From: Rhizophagus irregularis
Taxonomy: Eukaryota > Glomeromycota > Glomeromycetes > Glomerales > Glomeraceae
DNA length: 64,000 nucleotides
Direction: 5' to 3'
Assembly: GCF_026210795.1 (NCBI RefSeq)
Contig: NC_089437.1
Coordinates: 5,084,001-5,148,000, forward strand
Part shown: positions 1 to 64,000 of the stretch, piece after piece
How positions within the stretch are numbered: position 1 is the first letter of the stretch
Layout: each line of letters opens with the position of its first letter
Program-made: the position numbers and the translations under genes
The notes under the pieces: model-generated
Told to the model about the DNA's origin: nothing
What the model saw: the letters and a program-made list of their open reading frames with translations, nothing else
Databases searched by the model: none

Positions 1-206
1 CTTTTTGATTTTACATATAAAAAATGCTGAAACTATCAGTTTTAGCATTTTTTTTTGACTTTACATGAAAAAATGCCAGAATCATTAGTTCTAGCATTTT
101 TCTTTTTGATTTTACATGTAAAAAATGCTGAAACTATCAGTTTCAGCATTTTTTTTTGACTTTACATGTAAAAATGCCAGAATCATTATTAGTTTTAGCG
201 TTTTTA
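1..206. repeat. tandem hairpin repeat, about 101-bp period, two copies
   Basis: Two head-to-tail copies begin at 1 and about 102. Each holds two small hairpins of the type AAATGCTGAAAC...GTTTTAGCATTT and AAATGCCAGAA...TTCTAGCATTT, separated by TGACTTTACATG. The array runs off the left edge, so its full size is unknown. Confidence 0.75.
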
Positions 207-1027
207 ATTTATTTGACCCAAATATATGTTGGATCAACAGGTTAGATCAGATACCGACCAACATTGATCTGACCCATATCAGGTCATGAATTTGATGACC
301 TGACCTGAATATTTTAGATCAACCTGTCAGGTCACCCAATCTGTCAAGTCAGTTTGCGGAGCTCTAGTCTTGATAACATTTGAGAAATTTTCAATGACTT
401 TGTGTTCATTCTAAATTCACAAATTTTACATTATATTTTTTCTTCAAAAATTAACACTTGTAGTTAATTTTCTCAAGAAATAAAAAAGTATTATGATCAT
501 AAAAGATGTCAAAATGCAGTCCTGATATTCAAGTTTATTTTGCATTTTAAATGATAAAAATTGGACTTATTTTGAGCAAACTATACATATTTGTAATTTG
601 AATAATTTTTTAGCTTTTTTACTATATACCAAAATTGGAAAATTTTGAAAAGTAAATTTCTTATAATTCTACCATAAATGTTTCTATATTGCTGATTTTT
701 TGGTATCAACTTTTTTACATTATTCTTAACAATATTTGAATGTTTTTAATAAATTCAATATACAAATGCTTTGTAATTTTAATTTATTTTTTTGTTATAT
801 TTTTCTATTCAAAGTAAATATTTACAGCAAAATTTTTCAAAAAATAATAAAGCAACTATAACTTTAAATGATATTATAATATAGATCTTGGTCATGGGCT
901 TATTATCCAATTTACACAAAGAAAATTAGATTTATTTTAAGCTATATATGAAACTGAAATTGGTTAATTTTGACCTCTGAAATGGTCAAAATGGTCAAAA
1001 TGATTTTGACTTGAGCCCCTCCCAAAA
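207..1027. other. AT-rich intergenic DNA without a gene
   Basis: No supportable coding region. A short stretch at 222-350 repeats TCAGGTCA / TGACCTGA in both orientations. The remainder is AT-rich and unremarkable. Confidence 0.6.
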
Positions 1028-1480
1028 GTCGAAATGGTCAAAATTACGTCATAGTCATATGATTTTATAGTAAACAATAATTTTAAAATTTAAAGTTAAC
1101 GAACTCCGCATCCAGTAATTCGATTTTTATGATCTTTATACGGTTGGATTCAGCTCATCAAGAGGATTCCAATGATATGTATTTCATATTTGTAGCATCA
1201 ATATTGACGGAGTTATTCATGTTTAAAATTTGGTATTAAATAGTCTTATAATTTTTATAGTAAACAATAATTTTAAAATTTAAAGTTAACGATCTCCGCA
1301 TCCAGTGATTCGATTTTTATGATCTTTACGCGGTTAGATTCAGCTCATAGAGAGGATTCCAATGATATGTATTTCATATCTGTAGCATCAATATTGACGA
1401 AGTTATTCACGTTTAAAATTTTATATTAAATTATAATTATAAAAATCATATGACTATGATGTAATTTTGACCATTTCGAC
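1028..1480. repeat. inverted-repeat element with internal 185-bp direct duplication
   Basis: The 40 bases at 1028-1067 and 1441-1480 are inverted copies with about two mismatches (core GTCGAAATGGTCAAAATTAC). Between them a unit of about 185 bp is repeated directly, the first copy near 1067-1247 and the second near 1252-1435, both containing CTCCGCATCCAGT and GAGGATTCCAATGATATG. No transposase and no clear target duplication. It could be a MITE or a hairpin-forming repeat. Sequence from 1481 to 1804 holds nothing I recognise. Confidence 0.65.
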
Positions 1481-1804
1481 TTTAATTTCAACTTTTGACC
1501 TTTCCATGTCTACTTTTGGACTTTAATTTTGACTTCATATATATTTTAAGCATATAATATGCATTTTTATTAAATGAATGATATTCCAGTTTTTTTTATT
1601 ACATATATTTACACATACAGTATCTTATACATATCAGGTACCTGATTTTCTGCATTTTTACTACATATATTGAATACATATCTGATATATATATATGCTA
1701 CCCGATATATTAGTTTTTGATCAGTGAATATTTGGGATTCCGTGTTCATGTTATCATAATATACCAATCAAATGTATCAGATAAAACTATATAAATAACA
1801 CTAG

Positions 1805-2560
1805 AAAAATGGGAACCGTTGTAAGTTCAGAGCAATAAGTCATTTTGCCACCCAAAAGCTGCCTAAAATCTGCAACTAAAGAAACAAACAAAATATTAGC
1901 AGACGTTACATTTTGTTAAAAATAAAAAAAAAAGACAAAGAAAAAATATTTAAACACATACTGTAATGTATTTAGGGAAAACCAGATTTTCAACCTTACC
2001 AAAATTCATATCCATAGATATTTGAAGAAACTGTCTAAAAAAAAGTAATAAAACGAAATGTTACTAGTGAAAGTTTCGTTATTTTGCTAAAACAAATAGC
2101 AAAGTAAAAAAAATATCTTACCTAAATCTAACGCATCCAGATAACTCTAAAAAAAGTGAAAATAAAATATTAGCAAACATTTTGCTAAAAGAATTGATTT
2201 AAGTAAAAAGAATACTTCACTTACCAAAATATATGTCCAAAAGACTCAAAGAATCACCTATAAAAGAAAAAAAGAAAAGAACTATTAGTAACATTTCATT
2301 AAAAGAAAAATAAAAAAAAAGTCTGAAAGGGCCAAGTTTACACCAAAATTTATTAATAAAAAACCATTTTTTCTTGGCGCTGCTGGTAACTTTCAGTATT
2401 TTGTTTTAAACATCAACTATCTAAAAAAAGAGTAAAATTGAATGTTAACAATGCTTTATTAGAATAAATAAATTCAAAAAAATATATTTTCAGATGTTTT
2501 CACCAAGTTTCTATGTATCCAAAAGGCTAAAAACAATGCCTAAAAAAGAAAAAAATGTCA
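1805..2560 (-). repeat. degenerate array of splice-site-bounded mini-units
   Basis: On the minus strand, short blocks are bounded by acceptor-like TTTTTTTAG or TTTTATAG and donor-like GTAAGA or GTAAGT. Examples are a block of about 25 nt at 2122-2146 and one of about 33 nt near 2223-2257. The DNA between blocks contains AAACATT...AATGTTT-type palindromes. The left edge at 1805 (AACCGTTGTAAGT) is repeated almost exactly near 43168, so the same family occurs twice. No long reading frame crosses it. Confidence 0.5.
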
Positions 2561-2584
2561 AAAACCGGTCATCAAGATAAAAAA

Positions 2585-2800
2585 ATTAAAGAAAAAAAAA
2601 ATGAAAACCTGAAATATCACATTCAAAGAAACTAAACACCAGAAAAAGTAAGAGAGAAGTAAGGAAAGGGTAAGACAAAGGAAATAGGAAAGTACAAAAG
2701 AAAGGGAAAAAAGAGAAAAGGGAAGAACGAAAGAAAGGAGGGAAGAACAAAGAAAAAAAGCAAGGTTTTTTTTTTTCATGTGACTTATTTGTTTGATTAT
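2585..2800. repeat. polypurine/polypyrimidine tract
   Basis: The plus strand is almost purely A and G, especially 2640-2766, with runs such as GAAAGGGAAAAAAGAGAAAA. The minus-strand reading frames here give only F/S/L/P-rich low-complexity peptides and I do not regard them as genes. Confidence 0.7.
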
Positions 2801-3679
2801 TGATCTTATCAGATATGATACGCAGTGTAATGCGATGTAACAAAATTTTTTCAAATACAGGGTTTTTTTTTTATATAATGAACATGATACATTTTGCTTT
2901 ATCAAGTAATCAAGAACATTGCATATAATGTTACTAAAAAAAAAAGTATAAAGAGAAATAAGCAGGGGCATTATGTTTCAAAAAGAAAATTGTGGTGATG
3001 ACGTAGGTAAAAGAAAGGAAAAATTACATAGGTTAAACCGGTACTACAAATTTATCTAGTTCTATACAATAAATAGTCTTTCGCTACGCTTCAAACAATA
3101 ATCTTCCTGTTATAATAATTTTCTAATGAGTTCTAAGTAGAGGTTGGAACCGGATATCAATATCGGATTTATAATCAAATTGGATTTATAACCGGGTTGG
3201 AAATTTATTAAAACAATAAACTGGTTTTAATATAACTGATTTATTCAGTTTATTATAATAGATTTGTATTATGTAGTACTAAGGTTGCCTGCCGAAACCT
3301 ATTTGGCCTAATGCCGAAAGGTGAAACCCTTATATAGTGGCGAAACTGCAAAACTGCCGAAACTTGCGAAACTGTTAAAATTTGCGAAATCTCTATAATA
3401 AGTTTATCCATGGTTTCGGCATAATAAGTATTAATATTTTATATGAGTTTCGCTATAGTTTCGCTATTCTAATCTTTTTAAACATTTTTTTTTAATTTCA
3501 AATTGTCCAATAAATTTATATGTAATTAAAAAATTTATTGTAAATTTATTGTTTTATTTAATATTTTTTATTTTATTAAAATAATAAAAAGATTATATTA
3601 CTTTGAAGTAAACTTCCCACCTATACTACCTCTGAGTTTTATAATCTAGAAAAATAGAGAAAGAAATATTAGTAACGTT

Positions 3680-4800
3680 TCTTTAATATTAAAAAAATTC
3701 TCCCACTTTTCCAACTTACATTCCAAAGTCCAGGTTCGTCCAAGGAGTCCAGAAACCTAAAAAAAAATAGAAAAAAAAACGTTAGCAACGTTTCTTTAAT
3801 ATAAAAAAAAAATCCCACCCCTCTTTTCCAACTTACACTCCAAAGTCTGGGTTTGTCCAAGGAATCTGGAAACCTAAAAAAAAATAGAGAAAGAAACATT
3901 AGTAATTAGTAACGTTTCTTTAATATTAAAAAAATTCCCCTCTTTTCCAACTTACATTCCAACGTTCGGGTTCGTCCAAGAAGTCTGGTAACCTAAAAAA
4001 AATAGAGAAAGAAACGTTAGCAACGTTTCTTTAATATAAAAAAAAAATCCCACCCTCTTTTCCAACTTACACTCCAAAGTCCGAGTTCGTCCAAGGAATC
4101 TGGAAACCTAAAAAAAAATAGAGAAAAAAACATTAGTGATTAGTAATGTTTCTTTAATATTAAAAAAATTCCCCCTCTTTTCCAACTTACATTCCAAAGT
4201 CCGGATTCGTCCAAGGAGTCCGGTAACCTAAAAAAAATAGAGAAAGAAACATTAGCAACATTTCTTTAATATAAAAAAAATCCACCCCTCTTTTCCAACT
4301 TACACTCCAAAGTTCGGGTTCGTTCAAGGAATCCGGAAACCTAAAAAAAAATAGAGAAAGAAACATTAGTGATTAGTAGCGTTTCTTTAATATTAAAAAA
4401 ATTCCCCCTCTTTTCCAACTTACATTTCAAAGTCCGGGTTCATCCAAGGAGTCTGGTAACCTAAAAAAATAAAGAAAGAAACGTTAGCAATATTTCTTTA
4501 ATATAAAAAAAAATTCCACCCTCTTTTCCAACTTACATTCTGAAGTCCAGGTTCGTCTAAGGAATCCAGAAACCTAAAAAAAATAGAGAAAGAAACATTA
4601 GCAACGTTTCTTTAATATAAAAAAAAATCACATCCTCTTTTCCAACTTACACTTCAAAGTCCAGGTTTGTTCAAGGAGTCCGGTAACCTAAAAAAAAAAT
4701 AGAGAAAGAAACGTTAGCAACGTTTCTTTAATATAAAAAAAAATCCCACCCTTCTTTTTCAACTTACATTATTCCAAAGTCCAGTTCGTCCAAGGAGTCT
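3680..4800 (-). repeat. ten-copy tandem array of 113-120-bp exon-like units
   Basis: The minus-strand donor GTAAGT occurs at ten regularly spaced places (plus-strand ACTTAC at 3714, 3831, 3950, 4065, 4185, 4298, 4418, 4531, 4645 and 4762). Each lies 37 nt downstream, on the minus strand, of an acceptor-like pyrimidine run ending TTTTTTTAG. The 37-nt block reads FPDSLDEPGLW or a variant in one frame. The remaining 75-80 nt hold the near-palindrome GAAACGTTAGCAACGTTTC. Two variants alternate (GGAGTCCGGTAAC and GGAATCCGGAAAC types), giving a higher-order dimer. A 37-nt block is not a multiple of three, so joined blocks would not stay in frame. Confidence 0.85.
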
Positions 4801-4824
4801 GGTAACCTAAAGAATAAAACCAAA

Positions 4825-5050
4825 AAAAATAAAATTTCGGTTTGGAAAACTGAAAAGAAATATAAAAAAAAAGTTTTTTTAAAAAAATTTCGGGTTAGAA
4901 AACCCAAAAAGAAATATAAAAAAAAATTTTTTTAAAAAATTTTGATTTAGAAAACCGAAAAAAAAAATAAAAAAAAATTTTTTTAAAAAAAATTTCGGTT
5001 TAAAAAACCGAAAAGAATATAAAAAAAAAATATTTTTTTAAAAAAAATAT
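4825..5050. repeat. palindromic tandem repeat inside the nested element
   Basis: Four copies of a unit of about 57 bp made of A/T runs around small hairpins such as TTTCGGTTT...AAACCGAAA. It lies between the ten-copy array and the right subterminal region of the 3280-5269 element. Confidence 0.75.
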
Positions 5051-5526
5051 TAAGGCTGATAAAAAAAATAGATTGATCAGCCAGATTATATCAATAGATC
5101 GCCAAAACTATAATATGTCATATGATATACTATGCCGAAACACCAAAACAGTTTTAGCAGTTTCGGCAGTTTTGGCAATTTCGGCATTTCAGGTGATTTT
5201 GTGAAACTAGTTTCAGCAGTTTTGCATACACCGTTCTGCCGAAACCCCTAGTTTCGGCAAGCAACTTTATGTAATACAGATCTCATTTAAATAACTAAAT
5301 ATCGATAATCTTCTCATCAGTTCTTCTCTAATCATTTCTCTTAAAAAAAAAACTAAATAACCAATGTGACAATGTCAGCTTCCATATTTTATCCTTTAGA
5401 TGTAGACTCTGACGAAAATTCTCACACCACACACTTCACATAATCATCTAAAACACGAAAAAAATGAAAAGCTAACATTGTATCTGATCGTAGTAACAAA
5501 AGTCACACCTCTTTTTTTTTCATATA

Positions 5527-7844
5527 GATGAAAATGATTCTGACCTTGTGTATTATAAAATATGTGAATATGACCTTTCTGGATCTTATAGGAAGCCCTA
5601 TACATATACTCGTAAAGGTGGAAACACATCAAGTATAATAGCCTACTTACGAGACAAACATCGTATAACCAAGGATAATTTTACCAATTATTTAGATGAA
5701 TATAGAGAAGTATGATGACTATAATTGAAATTTTTATTTTATTTTGTATTTTATAACGTAACTATTAACTAATTCACTTAATTAATTTACTTATTAGCCA
5801 AAATGGGATTACATTCATCAAACACAAGTTACCGATTATTATAGTTCTTCAAAACCATGTCCAGCCAAAAGACAAGAATTATTAGTAAGAAAATTAATTC
5901 AATTTATTATTCATTTTGTTTTGCCTCTTTACATTTTACAAAACTGATTTTTTCGTGAATTTATTTACGCATGCGAGCTAGGATTTCATATCTCATGTAA
6001 TAAAACTGCCAAGAGACTAATCCACGAAGCATATAAATAAAACTACAATCAGCTTAGCGTCTTACTTCATAGTAGTGTAATGAATATTCATCTTACTACT
6101 GATCTATGAACAGCAAAATCTTGTCATGGCTACTTGGCGTTACAGCAACTTGGCCGACCTTCAATTTTGAGTTTTGAGAAGCCCTTCTTTTTCTTGCGAT
6201 CATCTTCTATACCTAAATACAAGTGAAAGATGATGAGCAGTTGCTTTATTTAATAATTGGTATTTCGATTCGGCACAATGGTTTTTACTATTGTCACTAA
6301 CAATGGAGCTAATATGGTCAAGGGAATACGATTGTTAAATACAAATTATATTAGCAATGTAAAATGTTAACCTTGTGTCACGTACATGTTACAATTATCA
6401 GTTCAAAAAGGATTGAAGCAATGTAAAGCTATATATCGTCGTGTTAAAAGTTTGCAGGCTTTTTTCTGACTTCCTAAACAAGCTCAACATTTACACGAAG
6501 CGCAAAAAGCATAAAATGAATCCAATCAAGCTGAAGGAGATGTCCAAAGTCCTCTTGACCTTTTAACGGATGTAAAAATGAGGTGGAATTCCACCTATTT
6601 AACTTGGAAACGTCTCTTGAAATTACATAATTCAATAAGATTCATTTCAACTTCATTACTTTTCAAATCAGATCATGCCTTTCAAAAAGAAAGCAAAAAA
6701 TTAGAACATCTGTGCTTATCGGTCAGAGAAAAGGAGTAATATTTTTTTTATTATTTAATTAGTTCTATTGGTTTAAAGTTTAAACAAGAAAAAAACATAT
6801 ATATATATTCATTTATTAATCAATTATCATTTTTATTTATTTACATTATAGATTTTTGCAAGAAGTTGTAAAGTTGTTAGAACTGATCAAAATCGTAACT
6901 AGACATTTGTGTGGTGCCAACTATCCAACACTTAATCTCGTTTACCTATACATGGAATCACTTAAAAAAAATTTGCTTCAAGATCAGACAAAAATAAAAC
7001 AGTTGACACCTATTTGAAACTCGTCTATGGTAAAGGATATAAAGAAAATGATGATGTTAAAATAACTGATGATGATATACCTGATGCTAGCACCCGTTAA
7101 TAATGGCAATATACACACTGCCAATTTCATCAAAGGATAAGTGCTTGTGGTCGAGAAAAATGTGGCTGACGGGAGGAATCAGCGGGGAAATGAACGCGGA
7201 CTGAAAGTGTTGCGAAAGACACAAACAAGATGGAAGATTTACCACCGGTTAATACAACAAATTTACTTGAAAAAGTCTGAGCTGCAATATACTTGTCATT
7301 AGATAAATTATGAGCTATTCCAACAGATACTGCTTTGATTGCTACATTTCTTGATCTCTGATTTAAACATTTTAAGTGGTCAACTAATAGTGAACAAGAT
7401 AGGGTGAATTAATTGGTAAAAAAGTTATATGATGAGCTGAAAATAAACCTTCGTGTTCCAGATGACATTGAATATAGGAGTTTTGAGGAGAACAATGATG
7501 ATAATAATAATCTGTTTAGTAATCTAGAAGGAAATTTCATATAAACAAACACAGAAGAGGAAGATGAAGTGTCATGTTATGTAAAGTTACAGGATATTAG
7601 GGTTAAGGATGATCCTTTAATGTGGTGGTTAAATTATAGGGATAGTTTTCCTACCTTGGCGCAACTTGCAAGAAAATATCTTTCAATTCCAGCGACTTCA
7701 GTGTCCAGCGAACGATTGTTTTTGGATGCCAGTAACTATATTTTGGCAAAAAGAACACGTTTAGCACCTGATTTGGTGAACAAAGTTTTATTTTTAAAAT
7801 GTAATAACACCCGTTTCGAGATATTTCCTTCTCAAGAAAGTTAA
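5527..7844 (+). pseudogene. hAT transposase relic (BED finger, RNase-H-like core, C-terminal dimerisation domain)
   Basis: hAT transposases cut and paste DNA between inverted repeats. Fragments in the right order are visible: a BED-finger-like segment at 5527-5705 (KICEYD, then AYLRDKHRI), in which one zinc cysteine appears replaced by tyrosine; a mid segment at 6520-6740 with the family signature MRWNSTYL; further helical-region fragments near 6850-7010; and the C-terminal dimerisation region at 7569-7844 with SSERLFLDASNYILAKRTRL. The pieces lie in different frames with stops between them, for example one within FLDL*FKHF near 7350. It is enclosed by the hAT termini at 3138 and 8312, so it is this element's own transposase, no longer functional. 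Confidence 0.85.
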
Positions 7845-8480
7845 AAAAGGAAATATTTTTATGAAATTTTTAATAATTTTGCTTACATTTAATATTCAAA
7901 ATTCGAATAATTCAATAATTTCAATTAATAATAATATTAACAATTTAACATTTTTAGTAGATAGTAGTAAATACTAAATAGTAATAATAAATAATAGTAA
8001 ATAATAGCGTTAATAATAAGTATTAAGTAATGTAATAAGTATTAATAGGAATAATAATTAAATAATAGCTTTAAAAAAGAGTATTTTATTTGTTTAATTA
8101 ACAATGCAAGTGAATAAAAAAAATTATTATTTGTTAATCATCTTCACTTATTAATTATTATATATTAAACCCGATTAAATCTATTTAACCAGTTTAATTA
8201 AACTGGTTTATTAGTTTTAACCGGTTTTAATATATAATCGGTTTATAACCAATTTTAATTTCACGATATCAATAAAACCAGTTTGTAAAAATAAAGCCGG
8301 TTCCAACCTCTAGTTCTAAGGCCATCCAATTTAATCAGTATGCTAATTGATTCTGTTTCCCTGTTTCCCTTTTACCTAAGTTCTAGAATTATATATAGTA
8401 TAACCATATAGTAGATTTAAAATTTTAATTTTTCCATTAAATTTTATTAATTCTTTATTAATATAATAACAACTCTCATC

Positions 8481-8625
8481 ATGAAAAATAATATTAAAAA
8501 TCTCTTCCTATCAGGAGTACTATTATTTCTCATTACTTCCCAAACTCATTTTGCCAAAAATTTAAATCTTTTCTTGTAATTCCTGTAAGCTTGCTAAACA
8601 ATTGTTACATAAAAATTTTTAAAGT
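8481..8625 (+). pseudogene. relic of a small secreted-protein gene, copy A
   Basis: From the ATG at 8481, 32 codons read as a classical signal peptide (core LFLSGVLLFLITSQTHFA) and then stop at 8577-8579. Just beyond, in another frame, CKLAKQLLHKNF follows. The same arrangement recurs at 9582-9715 with about 70-80 percent identity. A real ancestral gene with a signal peptide and a short cysteine-containing mature part is therefore likely. I do not recognise the family. Copy A could still be a very short secreted peptide, which cannot be decided from the sequence. Confidence 0.45.
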
Positions 8626-9581
8626 CATATTAATAATAATATTTAAAAATCAAGAATTCTCAAAATTGCTTTATTGATCTTTCTAAATTTCTTAAAAAAT
8701 ACTTCATTATAAATTAAAAAATCTAATTTATAGTGCTTTTGGCCAATATTTATTTTGCAGGTGATATACTCAATTTCATTAGGTGGTTATTTATGCAGAT
8801 TACATACTGAATTTTAGTTATACATTTTACAGGATAGTGCAAAAAAATAAATCAATTTATTATATTGTATTATTTGTAAAATATTTTACAAAGTATTTTA
8901 AAAGCTTAGTTAAATAATTATATATAAATATAAAATATACTATACTATTTTAATAAAGAATTTATACTCCAAAAAATTTGACACATATACAGAATTCCAC
9001 TTACTATTAAGATAAGTCACCTTATAGTTAAGATTACATATAAAACTCTTTAAAGATCCTACTATAAAAGGAAATTTTATGTTACATTGTTATGATTTTT
9101 TCCTTTTTAGTTAATTAACCAATAGAATTTAAGCAAATTCTAAGATAAGGTTTTATATGAAAGTAAAATTTCTACCAGTAACATATTTTAGTAGTAGGTG
9201 GGATCCTATATATACTCACAATTATTGTTTAAATCTAAGAAATCTATGTTAATTTCTTTTTCCATGATATAAAGATATTTAATTTTGAAATAGTGGATTT
9301 TTAGCAAATCACATGGATATAGTTTACCTGATATTTTATATATATATCATGCATATTCTGAACTTTTTATTGCCAAATTCATTAATATAGTAATATTCAG
9401 GATTCAATAGCCACTTTAATATATAAGTCCATCCTAAATATTCAACGATTCTATAGCCTTGGCAATGTACTAATTCTATAAAGCAACTATATATGATACA
9501 AGATTTAATCACTCACATAACTGATCTTTCTTCTTATTTACTTTAGCTAGTTGTTCTATAATCATTAGAAGCTTTTTTACC

Positions 9582-9715
9582 ATGAAGATTTATACCTAAA
9601 AACTTCTTCTCGTCAGGAGTACCATCATTTCTCACTATATTCCAAACTCATTTTGCCCATATCTTGGGCCTCAATTTGTAAGTTCTCCAAGCCCGTTAGA
9701 CAACTTTTGCACTAT
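9582..9715 (+). pseudogene. relic of a small secreted-protein gene, copy B
   Basis: Homologous to 8481-8625: it shares the segment around CAGGAGTACCATCATTTCTC and CCAAACTCATTTTGCC, then TGTAAGTTCTCCAAGCCCG, which reads CKFSKPVRQLLHY and matches copy A's CKLAKQLLHK. The ATG at 9582 is followed by a stop after five codons (MKIYT*), so the signal peptide is frameshifted. The spacing to copy A is about 1.1 kb, suggesting an old local duplication. Confidence 0.45.
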
Positions 9716-10533
9716 TGATTTAAACGATTTACATGCCTTTTCCTAATTTCATATTCATATGCATAACTATAATTAGCCAAGCCTTTATTAGTTTAGATTC
9801 GACTTAACACTGATTTAATGTTACACTACCACTAAATGCCCTTTCCCATATCTCTTTATTAATAATGGATTACATATAATCATTATTACCTTTTAAGTGA
9901 TCGAGCTTTTTAACTTATTAAAGAAATGGTTTAAAAAAAAAAATATATATATATATATTTTCCTTATAATTTCAAATTCTTCCTAGCTAGATTTAAAAAG
10001 TTTTTGACCAGAATTAGATAAAGTGATGCGAGTTGGTTATCAATCAGCGCATCTGTTAATGCCGTCAGAACAGATGTAATTTACGGCTGCCATATAATGC
10101 GGGCCATAGTACTTTTAACATTGTAGTTAGTAAAAACTCAAAAAATTAAAAAAATAATCTCTTAAAATTTTAAATGTTTAAATTAGATAGATTTATTAAA
10201 TTATAAATTATGTCAAATTATATATACCAAATTATGCTAAATTATTAAATTATTTTTAAGTGTATTTATATCAAATTATTTAAGCATATCAAATTATACA
10301 AAATCGCGTGTTTATAGGCCTAAAGTCAATAATTATCATTAATTTTGATAATATTCCAAATTGAATGTACAATTACCGTATATAACGACAATTTGTATAG
10401 GAAATATTATATTAACATAAAAATTTATCAATAGATTAAAAAAAGAAAAAAGAAAAGAAAAAGACTCATAATTAAACTATCTCAAAATAAATACTTGTAA
10501 AATAAGAAGTTCAGACGTAAAATTACTAGTTTA

Positions 10534-10989
10534 TTAAGCGGTAGCAGTAGAACAGGCTATTACATTAGCAGTAGTTCCAATACCATCTGCAATTCCAACT
10601 ACAATATAAGTTGTTCCCCTAAACCTTGGTACATAAACGTTCTGTGTGGTACTATATGGAGTTCCAGCTTTAACTGGACATGTAACTTCTTTACAAATAT
10701 CCACTATATCACTACTTATGATATTTCCACCATCATCAACAAATGCAATATAAAGGCTGTAGCCATTAGTGATATCTTGCTTTAGTGTTCCGGAAATGGT
10801 AAACGTATCTGTTGATTCTTGAACAACAGGATCAGGTGAAAGCGTTACACTGAGTACGGGTGTATCTGGTGGAAGATTAGCGCATCCACTAAATGAAGTA
10901 GTTCTTTTATGAAGTTGATGTGGGATAGCATTGACTATGGAAACCATAATCAATAAAATGAGTGCAAAAACAAGACTTCGGCTCATCAT
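10534..10989 (-). CDS. secreted ML (MD-2-related lipid-recognition) domain protein
   Basis: A 151-residue single-exon protein. Residues 1-21 are a signal peptide (hydrophobic LVFALILLIMVSIVNA, likely cut after VNA). A dibasic KR at 28-29 follows in HQLHKR, a typical fungal Kex2 site, so a short propeptide may be removed. The mature part begins with a cysteine (SGCANLPPDTP) and is an all-beta stretch with VTLSPDPV, DTFTISGTL, CKEVTCPVKAGTPY and a final cysteine near the end (NVIACSTATA). This order is that of fungal ML/NPC2-like proteins, which bind lipids outside the cell or in vacuoles; the length is normal. The start is the first of two adjacent ATGs at 10989. A TTTATAAATT box lies about 50 nt upstream. 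Family membership is confident; the ligand is unknown. Similar secreted ML proteins are numerous in arbuscular mycorrhizal fungi (my recollection, not tested here). Confidence 0.85.
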   Translation of the reverse strand: MMSRSLVFALILLIMVSIVNAIPHQLHKRTTSFSGCANLPPDTPVLSVTLSPDPVVQESTDTFTISGTLKQDITNGYSLYIAFVDDGGNIISSDIVDICKEVTCPVKAGTPYSTTQNVYVPRFRGTTYIVVGIADGIGTTANVIACSTATA

Positions 10990-11014
10990 TATTATGTTTT
11001 TATGAAAAATAAAA

Positions 11015-11045
11015 TTGGCGAAGAATTTGAATTTATAAAATGTAA
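11015..11045 (-). promoter_or_regulatory. probable TATA-like core promoter of the ML gene
   Basis: Read on the minus strand the DNA just upstream of the ATG at 10989 contains CATTTTATAAATTCAAATTC about 40-55 nt from the start codon. TATA-like placement is plausible, but no transcription start can be seen directly. Confidence 0.4.
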
Positions 11046-11138
11046 TTATCGTAATTTCAGAGTGAATTGAAATCGGTACTTTTTTATAAGAAAAAAAAAT
11101 ATATCCCCGTTAATCAACTGGAATGGAAGATCTATTAA

Positions 11139-11690
11139 GATGATTTTCAATATTAGATTTCATTCAACTCTTTAGTCATATGCACATTAGAATAAGATGC
11201 GTTATATTATTATTTTTAGAATCAAAAAATTTTGTTAGCAAAGTCTGCATTTCACGCTCCTGTCCATACGATCTTATACTTTTTTAAAAAGTTTAATAAT
11301 AAAATTTAAATAATGATGATAAAAATAAATGAAAAAATTTATTACGACACCCCAGTGAGTTCTCGCCCCCTTAAAATCATGACTTAGGTATAAGCAACTT
11401 TTACAAGAACCTCAAAGGTTCGAACATTATGCGAAATGTACCGTAACCGAACATTATTTTTGACATAATGCCATTTTTAGGTATAGAGAGTGAGGAATAT
11501 CAAATCTCACTCATAAATTCACTCAAAATAAATTATTAAAAGTTCTTTTCGAACGGGACATTTCGCCGAAAGCCATTTCGCCGAAAAATAATCTCTGGCC
11601 TGAGTTATTTATAATTCTGCATAATGTTGGCTCTATTTTTCGGCGAAATGGCTTTCGGCGAAATGTACCGTAACCATTTTTGGTTTTTTA
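11139..11690. repeat. 0.55-kb direct repeat, copy 1
   Basis: The block from GATGATTTTCAATATTAG to TTTCGGCGAAATGTACCG recurs at 11727-12265 with only scattered differences and a short deletion. Both copies contain CACCCCAGTGAGTTCTCGC and a hairpin element with arms of about 37 bp (here 11555-11670). Confidence 0.85.
11555..11670. repeat. CATTTCGCCGAAA hairpin element, copy 1
   Basis: The left arm GGACATTTCGCCGAAAGCC and the right arm GGCTTTCGGCGAAATGTACC are inverted repeats around a loop of about 50 bp containing CTCTGGCCTGAGTTATTT. A partial further arm (GCGAAATGTACCGTAACC) lies upstream near 11430. It resembles a short foldback element or MITE. Confidence 0.7.
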
Positions 11691-11726
11691 GAATTAAAAA
11701 ATTTTGTAAGAAAAGTCTGCATGAAT

Positions 11727-12265
11727 GATTTTCAATATTAGATTTTATTCAACTCTTTAGTCATATGCACATTAGAATAAGATGCGTTATATTATTATTT
11801 TTAGAATCAAAAAATTTTTTAAGCAAAGTCTGCATTTCACGCTCCTATCCATACGATCTTATACTTTTTTAAAAAGTTTATAAAATTTAAATAGTGATGA
11901 TAAAAATAAATGAAAAAATTTATTCCTCACCCCACGACACCCCAGTGAGTTCTCGCCCCCTTAAAATCATGACTTAGGTATAAGCAACTTTTACAAGAAC
12001 CTCAAAGGTTCGAACATTATGCGAAATGTACCGTAACCGAACATTATTTTTGACATAATGCCATTTTTTGGTATAGAGAGTGAGGAATATCAAATCTCAC
12101 TCATAAATTCACTCAAAATAAATTATTAAAAGTTCTTTTCAAACGGGACATTTCGCCGAAAGCCATTTCGCCGAAAAATAATCTCTGGCCTGAGTTATTT
12201 ATAATTCTGCATAATGTTGGCCCTATTTTTCGGCGAAATGGCTTTCGGCGAAATGTACCGTAACC
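11727..12265. repeat. 0.55-kb direct repeat, copy 2
   Basis: Second copy of the 11139-11690 block in the same orientation. The two are joined by about 35 bp, consistent with a tandem duplication. The short minus-strand reading frame that crosses it (12113-12301) is made of the hairpin sequence and I do not call it a gene. Confidence 0.85.
12145..12260. repeat. CATTTCGCCGAAA hairpin element, copy 2
   Basis: Same structure as 11555-11670, with one visible change in the loop (TTGGCCC for TTGGCTC). Confidence 0.7.
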
Positions 12266-12381
12266 GTATATCTCCGGACTAAACCATTTCCTGTGCCACA
12301 AACTCGAATTACTTAATTAACCGGCAATGCATTTCTTCAGGTGATTATTTGCACATTCTATAGTATTTTCTCGGATAAATG

Positions 12382-12591
12382 CTAAGGAGTGCAATAAAAA
12401 TAAAGTGAACGCCTCCCAGCTTTAAATTTCCCATCTTTATGTAATCTTTCAGTCATTTGGATAAATCCATTCTTCGAAATGTATTTTGGATTATATTCAA
12501 GAAGTTTCTTAAATGGATAACGAACACGAGAACACCACATTTCTGGTGTTTCACCACTATACCTATATTGCAGATTGTTTAACGCCTGCAC
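12382..12591 (-). pseudogene. unrecognised coding-like fragment
   Basis: An open stretch of about 69 codons with a normal amino-acid mix (GETPEMWCSRVRYPFKKLL, then NGFIQMTERLHKDGKFKAG). There is no ATG at its start, and an acceptor-like TAGTGCAG lies just upstream on the minus strand, so it could be a stranded internal or last exon. I do not recognise the domain and found no partner exons nearby. It may equally be a chance frame. Confidence 0.25.
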
Positions 12592-12599
12592 TACTACAG

Positions 12600-13470
12600 G
12601 ATTTATTCATTATTAAATGAGCCCCTAAGACACCATATGCAATTATATTAAGGGTCACTAAAGGCCTTTATTTAACAAGGTTATATATTATAATCCAGCT
12701 GTAAAATTTAAATATAAAAAACAAATAATAAAAAAAAACATGAAAAATAAAAAAAAAATAAAATTTCAAACTGTGGTCAATCCACAAGAAACAGTCTTTG
12801 TTTTGATCTTTTGTCTTCTTCTATATACTGTATAGGGAATGTTAAAAAGTGAAACTAAGCAATTCAATCAAATGCTATTTAAAAATAAATTTCAAGTAAT
12901 TTATTTCACAAGTTCAAGTAAATAAAAGGCTTGATAAATCATTTAATATGCCATTAAATTTTTAAATTGATTATTCATTTCAGAGTTTAATCTAAATAAA
13001 AGTTATCTTTCTGGTCCAATATGATTTATTGTAGTACTAGCAATTTTTGGAAAGTATTTAAAAACACATTAAGTTTAGAACATAATAATTTTCAAAAATA
13101 GTCTAATGGTTATTTGATTGGAATATGATTATATATTCTTATTAAAAAGGCTGAATGCTAGTAGAATTAAATAAACAATGTTAAAGAAGGGAATGCCAAA
13201 AAAAAATCATGTTAAAAATATTCAAGAAGGCATTAAAATTTTCTTTGTGTATATTCTATATAGGTTTCTTATATATCACATTTATATATTTTTTTTTTTT
13301 TTTTTTTTTTTAATGATTTATATAAGCTTTATTGATATTAAGTTTATATACCATACAAACAAATTATCATGAGCTATATCCACCCAGTAGGATGCAATCA
13401 TCAAAATACCAATACAAATAAAAATAAAAGTAAATAAAAATTATTGATACTATGTTTATCTATAAAAAAT
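12600..13470. other. intergenic AT-rich DNA
   Basis: No gene supported. It includes a poly-T run (about 13288-13311) directly before a dispersed repeat at 13303-13402. The plus-strand frame at 13178-13372 runs through the poly-T and repeat and is not credible. Confidence 0.6.
13303..13402 (+). repeat. dispersed 100-bp repeat, inverted copy at 60105-60205
   Basis: AATGATTTATATAAGCTTTA through CCAGTAGGATGCAATCAT is found reverse-complemented at 60105-60205 with about 90 percent identity. In both places it abuts an A/T homopolymer, which suggests the 3' end of a retroposed sequence. Confidence 0.7.
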
Positions 13471-13536
13471 TTTTTTTTTTTTTTCCCATTCCTTTTCCTT
13501 TCAGAATTGATGAATTTGAATTCGTAATAATGTTAG

Positions 13537-13733
13537 TCATGTTATTATTAGATCTACTATAACATTGTCAATAATATTTTTTGTCTTCTTATAAGCCCAA
13601 CTATACCACCAGTTGTTACTAATCAATAAGCACATCTGATCATGAGCTTTTTTCCCCATTCTATAACACTTTGATAAAATAAAATTTTCATTCATTGAGT
13701 TTTCAGATTGTACTGTATAGCTCAAATATAATA
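13537..13733 (-). other. 3' untranslated region of the LINE, with an open stretch
   Basis: After the stop at 13734-13736 a 66-codon frame (NNWWYSWAYKKTK, GKKAHDQM) remains open to 13537. It begins in the 3' flank of the polyprotein and before the poly(A). Whether it is translated is unknown; I treat it as LINE 3' sequence. Confidence 0.45.
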
Positions 13734-16700
13734 TCATCCGAGTATTACAGTTTGATCTTTCTGTGAAATTGGTAAATCATTCTTTTTTGCAGAATGTTTA
13801 TTCTGTCTTGACTGTTTCCCTTGTTGGTGACAGGATTTTAAATAACGGTCCATATATTCAGATTTATTTAATTTGTCTTTTCTTTCAATATTTCTATCCT
13901 TTTCCCATGCAATAGTAGCATTACATCTTGGCAGCCAGATTAGTTCTTTAAAGTGAATAATAAAAGAATCCAGGAGTGAGGCCAGAAATAAAATGTTCTT
14001 TGACTCTGAAAATCCAAATAACTGTTTTGATACTTTGGAAAGATTAGTGTTAATTTTAGCTTAAGGCTAATAAGCAAAAGTCAATAAATTTGTTGTTGTC
14101 ATATTGTGATCCTAGTATCTGTTTTAGTTTCTCCCTTATGGCTTTAGGTGTATTTTTTTCCATATTACTCCATTTTTGAATTATATGAATCACATCATCT
14201 TGCATCCTGTTTTTAATTATAGGCCATAGATCCTTATTGGCATCACATTCAATAAAATGATATATGTCTTCTTCTTTGTTATCATTACACCTGGGACAAA
14301 CAAAATCTTTGTATATATTTGGTTTTCGCCGTATAAGAGTGGCACCTATAGGGAGAAGTTTAGCAAATAGTTTAATAATAAATATTAAATGCCAATGTTT
14401 TTTAACTGAAATACAATTAAACCCTTTATATCTGCGAATTAAGTTCCAAGTTATGTTCCAGGCAATTGGTATTTCATGTCCATTGGTTTTTAGCATTGAC
14501 CATTCTGCTGCCACTCTGGTATTCATTAGAGTTTTGATAAATTTTCTTAAGTTGTATTCAATTGGAATCTGTTTAAAAATTGGAAAAAAATCTAACTGTT
14601 CTATTACTATAGTTAAACCTGTTGTTAAAGTAACATCTGCTGTTACTTGTGTTCTTAGCTAAATCATCTACCATTTCATTCATAACATCTCCACTATGTC
14701 CCTTAACTTTCACTAATACTAGATCCATCTTTTTTTCTTGTAAAAGAATATCTATCTTGAGTAATATTAAAGAATTAGACTGCTTCAATAATTTTTTGCC
14801 CGATTTATTATATTGATTGTTTATCATGTATATGGCGCTTTGACTATCTGTGTAAATCTTGATTTTTGCATTCATAGGACCTGTGAGTAATGCTAGAAAT
14901 ATAGCCACTAATTCTGAACGTGTAGATGAAGGCCATAGTGATACATTTGCTTGGGCTGACAAAGCAGGTTCATTATTAACACAAAACGCCGCACCCATGT
15001 CTGTACACTAAATTAGGATCTTGTTTACCCATTGCTGTAGGGGTGCTTGAGAGAACCATCTGTATAATATTCTACCATTGTTCTTTCTGCTAGTATATTT
15101 CTAATATTCATTAGTTGCGTTTTCAAGTTATCATCATCTATCCATCTGTGAATCCATATGTCTTGGACTATCGGTAGGCTAATTATGGGATTTGGAGCTA
15201 ATGTTGATAACCTGTCATCAGGTATCGAGACATTAAATTGATGGGTTGATGACAGCCATTCACTAGAAAAACTCCAGCCGCACATATTAGATTCTTTATT
15301 TAATATTGCCACTTTACAGCAGTGAGCTGGTATAGATCGTCCCATGTCCTGCCAACCAATTGTTCCATTATCATTATATCCCGGACGATAATTCACTATA
15401 ATCCCCTGTTCATGACGTCGTATCTTATTAATTTTGCCTAATGACCATACATCTGAATCTTCCTGAATAAAAATAACTTGTTTGCAGTGCGCGTCCGGTA
15501 TGATATCCAGTAAAAAGGCCCAATGATCAACTTCGGCAATTTCCATATTATCAATTATTGTCATATTATCTATTCTGGATGTGCACAAATAAGCCACATC
15601 ACGATACCATCTAGCTACCCTTCCTTGTACCGGGAGTAATGCTAATCTACGGTATTGCTTCCATGTCATAAGATGTATACCTCTAATAAATAATTGATCA
15701 ATATAGAATATCGGGTAATGTGGATGTATTGATCCGAATATATATTTTGTAAGCTGATACTGTTTAAAGAACTTTAATAACGGCTCTTTTCCTCCTGAAA
15801 CATTCCAGGTTGTTCTATCAATCGGGTCCGTTGCCATAGATATATCGAGAACTTTAGCTATTACTAATGCATTAAATGAGATGTTTTTCCTAGTTTCGAA
15901 GTTTTATCCAAGGCATTACGTGAAGATCACAGTCAAAAATCGGATCTGTGATCAGTAATTTAAGCTGCGCGTCTCTGAGTCTGATATGTGTAGATATCGC
16001 TGCATGTGAATCGCTATTCATTCTAATCGTTAAGTCCGTTATAGTATTGATACAAAATATTTTCCATGGATGGTCCAAGTCAATTATTCCTCATGAAATA
16101 TCAGCGACGAAGGTGTGTTCTTAGGTAATTTCATCCAGTTTTTAAATAACTTCATTACTGGAGCGAATACGTGATTCCAATCTTGCTCTGTCAATGTCAT
16201 GATTTGAGCTATATACATCAGTCTAGGTATTAATACTCTATTGATTAGGTAAATACATTGACCAGCTGGAACGAACTTCCTACAGACTGTGTCGCAAAAA
16301 TTTTTAATTGTCACGGATAGGCATTGCATCCATCTTCTCCTATTCGGCTTGTTGGAGAACCAGACCCTGAGATACCTTATTTCGTCATCTGTGGCTTGAA
16401 CTATGGAACGATCCCGACTTAATTCAATAGTTTGTTCTTGTCGTTCTAATGTCGGGTTGATGATTATCATTTTCGACTTCTTAGTGTTGATGTCGATATC
16501 ATTAATCGAATAAAATTCGTTTGCTATATCTACTATCTTTTGCATCCTAAACTTTGAGGACTCTAGAAATACTGTATCATCTATATATGCACATACGGGA
16601 ACCTGAAGCCTGTATTGCGTCCATGTTTTAGGATCATTAATATCATTCGGCCAGTTAACTTTTATTTCATAGCCGCTATCTTTAGTTTGTTATATTCTTA

Positions 16701-19164
16701 CTAAAAGCGGATCATAGAAAATTCGCCATAGTAGTGGAGAGAGTGCATCGCCCTGATCAATTCCGTCTTTTCCAGTGAACCCATCACTTAAACCATATGC
16801 AGTGGCTACTCTAAGGGATCTGTGTTTGAAAAGGGCTATAATCCATTCGACCAACAATGCCAGAATGTCTATACGAAGCATGGCTCGTTTTAAAACATCT
16901 AACCCAACTGAATCAAATGCCTTTTTCATGTCCTGTATGAGGACCCATAGTTCCTTTTTATTTTCCCTAGCGTCCTCAATAAAATTGTTGACTAGGTGTA
17001 TTGGTTCGTTTGTGCATTCTCCTGGTAATCTGCAACAATTGTAGCCCTGAAGTACATTATATCGTTTCAATACAGAGCTCAACCTGTTCGTGATCATCTT
17101 TGTAAAGGTTTTTCGAAAACAATCCAACAATGCAATAGGTCGAGTATTCAGAATGTCGTATTCAAAGTTGATGGGCTTAGGTATGGGAAGAATGACCGAT
17201 GTTTTCCATGCCATGGGTACAAGTCCAGTTTGTAGCGTCAAGTTTCCGAATTTGACCAAGAGGAGGACTAATTCCTCAGGTAATTGTGTAATAATTTTAT
17301 AATTAATACCAGACAACCCTGCAGCTGACTTTTTATTTAATTCTCTAACTGTCTTGTTCCATTCTTCTTTAGTGATCTTCTCTATTGTAGATTCCATCGC
17401 CTCTTTGAATTTACCTGCGAGTTCATAAATTTGTTGCCAAAGCGGTGTCATTGTTTCCAGTAGTGTGTTTCTTTTTCTAAACATTCTCGCGAAATCATTG
17501 TCCACTGCTTTCTTAACTTCACCCGGTTCTGTAGCCAGTCTCTTAGTCGAAATTCCTGGTTCCTCATTCACTAGTACCTTATCTATTATTATATTAGTGT
17601 GAGTGTTTCTATCTAATAAGTTTGACAGCCATGTTGTTTGATCTTCTCGTGTAATTTTTACTCGTTTGTCTATTTTGTCTTTAATGGACTTCGTTTCTGC
17701 TGATTTATATTTTTTGTAATCTGCTCTTAAGCGATAATTCACTTTTATTTTAAGAGTGTCAAACCATTCTTCTGAAAATATGTCATGTGTGTCTATGTTA
17801 CATTTGTTATTGTCATCGGTTGATGTAACATAGTCTTGATTATATTTGGCAATTTTAATTGTCCATCTTGATTTGGCGTCCTCATTTGTGAGCATTCGTT
17901 GGCTGCCATAATAATAGTTATATAATAATTGCAGCAATTTATTTGTATGTCGTTCCGGTCTCGATTTCTTTTTGTTAAACCGTTTAAAGGTATTATGGAG
18001 CCTGAGAACTTTCCTAGGGAGTTCTATATCCGCTGCATTTATTATGATGCCGTTGAGTTTTTCCCAATACCTATTTATATTTTCCTGGAAATACTCCGCT
18101 AGGTTGGCACTATCTTCGAGAAAATCTTGATCAAGATTATTTAGTTGGTTTTTTATATTAAGCCGGAAGTTATCCCACGTTTCCGTTTCGATGTTATCAC
18201 AATTATATATGACTCTGGTGTGGGCAATATCAGTGGGTAATTTATCATATACCGTATTTTTCCTGTTATTCCGTATGAGGGCTGAGGTGTCCATGGTTAA
18301 TGTAATAATATTGTGGTCACTGCTTGTGATGAACGTTGAAGGAGTAATTGAAAAATTTAACAGTTTATTACTGTGGGTTTCTGATACCCAAATTTGGTCT
18401 ATTCTCGTGCTAACACCTTCTTTGTGACAAGTGTTCCCTAGTTCCTCTTTATTAATTTTCCTATATGAATCTATAAGACCTAGTGTCTCAAGATCGTTAA
18501 AAAATTTGGGTCTTGAGATATGTTGTGGTGGAGTTCGATCTATATGACTGTTTGTAATCAAATTAAAGTCTCCCATTAATATGTGTACTATATTATTTGA
18601 TTTTTTTCTTATAATTTCATTACACATTTCTTTTTTAAGTTGTTCAAGGGTATCGTGAAGGATTGTTGGCTTTTTTTGTGGTGCCGCGTAAACAATCCAG
18701 ATACAGAACATAACATTTCTAAATAAAAGGTATACCGAGAGTAGATATGGTGAATGGATTTTATGTCCTTGATAATGTTTGTTCCATTTCCTTGAACATA
18801 TTAACGTGACTCCTGATCCCTTATTTTTGTCGTGTTGTTTACTTGACCAATAAATATGAAACTGTTCTTCAAAACTATCAGGCATTTTGAAAAAACCGTT
18901 CCTCTGGTCTAAATTGGTTTCGTTTAAAGCCATAATGTCCACTTAGTTTTCCTGCATCCAATTTAATATTCTATATAGTTTTGTATTGTCCCCTGCCAAT
19001 CCATTAATGTTGTGGGTTCCAATATGAAGCGTAAGGTACAACGCGTCTAAGTCTATTTGTTGTTGTTCCTCATATCTAATACGTTGACTAAGTAAAAAAC
19101 TATCAATATTTTCTAAACTAACTTTGTTATTGTTATTGTTATTCTGTACTCTAATGTTCGACAT
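13734..19164 (-). pseudogene. LINE polyprotein: endonuclease, reverse transcriptase, RNase H, CCHC knuckle
   Basis: From the ATG at 19164 an Asn-rich leader precedes an AP-type endonuclease (IGTHNING near 19020, MALNETNL, MGDFNLI, then SDHN). The reverse transcriptase follows, with PIPKP, TRPIALL, QDMKKAFDS, GIDQGDALSPLLW and the catalytic YIDD near 16588. RNase H has YTDGS near 15055, SELVAI, YTDSQSAIY and DDLAKN. A knuckle CPRCN...HFIEC lies near 14240-14300. The C-terminal tail continues to a stop at 13734-13736. Lesions: in-frame stops at 18943-18945 (inside the endonuclease) and 16690-16692 (just before YIDD), and frame changes near 16085, 15893, 15010, 14550 and 14056. All catalytic motifs remain readable, so the decay is moderate. 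Confidence 0.88.
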
Positions 19165-19239
19165 AATTGTAGCATTGTATGAAATTTTATATTAATGTTG
19201 TCCATTCTATTAGATCTATTCGTTCCAGCCAAATAGACC

Positions 19240-19640
19240 CCTCAAATTTTCAATGAATATATTAAAAAATATTATTGTTAAAAAAAAAAAAAAATTTGAA
19301 AATTTTTGATTATACAATAAATATTAAAATTAAAAGAAATGAAAATCTGTATAATGAATATATCACATTTATATTTGTTAGTATTATTTAAAAATATAAA
19401 TAGTATACATGCCACCCAAATTATTTTGAGCTGTCATAATTATAAGTAAAATTCCAAATTTAATTATGACATTCGGCCTTTGTCACATGCTTTTTAATGA
19501 CCTTCTCGTCTTTGGTCTAGTAATGATAAACTGTGTGAATTATATAATAAACATTTACTTCCTTCCCATTCTGCTAAACGCCATAATCATTTTGCACGTC
19601 CAGCCAATTCTCAACATCTGCAAATTGAATACGGCGTAAT
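19240..19640. other. intergenic AT-rich DNA
   Basis: No gene or repeat boundary that I can support. A poly-A run sits at about 19279-19293. Confidence 0.5.
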
Positions 19641-20220
19641 ATTACGAAAATTTACGCCTGCGAAATACTCCGTAAATTTACATAACCTTCGAAAAATTAC
19701 GCAACAGTAATATTTCGTAATTTCAATGCAATATTTCGTAAGTTTACGCGTAATATTTCGTAGAATTACAGTGTAATATTGCCATGTATGTAAATTTTAC
19801 ATCGTAGAATTTCTTAGATTTACGGTGCAATATTTCGAAACTTTTCGAAAGTGTAATATTTCGTAATTTTACGTCGTGGGATTTTCGTAGGTTTACGGGT
19901 GCAATATTTCGAAACTTTTCGAAAGTGTAATATTTCGTAATTTTACGTCGTAGGATTTTCGTAGGTTTACGGGTGCAATATTTCAAAACTTTTTGAAAAT
20001 GTAATATTTCGTAATTTTACGTCGTAGGATTTCGTAGGTTTACGGTATAATATTTCGAAACTTTTCTGAAGGTATAATATTTCGTAATTTTACATCGCAG
20101 AATTTCGTAGGTTTACGGTATAATATTTCGAAACTTTTCCGAAAGTATAACATTTCGTAATTTTACATCGCAGAATTTCGCAGGTTTACGGTACAATATT
20201 TCAAAACTTTTCCAAAATAT
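19640..20220. repeat. 72-bp tandem array with CGTAATATTACG-type palindromes
   Basis: At least six regular units with the core GTAATATTTCGTAATTTTAC followed by GTAGGTTTACGG and CAATATTTCGAAACTTTTCG. Successive TTTCGTAATTTTAC cores are about 72 bp apart. The first units (19625-19790) are less regular. It is unusually rich in CpG (TTTCGTAA, TACGTCGTAG, TCGAAA) for such AT-rich DNA. The minus-strand frame through it is repeat sequence only. Confidence 0.85.
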
Positions 20221-20404
20221 TATTATTTCGCGAACTTTTTTCACAAATTCAAGTGATTAATATATGTAATTACAAAATAACATTTTTCACTGTAACTTAC
20301 ACGTAATATTTTAGAAATTTATGTAATTTTTGTATTTTTATTCGAAATATAGCTACAATAAATAATTTGTATTTAAAACTATCATAATATTGCGTTCAAT
20401 CTCG

Positions 20405-20522
20405 TCAATAGAATTTTTTTAATCTTATTTGTCGCTCATCTTCATTTATTTGACTTTCGTTCTTTGACTTTTTATTTTTCAACTTCACTTCTATTTCATC
20501 TGTGATTAATATTTTGCTATAT
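20405..20522 (-). other. candidate 3'-terminal exon associated with the exon-like array
   Basis: On the minus strand an acceptor ATAATATCAG ends at 20523, followed by 39 open codons rich in K, E and D (TDEIEVKLKNKKSKNESQ, then NEDERQIRLKKFY) and a TGA at 20405-20407. It lies just downstream of the exon-like array on the same strand. It could be the last coding exon of the gene whose internal exon was amplified. The protein family is not recognised. The phase does not match the adjacent array unit exactly. Confidence 0.4.
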
Positions 20523-20639
20523 CTGATATTATAAAATAAAAGTCATTTGGATAACATTATTTGTTAATATCAAAAGGATGTGTTGTAAAGACAAATTGTT
20601 ATTAAAACTTAACCTATAAACATAATTGTAATAAAGTCA

Positions 20640-22140
20640 TACGAACATTAACGAAATTATGAAGTACATACCTTCAGTCCTTTTACACTGCTACGTTGAT
20701 AGCATGCGTTAAATTCATTTCTGCATCAATGAATATTACAAGATCAAAAGTTAGACCAACAGTTATCATTATGCGTGATTATTAATATTTTTTATAAAAA
20801 AAAAAGTAAACTTACGAACATTAATGAAATTGTGAGGTACATACCTTCCACTCCTTCTACACTATTACGTTGAGAACATGTGTTAAATTCATCTCTACAT
20901 CAAACAAACATTACAAGTTCAAAAAGTTGGACCAAACAGTTGTGATTATTATTAAAAAGTCGTAAACATACGAACATTAACGAAATTAAGGAATACATAC
21001 CTTCCATCCCTTCTACACTATTATGTTGGGAGCACGCGTTAACTTTATTTCTACAAGTTCAAAAGGTTAAACCAACAGTTTCAATATGCGTGATTATTAA
21101 TATTTTTTATAAAAAAGACGTAAACATACGAACATTAATGAAATCGTGAAGTACATACCTTCCATTCCTTCTACACTACTACGTTGAGAGCGTTAAATTC
21201 ATCTCTACATCAAACAAACATTACAAGTTCAAAAAGTTGGACCAAACAGTTGTGATTATTATTAAAAAGTCGTAAACATACGAACATTAACGAAATTAAG
21301 GAATACATACCTTCTATCCCTTCTACACTATTACGTTAAGAACACGCGTTAACTTTATTTCTATAAGTTCAAAAAGTTAAACTAACAGTTTCAATATGCG
21401 TGATTATTAATATTTTTTATAAAAAAGACGTAAACATACAAACATTAACGAAATCGTGAAGTACATACCTTCCATTCCTTCTACACTACTACGTCAAACA
21501 AACAATTACAAGTTCAAAAAGTTGGACCAACAGTTGCGATCATACCTTCCATCTCTTCTACACTATTACGTTGAGAGCACGCGTTAACTTTATTTCTACA
21601 AGTTCAAAAAGTTAAACCAACAGTTTCAATATGCGTGATTATTAATATTTTTTATAAAAAAAGACGTAAACATACGAACATTAACGAAATCGTGAAGTAC
21701 ATACCTTCCATTCCTTCTACACTACTACGTTGAGAGCGTTAAATTCATTTCTGCATCAACGAATATTCAAGTTCAATAAGTTGGGCCAACAGTTGTCATT
21801 TTATGTGATTATTAATATTTTATAAAAAAGACGTAAACATACGAACATTAACGAAATTATAAAGTACAAATACCTTCCATTCCTTCTACACTACTACATT
21901 GAAAGCACGCGTTAACTTTATTTCTACAAGTTCAAAAGTTAAACCAACAGTTCATTATGCGTGATTATTAATATTTTTTATAAAAAAGACGTAAACACAT
22001 TAACAAAATTACAAAGTACAAATACCTTCCATTCCTTCTACACTACTACATTGAGAGCACGCGTTAATTTTATTTTTACTTTATAAGTTCAAAAGTTAGA
22101 CCAACAGTTATAATTATTAATATTGTATAAAATAGTTAAA
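20640..22140 (-). repeat. tandem array of about 150-bp units, each with an exon-like 50-nt block
   Basis: About nine to ten units share GAACATTAACGAAAT, ACATACCTTCCA and CTTCTACACTACTACGTTG on the plus strand. On the minus strand each unit has an acceptor (TGATGCAG, TGATGTAG or ACTTGTAG), a block of 49-50 nt and the donor GTATGT. The block is open in one frame with a conserved peptide: NEFNACYQRSSVKGLK, DEFNTCSQRNSVEGVE, NKVNACSQRNSVEGME. A block of 50 nt does not preserve frame when joined to itself. More degenerate units continue to about 22660. Confidence 0.8.
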
Positions 22141-22167
22141 TTATGGAGTATAAATACTTTCCATACC

Positions 22168-22411
22168 TAAGGTTGCTTGTCTAAACCTCTTCAAAATCCT
22201 ACGATTAGTTTCGTCAAAATTTTACTATAGATTTATTATAGTTTCGGCAGAGTTTTGGCAGTTTCGGCATTTATAATAAGTTTCGGCAGTTTCGCCTTTC
22301 TCCAAAGTTTCGCCAGTTTTTTAATATAACTTTAATATAGTTTCGGCAGAATTTCGCTTTTCGGCGAAACGCCATCTTGCCTAAACCCCTAGGTTTCGGC
22401 AAGCAACCTTA
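22168..22411. mobile_element. MITE of the TAAGGTTGC family, 8-bp duplication
   Basis: The 244-bp element begins TAAGGTTGCTTGTCTAAACC and ends GGTTTCGGCAAGCAACCTTA. The exact 8-bp duplication TCCATACC lies at 22160-22167 and 22412-22419. The interior is a series of TTTCGGCAG-type subterminal motifs. Almost identical to 41066-41308. It interrupts the tail of the exon-like array. The 8-bp duplication points to hAT mobilisation. Confidence 0.92.
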
Positions 22412-23090
22412 TCCATACCTTTACCATTATATTGTACGCAAAACTTTCCATGAACAATTATTAATATTATGAAATAGTCGTAAACCTACGAATATTAATG
22501 AAATTATGAAATATAAATGACTTCCATACTTCTACTATATTGAAAGTACGCGTTCATTTTTCCAGCAGCTGTTGCAAAGCTTTTTCATGTATAATTTATT
22601 AATATTATAAATATTCATAAAGCCTATGAATATATATAAATACTTTCCATGATACTTCTGCTAGTCTTCTGCTACGCAAATGTACAATGAGCGGTCCTTG
22701 CAAAATAGAGCGTATAGAGAATATTAAGTTTGTTTATTTAATTCGTGTTTAGCTATTTTTAGATGATCACATGAACACATGTATATGCCATAATAGGTTA
22801 ATTTATCAAATTTACTAGATTTATAAAATTAATTCATAATCTGTGAGTCAAATTATATGATTTTGGTAGAGTCCTAAAGAATTCTGACCTCGACTATTAA
22901 AAAAAAATTCTTGCATGATAAATATAAAATTAAGAGAAATATGCATGACGTGTTGATAATATATACTATATAAATAATATAACAAATAACTAGAGGTTAA
23001 TTTGTAACACTTTTCACAAATTTATAATTTCTTATGGTCGGCACTCAGCATCAGACTTGATAGAAATAAATTTAACTTTCCAAATATTGC
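22412..23090. other. degenerate array tail and intergenic DNA
   Basis: Up to about 22660 degenerate copies of the 20.6-22.1 kb unit continue (ACGAATATTAATGAAATTATG, CTTCCATACTTCTAC). From there to 23090 I see no feature. Confidence 0.5.
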
Positions 23091-23327
23091 GAAAGAGGAA
23101 CAAAAAAATGAATTTTAACAAAATTGATAAATTTTGTGCGATCAAATTCAAAATAATTTTGTGTTTCATGGATAAAAATTCTTTTATTTGTTTAACAGTT
23201 ATCAGCCAAATGAGAAAAACTCAAATTAATAAATTTTATATACAAATTAATCGCAAAAACATAAAATTCACCAGTCCTGCCACACCAATAAAAAAAATAT
23301 CTTACGCATACAATAAAATTCACCTTA

Positions 23328-24505
23328 TTATACATCATCATCTTCATCTTCAGTTTCATTTCCACTTTCTTCTTCCTCATAGCTATTATCTTCAAAATCG
23401 GAATATCTTATGCCCGTTTGACTGTTGATTTTTTTATTTAAAGAATAATATGATTAGCCATGAAATGATATTTTATTAAATGCTACTACAAAATTACAAA
23501 CTTACTAAAAATTTTTTAACTTTTTGTTTCATGATATTCTTTTTACACCTTATTTCGTCATGATTTGGGTTTAAAATTGTTGAGCAGATCGCAAAAACAT
23601 ACTGTATGCAAGTTCTGCATTAGAATGGTCATTTTGGAGGGCTCTGTCAATAACGCTTGCTAAAACAATCGAAGAATTTTTGTCCTTGGGATTCATTTTT
23701 TTGAACAGGCCTTCAAAACAATCTTTAACTTCAGGTTTTCTCTCCCACTTTGCTACTTCAGACGGCCCGGCATTTGTGTTTATAGGTGGTAAATGGGATC
23801 CGAATATAGAAAAAATAGCCTCCCTTGATTTCGAGGACAATGTTCCTCTTACGGACCGTACTTGTTTTGTTAACTTTACAAAGAAAGTTAATACTTAATA
23901 TTTTATTTTATTTTATTAAACATTTTGTTATCGAATAAGGACTTACTTGTTTATGTATATTCTCGTTGTAATACGTGATCCAATCGTCTTCAGTAAAATT
24001 AGAGAAAAAACTCGCATGGTTCAGTACTAAATATCCTTCAATCAAAATAATTAGAACGTAAATAAATAATAAAATTAAATATTTCAAAGATATTCCTACC
24101 ACTATGAATGATTCTTTAACGCTTGATGACAAATTTATTTTATCAGAAAGTAAATTTTTTAATTCGGATTTAAACTCGTGTATTTCTTTACTTAAAGTAT
24201 CAATTTTATTTTCAATCTTTGTTAATCGATCTACCATAATTACAATAAATATTAATTACAAGATAATTTTATTAATTTCTTAAATATTTGCGAATACCTT
24301 TAATTTTTGAATTTACAGGAAGCCATCTCTTAGTCTGAAGAACGTTAACTTCGTCATTGATGGTTTCGCTGGTGTTGATGTTGGTTTTACTGTTGTTGTT
24401 TCTGCTTCAGCTTCGGCTTCTATCACTGCGCTTGTGATTCCCTTCGATTAGCAATTCCTCAATTTTCTTACGAGAGGATTCTCTCAATTTATTTCCTGAT
24501 TCCAT
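23328..24505 (-). pseudogene. triplicated unknown gene, copy 1 (broken)
   Basis: Homologous to the intact genes at 25995-27267 and 28861-30177. I see four separate lesions: (1) CGA to TGA in exon 1 at 24407-24409, within the Arg/Ser-rich segment; (2) loss of the intron 2 acceptor and the first half of exon 3, so exon 2 intron sequence runs directly into EGYLVLNHASFFSNF; (3) a 5-nt insertion in exon 4 after AELAY, which shifts the frame; (4) the exon 5 acceptor AG changed to AT near 23437. The start codon at 24505, the exon 1 donor and the acidic tail are still recognisable. It is the copy farthest downstream on the coding strand. Confidence 0.85.
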
Positions 24506-24589
24506 AATGATACTTTTGAAAAATGGGATTTCTTACAATTTAAGAAAAAAAAAATATTTCTGAAGAAAAAAATTGACCATTATTTATGA

Positions 24590-25340
24590 AAAAAAAAAAA
24601 ACTCTTTAAACCAAATCAAGCAATTTTTCGTACCAGTCATTAACAGAAACTTTCGAATACTCAATAATTACATCATGCAAATTTTCGTACCAGTCATTAA
24701 GCAGAACCGCAGAAACTTTCTTAGTAATAATTATATCAGTCGAGGAAATAAAAACAAATGCGCGTGAACATAAGGATAAATCGCATAATTACTCATTATT
24801 CTAAATTAACCAAGCAAAAAAACTTTCTTAGTAATAATTATGTCAGTTGAGGAAATAAAAACACGCACGTGAACATAAGGATAATTTCGATTACTTACTC
24901 ATTATTCTAAACTAGGCGTACCAGTTATTAAAGCAGTAACCGCAGAAACCTTTGAATATTCAATAATTATATCACTTTATATGGAAATAAATAATTACGC
25001 GTGAACATGAGTTTTTTCCTTGTTATTATTATGGATAGAACCGCATGATTTCGATACTTACTCATTATACTAAACCAAGCAATTTTTCGTACAAGTCATT
25101 AAAGTAGAATCCGCAGGAACCTTGAACCTTCGAATATTTAATAATTATATCATTGTTATATCATATATGGAAATAAAATATAAACACGTGAACATGAGTT
25201 TTATTATTATGGATAGAAATTCGCATGATTTCGATACTTACTCATTATACTAAACCAAGCAATTTTTCGTACAAGTCATTAAAGTAGAATTCGCAGGAAC
25301 TGCAGAAACCTTCGCATACTTAGTAGTAATAATTATATCA
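24590..25340. repeat. minisatellite upstream of gene copy 1
   Basis: Imperfect units of about 110-160 bp share TTTTTCGTACCAGTCATTAA, GCAGAAAC, AGTAATAATTATGTCAG and TTACTCATTATTCTAAACC. The minus strand repeatedly reads NDWYEK/N in one frame. The same array type precedes copies 2 and 3. Confidence 0.75.
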
Positions 25341-25994
25341 GTCGTATCTTACATGGAAACAAATAAACATTAAAGTTTTTCTTTGCACGATAAAAAATTT
25401 GTATAATTTCGAACATAAGCATGCATACACAGAATAAAAAATCTAATGATACCACTCCTGAGTGAAATAAAATTCAAACTCATTATATATTAGTCAGGGT
25501 TGTTTGATCAGCATTTTTGATATTAGTTGGTGTGACCGATCAGACAATGAACTCCAGTCTAACCAATAAAAAATAGAACAATTTACGAATCAATTGTAAC
25601 TATGAATTTTAACAAAATTACGATCAAATTCAAAATAATTTTTTGTGTTTCATGTATAAAAATTCTTTTATTTGTTTAACAGTTATCAGCCAAATGAGAA
25701 AACTCAAATTAATAAAATTTTATATACAAATTAATCGCAAAAACGTAAAATTTATTGATTTGTTTTTTGAAGGAGATGCTCTTTTAAATGATTATCAAAT
25801 AAATGTAATTTATAAAATTTAGAAGAGTGGGGGCATTTTTTTTTTGAAATTGTACATATCAATTACTAATTCGTAATATTTGTTATATTATTAATATATT
25901 CACCAGTCCTACCAAACCAATAAAAAAAAATAATAAATTTATTAAAACAAATAAACATATATATAATTATCTTATGCATATAAAATTCACCTTA

Positions 25995-27267
25995 TTATAC
26001 ATCATCTTCTTCATCATCTTCAGTTTCATTTCCACCTTCTTCTTCCTCATAGTTATTATCTTCAAAATCGGAATATTTTATGGCCGTTTGATTATTGATT
26101 TTTTTCTTTAAAAAATAATATGATTGATTAGCCATGAAACGATATTTTATTAAATACTACTACAAAATTACAAACTTACTAAAAATTTTTTAACTTTTTG
26201 TTTCATGATATTCTTTTTCAACATTATTTCGTCATGATGTGGGTTCAAAATTGTTGAGCAGGTCGCAAGAACATATGCAAGTTCTGCATTAGAATTGCCA
26301 CCTTGGAGGACTCTGTCAATAACGCTTGCTAAAACAATCGACGAATTTTTGTCTTTGGGATTCATTTTTTTGAACAGGCCTTCAAAACAATCTTTAACTT
26401 CGGATTTTCTCTTCCATTTTGCTATTTCAGACGGCCCGGCATTTGTGTTTATAGATGGTAAACGGGATCCGAATATAGAAAAAATAGCCTCCATTGATTT
26501 CGAGGACAATGTTCTTCTTATGGACCGTACTTGTTTTGTTAACTTTACGAAGAAAGTTAATACTTAATATTTTATTTTATTTTATTAAACATTTTGTTAT
26601 CGAATAAGGACTTACTTGTTTATGTATATTCTCGTTATAATACGCGTTCCAATCATCTTCAGTAAAATTAGAGAAAAAACTCGCATGGTTTAGTATTAAA
26701 TATCCTTCAACCGCTCCATAACATTCATCTTTTGTTGGGTAAATTGATACTTTTATTAATAATTTCGAAACATTTTTCACAACATCCTAAAATTAGTCAA
26801 AATTCAAAATAATTAGAATGTAAATAAATAATAAAACTAAATATTTCAAAGATATTCCTACCGCTATAAATGATTTTTTAACACTTGATGACAAATTTAT
26901 TTTATCAGAAAGTAAAGTTTTTAACTCGGATTTAAACTCGTGTATTTCTTTACTTAAAGTATCGATTTTATTTTCAATCTTTGTTAATCGATCTACCATA
27001 ATTACAATAAATATTAATTACAAGATAATTTTATTAATTTCTTAAATATTTGCAAATACCTTCAATTTTTGAATTTGCAGGAAGCCATCTCTTAGTTTGA
27101 AGAACGCTAACTTCGTCATTAATGGTTTCGTTGGTGTTGATGTTGGTTTTACTGCTGTTGTTTCTGCTTCGGCTTTGACTTCTATCACTGCGCTTATGAT
27201 TCCCTTCGATTAGCAATTCCTCAATTTTCTTACGAGAGGACTCTCTCAATTTATTTCCTGATTCCAT
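25995..27267 (-). CDS. triplicated 5-exon gene of unknown function, copy 2 (intact)
   Basis: Exons on the minus strand: 27060-27267, 26862-26992, 26616-26786, 26180-26542 and 25995-26105. All introns are GT-AG and all phases agree, giving 327 residues. Residues about 27-45 are basic and Arg/Ser-rich (KRSDRSQSRSRNNSSK). Exon 2 is a coiled coil (RLTKIENKIDTLSKEIHEF). Exons 3-4 form the best conserved part (GYLILNHASFFSNFTEDDW, then INTNAGPSEIAKWKRKSEV and KDCFEGLFKKMNPKDKN). Exon 5 is a short acidic tail (NYEEEEGGNETEDDEEDDV). No signal peptide or membrane segment. The basic region, coiled coil and acidic tail suggest a nuclear or nucleic-acid-associated protein, but I recognise no characterised domain and assign no function. 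Similar uncharacterised proteins may be common in Rhizophagus (from memory, untested). Confidence 0.82.
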
Positions 27268-27349
27268 AATGATACTTTTGAAAAAGTGGGATTTCTTACA
27301 ATTTAAGAAAAAAAAATATTTCTGAAGGAAAAAAATTGACCATTATTTA

Positions 27350-28230
27350 TGAAAAAAAAAAACTCTTTAAACCCAAATCAAGCAATTTTTCGTACCAGTC
27401 ATTAACAGAAACTTTCGAATATTCAATAATTACATCATGCAAATTTTCGTACCAGTCATTAAGCAGAACCGCAGAAACTCTCTTAGTAATAATTATGTCA
27501 GTTGAGGAAATAAAAACATATACACATGAACATAAGGATAAATTCGCATAATTACTCATTATTCTAAACCAGGAAAAGAAACTTTCTTAGTAATAATTAT
27601 GTCAGACGAGGAAATAAAAACAAATGCATGTGAACATAAGGATAAATCGCATAATTACTCATTATTCTAAACCAGGAAATTTTTTCGTACAATTTGCATA
27701 ATTACTCATTATTCTAAACCAAGCAAAGAAACTTTCTTAGTAATAATTATGTCAGTTGAGGAAATAAAAACAAATGCACGTGAACATAAGGATAAATTCA
27801 CATAATTTCGATTACTTACTCATTATTCTAAACCAGGTAATTTTTTCGTACCAGTCATTAAAGTAGAACCGCAGAAACTTTCTTAGTAATAATTATGTCA
27901 GTTGAGGAAATAAAAACACGCACGTGAACATAAGGATAATTTCGATTACTTACTCATTATTCTAAACCAGGCGTACCAGTCGTTAAAGCAGTAACCGCAG
28001 AAACCTTCGAATATTCAATAATTATATCACTTTATATGGAAATAAATAATTACGCGTGAACATGAGTTTTTTCCTTGTTATTATTATGGATAGAACCGCA
28101 TGATTTCGATACTTACTCATTATACTAAACCAAGCAATTTTTCGTACAAGTCATTAAAGTAGAATTCGCAGGAACTGCAGAAACTTTCGCATACTTAGTA
28201 GTAATAATTATGTCAGTCGTATCTTACATG
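27350..28230. repeat. minisatellite upstream of gene copy 2
   Basis: Same unit family as 24590-25340. The gene-proximal end (27347-27559, minus strand) is an uninterrupted frame with two NDWYE repeats (VSAVLLNDWYENLHDV and VSVNDWYEKLLDL), ending about 80 bp before the gene's ATG. Further out, units end with the donor-like ATGAGTAAGT on the minus strand. Confidence 0.75.
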
Positions 28231-28860
28231 GAAACAATAAAAATTAAAGTTTTTCTTTGTACGATAAAAAATTTATATAATTTCGAAAACATAAGCATGC
28301 ATACACATTATAAAAAATCTAATGATACACTCCTGAGTGAAATAAAATTCCAACTCATTATATATTAGTCAGGGTTGTTTGATCAGCATTTTTTGATCAC
28401 GAATTTATTAGTTGGTGTGACTGATCAGACAATGAACTCCAGTCTAACCAATAAAAAATAGAACAATTTTACACATTCAATTGTAACTATGAATTTTAAC
28501 AAAATTGCGATCAAATTCAAAATAATTTTTTGTGTTTCATGTATAAAAATTCTTTTATTGTTTAACAGTTATCAGCCAAATGAGAAAAACTCATATTAAT
28601 AAAATTATATATATAAATTAATCGCAAAAACGTAAAATTTATTGATTTGTTTTTGTTTTTTGAAGAGAGATGCTCTTTTAAATGATTATCAAATAAATTT
28701 AATTTATAAAATTTAGAGGAGTGGGGGTATTTTTTTTTTTGAAATTGTACATATCAATTACTAATTCGTAATATTATATATATTATTAATATATTCACCA
28801 GTCCTGCCAAACCAATAAAAAAAATAATAAATTTATTAAAACAAATAAACATATATATAA

Positions 28861-30177
28861 TTATCTTATGCATATAATAAAATTCACCTTATTATACATC
28901 ATCACATCATCATCTTCATCATCTTCAGTTTCATTTCCACTTTCTTCTTCCTCATAGCTATTATCTTCAAAATCAGAATAATTTATGCCCGTTTGATTAT
29001 TGATTTTTTTCTTTAAAGAATAATATGATTGATTAGCCATGAAATGATATTTTATTAAATACTACTACAAAATTACAAACTTACTAAAAATTTTTTAACT
29101 TTTTGTTTCATGATATTCTTTTTCAACATTATTTCGTCATGATTTGGGTTCAAAATTGTTGAGCAGATCGCAAGAACATATGCGATTTCTGCATTAGAAT
29201 GGTCATTTTGGAGGACTCTGTCAATAACGCTCACTAAAACAATCGAAGAATTTTTGTCCTTGGGATTCATCTTTGTAAACAGGCTTTCATAACAACTTTT
29301 AACCTCGGGTTTTCTTTTCCATTTTGCAATTTCAGACGGCCCAGCATTTGTGTTTATAGGTGGTAAACGGGATCCGAATATAGAAAAAATAGCCTCCCTT
29401 GATTTCGAGGACAATGTTCCTCTTACGGACCGTATTTGTTTTGTTAACTACGAAGAAAGTTAATACTTAATATTTTATTTTATTTTATTAAACATTTTGT
29501 TACTATCGAATAAGGACTTACTTGTTTATGTATATTCTCGTTGTAAAACGAGATCCAATCGTCTTCAGTAAAATTAGAGAAAAAACTCACATGGTTCAGT
29601 GATAAATATCCTTCAACCGCTCCACAACATTTATCTTTTGTTGGGTAAATCGATACTTTTATTAATAATTTCGAAACATTTTTCACAACATCCTAAAATT
29701 AGTCGAAATTCAAAATAATTAGAATGTAAATAAATAATAAAACTAAATATTTAAAAGATATTCTTACCGCTATGAATGATTCTTTAACGCTTGATGTCAA
29801 ATTTATTTTATCAGAAAGTAAAGTTTTTAACTCGGATTTAAACTCTTGTATTTCTTTACTTAAAGTATCGATTTTATTTTCAATCTTTGTTAATCGATCT
29901 ACCATAATTACAATAAATATTAATTAATTACAAGATAATTTTATTAATTTCTTAAATATTTGCGAATACCTTCAATTTTTGAATTTACAGGAAGCCATCT
30001 CTTAGTCTGAGTAACATAAATTTCATCATTGATGGTTTCGTTGGTGTTGATGTTGGTTTTACTGCTGTTGCTTCTGCTTCTGCTTCGGCCTCTATCATTG
30101 CGCTTATGATTCCCTTCGATTAGCAATTCCTCAATTTTCTTACGAGAGGATTCTCTCAATTTATTTCCTGATTCCAT
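28861..30177 (-). CDS. triplicated 5-exon gene of unknown function, copy 3 (intact)
   Basis: Exons on the minus strand: 29970-30177, 29768-29898, 29522-29692, 29085-29447 and 28861-29010. The first four have exactly the same lengths as in copy 2 (208, 131, 171 and 363 nt) and all phases agree, giving 340 residues. Exon 5 is longer than in copy 2 because a small indel in the acidic repeat shifts the stop, adding a tail after EDDDV. Replacements relative to copy 2 are scattered (SCYESLFTKMN for DCFEGLFKKMN, GINYSDF for AIKYSDF), and the frame is kept throughout, which suggests coding constraint. Function unknown, as for copy 2. Start chosen at the ATG at 30177, conserved in all three copies. 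Confidence 0.82.
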
Positions 30178-30289
30178 AATGATACTTTTGAAAAATGGGA
30201 TTTCTTACAATTTAAGAAAAAAAGAAATATTTCTGAAGAAAAAAAATTGGTCCTTATTTATGAAAAAAAAAACTCTTTGACCCCAAATT

Positions 30290-31780
30290 AAGCAATTTTT
30301 CGTACCAGTCATTAACAGAAACTTTCGAATACTCAATAATTACATCATGCAAATTTTCATACCAGTCATTAAGCAGAACCGCAGAAACTCTCTTAGTAAT
30401 AATTATGTCAGTTGAGGAAATAAAAACATATACACATGAACATAAGGATAAATTCGCATAATTACTCATTATTTTAAAAGGACCCCGAGCAATATATGTA
30501 TAGGTAACAATATCATTTGCTTAGTCACATGCTATTTTAGCCACAGTTAGAGGTTAGATTTGCGTAAAATTAATGATATTTTTTGCCAATGTCATATTTT
30601 TCATTTGCTTATTTTCACAGAATTTTTGAAAAGTCATATATTACAATTGCTTATTTTTTGAGTAAATTTGGTATTATTTAATAATGTATTATATAACATT
30701 TAACTATATAAGCGATGGTATTATACTAATATGCAAAAGTTAATAGGAGATGAAAAAAATTTTAAGACGGATATTTTAGCTAAAATGATATTACTATTGA
30801 AAAAAGTGAAATTGTAAATCATAAATGCGAGAAAATTTGATCAAATAATTTTTGTAAAATATAATATTATAAAGTCATATGGTTAGATTGCTTATTTTTG
30901 GGCAATTTGTGAAGTCACATGTTGAGTTTGCTTATTTATCTTAATAAAAACCTTGCGTAGAGCTATTATAAAAATTTTGACCTTTCTTGTTACCTATATA
31001 TATATTGCTCGGGGTCCTATTCTAAACCAGGAAAAGAAACTTTCTTAGTAATAATTATGTCAGTCGAGGAAATAAAAACACATGCACGTGAACATAGGCA
31101 TAATTACTCATTATTCTAAACCAGGCAAATAAACTTTCTTAGTAATAATTATGTCAGTTGAGGAAATAAAACCAAATGCATGTGAACATAAGGATAAATT
31201 CACATAATTTCGATTACTTACTCATTATTCTAAACCAGGTAATTTTTTCGTACCAGTCATTAAAGTAGAACCGCAGAAACTTTCTTAGTAATAATTATGT
31301 CAGTTGAGGAAATAAAAACACGCACGTGAACATAAGGATAATTTCGATTACTTACTCATTATTCTAAAACCAGGCGTACCAGTCATTAAAGCAGTAACCG
31401 CAAAAACCTTCGAATATTTGATAATTATATCACTTTATATGGAACATGAGTTTTTTCCTTGTTATTATTATGGATAGAACCGCATGATTTCGATACTTAC
31501 TCATTATACTAAACCAAGCAATTTTTCGACAAGTCATTAAAGTAGAATCCGCAGGAACCTTGAACCTTCGAATATTTAATAATTATATCATTGTTATATC
31601 ATATATGGAAATAAAACATAAACACGTGAACATGAGTTTTATTATTATAGATAGAAATTCGCATGATTTCGATACTTACTCATTATACTAAACCAAGCAA
31701 TTTTTTGTACAAGTCATTAAAGTAGAATTCGCAGGAACTGCAGAAACCTTCGCATACTTAGTAGTAATAATTATGTCAGT
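30290..31780. repeat. minisatellite upstream of gene copy 3
   Basis: Same family as the arrays upstream of copies 1 and 2. It also retains a minus-strand frame with NDWYE repeats next to the gene (30254-30469). Interrupted by the TIR element at 30479-31018. Confidence 0.75.
30479..31018. mobile_element. 540-bp TIR element, AGGACCCCG family, 8-bp duplication
   Basis: Begins AGGACCCCGAGCAATATATG and ends ATATTGCTCGGGGTCCT, inverted repeats of about 28 bp (outer part AGGACCCCGAGCAATATAT). Flanks ATTTTAAA (30471-30478) and ATTCTAAA (31019-31026) match at 7 of 8. The neighbouring minisatellite units show the uninterrupted sequence CATTATTCTAAACCAGG, confirming the insertion. No coding capacity. 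Related to 42291-44066. Confidence 0.9.
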
Positions 31781-32161
31781 CGTATCTTACATGGAAACAA
31801 TAAACATTAAAGTTTTTCTTTGTACGATAAAAAATTTATATAATTTCGAAAACATAAGCATGCATACACATTATAAAAAATCTAATGATACCACTCCTGA
31901 GTGAAATAAAATTCAAACTCATTATATATTAGTCAGGGTTGTTTGATCAGCATTTTTTGATCACGAATTTATTAGTTGGTATAACCGATCAGACATGAAC
32001 AGTCTAACCAATAAAAATGGAACAATTTACGCATTCAACCGTAACTTTACGGAAATCCATAAAACTTACCTTATTAAAAAAGGAAAAGTAATAGTCATAT
32101 TTTAGATCAGTAACGTTATACAAGATATTAGTATCGCTGTCGTTAAATATAATAAACTTTA

Positions 32162-35100
32162 TTAAAATATGTATTTATTTACAAAATATTCATTTGTTTT
32201 ATTAAACCGGGGTACTATATGTACAATATCTTGTATTGCTTCTATATCAATAAAGTTATAGATTTCCGTAATTTCTAGTAAGGGACACCCATAAAGATGT
32301 GGTTGATTTTAAAATTTGAAGTCATACCACTGAATTAATGCGAGATTTAATGGAATATTTTGATTCTTAAGTTCTATTTTCGCTATTAATAAAACCTTAA
32401 TTTAAAAAATCATTTTTAAATTAGCAATATTATATAAATATGTAGTATCAAATCAATTAAAAAATTACCTGCCCGTAACAAATGCCTTGATCAGAAGCGT
32501 AATCAAATAATTCATCAGAATTCATACGAACAGACACATTACTATACCAAGGTCTGCCATAATAACTGTTAGTAGCACGCATTATTGCACCATTTTCTAT
32601 TATAACTGATCTGTATATTGTCACTTGGCTTTCATTTGCAATACTTTCGTGATCCATATACAGATTTAAACATTCCAAAAAATTGTCAAATCCAGATCTC
32701 ATTTTGTGGTCTATATTAGCCTGTTCTACAAAAAAATCATGGGCATCTTTTAATAGAAATTCGAAAAGTATTGCTGTAAATTTAAATATACGAGGGATAG
32801 TAGCCGAATTTGGTAATCGATGGGTTATATTTGTTATTGATTGTCACCGAATCTATAAAAATTAATTTTTTTTAGAAATTTAACATAGTATTGTGTATTT
32901 TATATAAATAATACTTGCTATTTTCATTATTTGAACTTCAATATTTTTTTTATTACTTAATCGGTAGGGATTCTTAACGTATTCTTTGTGAAGGCTTTCA
33001 TAAGTCTCCGTAGTGTATCCATTAACTGCACCAAATGATCGAATCGAATCAATTATATGATATGCCCACGAATGCAGTTTTGGTAATTTTAACTCTGAGG
33101 GGGACATACATTGGAGAATTTTTATGAACATTTGAGACCAATTGTTTATAGATTCCTGAAATTATAATTTTAAGTATTAGTGGACAGCGTTGTTTTATAA
33201 TAATTATGTAGTACATACCCTAAATTTGGCCAAATCACTTTCTTTGAAATTTTCATATCGACTAATTGCATACATTTCATTCCAAGCTTCGTAAAGTTTT
33301 GCCAGATCTTCATTCTTTACAAAATTTTCATCATCCTCATTATTTACAAACAAATTGTCCACTACAAAAACCATTACTTTCATCAGATTGCGATACTCAT
33401 TAGCTGTTAATCTGGCTATTGATTGTATGCCATTTGTAAAGATCTTCAAACCGGGAAATCTTGGTATTGCGGCTAATTGATGATCTACTTCATCAACTAA
33501 AGTTTTGCCACATTGCGCCCCTAAAAGTTTTTTCGTATAATCGATTTGATAATGAAAGAGGCCTAAATCGAGATGATGCATTCTATCAGGCACTGTGGCT
33601 TGATAGATATTTATATTACTTAATATAAATTAATAAAAATAAACTCATGTTAGTGTAATGCTTGTAATGCTTACGTGATTTGGCGAAATGGCTGGATGCC
33701 TAACAAATATTATGTAAACTTACGGCAGATTCCAAAAAAAATTAGATATATTTTCAATGCAAACGGAATTTCCCGAGTTTTGATTAAAATACTGCTGCAT
33801 ATTAACATAAGTTCGTGGTGTTATATCATCAATTTGTAAATTAAGATCAGCAAGATTGTCTCTTGTGACTAGACAAAAATGACAAGGATGTTTCGACATT
33901 GGTGATTTGTATGTAAGACAGTACGTTGCAGCTTCCGGCCAGTCAGATATTATAGCTGAAACTCTAGGATAAAACCAAATCATTTCGTTATTTAAAAATA
34001 GATCAATGCCATTTTTATTTAATTTTAATAAAGGGTCTAGTAACAATTCCAAAGATTTATGGAAGCATTCGCGAACAGCAATCTTAAATGTTTCAGACTT
34101 CCTTTCAGTAATATTATTAGATTTTAAGATCGGCAGATACGCTAATAATTGCTTTGCATCTTTCTTATTACGCCTCCAATTTTTAATATTACCAATAGAC
34201 AAGTAAATGGGATGGAGTTGACTTTTTCCTAGTGTGTCAACATTTGTAGCGTCAGAATATAATATTAAAGATAAAAGCCTGGCACCAGGTGGCAGGGATT
34301 TTTCCGCATTTTTCCACCATATCCCAGTATTTTGTTCGCTAAACTCCCTTTCACCGTTATGCTTTAAGTTTATATGAAGATTAGTAAATATCCTATAATA
34401 TTAAGTTGTATATTTCATACGAAAGTATAAAATAATTACCTCAACTTTCTCAAAAGTTAATGCAAAATTTTGTGATATGTCCGAAATTGACAAAATATTT
34501 TTTATACAGTTTATTAAAGACTGATGATAAAGAAAATACTCATTATTATTATAATTCATTATACTAGTTTTAGTATAATTTAAATTTGGTAGTTTCATAT
34601 TATCCATATATTTGCGGCCTTGTTCGATAGATCTTGGAAGAGGTGATTTATCTAAATTTGCATGTTTATTAAAGAATTTAATTATAGCATTTCCTATCGC
34701 ATTGTTAAGTTTATGTTTCGTAACTAATGCCATTAAATCACCATATGCTTCACTTGGGTAATTAACATTAATTTCTGGTTTGGATTCTTCTTCATTCAAT
34801 TCTGAATCAGAATCTTCCAAGATATTTTCAAAGACATTTTCATTTTCATCGTGGTCTATTTCTTCTATATTTTGATCAATTTCACCAACCTCTGAAATTG
34901 ACATCATACTTTGAAAACTCTGATTATTTATTTCCGAGTCTGTACTTTTATTATCAGAAAGATCTTTGCATGAATCTTCACAGACCATCTATAAAATTAA
35001 TTATGTTAAAAAAGAAATTCAAAAAATTTTATAATTTCCTATTTTCTTTACCTCGATATCATGATTATTAGTTTTATGTTCAAATTCTTCTAATTCTTCA

Positions 35101-35204
35101 CTATCGCTACTATCGTTATTAGGCGGAGTACAAAAATTCTTATGTTGAGTGTATGCAGACCTTGTGCTGAAGTACCTTGGACAAAAAGGGCATTTATATG
35201 ACAT
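32162..35204 (-). pseudogene. Plavaka-type (EnSpm/CACTA-related) transposase, multi-exon, probably decayed
   Basis: An N-terminal C2H2-type finger (YKCPFCPRYFSTRSAYTQH, exon 35052-35204) is followed by an acidic linker (exon 34440-34988). The transposase core has YSDATN, then QLHPIYLSIGNIKNWRRNK near 34170-34260, the zinc cluster HPCHFCLVTRDNLADL near 33860, MPDRMHHLDLGLFHYQID at 33540-33593 and NGYTTETYESLHKEY near 33000. A C-terminal segment with LALIQWYDFK lies near 32310-32340. This order is that of fungal Plavaka/KDZ-like transposases. Good GT-AG introns are seen (for example 33132-33203 and 34989-35051). However, phase does not carry across the joints at about 34440/34395 and 33720/33595, and an in-frame TAA follows YDFKF near 32310, so the copy is likely inactive. 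Terminal repeats were not found. Confidence 0.82.
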
Positions 35205-35786
35205 TTTTAAGAGTATTTTATTTACTTGAATTTAAACTTTACAAATTAATTAAAAAATTATTTGCTCATTTATGTCAATTTATAAACGTTTGCATAATGG
35301 TGTAGTTAGCCGAAAAATAATTAGCCACAACATGATCCGGCTCAGGCGTAGATCATTGTGAAAAGTTTACCTCTTTTTAAATTTTTCTACGAAAAGTGGC
35401 GTATTTTGATAATCATAAAGTGAGTTTCGGGCGAAGCTATATTTCAAATTTGAAACAAGCCTCGCCTAATATAAGCCAAAATCTTTAAAATCCTATTTTT
35501 GAAACTCTATAGATCAGATCATGTTAATGGAAACATAAGCCGGTTAATCAGATCTACAAAAATTGGTTTTCCCCTGATCGATTTTAATTTTATAATAAAC
35601 ATAAGCTATTATGGATATATAACCAACCCGATCAATCAAAAATTGTGTTCAATTGTAACTGTGATCTGGTTGGTTATACATTTTTTCGGTTAATAGTTGT
35701 GCATCAAAAGACCACAAGCATTTTTCTATATATTTATCAATTAATAAGCTTAGAAAAATTTCGTTATAATCATGCACAGCTTATTA
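35205..35786. other. intergenic DNA
   Basis: No gene supported; the plus-strand frame at 35499-35693 has no recognisable features. Several small inverted motifs (GATCAGATC..., GGTTGGTTATA) are present. Confidence 0.5.
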
Positions 35787-35789
35787 TTT

Positions 35790-36150
35790 TATAAAATCTG
35801 AATATTTATTGCGAGATATTTCGGATCTAGAAATATAGTAGGGCTTTGCATGAAAGATTATCATTTATCTATTACTTTGTTGTAAATGTAAACGAAAACC
35901 TTATAAAATTTGAATATTTATTGCGAAATATTTCGGATCTAGAAATATTGTAGGCTTTGCATGAAAGATTGTCATTTATCTATTAACTTTAATGTAAACG
36001 AAAACCTTATAAAATTTGAATGTTTATTCGGATCTAGAAATATTGTAGGGCTTTGCATGAAAGATTGTCATTTATCTATTAACTTTGTTGTAAATGTAAC
36101 GAAAACCTTATATTTATTGCGATCTAGAAATATATAGGCTTTGCATGAAA
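35790..36150. repeat. tandem repeat, about 110-bp period, three and a half copies
   Basis: Units share GGATCTAGAAATAT, GGGCTTTGCATGAAAGATT, TCATTTATCTATTA and GTAAACGAAAACCTTATA. The last unit is truncated near 36150. Confidence 0.85.
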
Positions 36151-36276
36151 TTAAACTTGTTGTGTAGTCGATCATTACGCATAATGATCAAATAATTTTT
36201 TTTAACAAACAACAGTATATAGAAAGATTTACAAACAATAAAATATATAAATATGCATTGTTTCTGTTCATCTTCT

Positions 36277-36905
36277 GTAGGCTTGGTCCTCATCTTTTTT
36301 GTCTGCAGATTTAGTCTCTCGAGCGTCTTGCTCATTTTTCATTTCATGCCTTTTTTCTTCTACTGGATTTGCAAATGTTCCCAGATTTTTTTTTTTTTTT
36401 TAGAAATATATGCAAGTTCATGTCTTTTCTATTTTCTTTTTCACACCCCTTAACAAAATCCTTTTCAAAAAAAAAATTTGCAACGCAATGCGAGTCCACT
36501 AACAGAAAAAAACTCATGCTATTGTTTCACAGGCATCCTTCAAACTCTCCTTTATCCATTAACCAACCCCTTTCAATCTATCCGTTTAGGCTTGGTCCTC
36601 ATCTTTTTTGTCTGCAGATTTAGTCTCTCGAGCGTCTTGCTCATTTTTCATTTCATGCCTTTTTTCTTTTACTGGATTTGCAAATGTTCCCAGATTTTTT
36701 TTTTTTAGAAATATATGCAAGTTCATGTCTTTTCTATTTCTTTTTCACACCCCTTAACAAATCCTTTCAAAAAAAAAAAAAAAATTTTGCAACGCAATGC
36801 AAGTCCACTAACAGAAAAAAAACTCATGCTATTGTTTCACAAGCATCTTTCAAACTCTCCTTTATCCATTAACCAACCCCTTTCTTTTCTCTCTCAATTC
36901 ATCCG
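36277..36905. repeat. direct duplication of about 310 bp
   Basis: The block beginning AGGCTTGGTCCTCATC (36279 and about 36590) is repeated, including CTCTCGAGCGTCTTGCTC and CATTAACCAACCCCTTTC. The plus strand is strikingly pyrimidine-rich. Reading frames through it are repeat products only. The sequence to 37022 adds an AAT microsatellite and no gene. Confidence 0.85.
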
Positions 36906-37022
36906 TTAAACTCCTTTCTTCTCTTCTATCCGTTAAATTTCTCTTTTTTTTTCATTTTTTCAATCATGGACAAAAATAATAATAATAAAAAAAAAAACAC
37001 TGAAACAGTCGAGCATGTAGAC

Positions 37023-39436
37023 TAGGGATGGAAGTTAATTAACCATGATTAATTAACCACAGTTAATTAACGGTTAATTTAGTTAATTATAATTAGCTAA
37101 AGTTGGTTAATTAACGGTTAATTTTGTTAATTATAAATTGACCAATTAAAGAAGCAGATTTTAATCATGTGATCAAAATTCCGATTTATTTGATTATCAT
37201 CTTTTTTTTCCATCTTTTTTTTAATTTAACAATGACCAAAAAAAAAGGTCCTGTTTGGAAACACTGGACAGTTATTACACAAAACCAAGTGGAAAATAGC
37301 AAAAGTAATTCACATCCTTCTGTGCAATGTAATTACTGTACCAAAATTTTTGACCGAGCTGTTCCTTCACGAATGCAAGTACACCTTGATAATGAATGTT
37401 CCTGAGCATCTGATAATGCAAAATCTACTAAACAAAATGTAGGTTCACAAGATTCTATACTCAAAACTACACAATCCCTCCCAAATATTGTACTAAATTC
37501 CATTCCCACAGATACACTTACAAATAGACCTGTAAAACGAATTAAAACACAAAAAATTGAAAATTTTATTGATCGTATGAGCGAAGAAGAACAGGAAAAT
37601 CTTGAATTCCAACTAGCACAAGCATTATATTCAGCTGGAGTTCCATTTTCCTTTGTTGATAATCCACTTGTTATTCAATTTTTTCAGTGCCTTCGGCCAT
37701 CTTTCAAGTTGCCAAATAGAAAAGGACTAGCTGACGAGTTGTTGGATGATGTTTATGATGAAGTGAAAATGCATACGGATGAACAAATTTCCAAAGCAAA
37801 ATCACTTTGTATGGTTTCTGATGGTTGGTCTAACATTAATCGAGTATCGGTACAAAATTTTATTGTTTGTACTCCTAAACCGATTTTTTTTGATGCCACA
37901 TTTTCAGGTGAAGAATCTCATACAGGAGAGTGGATTGCAAACCAAATAACTCAACAAATGGAAATTATTGGCGCTCAAAAATTTTCCTCAGTCATTACAG
38001 ATACAGCTAGTGTAATGAAAGCAGCATGGAAACGGATTGAAGAAAAATATTCTCATATCGTTTGTCTTGGATGTAACTCTCACATTATTAACCTATTAAT
38101 TGGAGATATTTTAAAAATTGATGAAATTAAAGATATAGTTAATAATGCTAAGATGATAGTGAATTATTTTAAATCTCATATACAAGCAGCGGCAAAACTA
38201 AAACGTATTTAGATCGAAAATTATAATAAGGAGATTGCATTAGTTTTGCCAACACTTACACGATGGGGTACGCATCTTAGCTGCTTTCAGTCACTTCTAA
38301 AATCAAAAATTGCTCTTGAACAAGTGTTAATGGATTCCGAAATTCGCCAAAAAATAAATAGGGAAGTAAGAAATAATGTATTGTCAGAGGAATTTTGGGA
38401 AATGGCGAATTTAATAACAAAATTTTTAGAGCCAATGGTTGTGGCATTAAAGTTGTTTGAGTCTGATTCATCTACTCTTTCAACTGTCTATTCAAATTTC
38501 AAAAAATTAATGAATAAAGTTAGCGAAATTTCATGTAATTTTTCTGATAATATTCAACAGCTTATTCAAAAACGATGGGAGTATTCATACCATCCTGTTA
38601 TGATGGTTGCTTATATGTTAGATCCACGTTTTTTAGAAGAAAGTAAAGATGCGGATATAGAAGCAATTGGGTATACTGAGTTTACAGAATTCGCAAATAA
38701 AAGATTTGGTCGGGAAGAATCCATAAAATTGTTTGCAGAATTAGTAACATTTCGTCAAAAAAATTCACCTTATGATAATGAAACAATTTGGTTATCATCA
38801 TCCGTTCTTAATTCATCCATATGGTGGCAAACTTGGCCAAAAAGTGAGCTTCAGCAGTTAGCCATTAAAATTCTTTCAATTCTGATGTCATCTGCAGCTG
38901 CAGAAAGAAAATTTTCAACTTTTGGATTTATTCATAATAAAATTCGTAATCGTTTACAAAATGATCGTGTAAAAAAATTAGTTTTTATTTATGGGAATCT
39001 TTGGATACACAAAGGGGTTTGAAACGTAAAAAAAATAAATTTATACATGATCATCAAACACTTGATGATAACGATGATAACGATAATGTAATGATAATGA
39101 TAGCGATAGTGGTAATAATAATGACAATAATTCAGATGATGATAGATTAATTGGATTGGAATTAAATATTACAGATTTAATAGCTGACGAGTGAAATATT
39201 TAGTTTTTGATAATAAAATAAAATTTAAACATTACAATATAATTTATAAATGAAAATCTTATACAATAAAATAAATAGTTTAGGCCGTTAATATTAAGTT
39301 TGGCCCGAATTAACAATAATTCAGTAACTTTGGCCAAAATTATAAAATTTTAATTAACCGTTAATTAACCGTTAATTAACGGTTATTTAACTGGTTAAAT
39401 AACCAAATTATAATTAACCGTTAATTTTCCATCCTT
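37023..39436 (+). mobile_element. Ac-like hAT DNA transposon, nearly intact
   Basis: The left end TAGGGATGGAAGTTAATT and right end AATTTTCCATCCTTA are inverted, and TAGGGATG is the classical Ac-type hAT terminus. Both subterminal regions are dense with TTAATTAACCG/CGGTTAATTAA motifs, the usual transposase-binding arrangement. It encloses one transposase reading frame. I could not identify a convincing 8-bp target duplication. Confidence 0.88.
37232..39022 (+). pseudogene. hAT transposase with two in-frame stops
   Basis: One continuous frame of about 596 codons, broken only by TGA at 37403-37405 and TAG at 38210-38212. Residues about 8-58 form a BED finger (QCNYCTKIFDRAV, then MQVHLDNEC). The RNase-H-like core shows SDGWSN, then TDTASVMKAAW (two catalytic aspartates), NSHIINLLIGDI and TRWGTHL, with the helical region around EFWEMANLITKFLEPM supplying the expected glutamate. 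The C-terminal dimerisation domain has SSAAAERKFSTFGFIHNKIR. Length and order are those of a complete hAT transposase. Start chosen at the ATG at 37232 before KKKGPVW. It is the least decayed transposase in the window. The stops could be true mutations or base-call errors. Confidence 0.9.
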
Positions 39437-40020
39437 AGCTATAGTACATTTCTGTACGATCACTGGATGCTGAGATAATTGGCAAAACGTGAAACATTGG
39501 CATTTTTATTTTACGATCATGCAAAATTTTACGTTTTGCCGAATATCTCGGCATCTAGTGATCATACAGAGATGCACAATAGCCCATTCGAATCGTCTTA
39601 ATGCAACAATTCGAATGAGCTATTGTACATCTCTGTACGATCGTTGGATGCCGAGATATTTGGCAAACCGTCAAAAATTGGTAGTATCATAAATAAAAAA
39701 TGCCAATATTTCACGTTTTGCCGAATATCTCGGTATCCAATGATTTTACAGGGATGCACTGTAGCTCATTCGAATCGTTGCATTGAGACGATTCGAATGA
39801 GCTATTGTGCATCTCTGTACGATCACTGGATGCCGAGATATTTGGCAAAACGTAAAATTTTGCATAATCGTAAAATGAAATGCCAATGTTTGATGTTTTG
39901 CTGAATATCTCGGCATCCAGTGATCGTACAGAGATGCACAATAGCTCATTCAAATCGTCTCATTACGACTATTCGAATGAGCTATTGTGCATCTCTGTAC
40001 GATCATTGGATGCTGTTTCG
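39437..40020. repeat. array of seven alternately inverted modules of about 95 bp
   Basis: The arm CATCTCTGTACGATCACTGG followed by ATGCCGAGATATTTGGCAAA appears forward near 39450, 39630, 39810 and 39985 and reversed near 39535, 39720 and 39905. The arms are joined alternately by CATTCGAATCGTC-type and ACGTTTTGCC-type palindromic centres. Reading frames here (such as SLYDHWMPRY) are arm translations. It starts at the right end of the hAT element and ends at the truncated hAT transposase. Confidence 0.85.
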
Positions 40021-40109
40021 GATTAAAATAGATATCCTTAATCCATCTGAATGCATCCATTATCCATTTGGATCGGATGGATTGGTGGATGATCCGAATT
40101 TTCAGATTT

Positions 40110-40885
40110 TTGATCACATCTCTACTACATACTAACATCACAGATTCATTATCTGTAGTAAGTGCTAACGCTTTACCTGCTAATAAGTTGAATTCATTAA
40201 GAACATTAGTGATTGCTGCTGCCATATTGATTCCTGTATGACAAACTTTAAAAGGAATAATATCAAGTAAAAAATGCCAAAGAACCCAATTTTGGTCAAT
40301 ATAGTGAATTGTTAGGCCAAGGTATGCTTTGCTACTTATAGTTGATGTCCACATATTGGCAGTGAAGAAAACTTTACTGGATATTTTTTGTAAATCATAG
40401 CCAATATTAGAATGATGTTCATTAAATTCATCAATAATCATTTCTTTTATTTGATGTCGATCAGGAATTTTGTAACAAGGATCGAAAATATGCATCATTT
40501 CAATAAATTTTTCATTTTCTACAATACTAAAAGGTTGTTAGTTATCAATAATCCAAATAACAACTGCTTTGTCTCGCTCCAATTTCTCTTTTGCAGACCA
40601 AGGGTCTGTACATTTGAAATTTAATGTTATTTGCTTTCTGACCTTTGGGATTATTATGTTGTGCTTATTTAAAAGATGCTGTTCAATAGTAGTATTACTT
40701 GACTTAATAGAAAATACGTAATTGCACCTTTTGCATACAGGTACTCCCGGGTGAGCTGGACTTTTACAATCTACATAATTCCATAGAGGTGAAGTTTTTC
40801 GAGAACTTTCTTCAATATGTAATATGTTATCCAAAATGTCATCACTCTCCAAGTCAATAAAATTGAACGCGTCATCTAAACTCAT
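40110..40885 (-). pseudogene. truncated hAT (ZBED-like) transposase, N-terminal half
   Basis: From the ATG at 40885 an acidic leader is followed by a BED finger (CKRCNYVFSIKSSNTT, then EQHLLNKH). After an in-frame TAA at 40538-40540 the same frame continues with a transposase region: MWTSTISSKAYLGLTIHYID, NWVLWHFLLDI and ALTTDNESVM. In the family the first catalytic aspartate normally sits where this copy has asparagine (FTANMWTS). Homology stops near 40110, where the inverted-module array begins. There is no C-terminal half, so the gene is a dead fragment. Confidence 0.82.
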
Positions 40886-41065
40886 TGTGTAAGTTTGTAC
40901 AACAAAAATTATAATACCATGTAATATATACCAAATGTAAAAACTCTTTTTATTAGTTAGGACTCATTTAAGACTAACTCCTTATTAGTCCAAAAAATTG
41001 GACTTAAAGATCTGCAGACTCAGTCTTAGGACTGAGTTTTTAGGTCCAAAATAAGGATTTTTACC
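40886..41065. other. short intergenic stretch with TTTTTGGACTTA-type hairpins
   Basis: Contains inverted AGGACTCATTTAAGACTAA and GGACTTAAAGATC/GACTCAGTCTTAGG motifs; no gene. Confidence 0.4.
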
Positions 41066-41308
41066 TAAGGTTGCTTGTCTAAACCTCTTCAAAATCCTAC
41101 GATTAGTTTCGTTAAAATTTTACTATAGATTTATTATAGTTTTGGCAGAGTTTCGGCAGTTTCGGCATTTATAATAAATTTTGGCAGTTTCGCCTTTCTC
41201 CAAAGTTTCGCCAGTTTTTTAATATAACTTTAATATAGTTTTGGCAGAATTTCACTTTTGGCAAAACACCATTTTGCCTAAACCCCTAGGTTTCGGCAAG
41301 CAACCTTA
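41066..41308. mobile_element. MITE of the TAAGGTTGC family, second short copy
   Basis: The 243-bp copy is almost identical to 22168-22411. Flanks TTTTTACC (41058-41065) and CTTTTACC (41309-41316) match at 7 of 8 positions. Begins TAAGGTTGCTTGTCTAAACC and ends CGGCAAGCAACCTTA. Confidence 0.92.
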
Positions 41309-41339
41309 CTTTTACCAACCCTAATAACGATTGTTAAAG

Positions 41340-42240
41340 AAAGTAAAAAAAAAAAGAAACTTCAAAGTGTTTACCTTTGAAGTTCTTTAAACAGGAACCC
41401 GTATCTTTCGGCTTCCTTTACCTAAAAAAAGAAGTATGAACGTTAGTTAACATTTGTCAATAAATTAATTGCAAAAAAAATTTTTTCAAAGGTTTACCTT
41501 TAATATGAAAGTCTGGAACTTGTTTTTAACTTCCTTTACCTGAAAAAAGGAAATATGAACATTAGTTAATGTTTGTCAAATAACTTATTAAAAAAACTTC
41601 AAAGTTTTTTTACCTTCGAAATGGAAGTTTGGCGATGTCCTAGATCTACAATAAAAAAGAAATGAACGTTAATTAACATTCGTTAAATAAAAATAAAATT
41701 ACTTTTTTTCAAAATTCACCTTCAAAATTCTTTCGTCCAGGAGCCAGAGAACAAAAATTCTACAAAAAAAAACTAACTGAAACAGGACCCCGGATATCTC
41801 CAAAACAGGTCATAAGTCACACTTTCGGCAGATTGGCCCATTTTTCAGGGGCTCAAAAAATCGTTTTTTGTAAATATCTCGGCATCCAGTAGTCCAATTT
41901 TGATGAACTTTTTTTTAAATTGTAGAGCTAAATGAGGGCTACAAAATAAAAAAAAGTTCATTAAAATTGAATTACTGGATGCTGAGATATTTACAAAAAA
42001 CGATTTTTTGAGTTTCAGCAAAAAGGGGTGTTTTTGGCCAAAAGTCCATTATGACCTTTATATTAGATATCCGGGGTCCTACTGAAACATTAGTAAGCAT
42101 TTTGCAAATTAAAAACAACAAAAAAAAAATAAAGAATTTTGAAGTTTTACCTTCAAAATTCTTTTTGGGAATGATGATAACTTACAAAAAAAATGAAATG
42201 TTAGAAAATGTTTTGCTAAATAAAAAAAAAATATGAAAGA
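41340..42240 (-). repeat. array of splice-site-bounded mini-units, interrupted by a MITE
   Basis: Repeated on the minus strand: acceptor TTTTTTTAG or CTTTTTTCAG, a short block, then the donor GTAAAC, GTAAAA or similar after CTTCAAAG or CTTTGAAG. The intervening segments contain GAACGTTAGTTAACATT-type palindromes. Related in design to 3680-4800 but in more degenerate form. The 297-bp element at 41784-42080 splits it. Confidence 0.55.
41784..42080. mobile_element. 297-bp palindromic MITE, 8-bp duplication
   Basis: Begins AGGACCCCGGATATCT and ends AGATATCCGGGGTCCT, with the exact 8-bp duplication ACTGAAAC at 41776-41783 and 42081-42088. The interior is a large palindrome whose arms carry GTAAATATCTCGGCATCCAG and its inverse. 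The terminus resembles the AGGACCCCGA elements but is not identical. Confidence 0.92.
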
Positions 42241-42290
42241 ATTTCAAAGGAATTTTACAGGATCCCAGAAAATACTTATATAGGTAAGGT

Positions 42291-44066
42291 AGGACCCCGA
42301 ACAATATATATATAGGTCAGATAAAAAATTTAAAATTTACTAAGGTCAATAAGCAAATATTTTTCATGTCTGGAAACTTTTATCTAACCCATAAATTTTT
42401 TACACTGCTAAGCAACTTATTTTATGACATATATATATTTATATATAATTTTTTTTATAAAATATGTATATAAAAAAAACTAAAAAAACAAAAATTTTTG
42501 AAATAATGTATAGATAAAGCTATTATTATTTTTTTGTAATATTACAACTTATAAATGTTTCTTATTAATATTTCGTATATCTGTTCTGTGACTTCAGAGC
42601 ATAATTTAGGCACTTTAGTCAAAGGAAACATCCAAAACCTTCTTAAGTAAAGTTGTTCAGCAGGTTCGAATTTACAATTTTTATTATGATTGAATAGATA
42701 TTTATGGATTTATTCATGTTTTTTGTAACGCCACCAATACGCGGAATTTTTATTTTACTGTAAAATTTGTCAAAAAAAATATTTTTAAAAAATTTTCTAA
42801 GTAAAAATGAAATAACTTTTATTGATTATTACAAAAATTATAGTGTAAAATTATAAAAAAACAGAAAAACACTTATTTTTCCTTCCCACCCACCCGTTGC
42901 TCTCATTTTCAATATATATTTTTTAAATATTACACGGACACGTATATGATTTATGATTTTAATATTACGCAGACGCGTATTTGTTTTGTCAAAAACACAT
43001 TACACGATCACGTCTAAAATGTTTCCTGTATTACGTATACAATTAACTTATTCTTTGTATTAAAAATAGTAAATTTTTTTTATACAAACATGTTTATAAC
43101 TTTGTTTACATATTTTATTAGATTTTTTTAATGTGAAAATATAAATATATATTATACTAGGAAACGGAAACCGTTGTAAGTCCAGAGCGAAAGATTTTGT
43201 ACAAAAATCCAAATATCTTTAAAAACTCAATTTGTACAAAAAATCTGGCGTCCCTAAAAAAAATAAAAAATGAAACATTAGAAACGTTTCTTTAAAGTTA
43301 AACAAATAAGAAAAGCCCCTCTTCACAAATTACCTTTAAAAGTCCGGCATATACAAAAAACCTGCGTTCCTAGATAAAAAAAATAAAAATGAAACGTTAA
43401 AAACGTTTCTTTAAAGCAAAACAAATAAAAAACAACTTACCAGTCAAGAAATCCAGAAACCCTAGGAAAAAAGTAAGAAATGAAACATTAGAAACGTTTC
43501 TTTAAAGTTAAACAAATAAAAAACCCTCCACTTCCTAATTTACCTTTAAAGTCCAGTATGTACAAGAAATCCAGAAATCCTAGAAAAAGAATAAGAAATA
43601 AATCAAAAACATTCCTTTGAAGTCAATTAAAAAAAAATATACTCACTAACCAAAAATAAATAAAAAAAGAGATTATCAGGTAATCATGTTTATTATAAAC
43701 TTATTATGATTATTACACTTGTTTATTTGTGAAGTAGCACGAAATTTCAATGACACAATCTGTGCAGACCAATCAGAAATGACGCGTGCGGACAAACGGA
43801 TATCGCCACATGATCCAATATGTCATTAAGGTTCATAAACATATATAGTCCATCGCTTCGCTCCAGATAATTATATATATATATTAAAAAATTCTATCCT
43901 GCTACGCAAATATATATCTGACTATTAATAATTTAGTACTCTGCTACGCATAATTATATCTGACTATTTAAATTATGTTATCAAATAAGCAATAATAAAT
44001 CTAAAATTTTTATATGTTGGTTAAGCAAACTCAAAACCTACCTTTATATATATTGTTCGGGGTTCT
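42291..44066. mobile_element. 1.78-kb TIR element, AGGACCCCG family, 8-bp duplication
   Basis: Begins AGGACCCCGAACAATATATA and ends ATTGTTCGGGGTTCT. The exact 8-bp duplication GGTAAGGT flanks it (42283-42290 and 44067-44074). The termini match those of 30479-31018 with a few changes. There is no transposase; the interior holds AT-rich DNA, an exon-like array (43168-43650) and TCGCTTCGCTCC/CTGCTACGCA motifs near the right end. Confidence 0.92.
43168..43650 (-). repeat. four-unit array of splice-site-bounded mini-units
   Basis: Minus-strand blocks of 30-45 nt have acceptors TTTATCTAG, TTTTTCTAG or TTTTTTTAGGG and donors GTAATT, GTAAGT or GTAAAT. Segments between carry GAAACGTTAAAAACGTTTC, close to the palindrome of the 3680-4800 array. 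The left boundary AACCGTTGTAAGTCCAGAGC matches the sequence at 1811. Confidence 0.6.
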
Positions 44067-44074
44067 GGTAAGGT

Positions 44075-44270
44075 CCCAAAAATATTTTTTATTAGTAGCT
44101 TTAAGCATAGGTTTTTATTATGATCGCTAAGCATTATTGATATCTAACCTTAAAAATTATATAAAAATAAGCAAATCAATCTTCTAACCTAATTAAATTT
44201 TTATTATAACATATAATTTATAAAATATATTTATTAATTTAATATATTTTATTAAAGAATTTTTATAACT
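44075..44270. other. short AT-rich spacer
   Basis: Nothing recognisable between the TIR element and the MULE terminus. Confidence 0.4.
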
Positions 44271-44418
44271 ATAACCGGTGGTTAACATCACCGGTATCAC
44301 GTGACATTATAAAAATCATGTGACTTCGACATTTTTTACGATCAAAAAAATTTTTTTTTTTTTAATAAAAGACAAAGTACAAAAATCAATATTATAACTA
44401 AATTTAATTGGCTATATA

Positions 44419-47080
44419 TCATTGATTTTGTTTATTACATGTCCTAGCATTGTGACCTGGTTCTCCACAAACTTTACATATATAGGTTTTCCGATTTGAT
44501 GTATTTTCGCTCCTTTCTTGTCTTTGTGTATTAAAATCACTACTAGTATTGGTATCAAGTACATTAAAAGGCGTTCTTGATGAAGACGCTTGCTGAGGAT
44601 GTTGTTGCACTTCACGTACATACAAGTTAGGATCAGATGGATTTATTGCACTATTTTTTGTACTAACATGACGTGAATTTGTCTCTGAGGCTGACTTAAT
44701 CCGTTTATTTGGTGGACGTCCACGTCGTTTCTGAACTATAGGATCTAAAATCTGTAGATTTTCTTCATTGTTTTCATCGTTGTTTGCATCTTTAATAATA
44801 TTTTTCTTGCAATTAATAAACTTATTAATCATATCAATAATTTCATTTTCACATCCCAAATCAAGAGCTAAATTAAGAGCTTTCTTCATCTTTCCAAACC
44901 CATATGCATACTTAACTTTCCTTTGTAAACATTGTTTAATATTATTTGTAAATACGTCTGGTATTCTAAGTTGCTTAAATATATGCAAATCAGTTACTAA
45001 AGCAGTATTGTTATCATTTTGTTGAAACTGTGTTACTATTCCAACAGTTTCATCTTGTAAATTTGCTTGAATGTATTGATCTTGAATATCCTCTATATAC
45101 CATCGTCTGGCAATAAGACCAATGTTAAATTTCGCCACCTTTGAATTCATCATAACTTGAAAATAATGTGAACATACAAGTCCACGATTAATTATAGCCA
45201 AACAAGTACATAAATGACCACCATCTATTAATAATATAATATAATGCTTGTAGGATTTGGTAAGGCCATAAAGTTCCCAAATTTCTATAATGTCAGACAG
45301 TTCTATTTCTTCCAATAAAAAAAATAGAGAAGTTTGCGGTCTATCCAAATGATCTTCAAGAAATCCTTCATTATAGTTACATTGATCATCGTCCTAATTA
45401 AGAAATGTAACATTTCGCATATAGTTATATGACATCAGTGGCTTTTTTTTCACTTCGTTACAAATCTCAAAACACTAAATTTTTAAAGTTTCATACCTTT
45501 ATTGTATCAATTGACTCTTTAGAAATAATCTTAGCACGATATAACAAAGAACCAAGAATTTGTTGTTGTTGAACTGACAAAATATGAGGAGTTAAATATT
45601 TCTTCATTAATTCAACAACCTTAGGAAATATGGGTTCAATAATTGAGGGTGCCTGGTTAGTTGAAAGACTTTGAAGATATGCATTATGTCGAGCCCATTG
45701 TGCTTCATTGTCTAATAATTTTTGAATTTGAATATGTAAATTACACAGTGAAGTAGTACTACCGGTGCCTTCTTTAATTAAATGGTTCATGACTTCAACC
45801 CTTTGTGTACTTTGAATACCCGCTGTACAACACTTAGTTTGATAGCATCTTGCCTATGCTTGATGACAATTATTCAAAGTTCGATTAAGATACTCTTGGG
45901 TTTGTGGATATTTTTCAAGTAATCGTGTCCAACGCCGGTGAAAATCATTCACAAATAGACTATTTTGGGTATGTAGAAATTCCTTATAAAATGATTGGTA
46001 TTCTTTGCCTAATTTACCTGCTAAATTTTTTCGTAGGTTTTCTTGAATGTGAAAAATGCAAAGAAAATGATGTGATTCAGAGAATTTTGATGTTACTGCA
46101 TTTATTAAAGCAGGATCTGCATCAGAAAATAAGCAAGTAGGCGGATTATTATTAGTTGTTTGAAGAAGACAATCAAGAAACCATTCATAACTTTCAATTG
46201 TCTCATCTTCTGATAAACATTGAGCAACAAGACGGCTTTTAGTATTATTATCAACTATGACTAAAAGAGTTAAATACATATCAAACCAATTGGTTCAGCA
46301 TGTATTATCAGTTTGTACAATATCATTATATCGCAAAAGACACTGATGCTGATTAGGAGACATCCAGAATAAGCCCACAAGACGATTATCAAAAGGATCA
46401 AGTCTTGTGTAAATAATCCACCCAGGTTCTTGATCTTTTAGCTCAAATAATTTGTTAATCATATTCTGAGCATCTCCATGTCGATTGGTAAGTGGTGATT
46501 TAAACTTTTGAATTGCATTGTAAAGATCTCTTTTATAAATATACTGATCTGGAAAACTTGCAACCAATAATGGATATATTTGTTTAGATCCCATATTTCC
46601 TTTATTAACATAGAATTCGATTCTTTCAAGTATTTCATTTGATAATTTGCGATAAGGTGCGTGTAAATGTATATCAGTGATCATACTATGATTATGTTCA
46701 CCAGTAATGCTCGTGATGCTTACTTCTGTTGATGATTTAGGCATTGTAAGATTTATATGCCATGGACACATAATTTTTCGAGATGAACGTTGTCGTTGAT
46801 GAGTTATATCAATTATTTGATTAGAAATAGATTTACCCAAAAAAGAACATTCAAATGTTCGACGTCGCACAATTCTATTATTATCAGATTCAACGCGTTT
46901 TCTTCTCAAGGAAAATCCAGCAAATTTAGCATATTGATTAAGCTTTATTTCCGCATCCTCCCATGTAGAAAATGAAGTACCAACTTTAATGTCAATATTA
47001 GATTCATCTGACATTATACCTTCTAGTTGATCATTTAGGATATTAGATACATATGTTTCGTTATGTTTATCTTTATCCAT
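44419..47080 (-). pseudogene. MULE transposase: FAR1-type domain, MULE core, SWIM finger, AT hook, CCHC
   Basis: The start chosen is the ATG at 47080 (MDKDKHNE). A FAR1-like DNA-binding region (WEDAEIKLNQYAKFAGFSL, then GEHNHSM) is followed by the catalytic core: TDNTC near 46300, FSDADPALINAV near 46085-46130 and FHIQENLRKNL near 46030, consistent with the D-D-E positions. After a GT-AG intron (45394-45496, phase 0) come a SWIM finger (CTCLAIINRGLVCSHYF), an AT-hook-like RRGRPPNKR and a CCHC knuckle (CKVCGEPGHNARTC). Two in-frame stops break it: TGA at 46295-46297 directly after the first catalytic aspartate motif, and TAG at 45854-45856 where tryptophan is expected. Otherwise the frame is complete. 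Confidence 0.9.
45394..45496 (-). other. intron of the MULE transposase gene
   Basis: Donor GTATGA follows IDTIK; acceptor TTAATTAG precedes DDDQCNYNEG. Phase 0, and the reading frame is conserved on both sides. Confidence 0.8.
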
Positions 47081-47442
47081 ACTTGTATATAATAGCAAAA
47101 TCAAATGAAAGAATAAAACAGTTGAAGTGTAAAGGATAAAGATTATAGAGAAAAGTAATGTGTTCAGCAAAATAATAATTTAAACATGTTTAATGGGGGA
47201 GAGTAATGGGAGAGTAACGGAGAGTAAGAAAAGACATAAGCCACAATTAGCCAATTAAACAATAAACAATAAATGAAACAATAGATCAAATCTCATTAGT
47301 GCGTATCATTACTAAATTTAGATAATGCACTAAGCATCTTTAAATTAATTTTACTATTTTTAAACAATAAACACGAAATTTAATAATAATAAACATATAA
47401 TGATAATATCACGTGACTGCGGTGATTTTAACCACCCGTTAT

Positions 47443-47804
47443 TTGAAGTAATTACCTTTATTAAATCCAATTTTAAATATGATCAATACATTGTGAAGTT
47501 AAACTAAACATAATATACAAGTAGATTAACAATATTCAATTAATAAAGTTAATAAACAGTAAAAGAAAAATTCAAAATTAATACTATTACAAAAAATGTA
47601 AATTTCTCCATAAGTATTATATTTACACCCATAGTAATTAATATGTAGGTAGTTTTGACCTTGCTGAACAATTTTCAATTAATTTAGAAAGTCGATTTCA
47701 TTTGGCCAAAGTGGTGTAATTACGCTCTGAAGTTGTAAACGGAGAAATGAAAAATTCGGAAGTTAGTACCGTTATGAAAAATGCACTTTTCTCTATAAGT
47801 ATTA
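47443..47804. other. intergenic DNA between MULE and the TA-flanked element
   Basis: No gene. Two related short stretches near 47590 and 47770 (AAAAATG...TTTCTC(C/T)ATAAGTATTA) form a local direct repeat of about 180 bp. Confidence 0.5.
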
Positions 47805-47964
47805 CAGTCAACTCTCTTTATAGTCACACATTTGGGACAGTCCATATTTGGTGATTATAAAGAGATGTGACTATATAAAAAATTTCTTATATTTGTATAT
47901 CATAATTCCGGCCAAAAATTAATATAATTTTAGCTAGAATTATACTTAAAACTTTATTGTATCG

Positions 47965-48350
47965 TAACTTCGCCAATATTAATCGTAGAGAGATGATCTT
48001 ACTGCCATTCGATTCGTCTTGATGAGATAGTTCTAATGGTATAAAATACGTCGAAATCCAATTACTAAATTAATTTTCAAAATTAAAAAAATATTAATGG
48101 TTTTTGTGTAATAACTCTGCCAATATTGATCCTAGAAAGACGATCTTACTACCATTCGATTCGTCTTGATGAGACGAATCTAATGGTATAAGAAACATCG
48201 AAATCCAATCACTAGATCAATTTCCAAAATTAAAAAATATTAAATGGTTTTTAAGTAATAACTCCGTCAATATTGATTACAGAGAGATAAGCTTACCACC
48301 ATTCGATTCGTCTCGATGAGGCGATTCCAACGAGCTATAAATCATCTTTT
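47965..48350. repeat. three-copy tandem repeat of about 133 bp
   Basis: Units share CCAATATTGATC, ATCTTACTACCATTCGATTC and GTCTTGATGAGACGA, and end with AAAATATTAATGGTTTTT. The same motif ACCACCATTCAATTCGTCTT resumes at 59181, immediately after the retroelement array, showing where the array was inserted. Confidence 0.85.
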
Positions 48351-48469
48351 TACAATCACTAGGTACTGAGAAATCTAGCAAAATGTAAAATGGCGCAGTA
48401 AACATAAATCAAGAAATATTATAATGCCAATGTTTAACATTTTGTTGAATAACTCGTCAGCCAGTGATC

Positions 48470-48485
48470 GGAAAAGGATAAAACT
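48470..48485. repeat. 16-bp target-site duplication, copy 1 (left edge of array)
   Basis: GGAAAAGGATAAAACT. Left of it is host-repeat sequence (CAGCCAGTGATC). Further copies lie at 56343-56358, 57260-57275, 57593-57608, 58080-58095 and 59166-59180. Confidence 0.92.
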
Positions 48486-48626
48486 AAAAAAAAAAAGCAA
48501 AAAAAACTCTCTCCCGTTCTGCTCACTTGACAATATTTACGAAAAAATAAAAAATTTTTTCGGAGTTTTTTATTACTTTTTCTTTATAATTTCTTTATTT
48601 TAGATAACTACTACGACACTTTACAA

Positions 48627-50647
48627 ATGGGTAAAGATAACAAAAAGAAAAATAACCAGTCTAACAAAGATACTACATCTAAACGTCCTGCCTCTAGCTC
48701 TCCAACTGGCAACGTTTCTGGTCAGGGTTCCTCTATGTCTGGCCCTTCGAACACTCCACCTTCGACCACCTCTACTAATAAACGTACCAGAAATGTCGAA
48801 CGATCTGTCATGGATGTTGATAAACCTCTCACGCCTCCTGGCCCTGTTGAGACAACTTCCACTGAGATACCTTCTCAACCCGATACCTCCTCTCTCGACG
48901 CTTCGCAACACGCCCCTGCTAACAACAACGATAAAGGCAAAAGCCCTGAAATTACTCCCGCAGTCTCCTTCCCTGAACGTGCTGCCTCTCCGGACGCGTC
49001 CCAAGCTGCAGTACAATCTCAACCTACACTTTTCTACGCCTCAGCCGCTCCTAATGACGTCGATGGCTTTTGGAATCACTTCGCTTCGAACCGCGACGCG
49101 TGCGACGCGGTTGATCGACAACTTTCCTTGTTCTCCTCTTATGGTAGTCGTGCCACGTGTAGTGGATCCAACGATTTGAAGAGGATCATCGTCCACTTCC
49201 GAAAAAAGGATGATCTTGACACAGCCACAGCTTCCCCTATGGATTCTTTGTTTGACTTGCATTTCAATGCATATGACCCCCAGGCTATTAAAGCAGATGA
49301 ACACGCGCGTACCCTGGTGGTTACCGACATCCCCCTTTTTATAACTGACGCTCTTTTGCGTGGTACCTTTTCCCGTTACGGCAATATTGTTCGCTGCCAT
49401 ACCCGTTTATCTAAACTTTATCGTACTGCATACATTACCTTTGAATCTACTGGTGCTTTACAGAACCTCGACTCTACCTGGGGCGTCCTTTGTGGAGGAC
49501 ATTGTTTGCGAATTTGCCCCGCTTCATCTGCCATGACCCAACGTGCTGAAAGACGCGCTTATGTTGCTTTACTTGCCGGTCTTCCACGTGGTACTATAGC
49601 GGCCGATCTTGCTGAAATTGCCGATGAAATTTCCGCTAAATCTATCAATGTTCCCTTCTCTATGAATTCCTACAATCCCAAACCTTACGCCTATTGCCAT
49701 TTTGCCTCCGAAACGGCTATGGAAAATGCTAAATCTATTTCATGCGCCCCCTCAAGAAAGTTGGCCTTACCTGGCATTCTCCGGATGAAGTCACTTCTCT
49801 TTGTCATCGATGTGGTCGCCCTAATTGTAACCCCGATCGATGTGGTTCTTCATCTAGACCTAATCGCCCTCCTCGCCCTTGGCAATCTAATGATAAATTA
49901 CGTGCTTTATATAACAAGCATCTACCTCCTTCTCATCCTGCTAAACGACATAACCGTTTTGCCCGCCCTGATAACAATAATGATGGACAAAGCCGTACCA
50001 ATGCTTCTCGCCATCGTTCTAAATCCAGAACTAATAACCGACAACAATCTCGTTCTCGTTCTCAACGCCGACCATGGAATCGCGATAATCTCAATAATAA
50101 TAATAATGATCAACGTCGTCGCATTCCTGATGAAAAGGAACTTGATTACTATATTGATGGCATGGATGTTACGTACCCTGCTCCTCCTACTATACTTACT
50201 GATTGGAAATCTATCGGTGCTGCTCTTGAAAAAGTAGTTGAAGAATTAGCCCTTCTTACCACACAATTTGCTACCATGAACAGCCGCATCACTAATTTGG
50301 AATCTGCTATGGCTGCTCGTGCTCCTATTCCTGGCCCTTTTGTTACTAAACCTCCTTCCTACATCCCTTCCTCTATGCAAGGATGGGATGATACAGTGAA
50401 TCGAAATGATAATAATATCCTCGTTGATGTTAATTCTCCCCCTTTGCAATCAACAAGTGGTTTTTCCCCGATTCCTCATTTTGCTCCCATTCCACCTTCC
50501 AACGTCGCTCCTTCCTCCCCTATTGATATGGAACAGCGTCTCTCCTCTCTTTCCGATACTGTTGCCTCTTTGGCTGGCTCGATTAAAGAAGGAATCCAAC
50601 AAAACAACCTCATCTTAGCTCGGCAACAAAGCCAAGCTAATCAATAA
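48627..50647 (+). pseudogene. LINE ORF1: RRM-like domain, CCHC knuckle, Arg/Ser-rich tail (one frameshift)
   Basis: From the ATG at 48627 the protein begins basic and Ser/Pro-rich, then has an RNA-recognition-like domain (TLVVTDIPLFITDALLRGTF, then RTAYITFES) and a second, more diverged copy (AYVALLAGLPRGTIAADLAE, then PYAYCHFAS). Near 49745-49760 the frame moves by one base. In the new frame the protein continues with VTSLCHRCGRPNC and a basic SRSQRRPWNRD segment. It ends with a coiled-coil-like region at 50647. Such ORF1 proteins coat LINE RNA. The single frameshift makes this copy probably non-functional, unless it is a base-call error. Confidence 0.85.
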
Positions 50648-50696
50648 TTGTTCTCTTTTTCCCCCTTCTTTATTACCGATTTATCAGTGTGTAATA

Positions 50697-53600
50697 ATGA
50701 TGGACAACAATAAACATGATTTTTCCCCTCACCCCTCTCCCCTTATTAAATTTGGTCAATTAAATGTTAATGGTTTATGTTCCCCAGTTCGACAACAACA
50801 TTTGCTTAATTTTTTTCTCCACTCCTCTTTTGGTGCTTTATCTATTAATGATACGCGTCTTTCCCCTTCAAATGCTAAATTTATTTTCAAAAATGAACAC
50901 TCCCAACATCACTTTAAGTCCTATTGGGCTTGTTCATCTTCTTCTTCTCGCCCTCATGATGGTGTTGGCATTTTGTTACGTAATCCCCTTCATAAACATG
51001 TTCAAACAATTGATCCTTGGAACGGTCGACTTCTTAAATTAGACTTGTTCTTTCATCAAACTAAAATTTCTATTATTTCTATATATTATCCCCCTTCTGG
51101 TTCTGTTCATCAATCTATTTGCAATGATCTTATTGCCAAACTTCTTTCTTGGCTCGATTATGCCCGAGCTAATAATTATTTTGTAGTTATTCTTGGCGAC
51201 TTCAATGTTGATGCAATCGCTCATTCTAATTATTCACCTAATCATTTTAAGCTTCTTCGCTTGCTTTCTTCTCGGTTTTTTACCGATCATCAAGCTCATT
51301 CCTCTACAAATGGTCCCTGATCCCACTTTCTTTCCGTGATAATGGATCTTCTAGACTGGATTATATTTGGTCTTCACCTGGTTTTCCTGCCCCTGGTCTT
51401 TTTTCGCAAGTGGTTACTTGCCCGGATCTTCTTGATCGTCCTTTTACAGATCACAAAGTTCTTTCAACTGTTTTTGATTTCAGTTCTTGCCTGGCTATTT
51501 TGGCTAAATCTCGTCTTAAACAAAAACAAGAATTGCGTACTATTTTCTCTTACGCTTCCACTTCAGTTGAACAATGGAATAATTTTACCTCTGAAGTAGA
51601 TGATTCTCTTGGAGTTTATTTAGATAGACAATATCGCCCTAATTTTGATTTCTCCTCTCTTTCTTCGATCGTATGTGGCATGCATTGAAAGCTGCCATAC
51701 TTAGTGCTGCTATTGAAACTTTACCCTTTCAAAAAGTCTCCAACACACACCGACATTCGTACTCTCCTGAATTAACTAAACTTATTGCTATTAACAAGTT
51801 TTTAGATCGATTTTTATATCGCCTTACTACTCGTCGTTCTAATCGGCCTACTCAGATTGCGCAAATGACTGCCGCTTTGCCCTCCCATCTTGAAAATCTT
51901 GCATCCTTACTTCCTGATTACTCAGTTCCTACTTATTCTACAACCCCTGCATCTGTATTTAAATCGTTTTTACGATCACAGAAGACTTTAGTTTCTGCCT
52001 TTTTATCTACTAAATTCGCCCAACATCTTACGGACTCAGTGGAATATTATACTGCACTACGTGACGAACACTTTTCGAACTCGCTCGGCACCTTTATCGA
52101 TTCTGCCTTATCAGTAGAAAAACGTTCAATTGTTCTTGACCGTGTTCTGGTCGTTTTGGACTCAACTCCTACTTTATTAACGGATCCTTCGGATATTAAA
52201 CATGCGGCTGTTTCTCATTTTCAATCAATTGTTTCTCCTCCGTTGGTCCACTATTCTTCCATCACTTCATTTCCCGCCCGATGGCAACAAGCTTACACTC
52301 CTTTTACAAATGTGTCTGCTTCATTATATGATCCTGTTTTGGCGCCTATTTCCCTACAAGAATGGTCTGCTGTGATTTCCTCCATGCCAAATAACAAAGC
52401 TTCCGGCCCTTCAAAAATTTCTTATGAGATGATTAAACATCTGTCCGGTGAAGCCTTGGATTTCTCTCTTTTACTGGCCAATACCTGCCTTTCTCGCGGT
52501 GATATTCCTGCTGACTGGCGTGAAGCTGTGGTTTATCCTATTCCTAAACCTCACGAATTTGATGCTCAACTCAAGAACACTCGACCTATTACTCTTCTGG
52601 AAACAGTTCGAAAATGTGTAGTTAAGGTCGTCACGAATCGTCTTTCCAACATCCTTGCTGATAATAAAATTCTTCAAGGTGGAAATTTTGCTGGTTTACC
52701 TGGTGGCTCTACTGATGTCCCTATCAAAATGCTGGATGCGATTATTCATCAACATAAACATGACTCTACTGATGATCAGGGAACTATGGATCGTTTCTCA
52801 AGATATCTCTAAAGCTTTTGATTCTATGGATTTAAATATGCTTAAATTAGCCTTAAATAGGTTACATATCCCTGCACTTTTAGTGCGATTTATTTTAAAT
52901 CTTTTTACACGACGAAATAATAAGATAATTACTTGTCATGGCGATACAGCTGCTTATAGAGTACGTGTTGGTATCGATCAAGGAGAAATCATTTCCCCTC
53001 TTCTTTGGGTTATTTATTTGGATCCTTTACTTACTGTTTTGAATCAAGAAGCACGAGATCCTTTTATTTTAAAATCTTCAGCTCTTTTAAATTACTCCCC
53101 ACTTGAATTTGAACAACATTCTTTACCAATTTCACATTTAACGTTTATGGATGATTCTACACTTATTGCTTCCTCAAAATCTGGAATAGAAGACCGTCTT
53201 TCTATTACTGCTGAATTTTATACTTTGAATAATGTTCAAGCCAATTCAGCAAAATATGTTCTTCTTTCATCCTCTTCGCCTTCTTCGGAGATTACTTTTG
53301 AACTTTCACCTTCCCTTTTAATTTCCGATATATCTCTTTCCCTTTTTTCTTTACCTCTTAAAATTTCATTTCGTTTTTTAGGAGTTTGGTTTTCTTTGTC
53401 CGCCTCTTCTGATTTTGTTCTGAAACAAGCGCGCTCCATGGTTAAAGATATGGCTGCTCTCTTGGGACCGAAGAAATTATTAGCACAACATGTGGCCTAT
53501 CTCTATAATGCTGTCCTTCTTCCGCGATTGGAATTTCGTCTTCAAACTACCCTTTTCTCTGAAAGTACTATTCAATCAATAGTCAAGCCTATGTTTTCAG

Positions 53601-56089
53601 TACTTCGAAGAAAAGCTGGTCTTGCTGCGACTACCCCGTTGGCCTTATTATTTCTCAAACTTCCATTTTCGCTTCAGAATGCTTTTTATCGATTCCTTTC
53701 TTCCCATATCGCATCTTGGCAAAAAATTTTCACTCATCCTGATTTTACAGATTTTGCCCTTTATGCTATTTCTTATCTTCAAGGATACTTGGGTGCTGAA
53801 AGTTGCCCGACTACTATTAACCTAGAACCATGGTCGCATATTGTTTCTTTACGAACGCATACCTTGTTTAATTCGCTTTTGTTTTCTTCGCGTTTGAACA
53901 TCACGTGGTCTTTCTCCTTAGGCCCCACCAGGCGTGATCTACAACCTGCTTTACCACTCCGATCTATTTTACCACATTCCATTTTTCAAACAAGTTGGAA
54001 ACTTTGGAAAAACTTGAATATATTTGTGCTTGCTCAATTGGTTTCTCCTTGTGGACGTTATCTTATGAATTGGCCTGACCTTCGTTATCTCGGCATCGTT
54101 GGTCGTAAAGGACGGATTCCTAATTGGTTTACTTTTATTAATAATAATTTTCTTTCTTCTTCCTCTTCTACTTTACTTTTATCTTCATATTTTATTAATT
54201 CTTCTTTTACTTTAGCTTCTCCTTGTTTATTAGATCATACTGTTAAAGATTATTCTTTTTATCCTCAATGGGCTATTAATTTTGACTCTCTACTCAAACT
54301 TTATCTGTTTGGTCGCGTGCGTATCACTTATAAGAAACAAAACTCGGCTATTATGTCTCATTGGCTTCCTGTTTCTACTGTGGCTGATGAACGATCCTAT
54401 AACCCTTGTCCTGGTTGTGCGGTTAACATTCCTGCCTTATCCAAGAAATCTGCCATTAAACAGCGCTGTAACAGCGAAAAGTGTTTTTTCAATGTTACCC
54501 TATCAGAAACTGTGGGCTACCCTACCAGAAATGCCAAAGTTTTCGCGGCTTATCTTCCCATTACTCTATCTACTTCATGGAGTTATGCGACTTCCTTGGC
54601 TCTTGTTCATTTTTCAAACGCTTCTCCGGCTCTTTCTCCTCTCTTTAAGGATAGAATCGATAGAATTGAAGATACTATTTTACCACTTTCGGTGCAATCT
54701 TTGTACACAGATGGTTCGTTCCATCCTGCCAATGATTCTTCGCCTTCTTCCATGACTTCTGCTTGGATTGCTCTTGATGATGATGGACTTGTTTTGGAAT
54801 CTTCTTCCATGCATCTCCCTTCTTACTTTCCTTCCGCTTTGCGCTCTGAAATTTCTGCTGTTCTATTAGGATTGAATGCTCTTTTCCGTGATTCGTCAAT
54901 CTCTATTTATACTGATTGTAGTCAGTTAATTTCACTATGGACACGGTTTGTTGATGCTCCTTTCTCACCGAAGTTGCTCCGAGAACCTAATCATCTTCTT
55001 TGGCTTTCTATTCGACAACTTATCATGGATCGTAATCTTAATGTCGAATTGATTAAAGTCCCTGCTCATGGCGATGATATCTACAATATACAAGCGGATT
55101 CTTTGGCAAAAGATGCTCATTCGTCTTTAAAACCCACTACTCTACTTTCAACATTTTGTTATGCTCCATGCGTGTTGACTTTTAACTCCTTGCCAATTGA
55201 CGTGAATATTCGACATTTTCTCCGCTCTATTGCTGATGCTCGTGCTCTTTTATCTTTCTGTTCACGCTTGCGCGTTTTACTGCTCTTGGTGCTCCTTCAC
55301 TTTTTGATTGGGCTGGTATATATTTTTGCCTTTCACAAATTAAAGGTTTTGCTTCACATAGGAATGGTCGTCCTGAATTTTGGATCTTCCGCATTAAACT
55401 TCTTTTGGATATGTTGCCTACCTTAACTACTCTTCAACAACGTAAACCTTACTTATATTCTCCTGACTGGCTCTGTCCGCAGTGTAATTCTGCTCCTGAA
55501 GATTTGAATCATCTTTGGACTTGTCCTTATATTTTACCAGAATTAAATCCTTGTTTAACGCACCGGTCTGAAGTCATTAAATTTAGAGATTCTTGTTTAT
55601 CTTCTTTCCTTTCCTTGAAATCTTTGGATAATTCCTTTCCTACCAAATTTTTTGCTTTGGATTGCTGGAACTATGAAGTTCCTTCTTCATCTTGTCTTTG
55701 GCTTACTCGAGGATTGTTGCCTGCGCATTTAACGGCATTTTTTAATCAATACTTTCCTCTCTCTCGTTATATACAAGACTATTTCTCCCCTTCTTAATGA
55801 CTTCCAAGTCGAATTATATGGTGAAATTTGGCTGTGTCGGAATGTTCTTTTCCATGCTTGGGAGGAGTCGCAGGGTATCTCGGCTGCTTCCAAATTACGT
55901 GGCCCATCTACAAATTCTTTCCCTAATACTACTTCTCCACAACAACACAACTCTTCTTTGGCGTCAGTTTCTCAGGATTCCTGGATTTCTTGGATATCCT
56001 CTTCTATAATTCGGGGTGGATCTTGGATCTCGCACTTGGATTTTCTGCGCCGCTTAACAGTTCAACCTCTTAGGATCTCTTTCTGGTAA
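50697..56089 (+). pseudogene. LINE ORF2: AP endonuclease, reverse transcriptase, RNase H, CCHC (six frame changes)
   Basis: ORF2 starts 50 nt after ORF1. Endonuclease: KFGQLNVNGL, VVILGDFNVD, then SRLDYIWSSPG and TDHKVL near 51340-51470. Reverse transcriptase: AVVYPIPKP, NTRPITLLE, SQDISKAFDSM, GIDQGEIISPLLW and the catalytic FMDD near 53146. RNase H: YTDGSFH near 54700, LRSEISAVLLG, YTDCSQ and QADSLAKDA near 55100. Zinc knuckle: CPQCNSAPEDLNHLWTC near 55478-55530. The protein continues in a third frame to a TAA at 56087-56089. Frame changes lie near 51312, 51670, 52790, 55265 and 55790, and possibly one more between domains; no catalytic residue is lost. The copy is young but broken, or carries indel base-call errors. 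Confidence 0.88.
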
Positions 56090-56342
56090 CGGACTGGATT
56101 TTTGGATGTTGGATAGTTGACTCACACTGGCCTTCGGGTAAAGTTGGGGTATGCGATTCTGTAATAGTTCAGTTTTTCTTTGCTTTAATTTTATTTTAGT
56201 TTAGATTTCTTTACTTGTATGAGTCGTGAAGCTACTCTTTTTATTTTTTATTAGTTTATTTTCTTATTTTTGTAATATTGTTCGATTATTTTTCGAAGTT
56301 CAAAATATAAATAAAAGATAACGTCATAAGACTGTTTGCAAC

Positions 56343-56358
56343 GGAAAAGGATAAAACT
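56343..56358. repeat. 16-bp target-site duplication, copy 2
   Basis: GGAAAAGGATAAAACT between the LINE 3' end (ACTGTTTGCAAC) and SINE copy b. Confidence 0.92.
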
Positions 56359-57259
56359 CCTTCCCATGACCACGGAAATAAAAAGAATTTTACTGCGGAC
56401 GCTACAACCAATAGCGTGAAGGTACAGGGATTAGTGTAGTTGGACTGCATCATGGTGAATTAGTGTGTACAGTTAGGCCGCACATTTCAACTAAGGGTCA
56501 TGGTGTCCTTCTAACGTTCCCTATGAGGCCATTGGCATGTGCGCAGTCCTGTCCTTAAGGTCACTACTATACCTTGGGGGGACTTCCTGTCCGGGTGGTC
56601 ACTCTACGATACCGCTTGGGGTCAGTAATGGCTAGATGGTCGTCCTAGATGGTAAAGCTGAGGGTGCAATGTCTTAGTGGTAGTTAGCATCCTTCGGTTA
56701 GGTCTTCGCCAAGCCAAGGTGTTCGTGCGCGATGAACGGTAGCGTAGGCATGGGGTTCGATTCCCTACTCCTTGGGTCCTGGATGATCCTGGTGGTTGAT
56801 ACCCACCATAAGGGGTGATCCTGGACAGATGCCTGCTACTTCCTGTCCAAGTGGTCACTACAAAGTATACCACTTGGGGTAAACAACTGTACTATTGGTG
56901 CTAGGTAATCGCGGGCTGTAGTGGCGCTTTGGTGAGGCTTAGTACCTAAAATGGTGGTATGGAAGGATACTTAGATGGTTGATGTTACCTGTCGAAAGTC
57001 CTCCGTGAAAGTAGATGCTCTCTAAAGGTCGTTAAATAAATTGAGTATCAGTATCGTGCAATGGGTATAGGATGAGTAGGCGGCGTGTACGCTTCAGATC
57101 AGCTAAATGGCCCGATGGGGGATGTCTTCTATAGTGGTGCTGTTACCTGAGGAATTAAGTCTTTCGGTTTAATGGTTGCCCATTGAAGATGATAGGACGC
57201 AGACCCGAAATTAGTCTCATAAGAGGCAATGGGTGGTCATGGCCGTAAAGGCATTGCGA
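56359..57259 (+). mobile_element. tRNA-derived SINE-like element, copy b (5'-truncated)
   Basis: About 900 bp, noncoding. Homology with copy e (58096-59165) starts at ATGACCACGGAAATAAAAAG, so the first tRNA-like head is missing. It keeps an internal tRNA-like module with TTAGTGGTAGTTAGCA (56674-56689, A-box-like) and the perfect B box GGTTCGATTCC (56754-56764). The motif CTTCCTGTCC...GGTCACT...CACTTGGGG occurs twice (near 56583 and 56840). The 3' end is GGCATTGCGA. Minus-strand frames through it are not genes. Confidence 0.8.
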
Positions 57260-57275
57260 GGAAAAGGATAAAACT
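57260..57275. repeat. 16-bp target-site duplication, copy 3
   Basis: GGAAAAGGATAAAACT between SINE copies b and c. Confidence 0.92.
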
Positions 57276-57592
57276 CTAAAATGGTGGTATGGAAGGGTGC
57301 TTAGATGGTTGATGTTACCTGTCGAAAGTCCTCCATGAAAGTAGGTGCTCTCTAAAGGTCGTAAAATAAATTGAGTACCAGTATCATGCAATGGATTAAG
57401 GATGAGTAGGCGGCGTGTATGCACAGCTCGATCGGCCTAAAATGGGCTCGATGGGGGATGTCTTACACATGGTGCTGTTACCTGAAAAATTAAGTACTCG
57501 GTTTAATGGTTGCCTATTGAAGATGATAGGACGCAGGACGAGATTAGAATGCCATGAAATGGATGGGTGGTCTGGCCGTAAACAATAGCAAA
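57276..57592 (+). mobile_element. SINE-like element, copy c (3' third only)
   Basis: About 317 bp, matching the last third of copies b and e: begins CTAAAATGGTGGTATGGAAG and ends GGCCGTAAACAATAGCAAA. Strong 5' truncation is typical of target-primed reverse transcription. Confidence 0.85.
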
Positions 57593-57608
57593 GGAAAAGG
57601 ATAAAACT
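57593..57608. repeat. 16-bp target-site duplication, copy 4
   Basis: GGAAAAGGATAAAACT between SINE copy c and the LINE 3' fragment. Confidence 0.92.
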
Positions 57609-58079
57609 AGATCGCAGGGTATCTCAGCTGCTTAAATTATGTGGCGTCATAAATTCATTACCATATTGTTTCTTACCATACAAATAGCTCTTCTTTGGCG
57701 ACTTTCTTATGATTCCTGGATTTCTTGGATATCCTCTTCTATAATTCGGGGTGGATCAGCTGGATCTCGCACTTGGATTTTCTGCGCCGCTTAACAGTTC
57801 AACCTCTTAGGACTTTTCTTTCGGTAACGGACTGGATTTTTGGATGTTGGATAGTTGACTCACACTGGCCGCCTGGGTAAAGTTGGGATATGCGATTCTG
57901 TAATAGTCTAGTTTTTCTTTGCTTTAAATTTATTTTAGTTTAGATTTCTTTACTTGTATGAGTCGTGAAGCTACTCTTTTTATTTTTATTAGTTTATTTT
58001 CTTATTTTTGTAATATTGTTCGTTTGAATTTTCGTTGTTAAAATATAAATAAAAATAAAGTCATAAGACTGTTTGCACA
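57609..58079 (+). mobile_element. 5'-truncated fragment of the adjacent LINE
   Basis: About 471 bp, homologous to 55869-56342 (end of ORF2 and 3' UTR): TCGCAGGGTATCTC at the start, GGATATCCTCTTCTATAATT in the middle, and ATAAGACTGTTTGCACA at the end. Scattered indels separate it from the full-length copy, so it is a separate insertion of the same family. Confidence 0.9.
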
Positions 58080-58095
58080 GGAAAAGGATAAAACT
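58080..58095. repeat. 16-bp target-site duplication, copy 5
   Basis: GGAAAAGGATAAAACT between the LINE fragment and SINE copy e. Confidence 0.92.
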
Positions 58096-59165
58096 AGGGT
58101 TGGTCACCCTATCTCGGTGGTTAGTCACTGAGACCCTCATTAAGCCTGAGTATGGTGAGGTCGCAGGTTCGATTCTATGACCACGGAAATAAAAAGAATT
58201 TTACTCGACGCTACAACCAATAGCGTAAAGGTACAGGGGATTAGTGTAGTTGACTGCATCATGGTGAATTAGTGTGTACGGTTGTGGCCGCACATTTCAA
58301 CTAAGTTCGGTCAGTCCTTCTAACGTTCCCTATGAGGCCACGGCATGTGCTGCTAGCCCCTCTCGTTGGTCACTACTATACCTTGGGACTTCCTGTCGGG
58401 TGGTCACTCACGATACCACTTGGAGTCAGTAACTGACGTGTGTGCAGGGATGGTAAAGCTGAGGGTGCAACGTCTTAGTAGTAGTTAAGGACCTTCGGTC
58501 CATGCTTAGAAGGCTGCAAGGAGTTCTGCGGCGGAACAGATAGCATGGTTATGGAGCTCGATGCCCCACTCTTGGTTCCCTGGTTGGTGATTCCCTGTGG
58601 TTGATATCCACCATATGGGAATCCCCTCACGCCTGCTACTTTCTGTCCGAGTGTCACTACATAAGATACCACTGTGAAACGAACTGTACTATTCGTCTTA
58701 GTAATCGCAGCTGTAGTGCCTTGAGTGAGACGCCGCACTTAAAATGGTGGTATGGAAGGTACTCCCAGATGGTTGATGTAATTAAAGTCGAAGTCCCCCA
58801 TGAAAGTAGAACTCTCAAAGGTTCCATAAAATAAATTGATGCCGAGTATCATGCAATGACAAGGATGAAGAGGCTTGGCGGTGGCATCTAGCACCATCAG
58901 CCTAAAATGGCTCGATGATGTCTTCTACATGGTGCTGTTACGAGGAATTAAGTACTTTCGGTTTAATGGTTGCTTATCAAGAGATAAGATGGGGCACGTA
59001 CCCGAGTTAGCCCCTCATAAGAGAACGGAATGGGGTCTACGCCGAAACAACAGCAATAAAATGAGGAAACTTGGATACTTATTACTTACGAAGATGATAG
59101 GGAACACAGACTCGAGATTAATCTCCATAAGAAAGACTGGTGGTCTGGCCGTAAACACTAGCAAA
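58096..59165 (+). mobile_element. tRNA-derived SINE-like element, copy e (longest, with pol III-type head)
   Basis: About 1.07 kb. The 5' head is tRNA-like: a D-arm with TCTC...GAGA stem at 58112-58133 (A-box-like GGTGGTTAGTCAC), an anticodon-like CTCATTAAGCCTGAG hairpin and the B box GGTTCGATTC at 58166-58175. A second, more decayed tRNA-like module (TCTTAGTAGTAGTTAAGG ... GAGCTCGATGCCCC) corresponds to the intact one in copy b. The 3' third matches copy c. It ends GTAAACACTAGCAAA. It has no coding capacity and is unusually long for a SINE, so it may be a composite of two or more tRNA-derived units. Confidence 0.78.
58112..58175 (+). promoter_or_regulatory. internal RNA polymerase III promoter (A and B boxes) of the SINE
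   Basis: The A-box-like GGTGGTTAGTCAC (58116-58128) and B box GGTTCGATTC (58166-58175) are about 45 bp apart, the spacing found in tRNA genes. Activity is not shown. Confidence 0.6.
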
Positions 59166-59180
59166 GGAAAGGATAAAACT
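59166..59180. repeat. target-site duplication, copy 6 (right edge of array, one A shorter)
   Basis: GGAAAGGATAAAACT, followed by the host-repeat sequence ACCACCATTCAATTCGTC. It joins perfectly in style with the left flank at 48469. Confidence 0.9.
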
Positions 59181-59461
59181 ACCACCATTCAATTCGTCTT
59201 AGTGAGACGATTTTAACAAGCTATGATACATTTTTGTACGATTATTAGATGCCAAGTTATTTAATATATTCTTTATATAACTGTGATTATAAACGGTTCT
59301 TTTTAATATAAGATTTTTGAGGATAGGTGTGATAGTGACTATAGATAGATTGTGACTATATAGGATAGATTTTAATAATAAAGTGTTTTGAACGTTGACT
59401 GGTGTGACTATATAGTAGAATGTGACTATAACGGGAGTGACTATAGAGGGAGTTGACTGTA

Positions 59462-60775
59462 TTTGATAAAATCTGCAATTTTGGAGATTATCGCAGATTT
59501 TTATATAAAAAGATGTTAAAAAAATGTGAAAACCTAAATTTGTAGTATTACACAGATTGTTACTAAAAATTGTAAAAAAAAAATGTGGCAATCTGCAAAA
59601 TTTGCAGATTGCCGCAGTTCTGTACCCTAATAAATTTACCGATATTCTATGATCATTGTATGTTAAGATATTAAGTGAAACATAATATTTTTAGGGTTTG
59701 ACAATTTTGACATGTTAAAACTATTTTGGCATTTCAGCATTTTGACAGGTTTTAGTTTTGACATTTTGACAATAGTCTGTAGAGTTTTGGCAGGCAACTT
59801 TAATTAGAAGTAAATAGAGTCTTATTTTAATGTTATTATAATAATAATATGGTTTATAGCAAGGTAGTTTTGTAGTTCTGCAGGATTTAAAGGGCTAAGA
59901 AAAGGCTTATTTCATATTCACTATATCTGTTTATTAAACTTTCTGTAACCTAGTTAAAAGCATTTGTACTTTATATATTTGTAATTTTCTTTGCTTTTAT
60001 TTAATAAATGCATAGTAATTAACAAAAAAAAATAAATAAATCTTAGATAACTTTAAATATTAATATATATTTTATCTTTCAATAATTTAAAAATATTTTT
60101 TGATAATTGCATCCTACTGGATGGATATAGTTCATAATAATTTATTTGTATGATATATAAACTTAATATCAATAAAGCATATATAAATCATTAAAATAAA
60201 AAAATTTAAAAATATTAATAAAGTTATATATTTTTAGTTTCAAATTAAAAGGATAATTAATACTAAAATGAAAGTATACCTTTTTATATCAATTTAATGG
60301 TTAATTATATATTTATATTAAATTGAAGTTATTTAAATTATTGTAAAATAATCAATTCATCAATTTAGTAGTATGTAAAATTATAATACTAAAATTGTAA
60401 ATATACATCCTATCTGCAAATTTTTTTAAATTTTTTGCATTTTATTTTACATTAAATTCTGTTATATAAAGGAACTACTGGCATTACTGTTAGTTATCAC
60501 TTAATTCTAGCTGAAAACTACAGAATTATAAGAGTTACAACCTGGATAATTTTGGCCTTAATTATGCATTCAAAAACCTTTTAAAAATGAAAAAAAAGAG
60601 GAGGAGGAAGGGAAGATTATACTAAACAGAATATTGAGCGGAAAGAATTTTATTTATACCCATTTCTTTCGATCAAAAATTCAGAAAAGTGATGATCACT
60701 CATTACAAAAAATTTAATAATTAACTATTTAATTAATTTTAAAAAATTTAATATATGAAGAAAAAATCCCTTCTT
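59462..60775. other. intergenic DNA downstream of the CPSF-A-family gene
   Basis: No gene supported. It contains a palindromic stretch near 59470-59620 (ATCTGCAA...TTTGCAGAT), a right-end relic of the TAAGGTTGC family (GGCAGGCAACTTTA, ending about 59802) without a matching left end, and the inverted dispersed repeat at 60105-60205. Confidence 0.6.
60105..60205 (-). repeat. dispersed 100-bp repeat, inverted relative to 13303-13402
   Basis: Reverse complement of the 13303-13402 sequence at about 90 percent identity (TGCATCCTACTGGATGGATA, then CTTAATATCAATAAAGCATA), again next to an A-rich run. Confidence 0.7.
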
Positions 60776-63700
60776 TTATGATACTTGCATATTTAATTCT
60801 GACAAAATAAAATTTAATACATCAACAATTTCTTTAGGTGAAACCTGTTTACCTCCTTTACCTGCAATTTTCCCCTTAACATCACTATCACCGAAACTTT
60901 CTCTTTTTACACTATGCACATCGTCATCTTCGATAGACATTTCATAGTCTTCGTCATCATGATGATGTATCATGATAACATCGTCATCTTCAAGAATTTC
61001 TATACTATCATCTAAAAATTTTCCTTCATCTATATCTTCGCCTAGCAGATACTCTTTACCGATTTTCATTATTTCAAAATTACTTTCTACAATTTTCAAT
61101 TGTTCAAATTTGGTTAAACGTAAAAATTGAGAAACCATTTCTCCGTCAATTATTAAGTTAGTAGGTCGATATAATGAATTAGAGGATGAATTAAATGCTA
61201 CATGATTTGATAATCGAAATTTCGTATTGTCATTTCCTGTAAGAAGAAAGAACATTATTAAAAAAGACACTCTCTATGTGAACTTTTCGCCTCTTCTTCT
61301 TACCTAAACAAGGCTTAGTAGTTGGCCATTTTTCCAAAACATTTTGTAAAACACTTAATAATCTAAATGCTTTCAATTCAATTCTCATGAATAAAAAAAC
61401 ACTTCCTAATAAACTGCATCCCACAATAACAGCAGCCGAATTTTTTAGATCTTTATTAATATCCCAACCTAATTCTTTTTCATTATTAGCATTGTTATCA
61501 TTATTCTCTTCTCTATGTTCTCTGTTTTCTTTATTTAAATTTGATTCTACGGTTATTGAAGAAGCACTTGTATCATCATCATCACAGTTGTTATTATTGT
61601 TAGAATTTTCGGTACGATAACCAAGATTCCCTATACGTAATTTCGAGACTATTTCACCTTCATAAAACGAAAATAACGGCCTTAAACATGGTACTATAGT
61701 TTGATCCTCTATAATACGTAAATTGTTTATTTGTATTAGAATGATAAAATTACGAATACTTAATACATATGTTATTACCTTTATCATATAATAAACCAAA
61801 TACGTTTCCACATTTATCAGCTCCAATAACTAAATTTTCGTTTAACATAATAGAATCTCCAATTAATCGAGCATGTTTCTCCCTGTTTATGCAAATAAAT
61901 TAACTTAAGAATTAAACATCAAGATTGATTTACAACTGATGAAACTTACATTTTTAAGAAATTGATTCTTTCCTTCTCAACTTCAAATTCAAAGAAAGAT
62001 AATCCTTTTTGTGTACCAACACAAATTTTATTTCCAGAAGAATTTATTGATAATATTGGCCATCTCAATTCTCTACTTATCATTTTAGTTAATCTAGTAG
62101 AGAATACATGAAATATTATTACTTTGAATGATATAATATAAAAATGATGAGTTCACTCACTTGTTTTCTTCTAGATTGAATTTTAATACATTTAAAGTTC
62201 TACCTTCACCAACCAAAATATATTTATCAATTAAAGGGCAAATAGCATGAACAATTCCGTTAAGACTCTTTTCTTTGATCTTATTTAATTCGTATGCAAT
62301 TCCGTATTCCTACAAATGATAGTGTAAATTTTAACAATTTTTTTATGGATATATTTTTTTATATTTTTTATTAATTACTCACATGATTTGATTTCTTTAT
62401 GTTAAATATCATAAACCTTCCTTGATTAATATCATTGTCAGGAGGACAATGTATTCCTGTCCCAATACAAATAAATCGAAATTCCTGTCTTATTGTAGAA
62501 TATTTCCAACCAGTGATAGAATAAACAGCTTCTCGATTATCAGAAAATTCGTTATGTACAGATAAATTATACTCGTGCTTAATTTCTCCGCTTGAAGGAT
62601 CAATCAATTTGAGTATAGAAGTAGGAAATGGTAATTGACTACTTGTGCAAGCAACAATAAATAGTTTATTATGACCATCGTAGTATAACCTTCGTGGAGT
62701 CTATTAAACAAATAATTTTTTTTAGAAGTTGATCAAGAGTAAATTAAAATAAATTTCATTATGCTAATACTTACATCATAAACATCAATGGTTTTGATGT
62801 TATTTTTAATAAAATTATTTAATTGTACAAAATTCAAACAATTCTTACTAATAAACATATAGGATTGCTTAATAGTTTCGTCATAGTTAAATACGGCTGC
62901 TTCTTGCACATGTTCATAATGTTCAAAAGCAACACAAGCAAAATTTAATCCAGTATGTTGATTGTGCTCAATTTGCCAAGGTCTATCAGATAATGCTAAT
63001 ACGACAGTAATATTACTTTCAATGTTAGAATATGGTTGTGGCGTAATAAATTTCACTGGAAATGTCCCAATACGTCTTACTATTGGTCTACTAAGCATTG
63101 GCTTATCGTCTAAAAAAGTTAGATTAGTTTTAATAACAACAGAATGTTAATATTATATTACAATTACTATGTAATTAATTAATTAGTATTAATCACCTGA
63201 TGACCAAGACCATTGAAAATACACAATAGTTCCCTCTCTTAAACCTGAAAAGAAATAATATTTAAATTATTTTAATTGATAAAAATAATAAAAAGAACGT
63301 TATTAGTAAAAATTACCAGCCAAGAAATAAGCTTTTTCATTGTTTCCAATAATACAAGCTGATTCTGGTATATTGACTTTAGTAATTGAATAATCTACTA
63401 GTACTTCCTCATGTAAAGTTTGTAATAAATTATTCATATTCAATGATATAAACTTTATACATGGTTTGAATGTTCCAATCATACACATGGGAATTGGAAC
63501 CAATGAACTAATATTATGAAGATAAGTATTAATAAATATTACTTAACAGTCAATCTCTATAAATACACCCCCCTTGGAAACCATGTGTTTAAAGAGGATG
63601 CGCATTTATAGAGAGTTGAGTTTATTGATACTTACCTTGGAGAAATACATTTAATGAAACAAGGCTGACTATCCAATAAACTTTCCGCTATTTTAATTAT

Positions 63701-64000
63701 TTCTATTTGTTTTTTTTCATAGTCAATATCAACTCTTAATACTGTTATAATACTTCCATTTATATTTAATAAACTTATAACTATAATATTTTCATATGCA
63801 GATGCAACCTCGATAATGCTATTCTCCGGTGGTATCCAACGAATTGTTTTAAAAACTCCTTCTTCTAATAATGAAATTTTATCGATCCTCGGCTCACTTA
63901 CGATAACAGCATTCCTATGTACTTGTGTGAGCACTCCTTTCACACCTGTTGTATCGCAAATATTTGAAATACATAGTGAACAAACTTCTAAATCAAATCC
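60776..64000 (-). CDS. CPSF-A/DDB1/RSE1-family protein, 3' part (partial at right edge)
   Basis: Ten exons on the minus strand: 63636-64000 (continues beyond the window), 63317-63507, 63197-63244, 62775-63109, 62383-62700, 62161-62309, 61950-62093, 61779-61882, 61304-61708 and 60776-61236. All nine introns are GT-AG and all phases agree, giving about 839 residues with no stop, so this is a live host gene. Family signs: GLREGTIVYFQW, then IGTFPVKFITP and LALSDRPW, followed by TPRRLYY, FICIGTGIHCP and GRFMIFNIKK, EGRTLNVLKFNL, and near the C-terminus LIIDGEMVSQFLRL. These beta-propeller proteins act in mRNA 3' processing, splicing or DNA-damage ubiquitin ligases. I cannot tell which paralogue; the low-complexity insert (ENSNNNNNCDDDDTSASS) and acidic C-terminal loop are unusual. 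A short MITE lies in the intron at 63508-63635. Confidence 0.9.
63544..63625. mobile_element. very short TIR element in an intron
   Basis: The left arm AACAGTCAATCTCTATAAAT and right arm ATTTATAGAGAGTTGAGTTT form an imperfect inverted repeat around a 30-bp centre. The arms resemble the termini of the 47805-59459 element (CAGTCAACTCTCTTTATAG), so it is probably a minimal member of that family. It lies wholly inside an intron of the CPSF-A-family gene and leaves the splice sites intact. Confidence 0.65.

Follow-up and report, generated by a model that had tools for sequence, protein, structure and literature searches.

A site-specific LINE and its passengers probably stack at a duplicated 16-bp target inside a DNA transposon of Rhizophagus irregularis

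Site-specific LINEs that form arrays or enter other transposons are already known. Tx1L of Xenopus, an AP-endonuclease LINE of the Tx1 clade, occupies a fixed site in the DNA transposon Tx1D. Other transposable elements are named as a class of LINE targets (PMC8869645), and R1 of arthropods, which is of the AP type (PMC4640811), inserts at a fixed site of the rRNA genes with a 14-bp duplication (PMC3414825). The genome of Rhizophagus irregularis consists of repeats for about half, and the families L1-Tx1 and L1-R1 have been named in this fungus (PMC11075540). Here we describe an array of retroelements from this species for which the original prediction had proposed an undescribed behaviour; in general terms this was too strong, since such LINEs have precedents. 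The best explanation for the array is a site-specific LINE that re-inserts, together with passengers, at a duplicated 16-bp target within a 961-bp transposon, a reading to which we assign a probability of about 0.93.

The window, i.e., the whole stretch of 64,000 nucleotides that was analyzed, contains five elements in a single orientation, with the 16-mer GGAAAAGGATAAAACT, hereafter T, standing at both outer borders and at each joint between them, six copies in all (Table 1). All of the components that had been predicted (a full LINE, a LINE 3' fragment and three co-oriented SINE-like copies) were recovered with T at each joint. The count of identical copies had to be lowered, as five of the six are exact and the last one lacks a single A (or carries two mismatches if placed at 59165). 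When up to three mismatches were allowed, T matched the window 10 times versus 2.11 expected, a number reached in 0 of 100 shuffles. The outermost copies adjoin the two parts of a single host transposon copy of 960 bp, the ends of which lie at 47805 and 59459.

Table 1. Coordinates of the array and its host transposon in the window (divergence is from the element consensus).
Feature	Position	Strand	Remarks
Host transposon, left part through target copy 1	47805..48485	+	Left inverted repeat 47805-47827 (23 bp), TA before; compared with 8 other copies
Target copy 1	48470..48485	+	Exact 16-mer
Full-length LINE, 7,857 bp, frameshifted copy	48486..56342	+	ORF1 with RRM; ORF2 with AP-type endonuclease, reverse transcriptase and RNase H; 0.9% from 3'-end consensus
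Target copy 2	56343..56358	+	Exact 16-mer
SINE-like copy, 5'-truncated	56359..57259	+	Consensus 78-969 of 979; 3.2% diverged
Target copy 3	57260..57275	+	Exact 16-mer
SINE-like copy, 5'-truncated (317-bp 3' piece)	57276..57592	+	Consensus 664-979; 9.0% diverged
Target copy 4	57593..57608	+	Exact 16-mer
LINE 3' fragment, 471 bp	57609..58079	+	5.4% diverged
Target copy 5	58080..58095	+	Exact 16-mer
SINE-like copy, full-length	58096..59165	+	Consensus 1-978; 11.0% diverged, highest in array
Target copy 6, one A lost (GGAAAGGATAAAACT)	59166..59180	+	
Host transposon, right part	59181..59459	+	Right inverted repeat 59437-59459, then TA

Throughout the genome (146.7 Mb in 32 contigs), T is one fixed position inside a 961-bp non-autonomous DNA transposon. 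Nine copies of this transposon, which between them lacked a left end and a right end, showed 23-bp inverted ends preceded by TA at 8/8 left ends and followed by TA at 8/8 right ends, and from these inverted ends and the TA duplication it is putatively a MITE of the Tc1/mariner group. Exact T occurred 467 times (218 + 249) and the reversed control 0 times. A total of 236 near-intact empty sites were identified, and left edges of either kind numbered 469 (the two counts differ in stringency); up to about half of the target copies are filled. Reading by eye 20 regions cut around T placed all of them within the host repeat and/or array elements, six being empty, and single insertions at the T position were also present elsewhere in the genome. 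A second site, GTAAAAAGAYGATTTAT, shares GNAAAARGAY with T. It was found intact 445 times, with 14 fits preceded by an element end, and is the weaker of the two sites. A LINE inserted there carries the duplication at both ends with one mismatch, and SINE ends were also found at this site.

By sequence, the LINE encodes both an AP-type endonuclease and a reverse transcriptase. PF03372 was detected in L089 (E 1.4e-10), as was an RNase H domain (PF00075) in this LINE, while PF00078 fell below its cut-off in L089 and exceeded it in the window copy (E 3e-12). The closest solved reverse transcriptases were LINE-1 ORF2p, followed by R2. All four LINE copies that were read carry a disrupted ORF2, which counts against the explanation given here; any activity of the LINE is presumptive. 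In L012/L120 the LINE copy at T is diverged in its 5' part. We considered a second LINE family for L120 and discarded it: by position its far end should coincide with the LINE end of L011 (C1), and we take it for a single LINE copy that contains a large insertion and has diverged in the 5' part.

Two passengers were found at T and at the second site, namely a 979-bp SINE-like element and a LINE-ended element of ~3.2 kb. The former is short and putatively non-coding, with a 979-bp consensus, 5'-truncated copies, T on both sides and no poly(A). A search for a tRNA, 5S or 7SL head gave 0 ARAGORN hits in the window and eight loci and no significant Rfam match for the window stretch and four loci; GGTTCGATTCC, which we take to be B-box-like, stands at two places of the consensus. 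The longest match between the 3' tails of the LINE and the SINE-like element was 8 bp, a length reached by 133 of 500 shuffles and therefore no significant similarity. Since the 3' ends lack such similarity, it is the shared site that points to the LINE as the probable mover of the SINE-like element. That another, unseen LINE with the same target moved it would agree with this 8-bp overlap and with the diverged 5' part in L012/L120. However, both elements use the same sites, duplication and orientation, share arrays at T and reach the second site, and no clearly separate LINE appeared in the sample of T sites read; we thus regard an unseen LINE as unlikely.

The ~3.2-kb passenger consists of LINE ends around an unrelated gene of ~775 codons, with a dN/dS of 0.24-0.52 and a protein for which no significant match was retrieved from Pfam or PDB. 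We tentatively suggest a broader scenario with four levels of mobile DNA, in which the DNA transposon would be a landing pad for the site-specific LINE and the LINE would move two passengers. One would be a tail-less SINE-like RNA, recognized by something other than its 3' sequence; the other, the LINE-ended element, would produce nothing but a captured gene that belongs with a large host family and is under purifying selection. If this were true, the LINE-borne gene would serve a function for the element or for the host.

Members of an array differ in divergence and truncation point. Distances between SINEs were 0.0709 within arrays (59 pairs) versus 0.0735 between arrays (1,552 pairs), and 255 of 1,000 permutations were as low. 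Arrays were built up by insertions that differ in age rather than by one event, and growth by local duplication was not supported, as SINEs of the same array are no more alike than those of different arrays. The same comparison, along with neighbors that differ in truncation point and type, makes it improbable that the first insertions were site-specific and the arrays then enlarged mainly through unequal recombination between elements, despite some very similar neighbors (0.7% in L108 and 1.7% in L103) and the break-induced steps by which MoTeR arrays are described to expand and contract (PMC7367193). Recombination may nevertheless trim or enlarge some arrays. Growth in one direction was not supported either: the leftmost SINE was the younger in 12/19 loci and the rightmost in 7/19, and the rank correlation was positive in 9/12 loci holding at least three SINEs, many pieces not extending to both array ends, which amounts to a weak leftward bias at most. 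The second mechanism of the original prediction is a single complex reverse-transcription event in which several RNAs were linked through one primer site, and which would have written all six T copies at once. It accounts for the common orientation and for T at every joint, but is rejected as highly improbable in view of the unequal divergences in the window (0.9 to 11.0%) and of the lone insertions and empty sites at the same place; moreover, a host 16-mer at each joint is not what template jumping should produce.

We also listed, as had been proposed, what follows the 3' ends of the elements, which were located by similarity without using T in picking them. T stood exactly behind 15/40 LINE ends, within two edits behind 34/40 and within four behind 38/40; for SINE ends the counts were 10/20, 18/20 and 20/20. 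Reversed and shuffled controls gave 0 within two edits for both kinds of ends. At four edits the reversed 16-mer was found in 3/40 LINE and 15/20 SINE pieces, and because this control is not clean the four LINE and two SINE cases at three to four edits are weak. The only T of L042 is worn, and L041 sits at the second site. Of 347 LINE candidates, 40 were scored and supplied the LINE ends, and the 20 SINE ends belong to a set of 51 matches; rare other targets could therefore have escaped notice.

Variation in T itself was informative. Left ends were sought for nine insertions, four of which yielded none, and in 5/5 recovered pairs the variant of the right-hand T was repeated at the left end (GC in two pairs, GT in two and AT in one), with a duplication length of 15-16 bp. 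Insertion occurs at one defined sequence with a constant duplication. In several arrays one variant extends over most T copies (GTAAAAG in L104, GGGAAAG in L107, GATTAAAA in L117 and GAATAAAA in L118), and last-base variants in L111 (ACA, ACA, ACT, ACT) and L113 (ACA, ACA, ACT) fit copies being retargeted. As a point against, T copies of one array can differ: L104, L105, L106, L107, L111, L112, L113, L116, L118 and the window each hold an odd copy, which we read as a later mutation or as junction bases. Base 16 of T before elements was T in 106/124 cases and A in 13, some loci overlapping; the tally before host sequence (T in 51/53) was set aside as the host pattern itself includes that T, and so were the left-hand LINE3/SINE3 labels of the junction listing, as the SINE pattern fits LINE ends too. 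Taken together, the empty sites, the T behind 3' ends and the variants at both ends indicate that T is a target duplication and is again a target. The original prediction had allowed that T would be a 3' tail if the elements always ended in it, and literally they nearly do, yet T as a tail or terminal sequence belonging to the elements is ruled out almost entirely, since T also lies before elements and alone in the 236 empty sites, both ends track the variants of the target, and second-site insertions carry second-site sequence at both ends.

Along with the related second site, these results strongly support recognition of the site and re-insertion at each new copy, the first mechanism that had been predicted. 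The AP-type endonuclease of the LINE, probably the agent recognizing T, would nick the transposon's bottom strand at the left-hand border of GNAAAARGAY, and reverse transcription would be primed at this nick. The top strand would then be cut 15-16 bp away, an order of nicks that we infer, leaving the 16-bp target on both sides of the insertion. Because both T copies would remain good targets, the LINE, the SINE-like RNA and the gene-carrying RNA, presumably all moved by the LINE protein, could insert repeatedly to the left, to the right or within the stack, with their orientation set by the target.

Hundreds of target copies, natural single-base variants and a weak second site provide a ready-made specificity experiment for the LINE endonuclease. 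Likewise, a SINE without the LINE tail is relevant to the choice of foreign RNAs by LINE proteins, as the gene-carrying passenger is to gene capture by retroelements. By inserting into a transposon, the elements would also be able to spread through a plant-symbiotic fungus while doing it little harm.

Among known systems, the R. irregularis LINE resembles Tx1L as an AP-type LINE with a fixed site within a DNA transposon, and differs from it in having RNase H, a small non-autonomous target and arrays with two kinds of passengers. With R1 it shares the AP type, a fixed site and a constant duplication of similar length, and a further likeness are the SIDEs, non-autonomous hybrids with the R1 3' end that are described at the R1 site. 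Unlike in R1, the target is a transposon and not rDNA, the duplicated target is reused in stacks, and passengers occur often in the arrays that were read. The SINE-like element recalls LINE-dependent SINEs of the stringent type in being a short non-coding element that apparently uses LINE insertion machinery; in contrast to these, it lacks a shared LINE tail or poly(A), is site-specific and measures about 1 kb (PMC3747384). On the one hand, MoTeR1 and MoTeR2 of Magnaporthe also line up head to tail in arrays whose joints carry the target repeat, and MoTeR2 is likewise a passenger with the 5' and 3' ends of a LINE around an unrelated interior (PMC7367193). On the other hand, MoTeR1 targets telomeres with what is putatively a restriction-like endonuclease, and the MoTeR2 interior has no obvious function (PMC7367193), whereas the passenger gene of R. 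irregularis has a dN/dS below 1 and its arrays also hold a SINE-like passenger.

The 16-mer at the joints of the array, GGAAAAGGATAAAACT (hereafter T), is exact at positions 48470, 56343, 57260, 57593, and 58080 of the window, and a sixth copy at 59166 lacks one A. Between these copies lie, all on the + strand, a full LINE, a 5'-truncated SINE-like element, a short SINE 3' piece, a LINE 3' piece, and a full-length SINE-like element. With up to three mismatches allowed, T has 10 matches in the window versus 2.11 expected, and none of 100 shuffles reached 10. The original prediction of an array with the 16-mer at every boundary was thus borne out except for the exactness of all six copies. The paper on the DAOM197198 assembly (32 scaffolds), taken here as the same genome, reports a mean read coverage that is even over all scaffolds (PMC10234402), which argues against an assembly artefact. 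The window also holds a 291-aa open frame (46295-47170, - strand) that by eye resembles a FAR1/MULE-type zinc-binding protein.

A search of the whole genome (146,748,485 bases in 32 contigs, the window being C9:5084001-5148000), as envisaged in the original prediction, retrieved 467 exact copies of T (218 on one strand, 249 on the other) and none of the reversed control. Twenty regions around exact copies were cut from contigs C1 and C6 and read by eye: all 20 lay in one host repeat and/or in LINE/SINE-type elements, and six were empty sites, at which the host flanks are continuous across a single T. The host repeat is 961 bp long in one excised piece (L086) and 960 bp in the window, has 23-bp inverted ends (CAGTCAACTCTCTTTATAGTCAC / GTGACTATAGAGGGAGTTGACTG), and is preceded by TA at 8/8 left ends and followed by TA at 8/8 right ends (nine copies, with one left and one right end missing). 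Such a structure is typical of non-autonomous Tc1/mariner-like DNA transposons, and T forms positions 666-681 of the repeat. Inside it are 147-bp repeat units (window 47954-48247), each with a hairpin-like TTCGTCTC-GTGAGACGA motif as judged by eye, the last unit lying just to the right of T. Near-intact empty sites numbered 236 (up to three mismatches in 35 bases; control 0) and left edges, filled or empty, 469 (up to three mismatches in 29 fixed bases; control 0). By these counts, which come from searches of unequal stringency, roughly half of the T sites at most are occupied. Position 2 of T is a C or a T in 29 of the 50 listed empty sites with one mismatch, and the same variants also receive insertions.

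The sequence following the 3' ends of the elements was listed with LINE and SINE queries that ended before T. For the LINE, 40 of 347 candidates were scored, giving 41 matches, of which 40 were cut out and the window's own was left out; for the SINE, 40 of 404 candidates were scored, and 20 of the 51 resulting matches were cut out. T follows the LINE ends exactly in 15/40 cases, within two edits in 34/40, and within four in 38/40, and the SINE ends in 10/20, 18/20, and 20/20, respectively. At up to two edits, neither the reversed 16-mer nor shuffled flanks gave any match in the two sets; at four edits the reversed 16-mer matched 3/40 LINE and 15/20 SINE ends, so that the cases with three or four edits (L025, L037, L044, L051, L061, and L079) are weak alone. 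The two LINE ends beyond four edits correspond to a worn T (L042) and to a second site (L041).

Nine LINE-type insertions with a variant right T were also picked, their left ends being sought at 7.87 kb or else at 3.17 kb and matched to the right ends by spacing, from end pieces alone. Five left ends were recovered (L092/L033, L095/L052, L097/L056, L099/L021, and L124/L043), and in all five pairs positions 1-2 of T agree at both ends (GC, GT, GC, AT, and GT, respectively), the last base being the sole difference between L099 and L021. The other four left ends were not found at these spacings, and two more left pieces proved to be an array start (L134) and LINE interior (L135). One variant recurs in most T copies of the arrays in L104 (GTAAAAG), L107 (GGGAAAG), L117 (GATTAAAA), and L118 (GAATAAAA). 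At least one odd copy is present in each of L104, L105, L106, L107, L111, L112, L113, L116, L118, and the window, and these odd copies are read as later mutations or the junction base. The letters of T derive from the target and not from the elements, as originally predicted, on the evidence of the empty sites, of T after the 3' ends, and of the variants paired at both ends.

Positions of the host transposon and of copies of the gene-carrying passenger
Feature	Sequence	Position	Remark
Host transposon ends	window	47805 and 59459	
Gene-carrying passenger	L101	1625-4852	
Gene-carrying passenger	L102	610-3775	
Gene-carrying passenger	L115	427-3595	reoriented
Gene-carrying passenger	L130		left T in host transposon
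Gene-carrying passenger	L131		left T in host transposon

Three kinds of element use these sites. The LINE is 7.83-7.86 kb long in the four copies read; ORF1 (673-674 aa, with an RRM) is open in L090 and L091, and ORF2 (~2197-7589, with AP-type endonuclease, RT, and RNase H domains) is broken in 4/4. Among solved RTs, the closest to that of the LINE is LINE-1 ORF2p, followed by R2, and ORF1 has a dN/dS of 0.15-0.37 (six comparisons among four copies, of which two are partial). One copy at T (L120, C1:3259700-3269699) has a diverged 5' part (67-81% identity) and includes ~5.5 kb with no match to the LINE. The SINE-like passenger has a consensus of 979 bp, built on 15 full-length copies with a mean pairwise identity of 0.90. 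Neither a tRNA nor any other known RNA was detected in the loci searched. Between the last 60 bases of this passenger and of the LINE there is at most an 8-bp match, equalled in 133/500 shuffles, and a poly(A) end is absent from both consensus sequences. Two B-box-like GGTTCGATTCC motifs occur ~400 bp apart in the SINE consensus, an arrangement that could suggest a fusion of two tRNA-like units; the tools used gave no confirmation.

The gene-carrying passenger (3.17-3.23 kb in three copies) consists of LINE sequence in its first ~93 bp and last 440-500 bp, with an unrelated interior. Its frame, starting at MASSHDF, has 776 open codons in L130 and 774 in L131, in which the final stretch is out of register relative to L130. 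When 476 aa of the protein were searched against the genome, 89 of 303 candidates were scored and 91 matches obtained. Nine of them, counting the query's own place, span at least 471 aa and are 89-100% identical; another group, with many members in open frames, covers parts of residues 250-476 with 33-40% identity. Judged by identity, the C-terminal part is thus similar to a large family of proteins encoded in this genome outside the element, and comparison of the protein with Pfam and PDB gave no name. Pairwise dN/dS of the gene is 0.24-0.52 (six comparisons of four copies, two of which are partial and frameshifted further on), which suggests constraint on the protein during the spread of the element.

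The LINE end in L041 stands at GTAAAAAGATGATTTAT, which runs down from position 549 of the host transposon on the opposite strand, and the left end of this insertion, 7.85 kb away, bears GTAAAAAGACGATTTAT. SINE ends were found at this second site in one other transposon copy (L122, L124). There are 445 near-intact second sites and 14 fits with an element end directly before the site (up to two mismatches in 28), the two on C29 and C20 being those inspected with their surroundings; occupancy is ~3% versus up to half at T. GNAAAARGAY is common to both sites, adjoins the putative first nick, and is the best pointer to the sequence read by the endonuclease. Sequence beyond T seems hardly needed, because array elements flank T on either side.

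These data show that the target is fixed, that it is duplicated and the duplicates are used again, that a related second target exists, and that three kinds of element share the sites. Insertion would proceed by target-primed reverse transcription, with the bottom strand probably nicked first, at the left edge of T, because the 3' junction is precise to 1-2 bases and truncation is on the 5' side; this nick order is grounded in established LINE biology. The second cut would fall 15-16 bp from the first. Directly before an element, the 16th base of T is a T in 106/124 copies and an A in 13 (rough counts from partly overlapping loci), which suggests a cut at 16 bp in most cases and at 15 in some. 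Duplications of 10-20 bp are given for AP-type LINEs in general (PMC6895275). The LINE would serve both passengers, since they share its sites and, for the gene-carrying one, also its ends.

Substitution divergence from consensus in the window is, from left to right, 0.9 (LINE), 3.2 (SINE), 9.0 (SINE), 5.4 (LINE piece), and 11.0% (SINE, a copy that the consensus takes in), and the array in L102 (8.5, 6.4, 5.7, and 3.3) looks younger toward the right. Across 19 loci with at least two SINEs, the younger of the two outermost copies is the left one in 12 and the right one in 7, and rank correlation is positive in 9/12 loci with at least three, some pieces holding partial arrays; a leftward growth bias is weak at most. 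The T copies end in ACA, ACA, ACT, ACT in L111 and in ACA, ACA, ACT in L113, as would be expected if one insertion left an ACA/ACT pair whose left copy was then struck again. SINE distance was 0.0709 within arrays (59 pairs) versus 0.0735 between them (1,552 pairs; 60 pieces of at least 200 bp from 25 loci), and 255/1,000 label permutations were as low as the within-array value; members of one array are thus no closer to each other than to those of other arrays. Of the two mechanisms originally proposed, re-insertion at each copy and one complex reverse-transcription event, the first is the better account of the arrays, which most likely represent independent insertions stacked on one another.

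The classic case of a transposable element targeting another is Tx1L in Tx1D. Other transposable elements are a named target class of site-specific elements (PMC8869645), and the reported target-specific non-LTR families are mostly early-branched, Tx1, or R1 (PMC4640811). The 2024 curation of R. irregularis transposable elements includes SINE, L1-Tx1, L1-R1, and other LINE groups, and 'site-specific', 'nested', and 'insertion site' have 0 occurrences in its main text (PMC11075540). Among the open-licence papers listed, judged by title and abstract start, none is on the present system. Among known systems, MoTeR1/2 form arrays with telomere repeats at the joints and have a LINE-ended passenger (PMC7367193), and non-autonomous passengers at fixed sites are represented by R2 and R2/R1 SIDEs (PMC3414825). 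The array described here is a site-specific LINE system of this known type, and its particular form is new.
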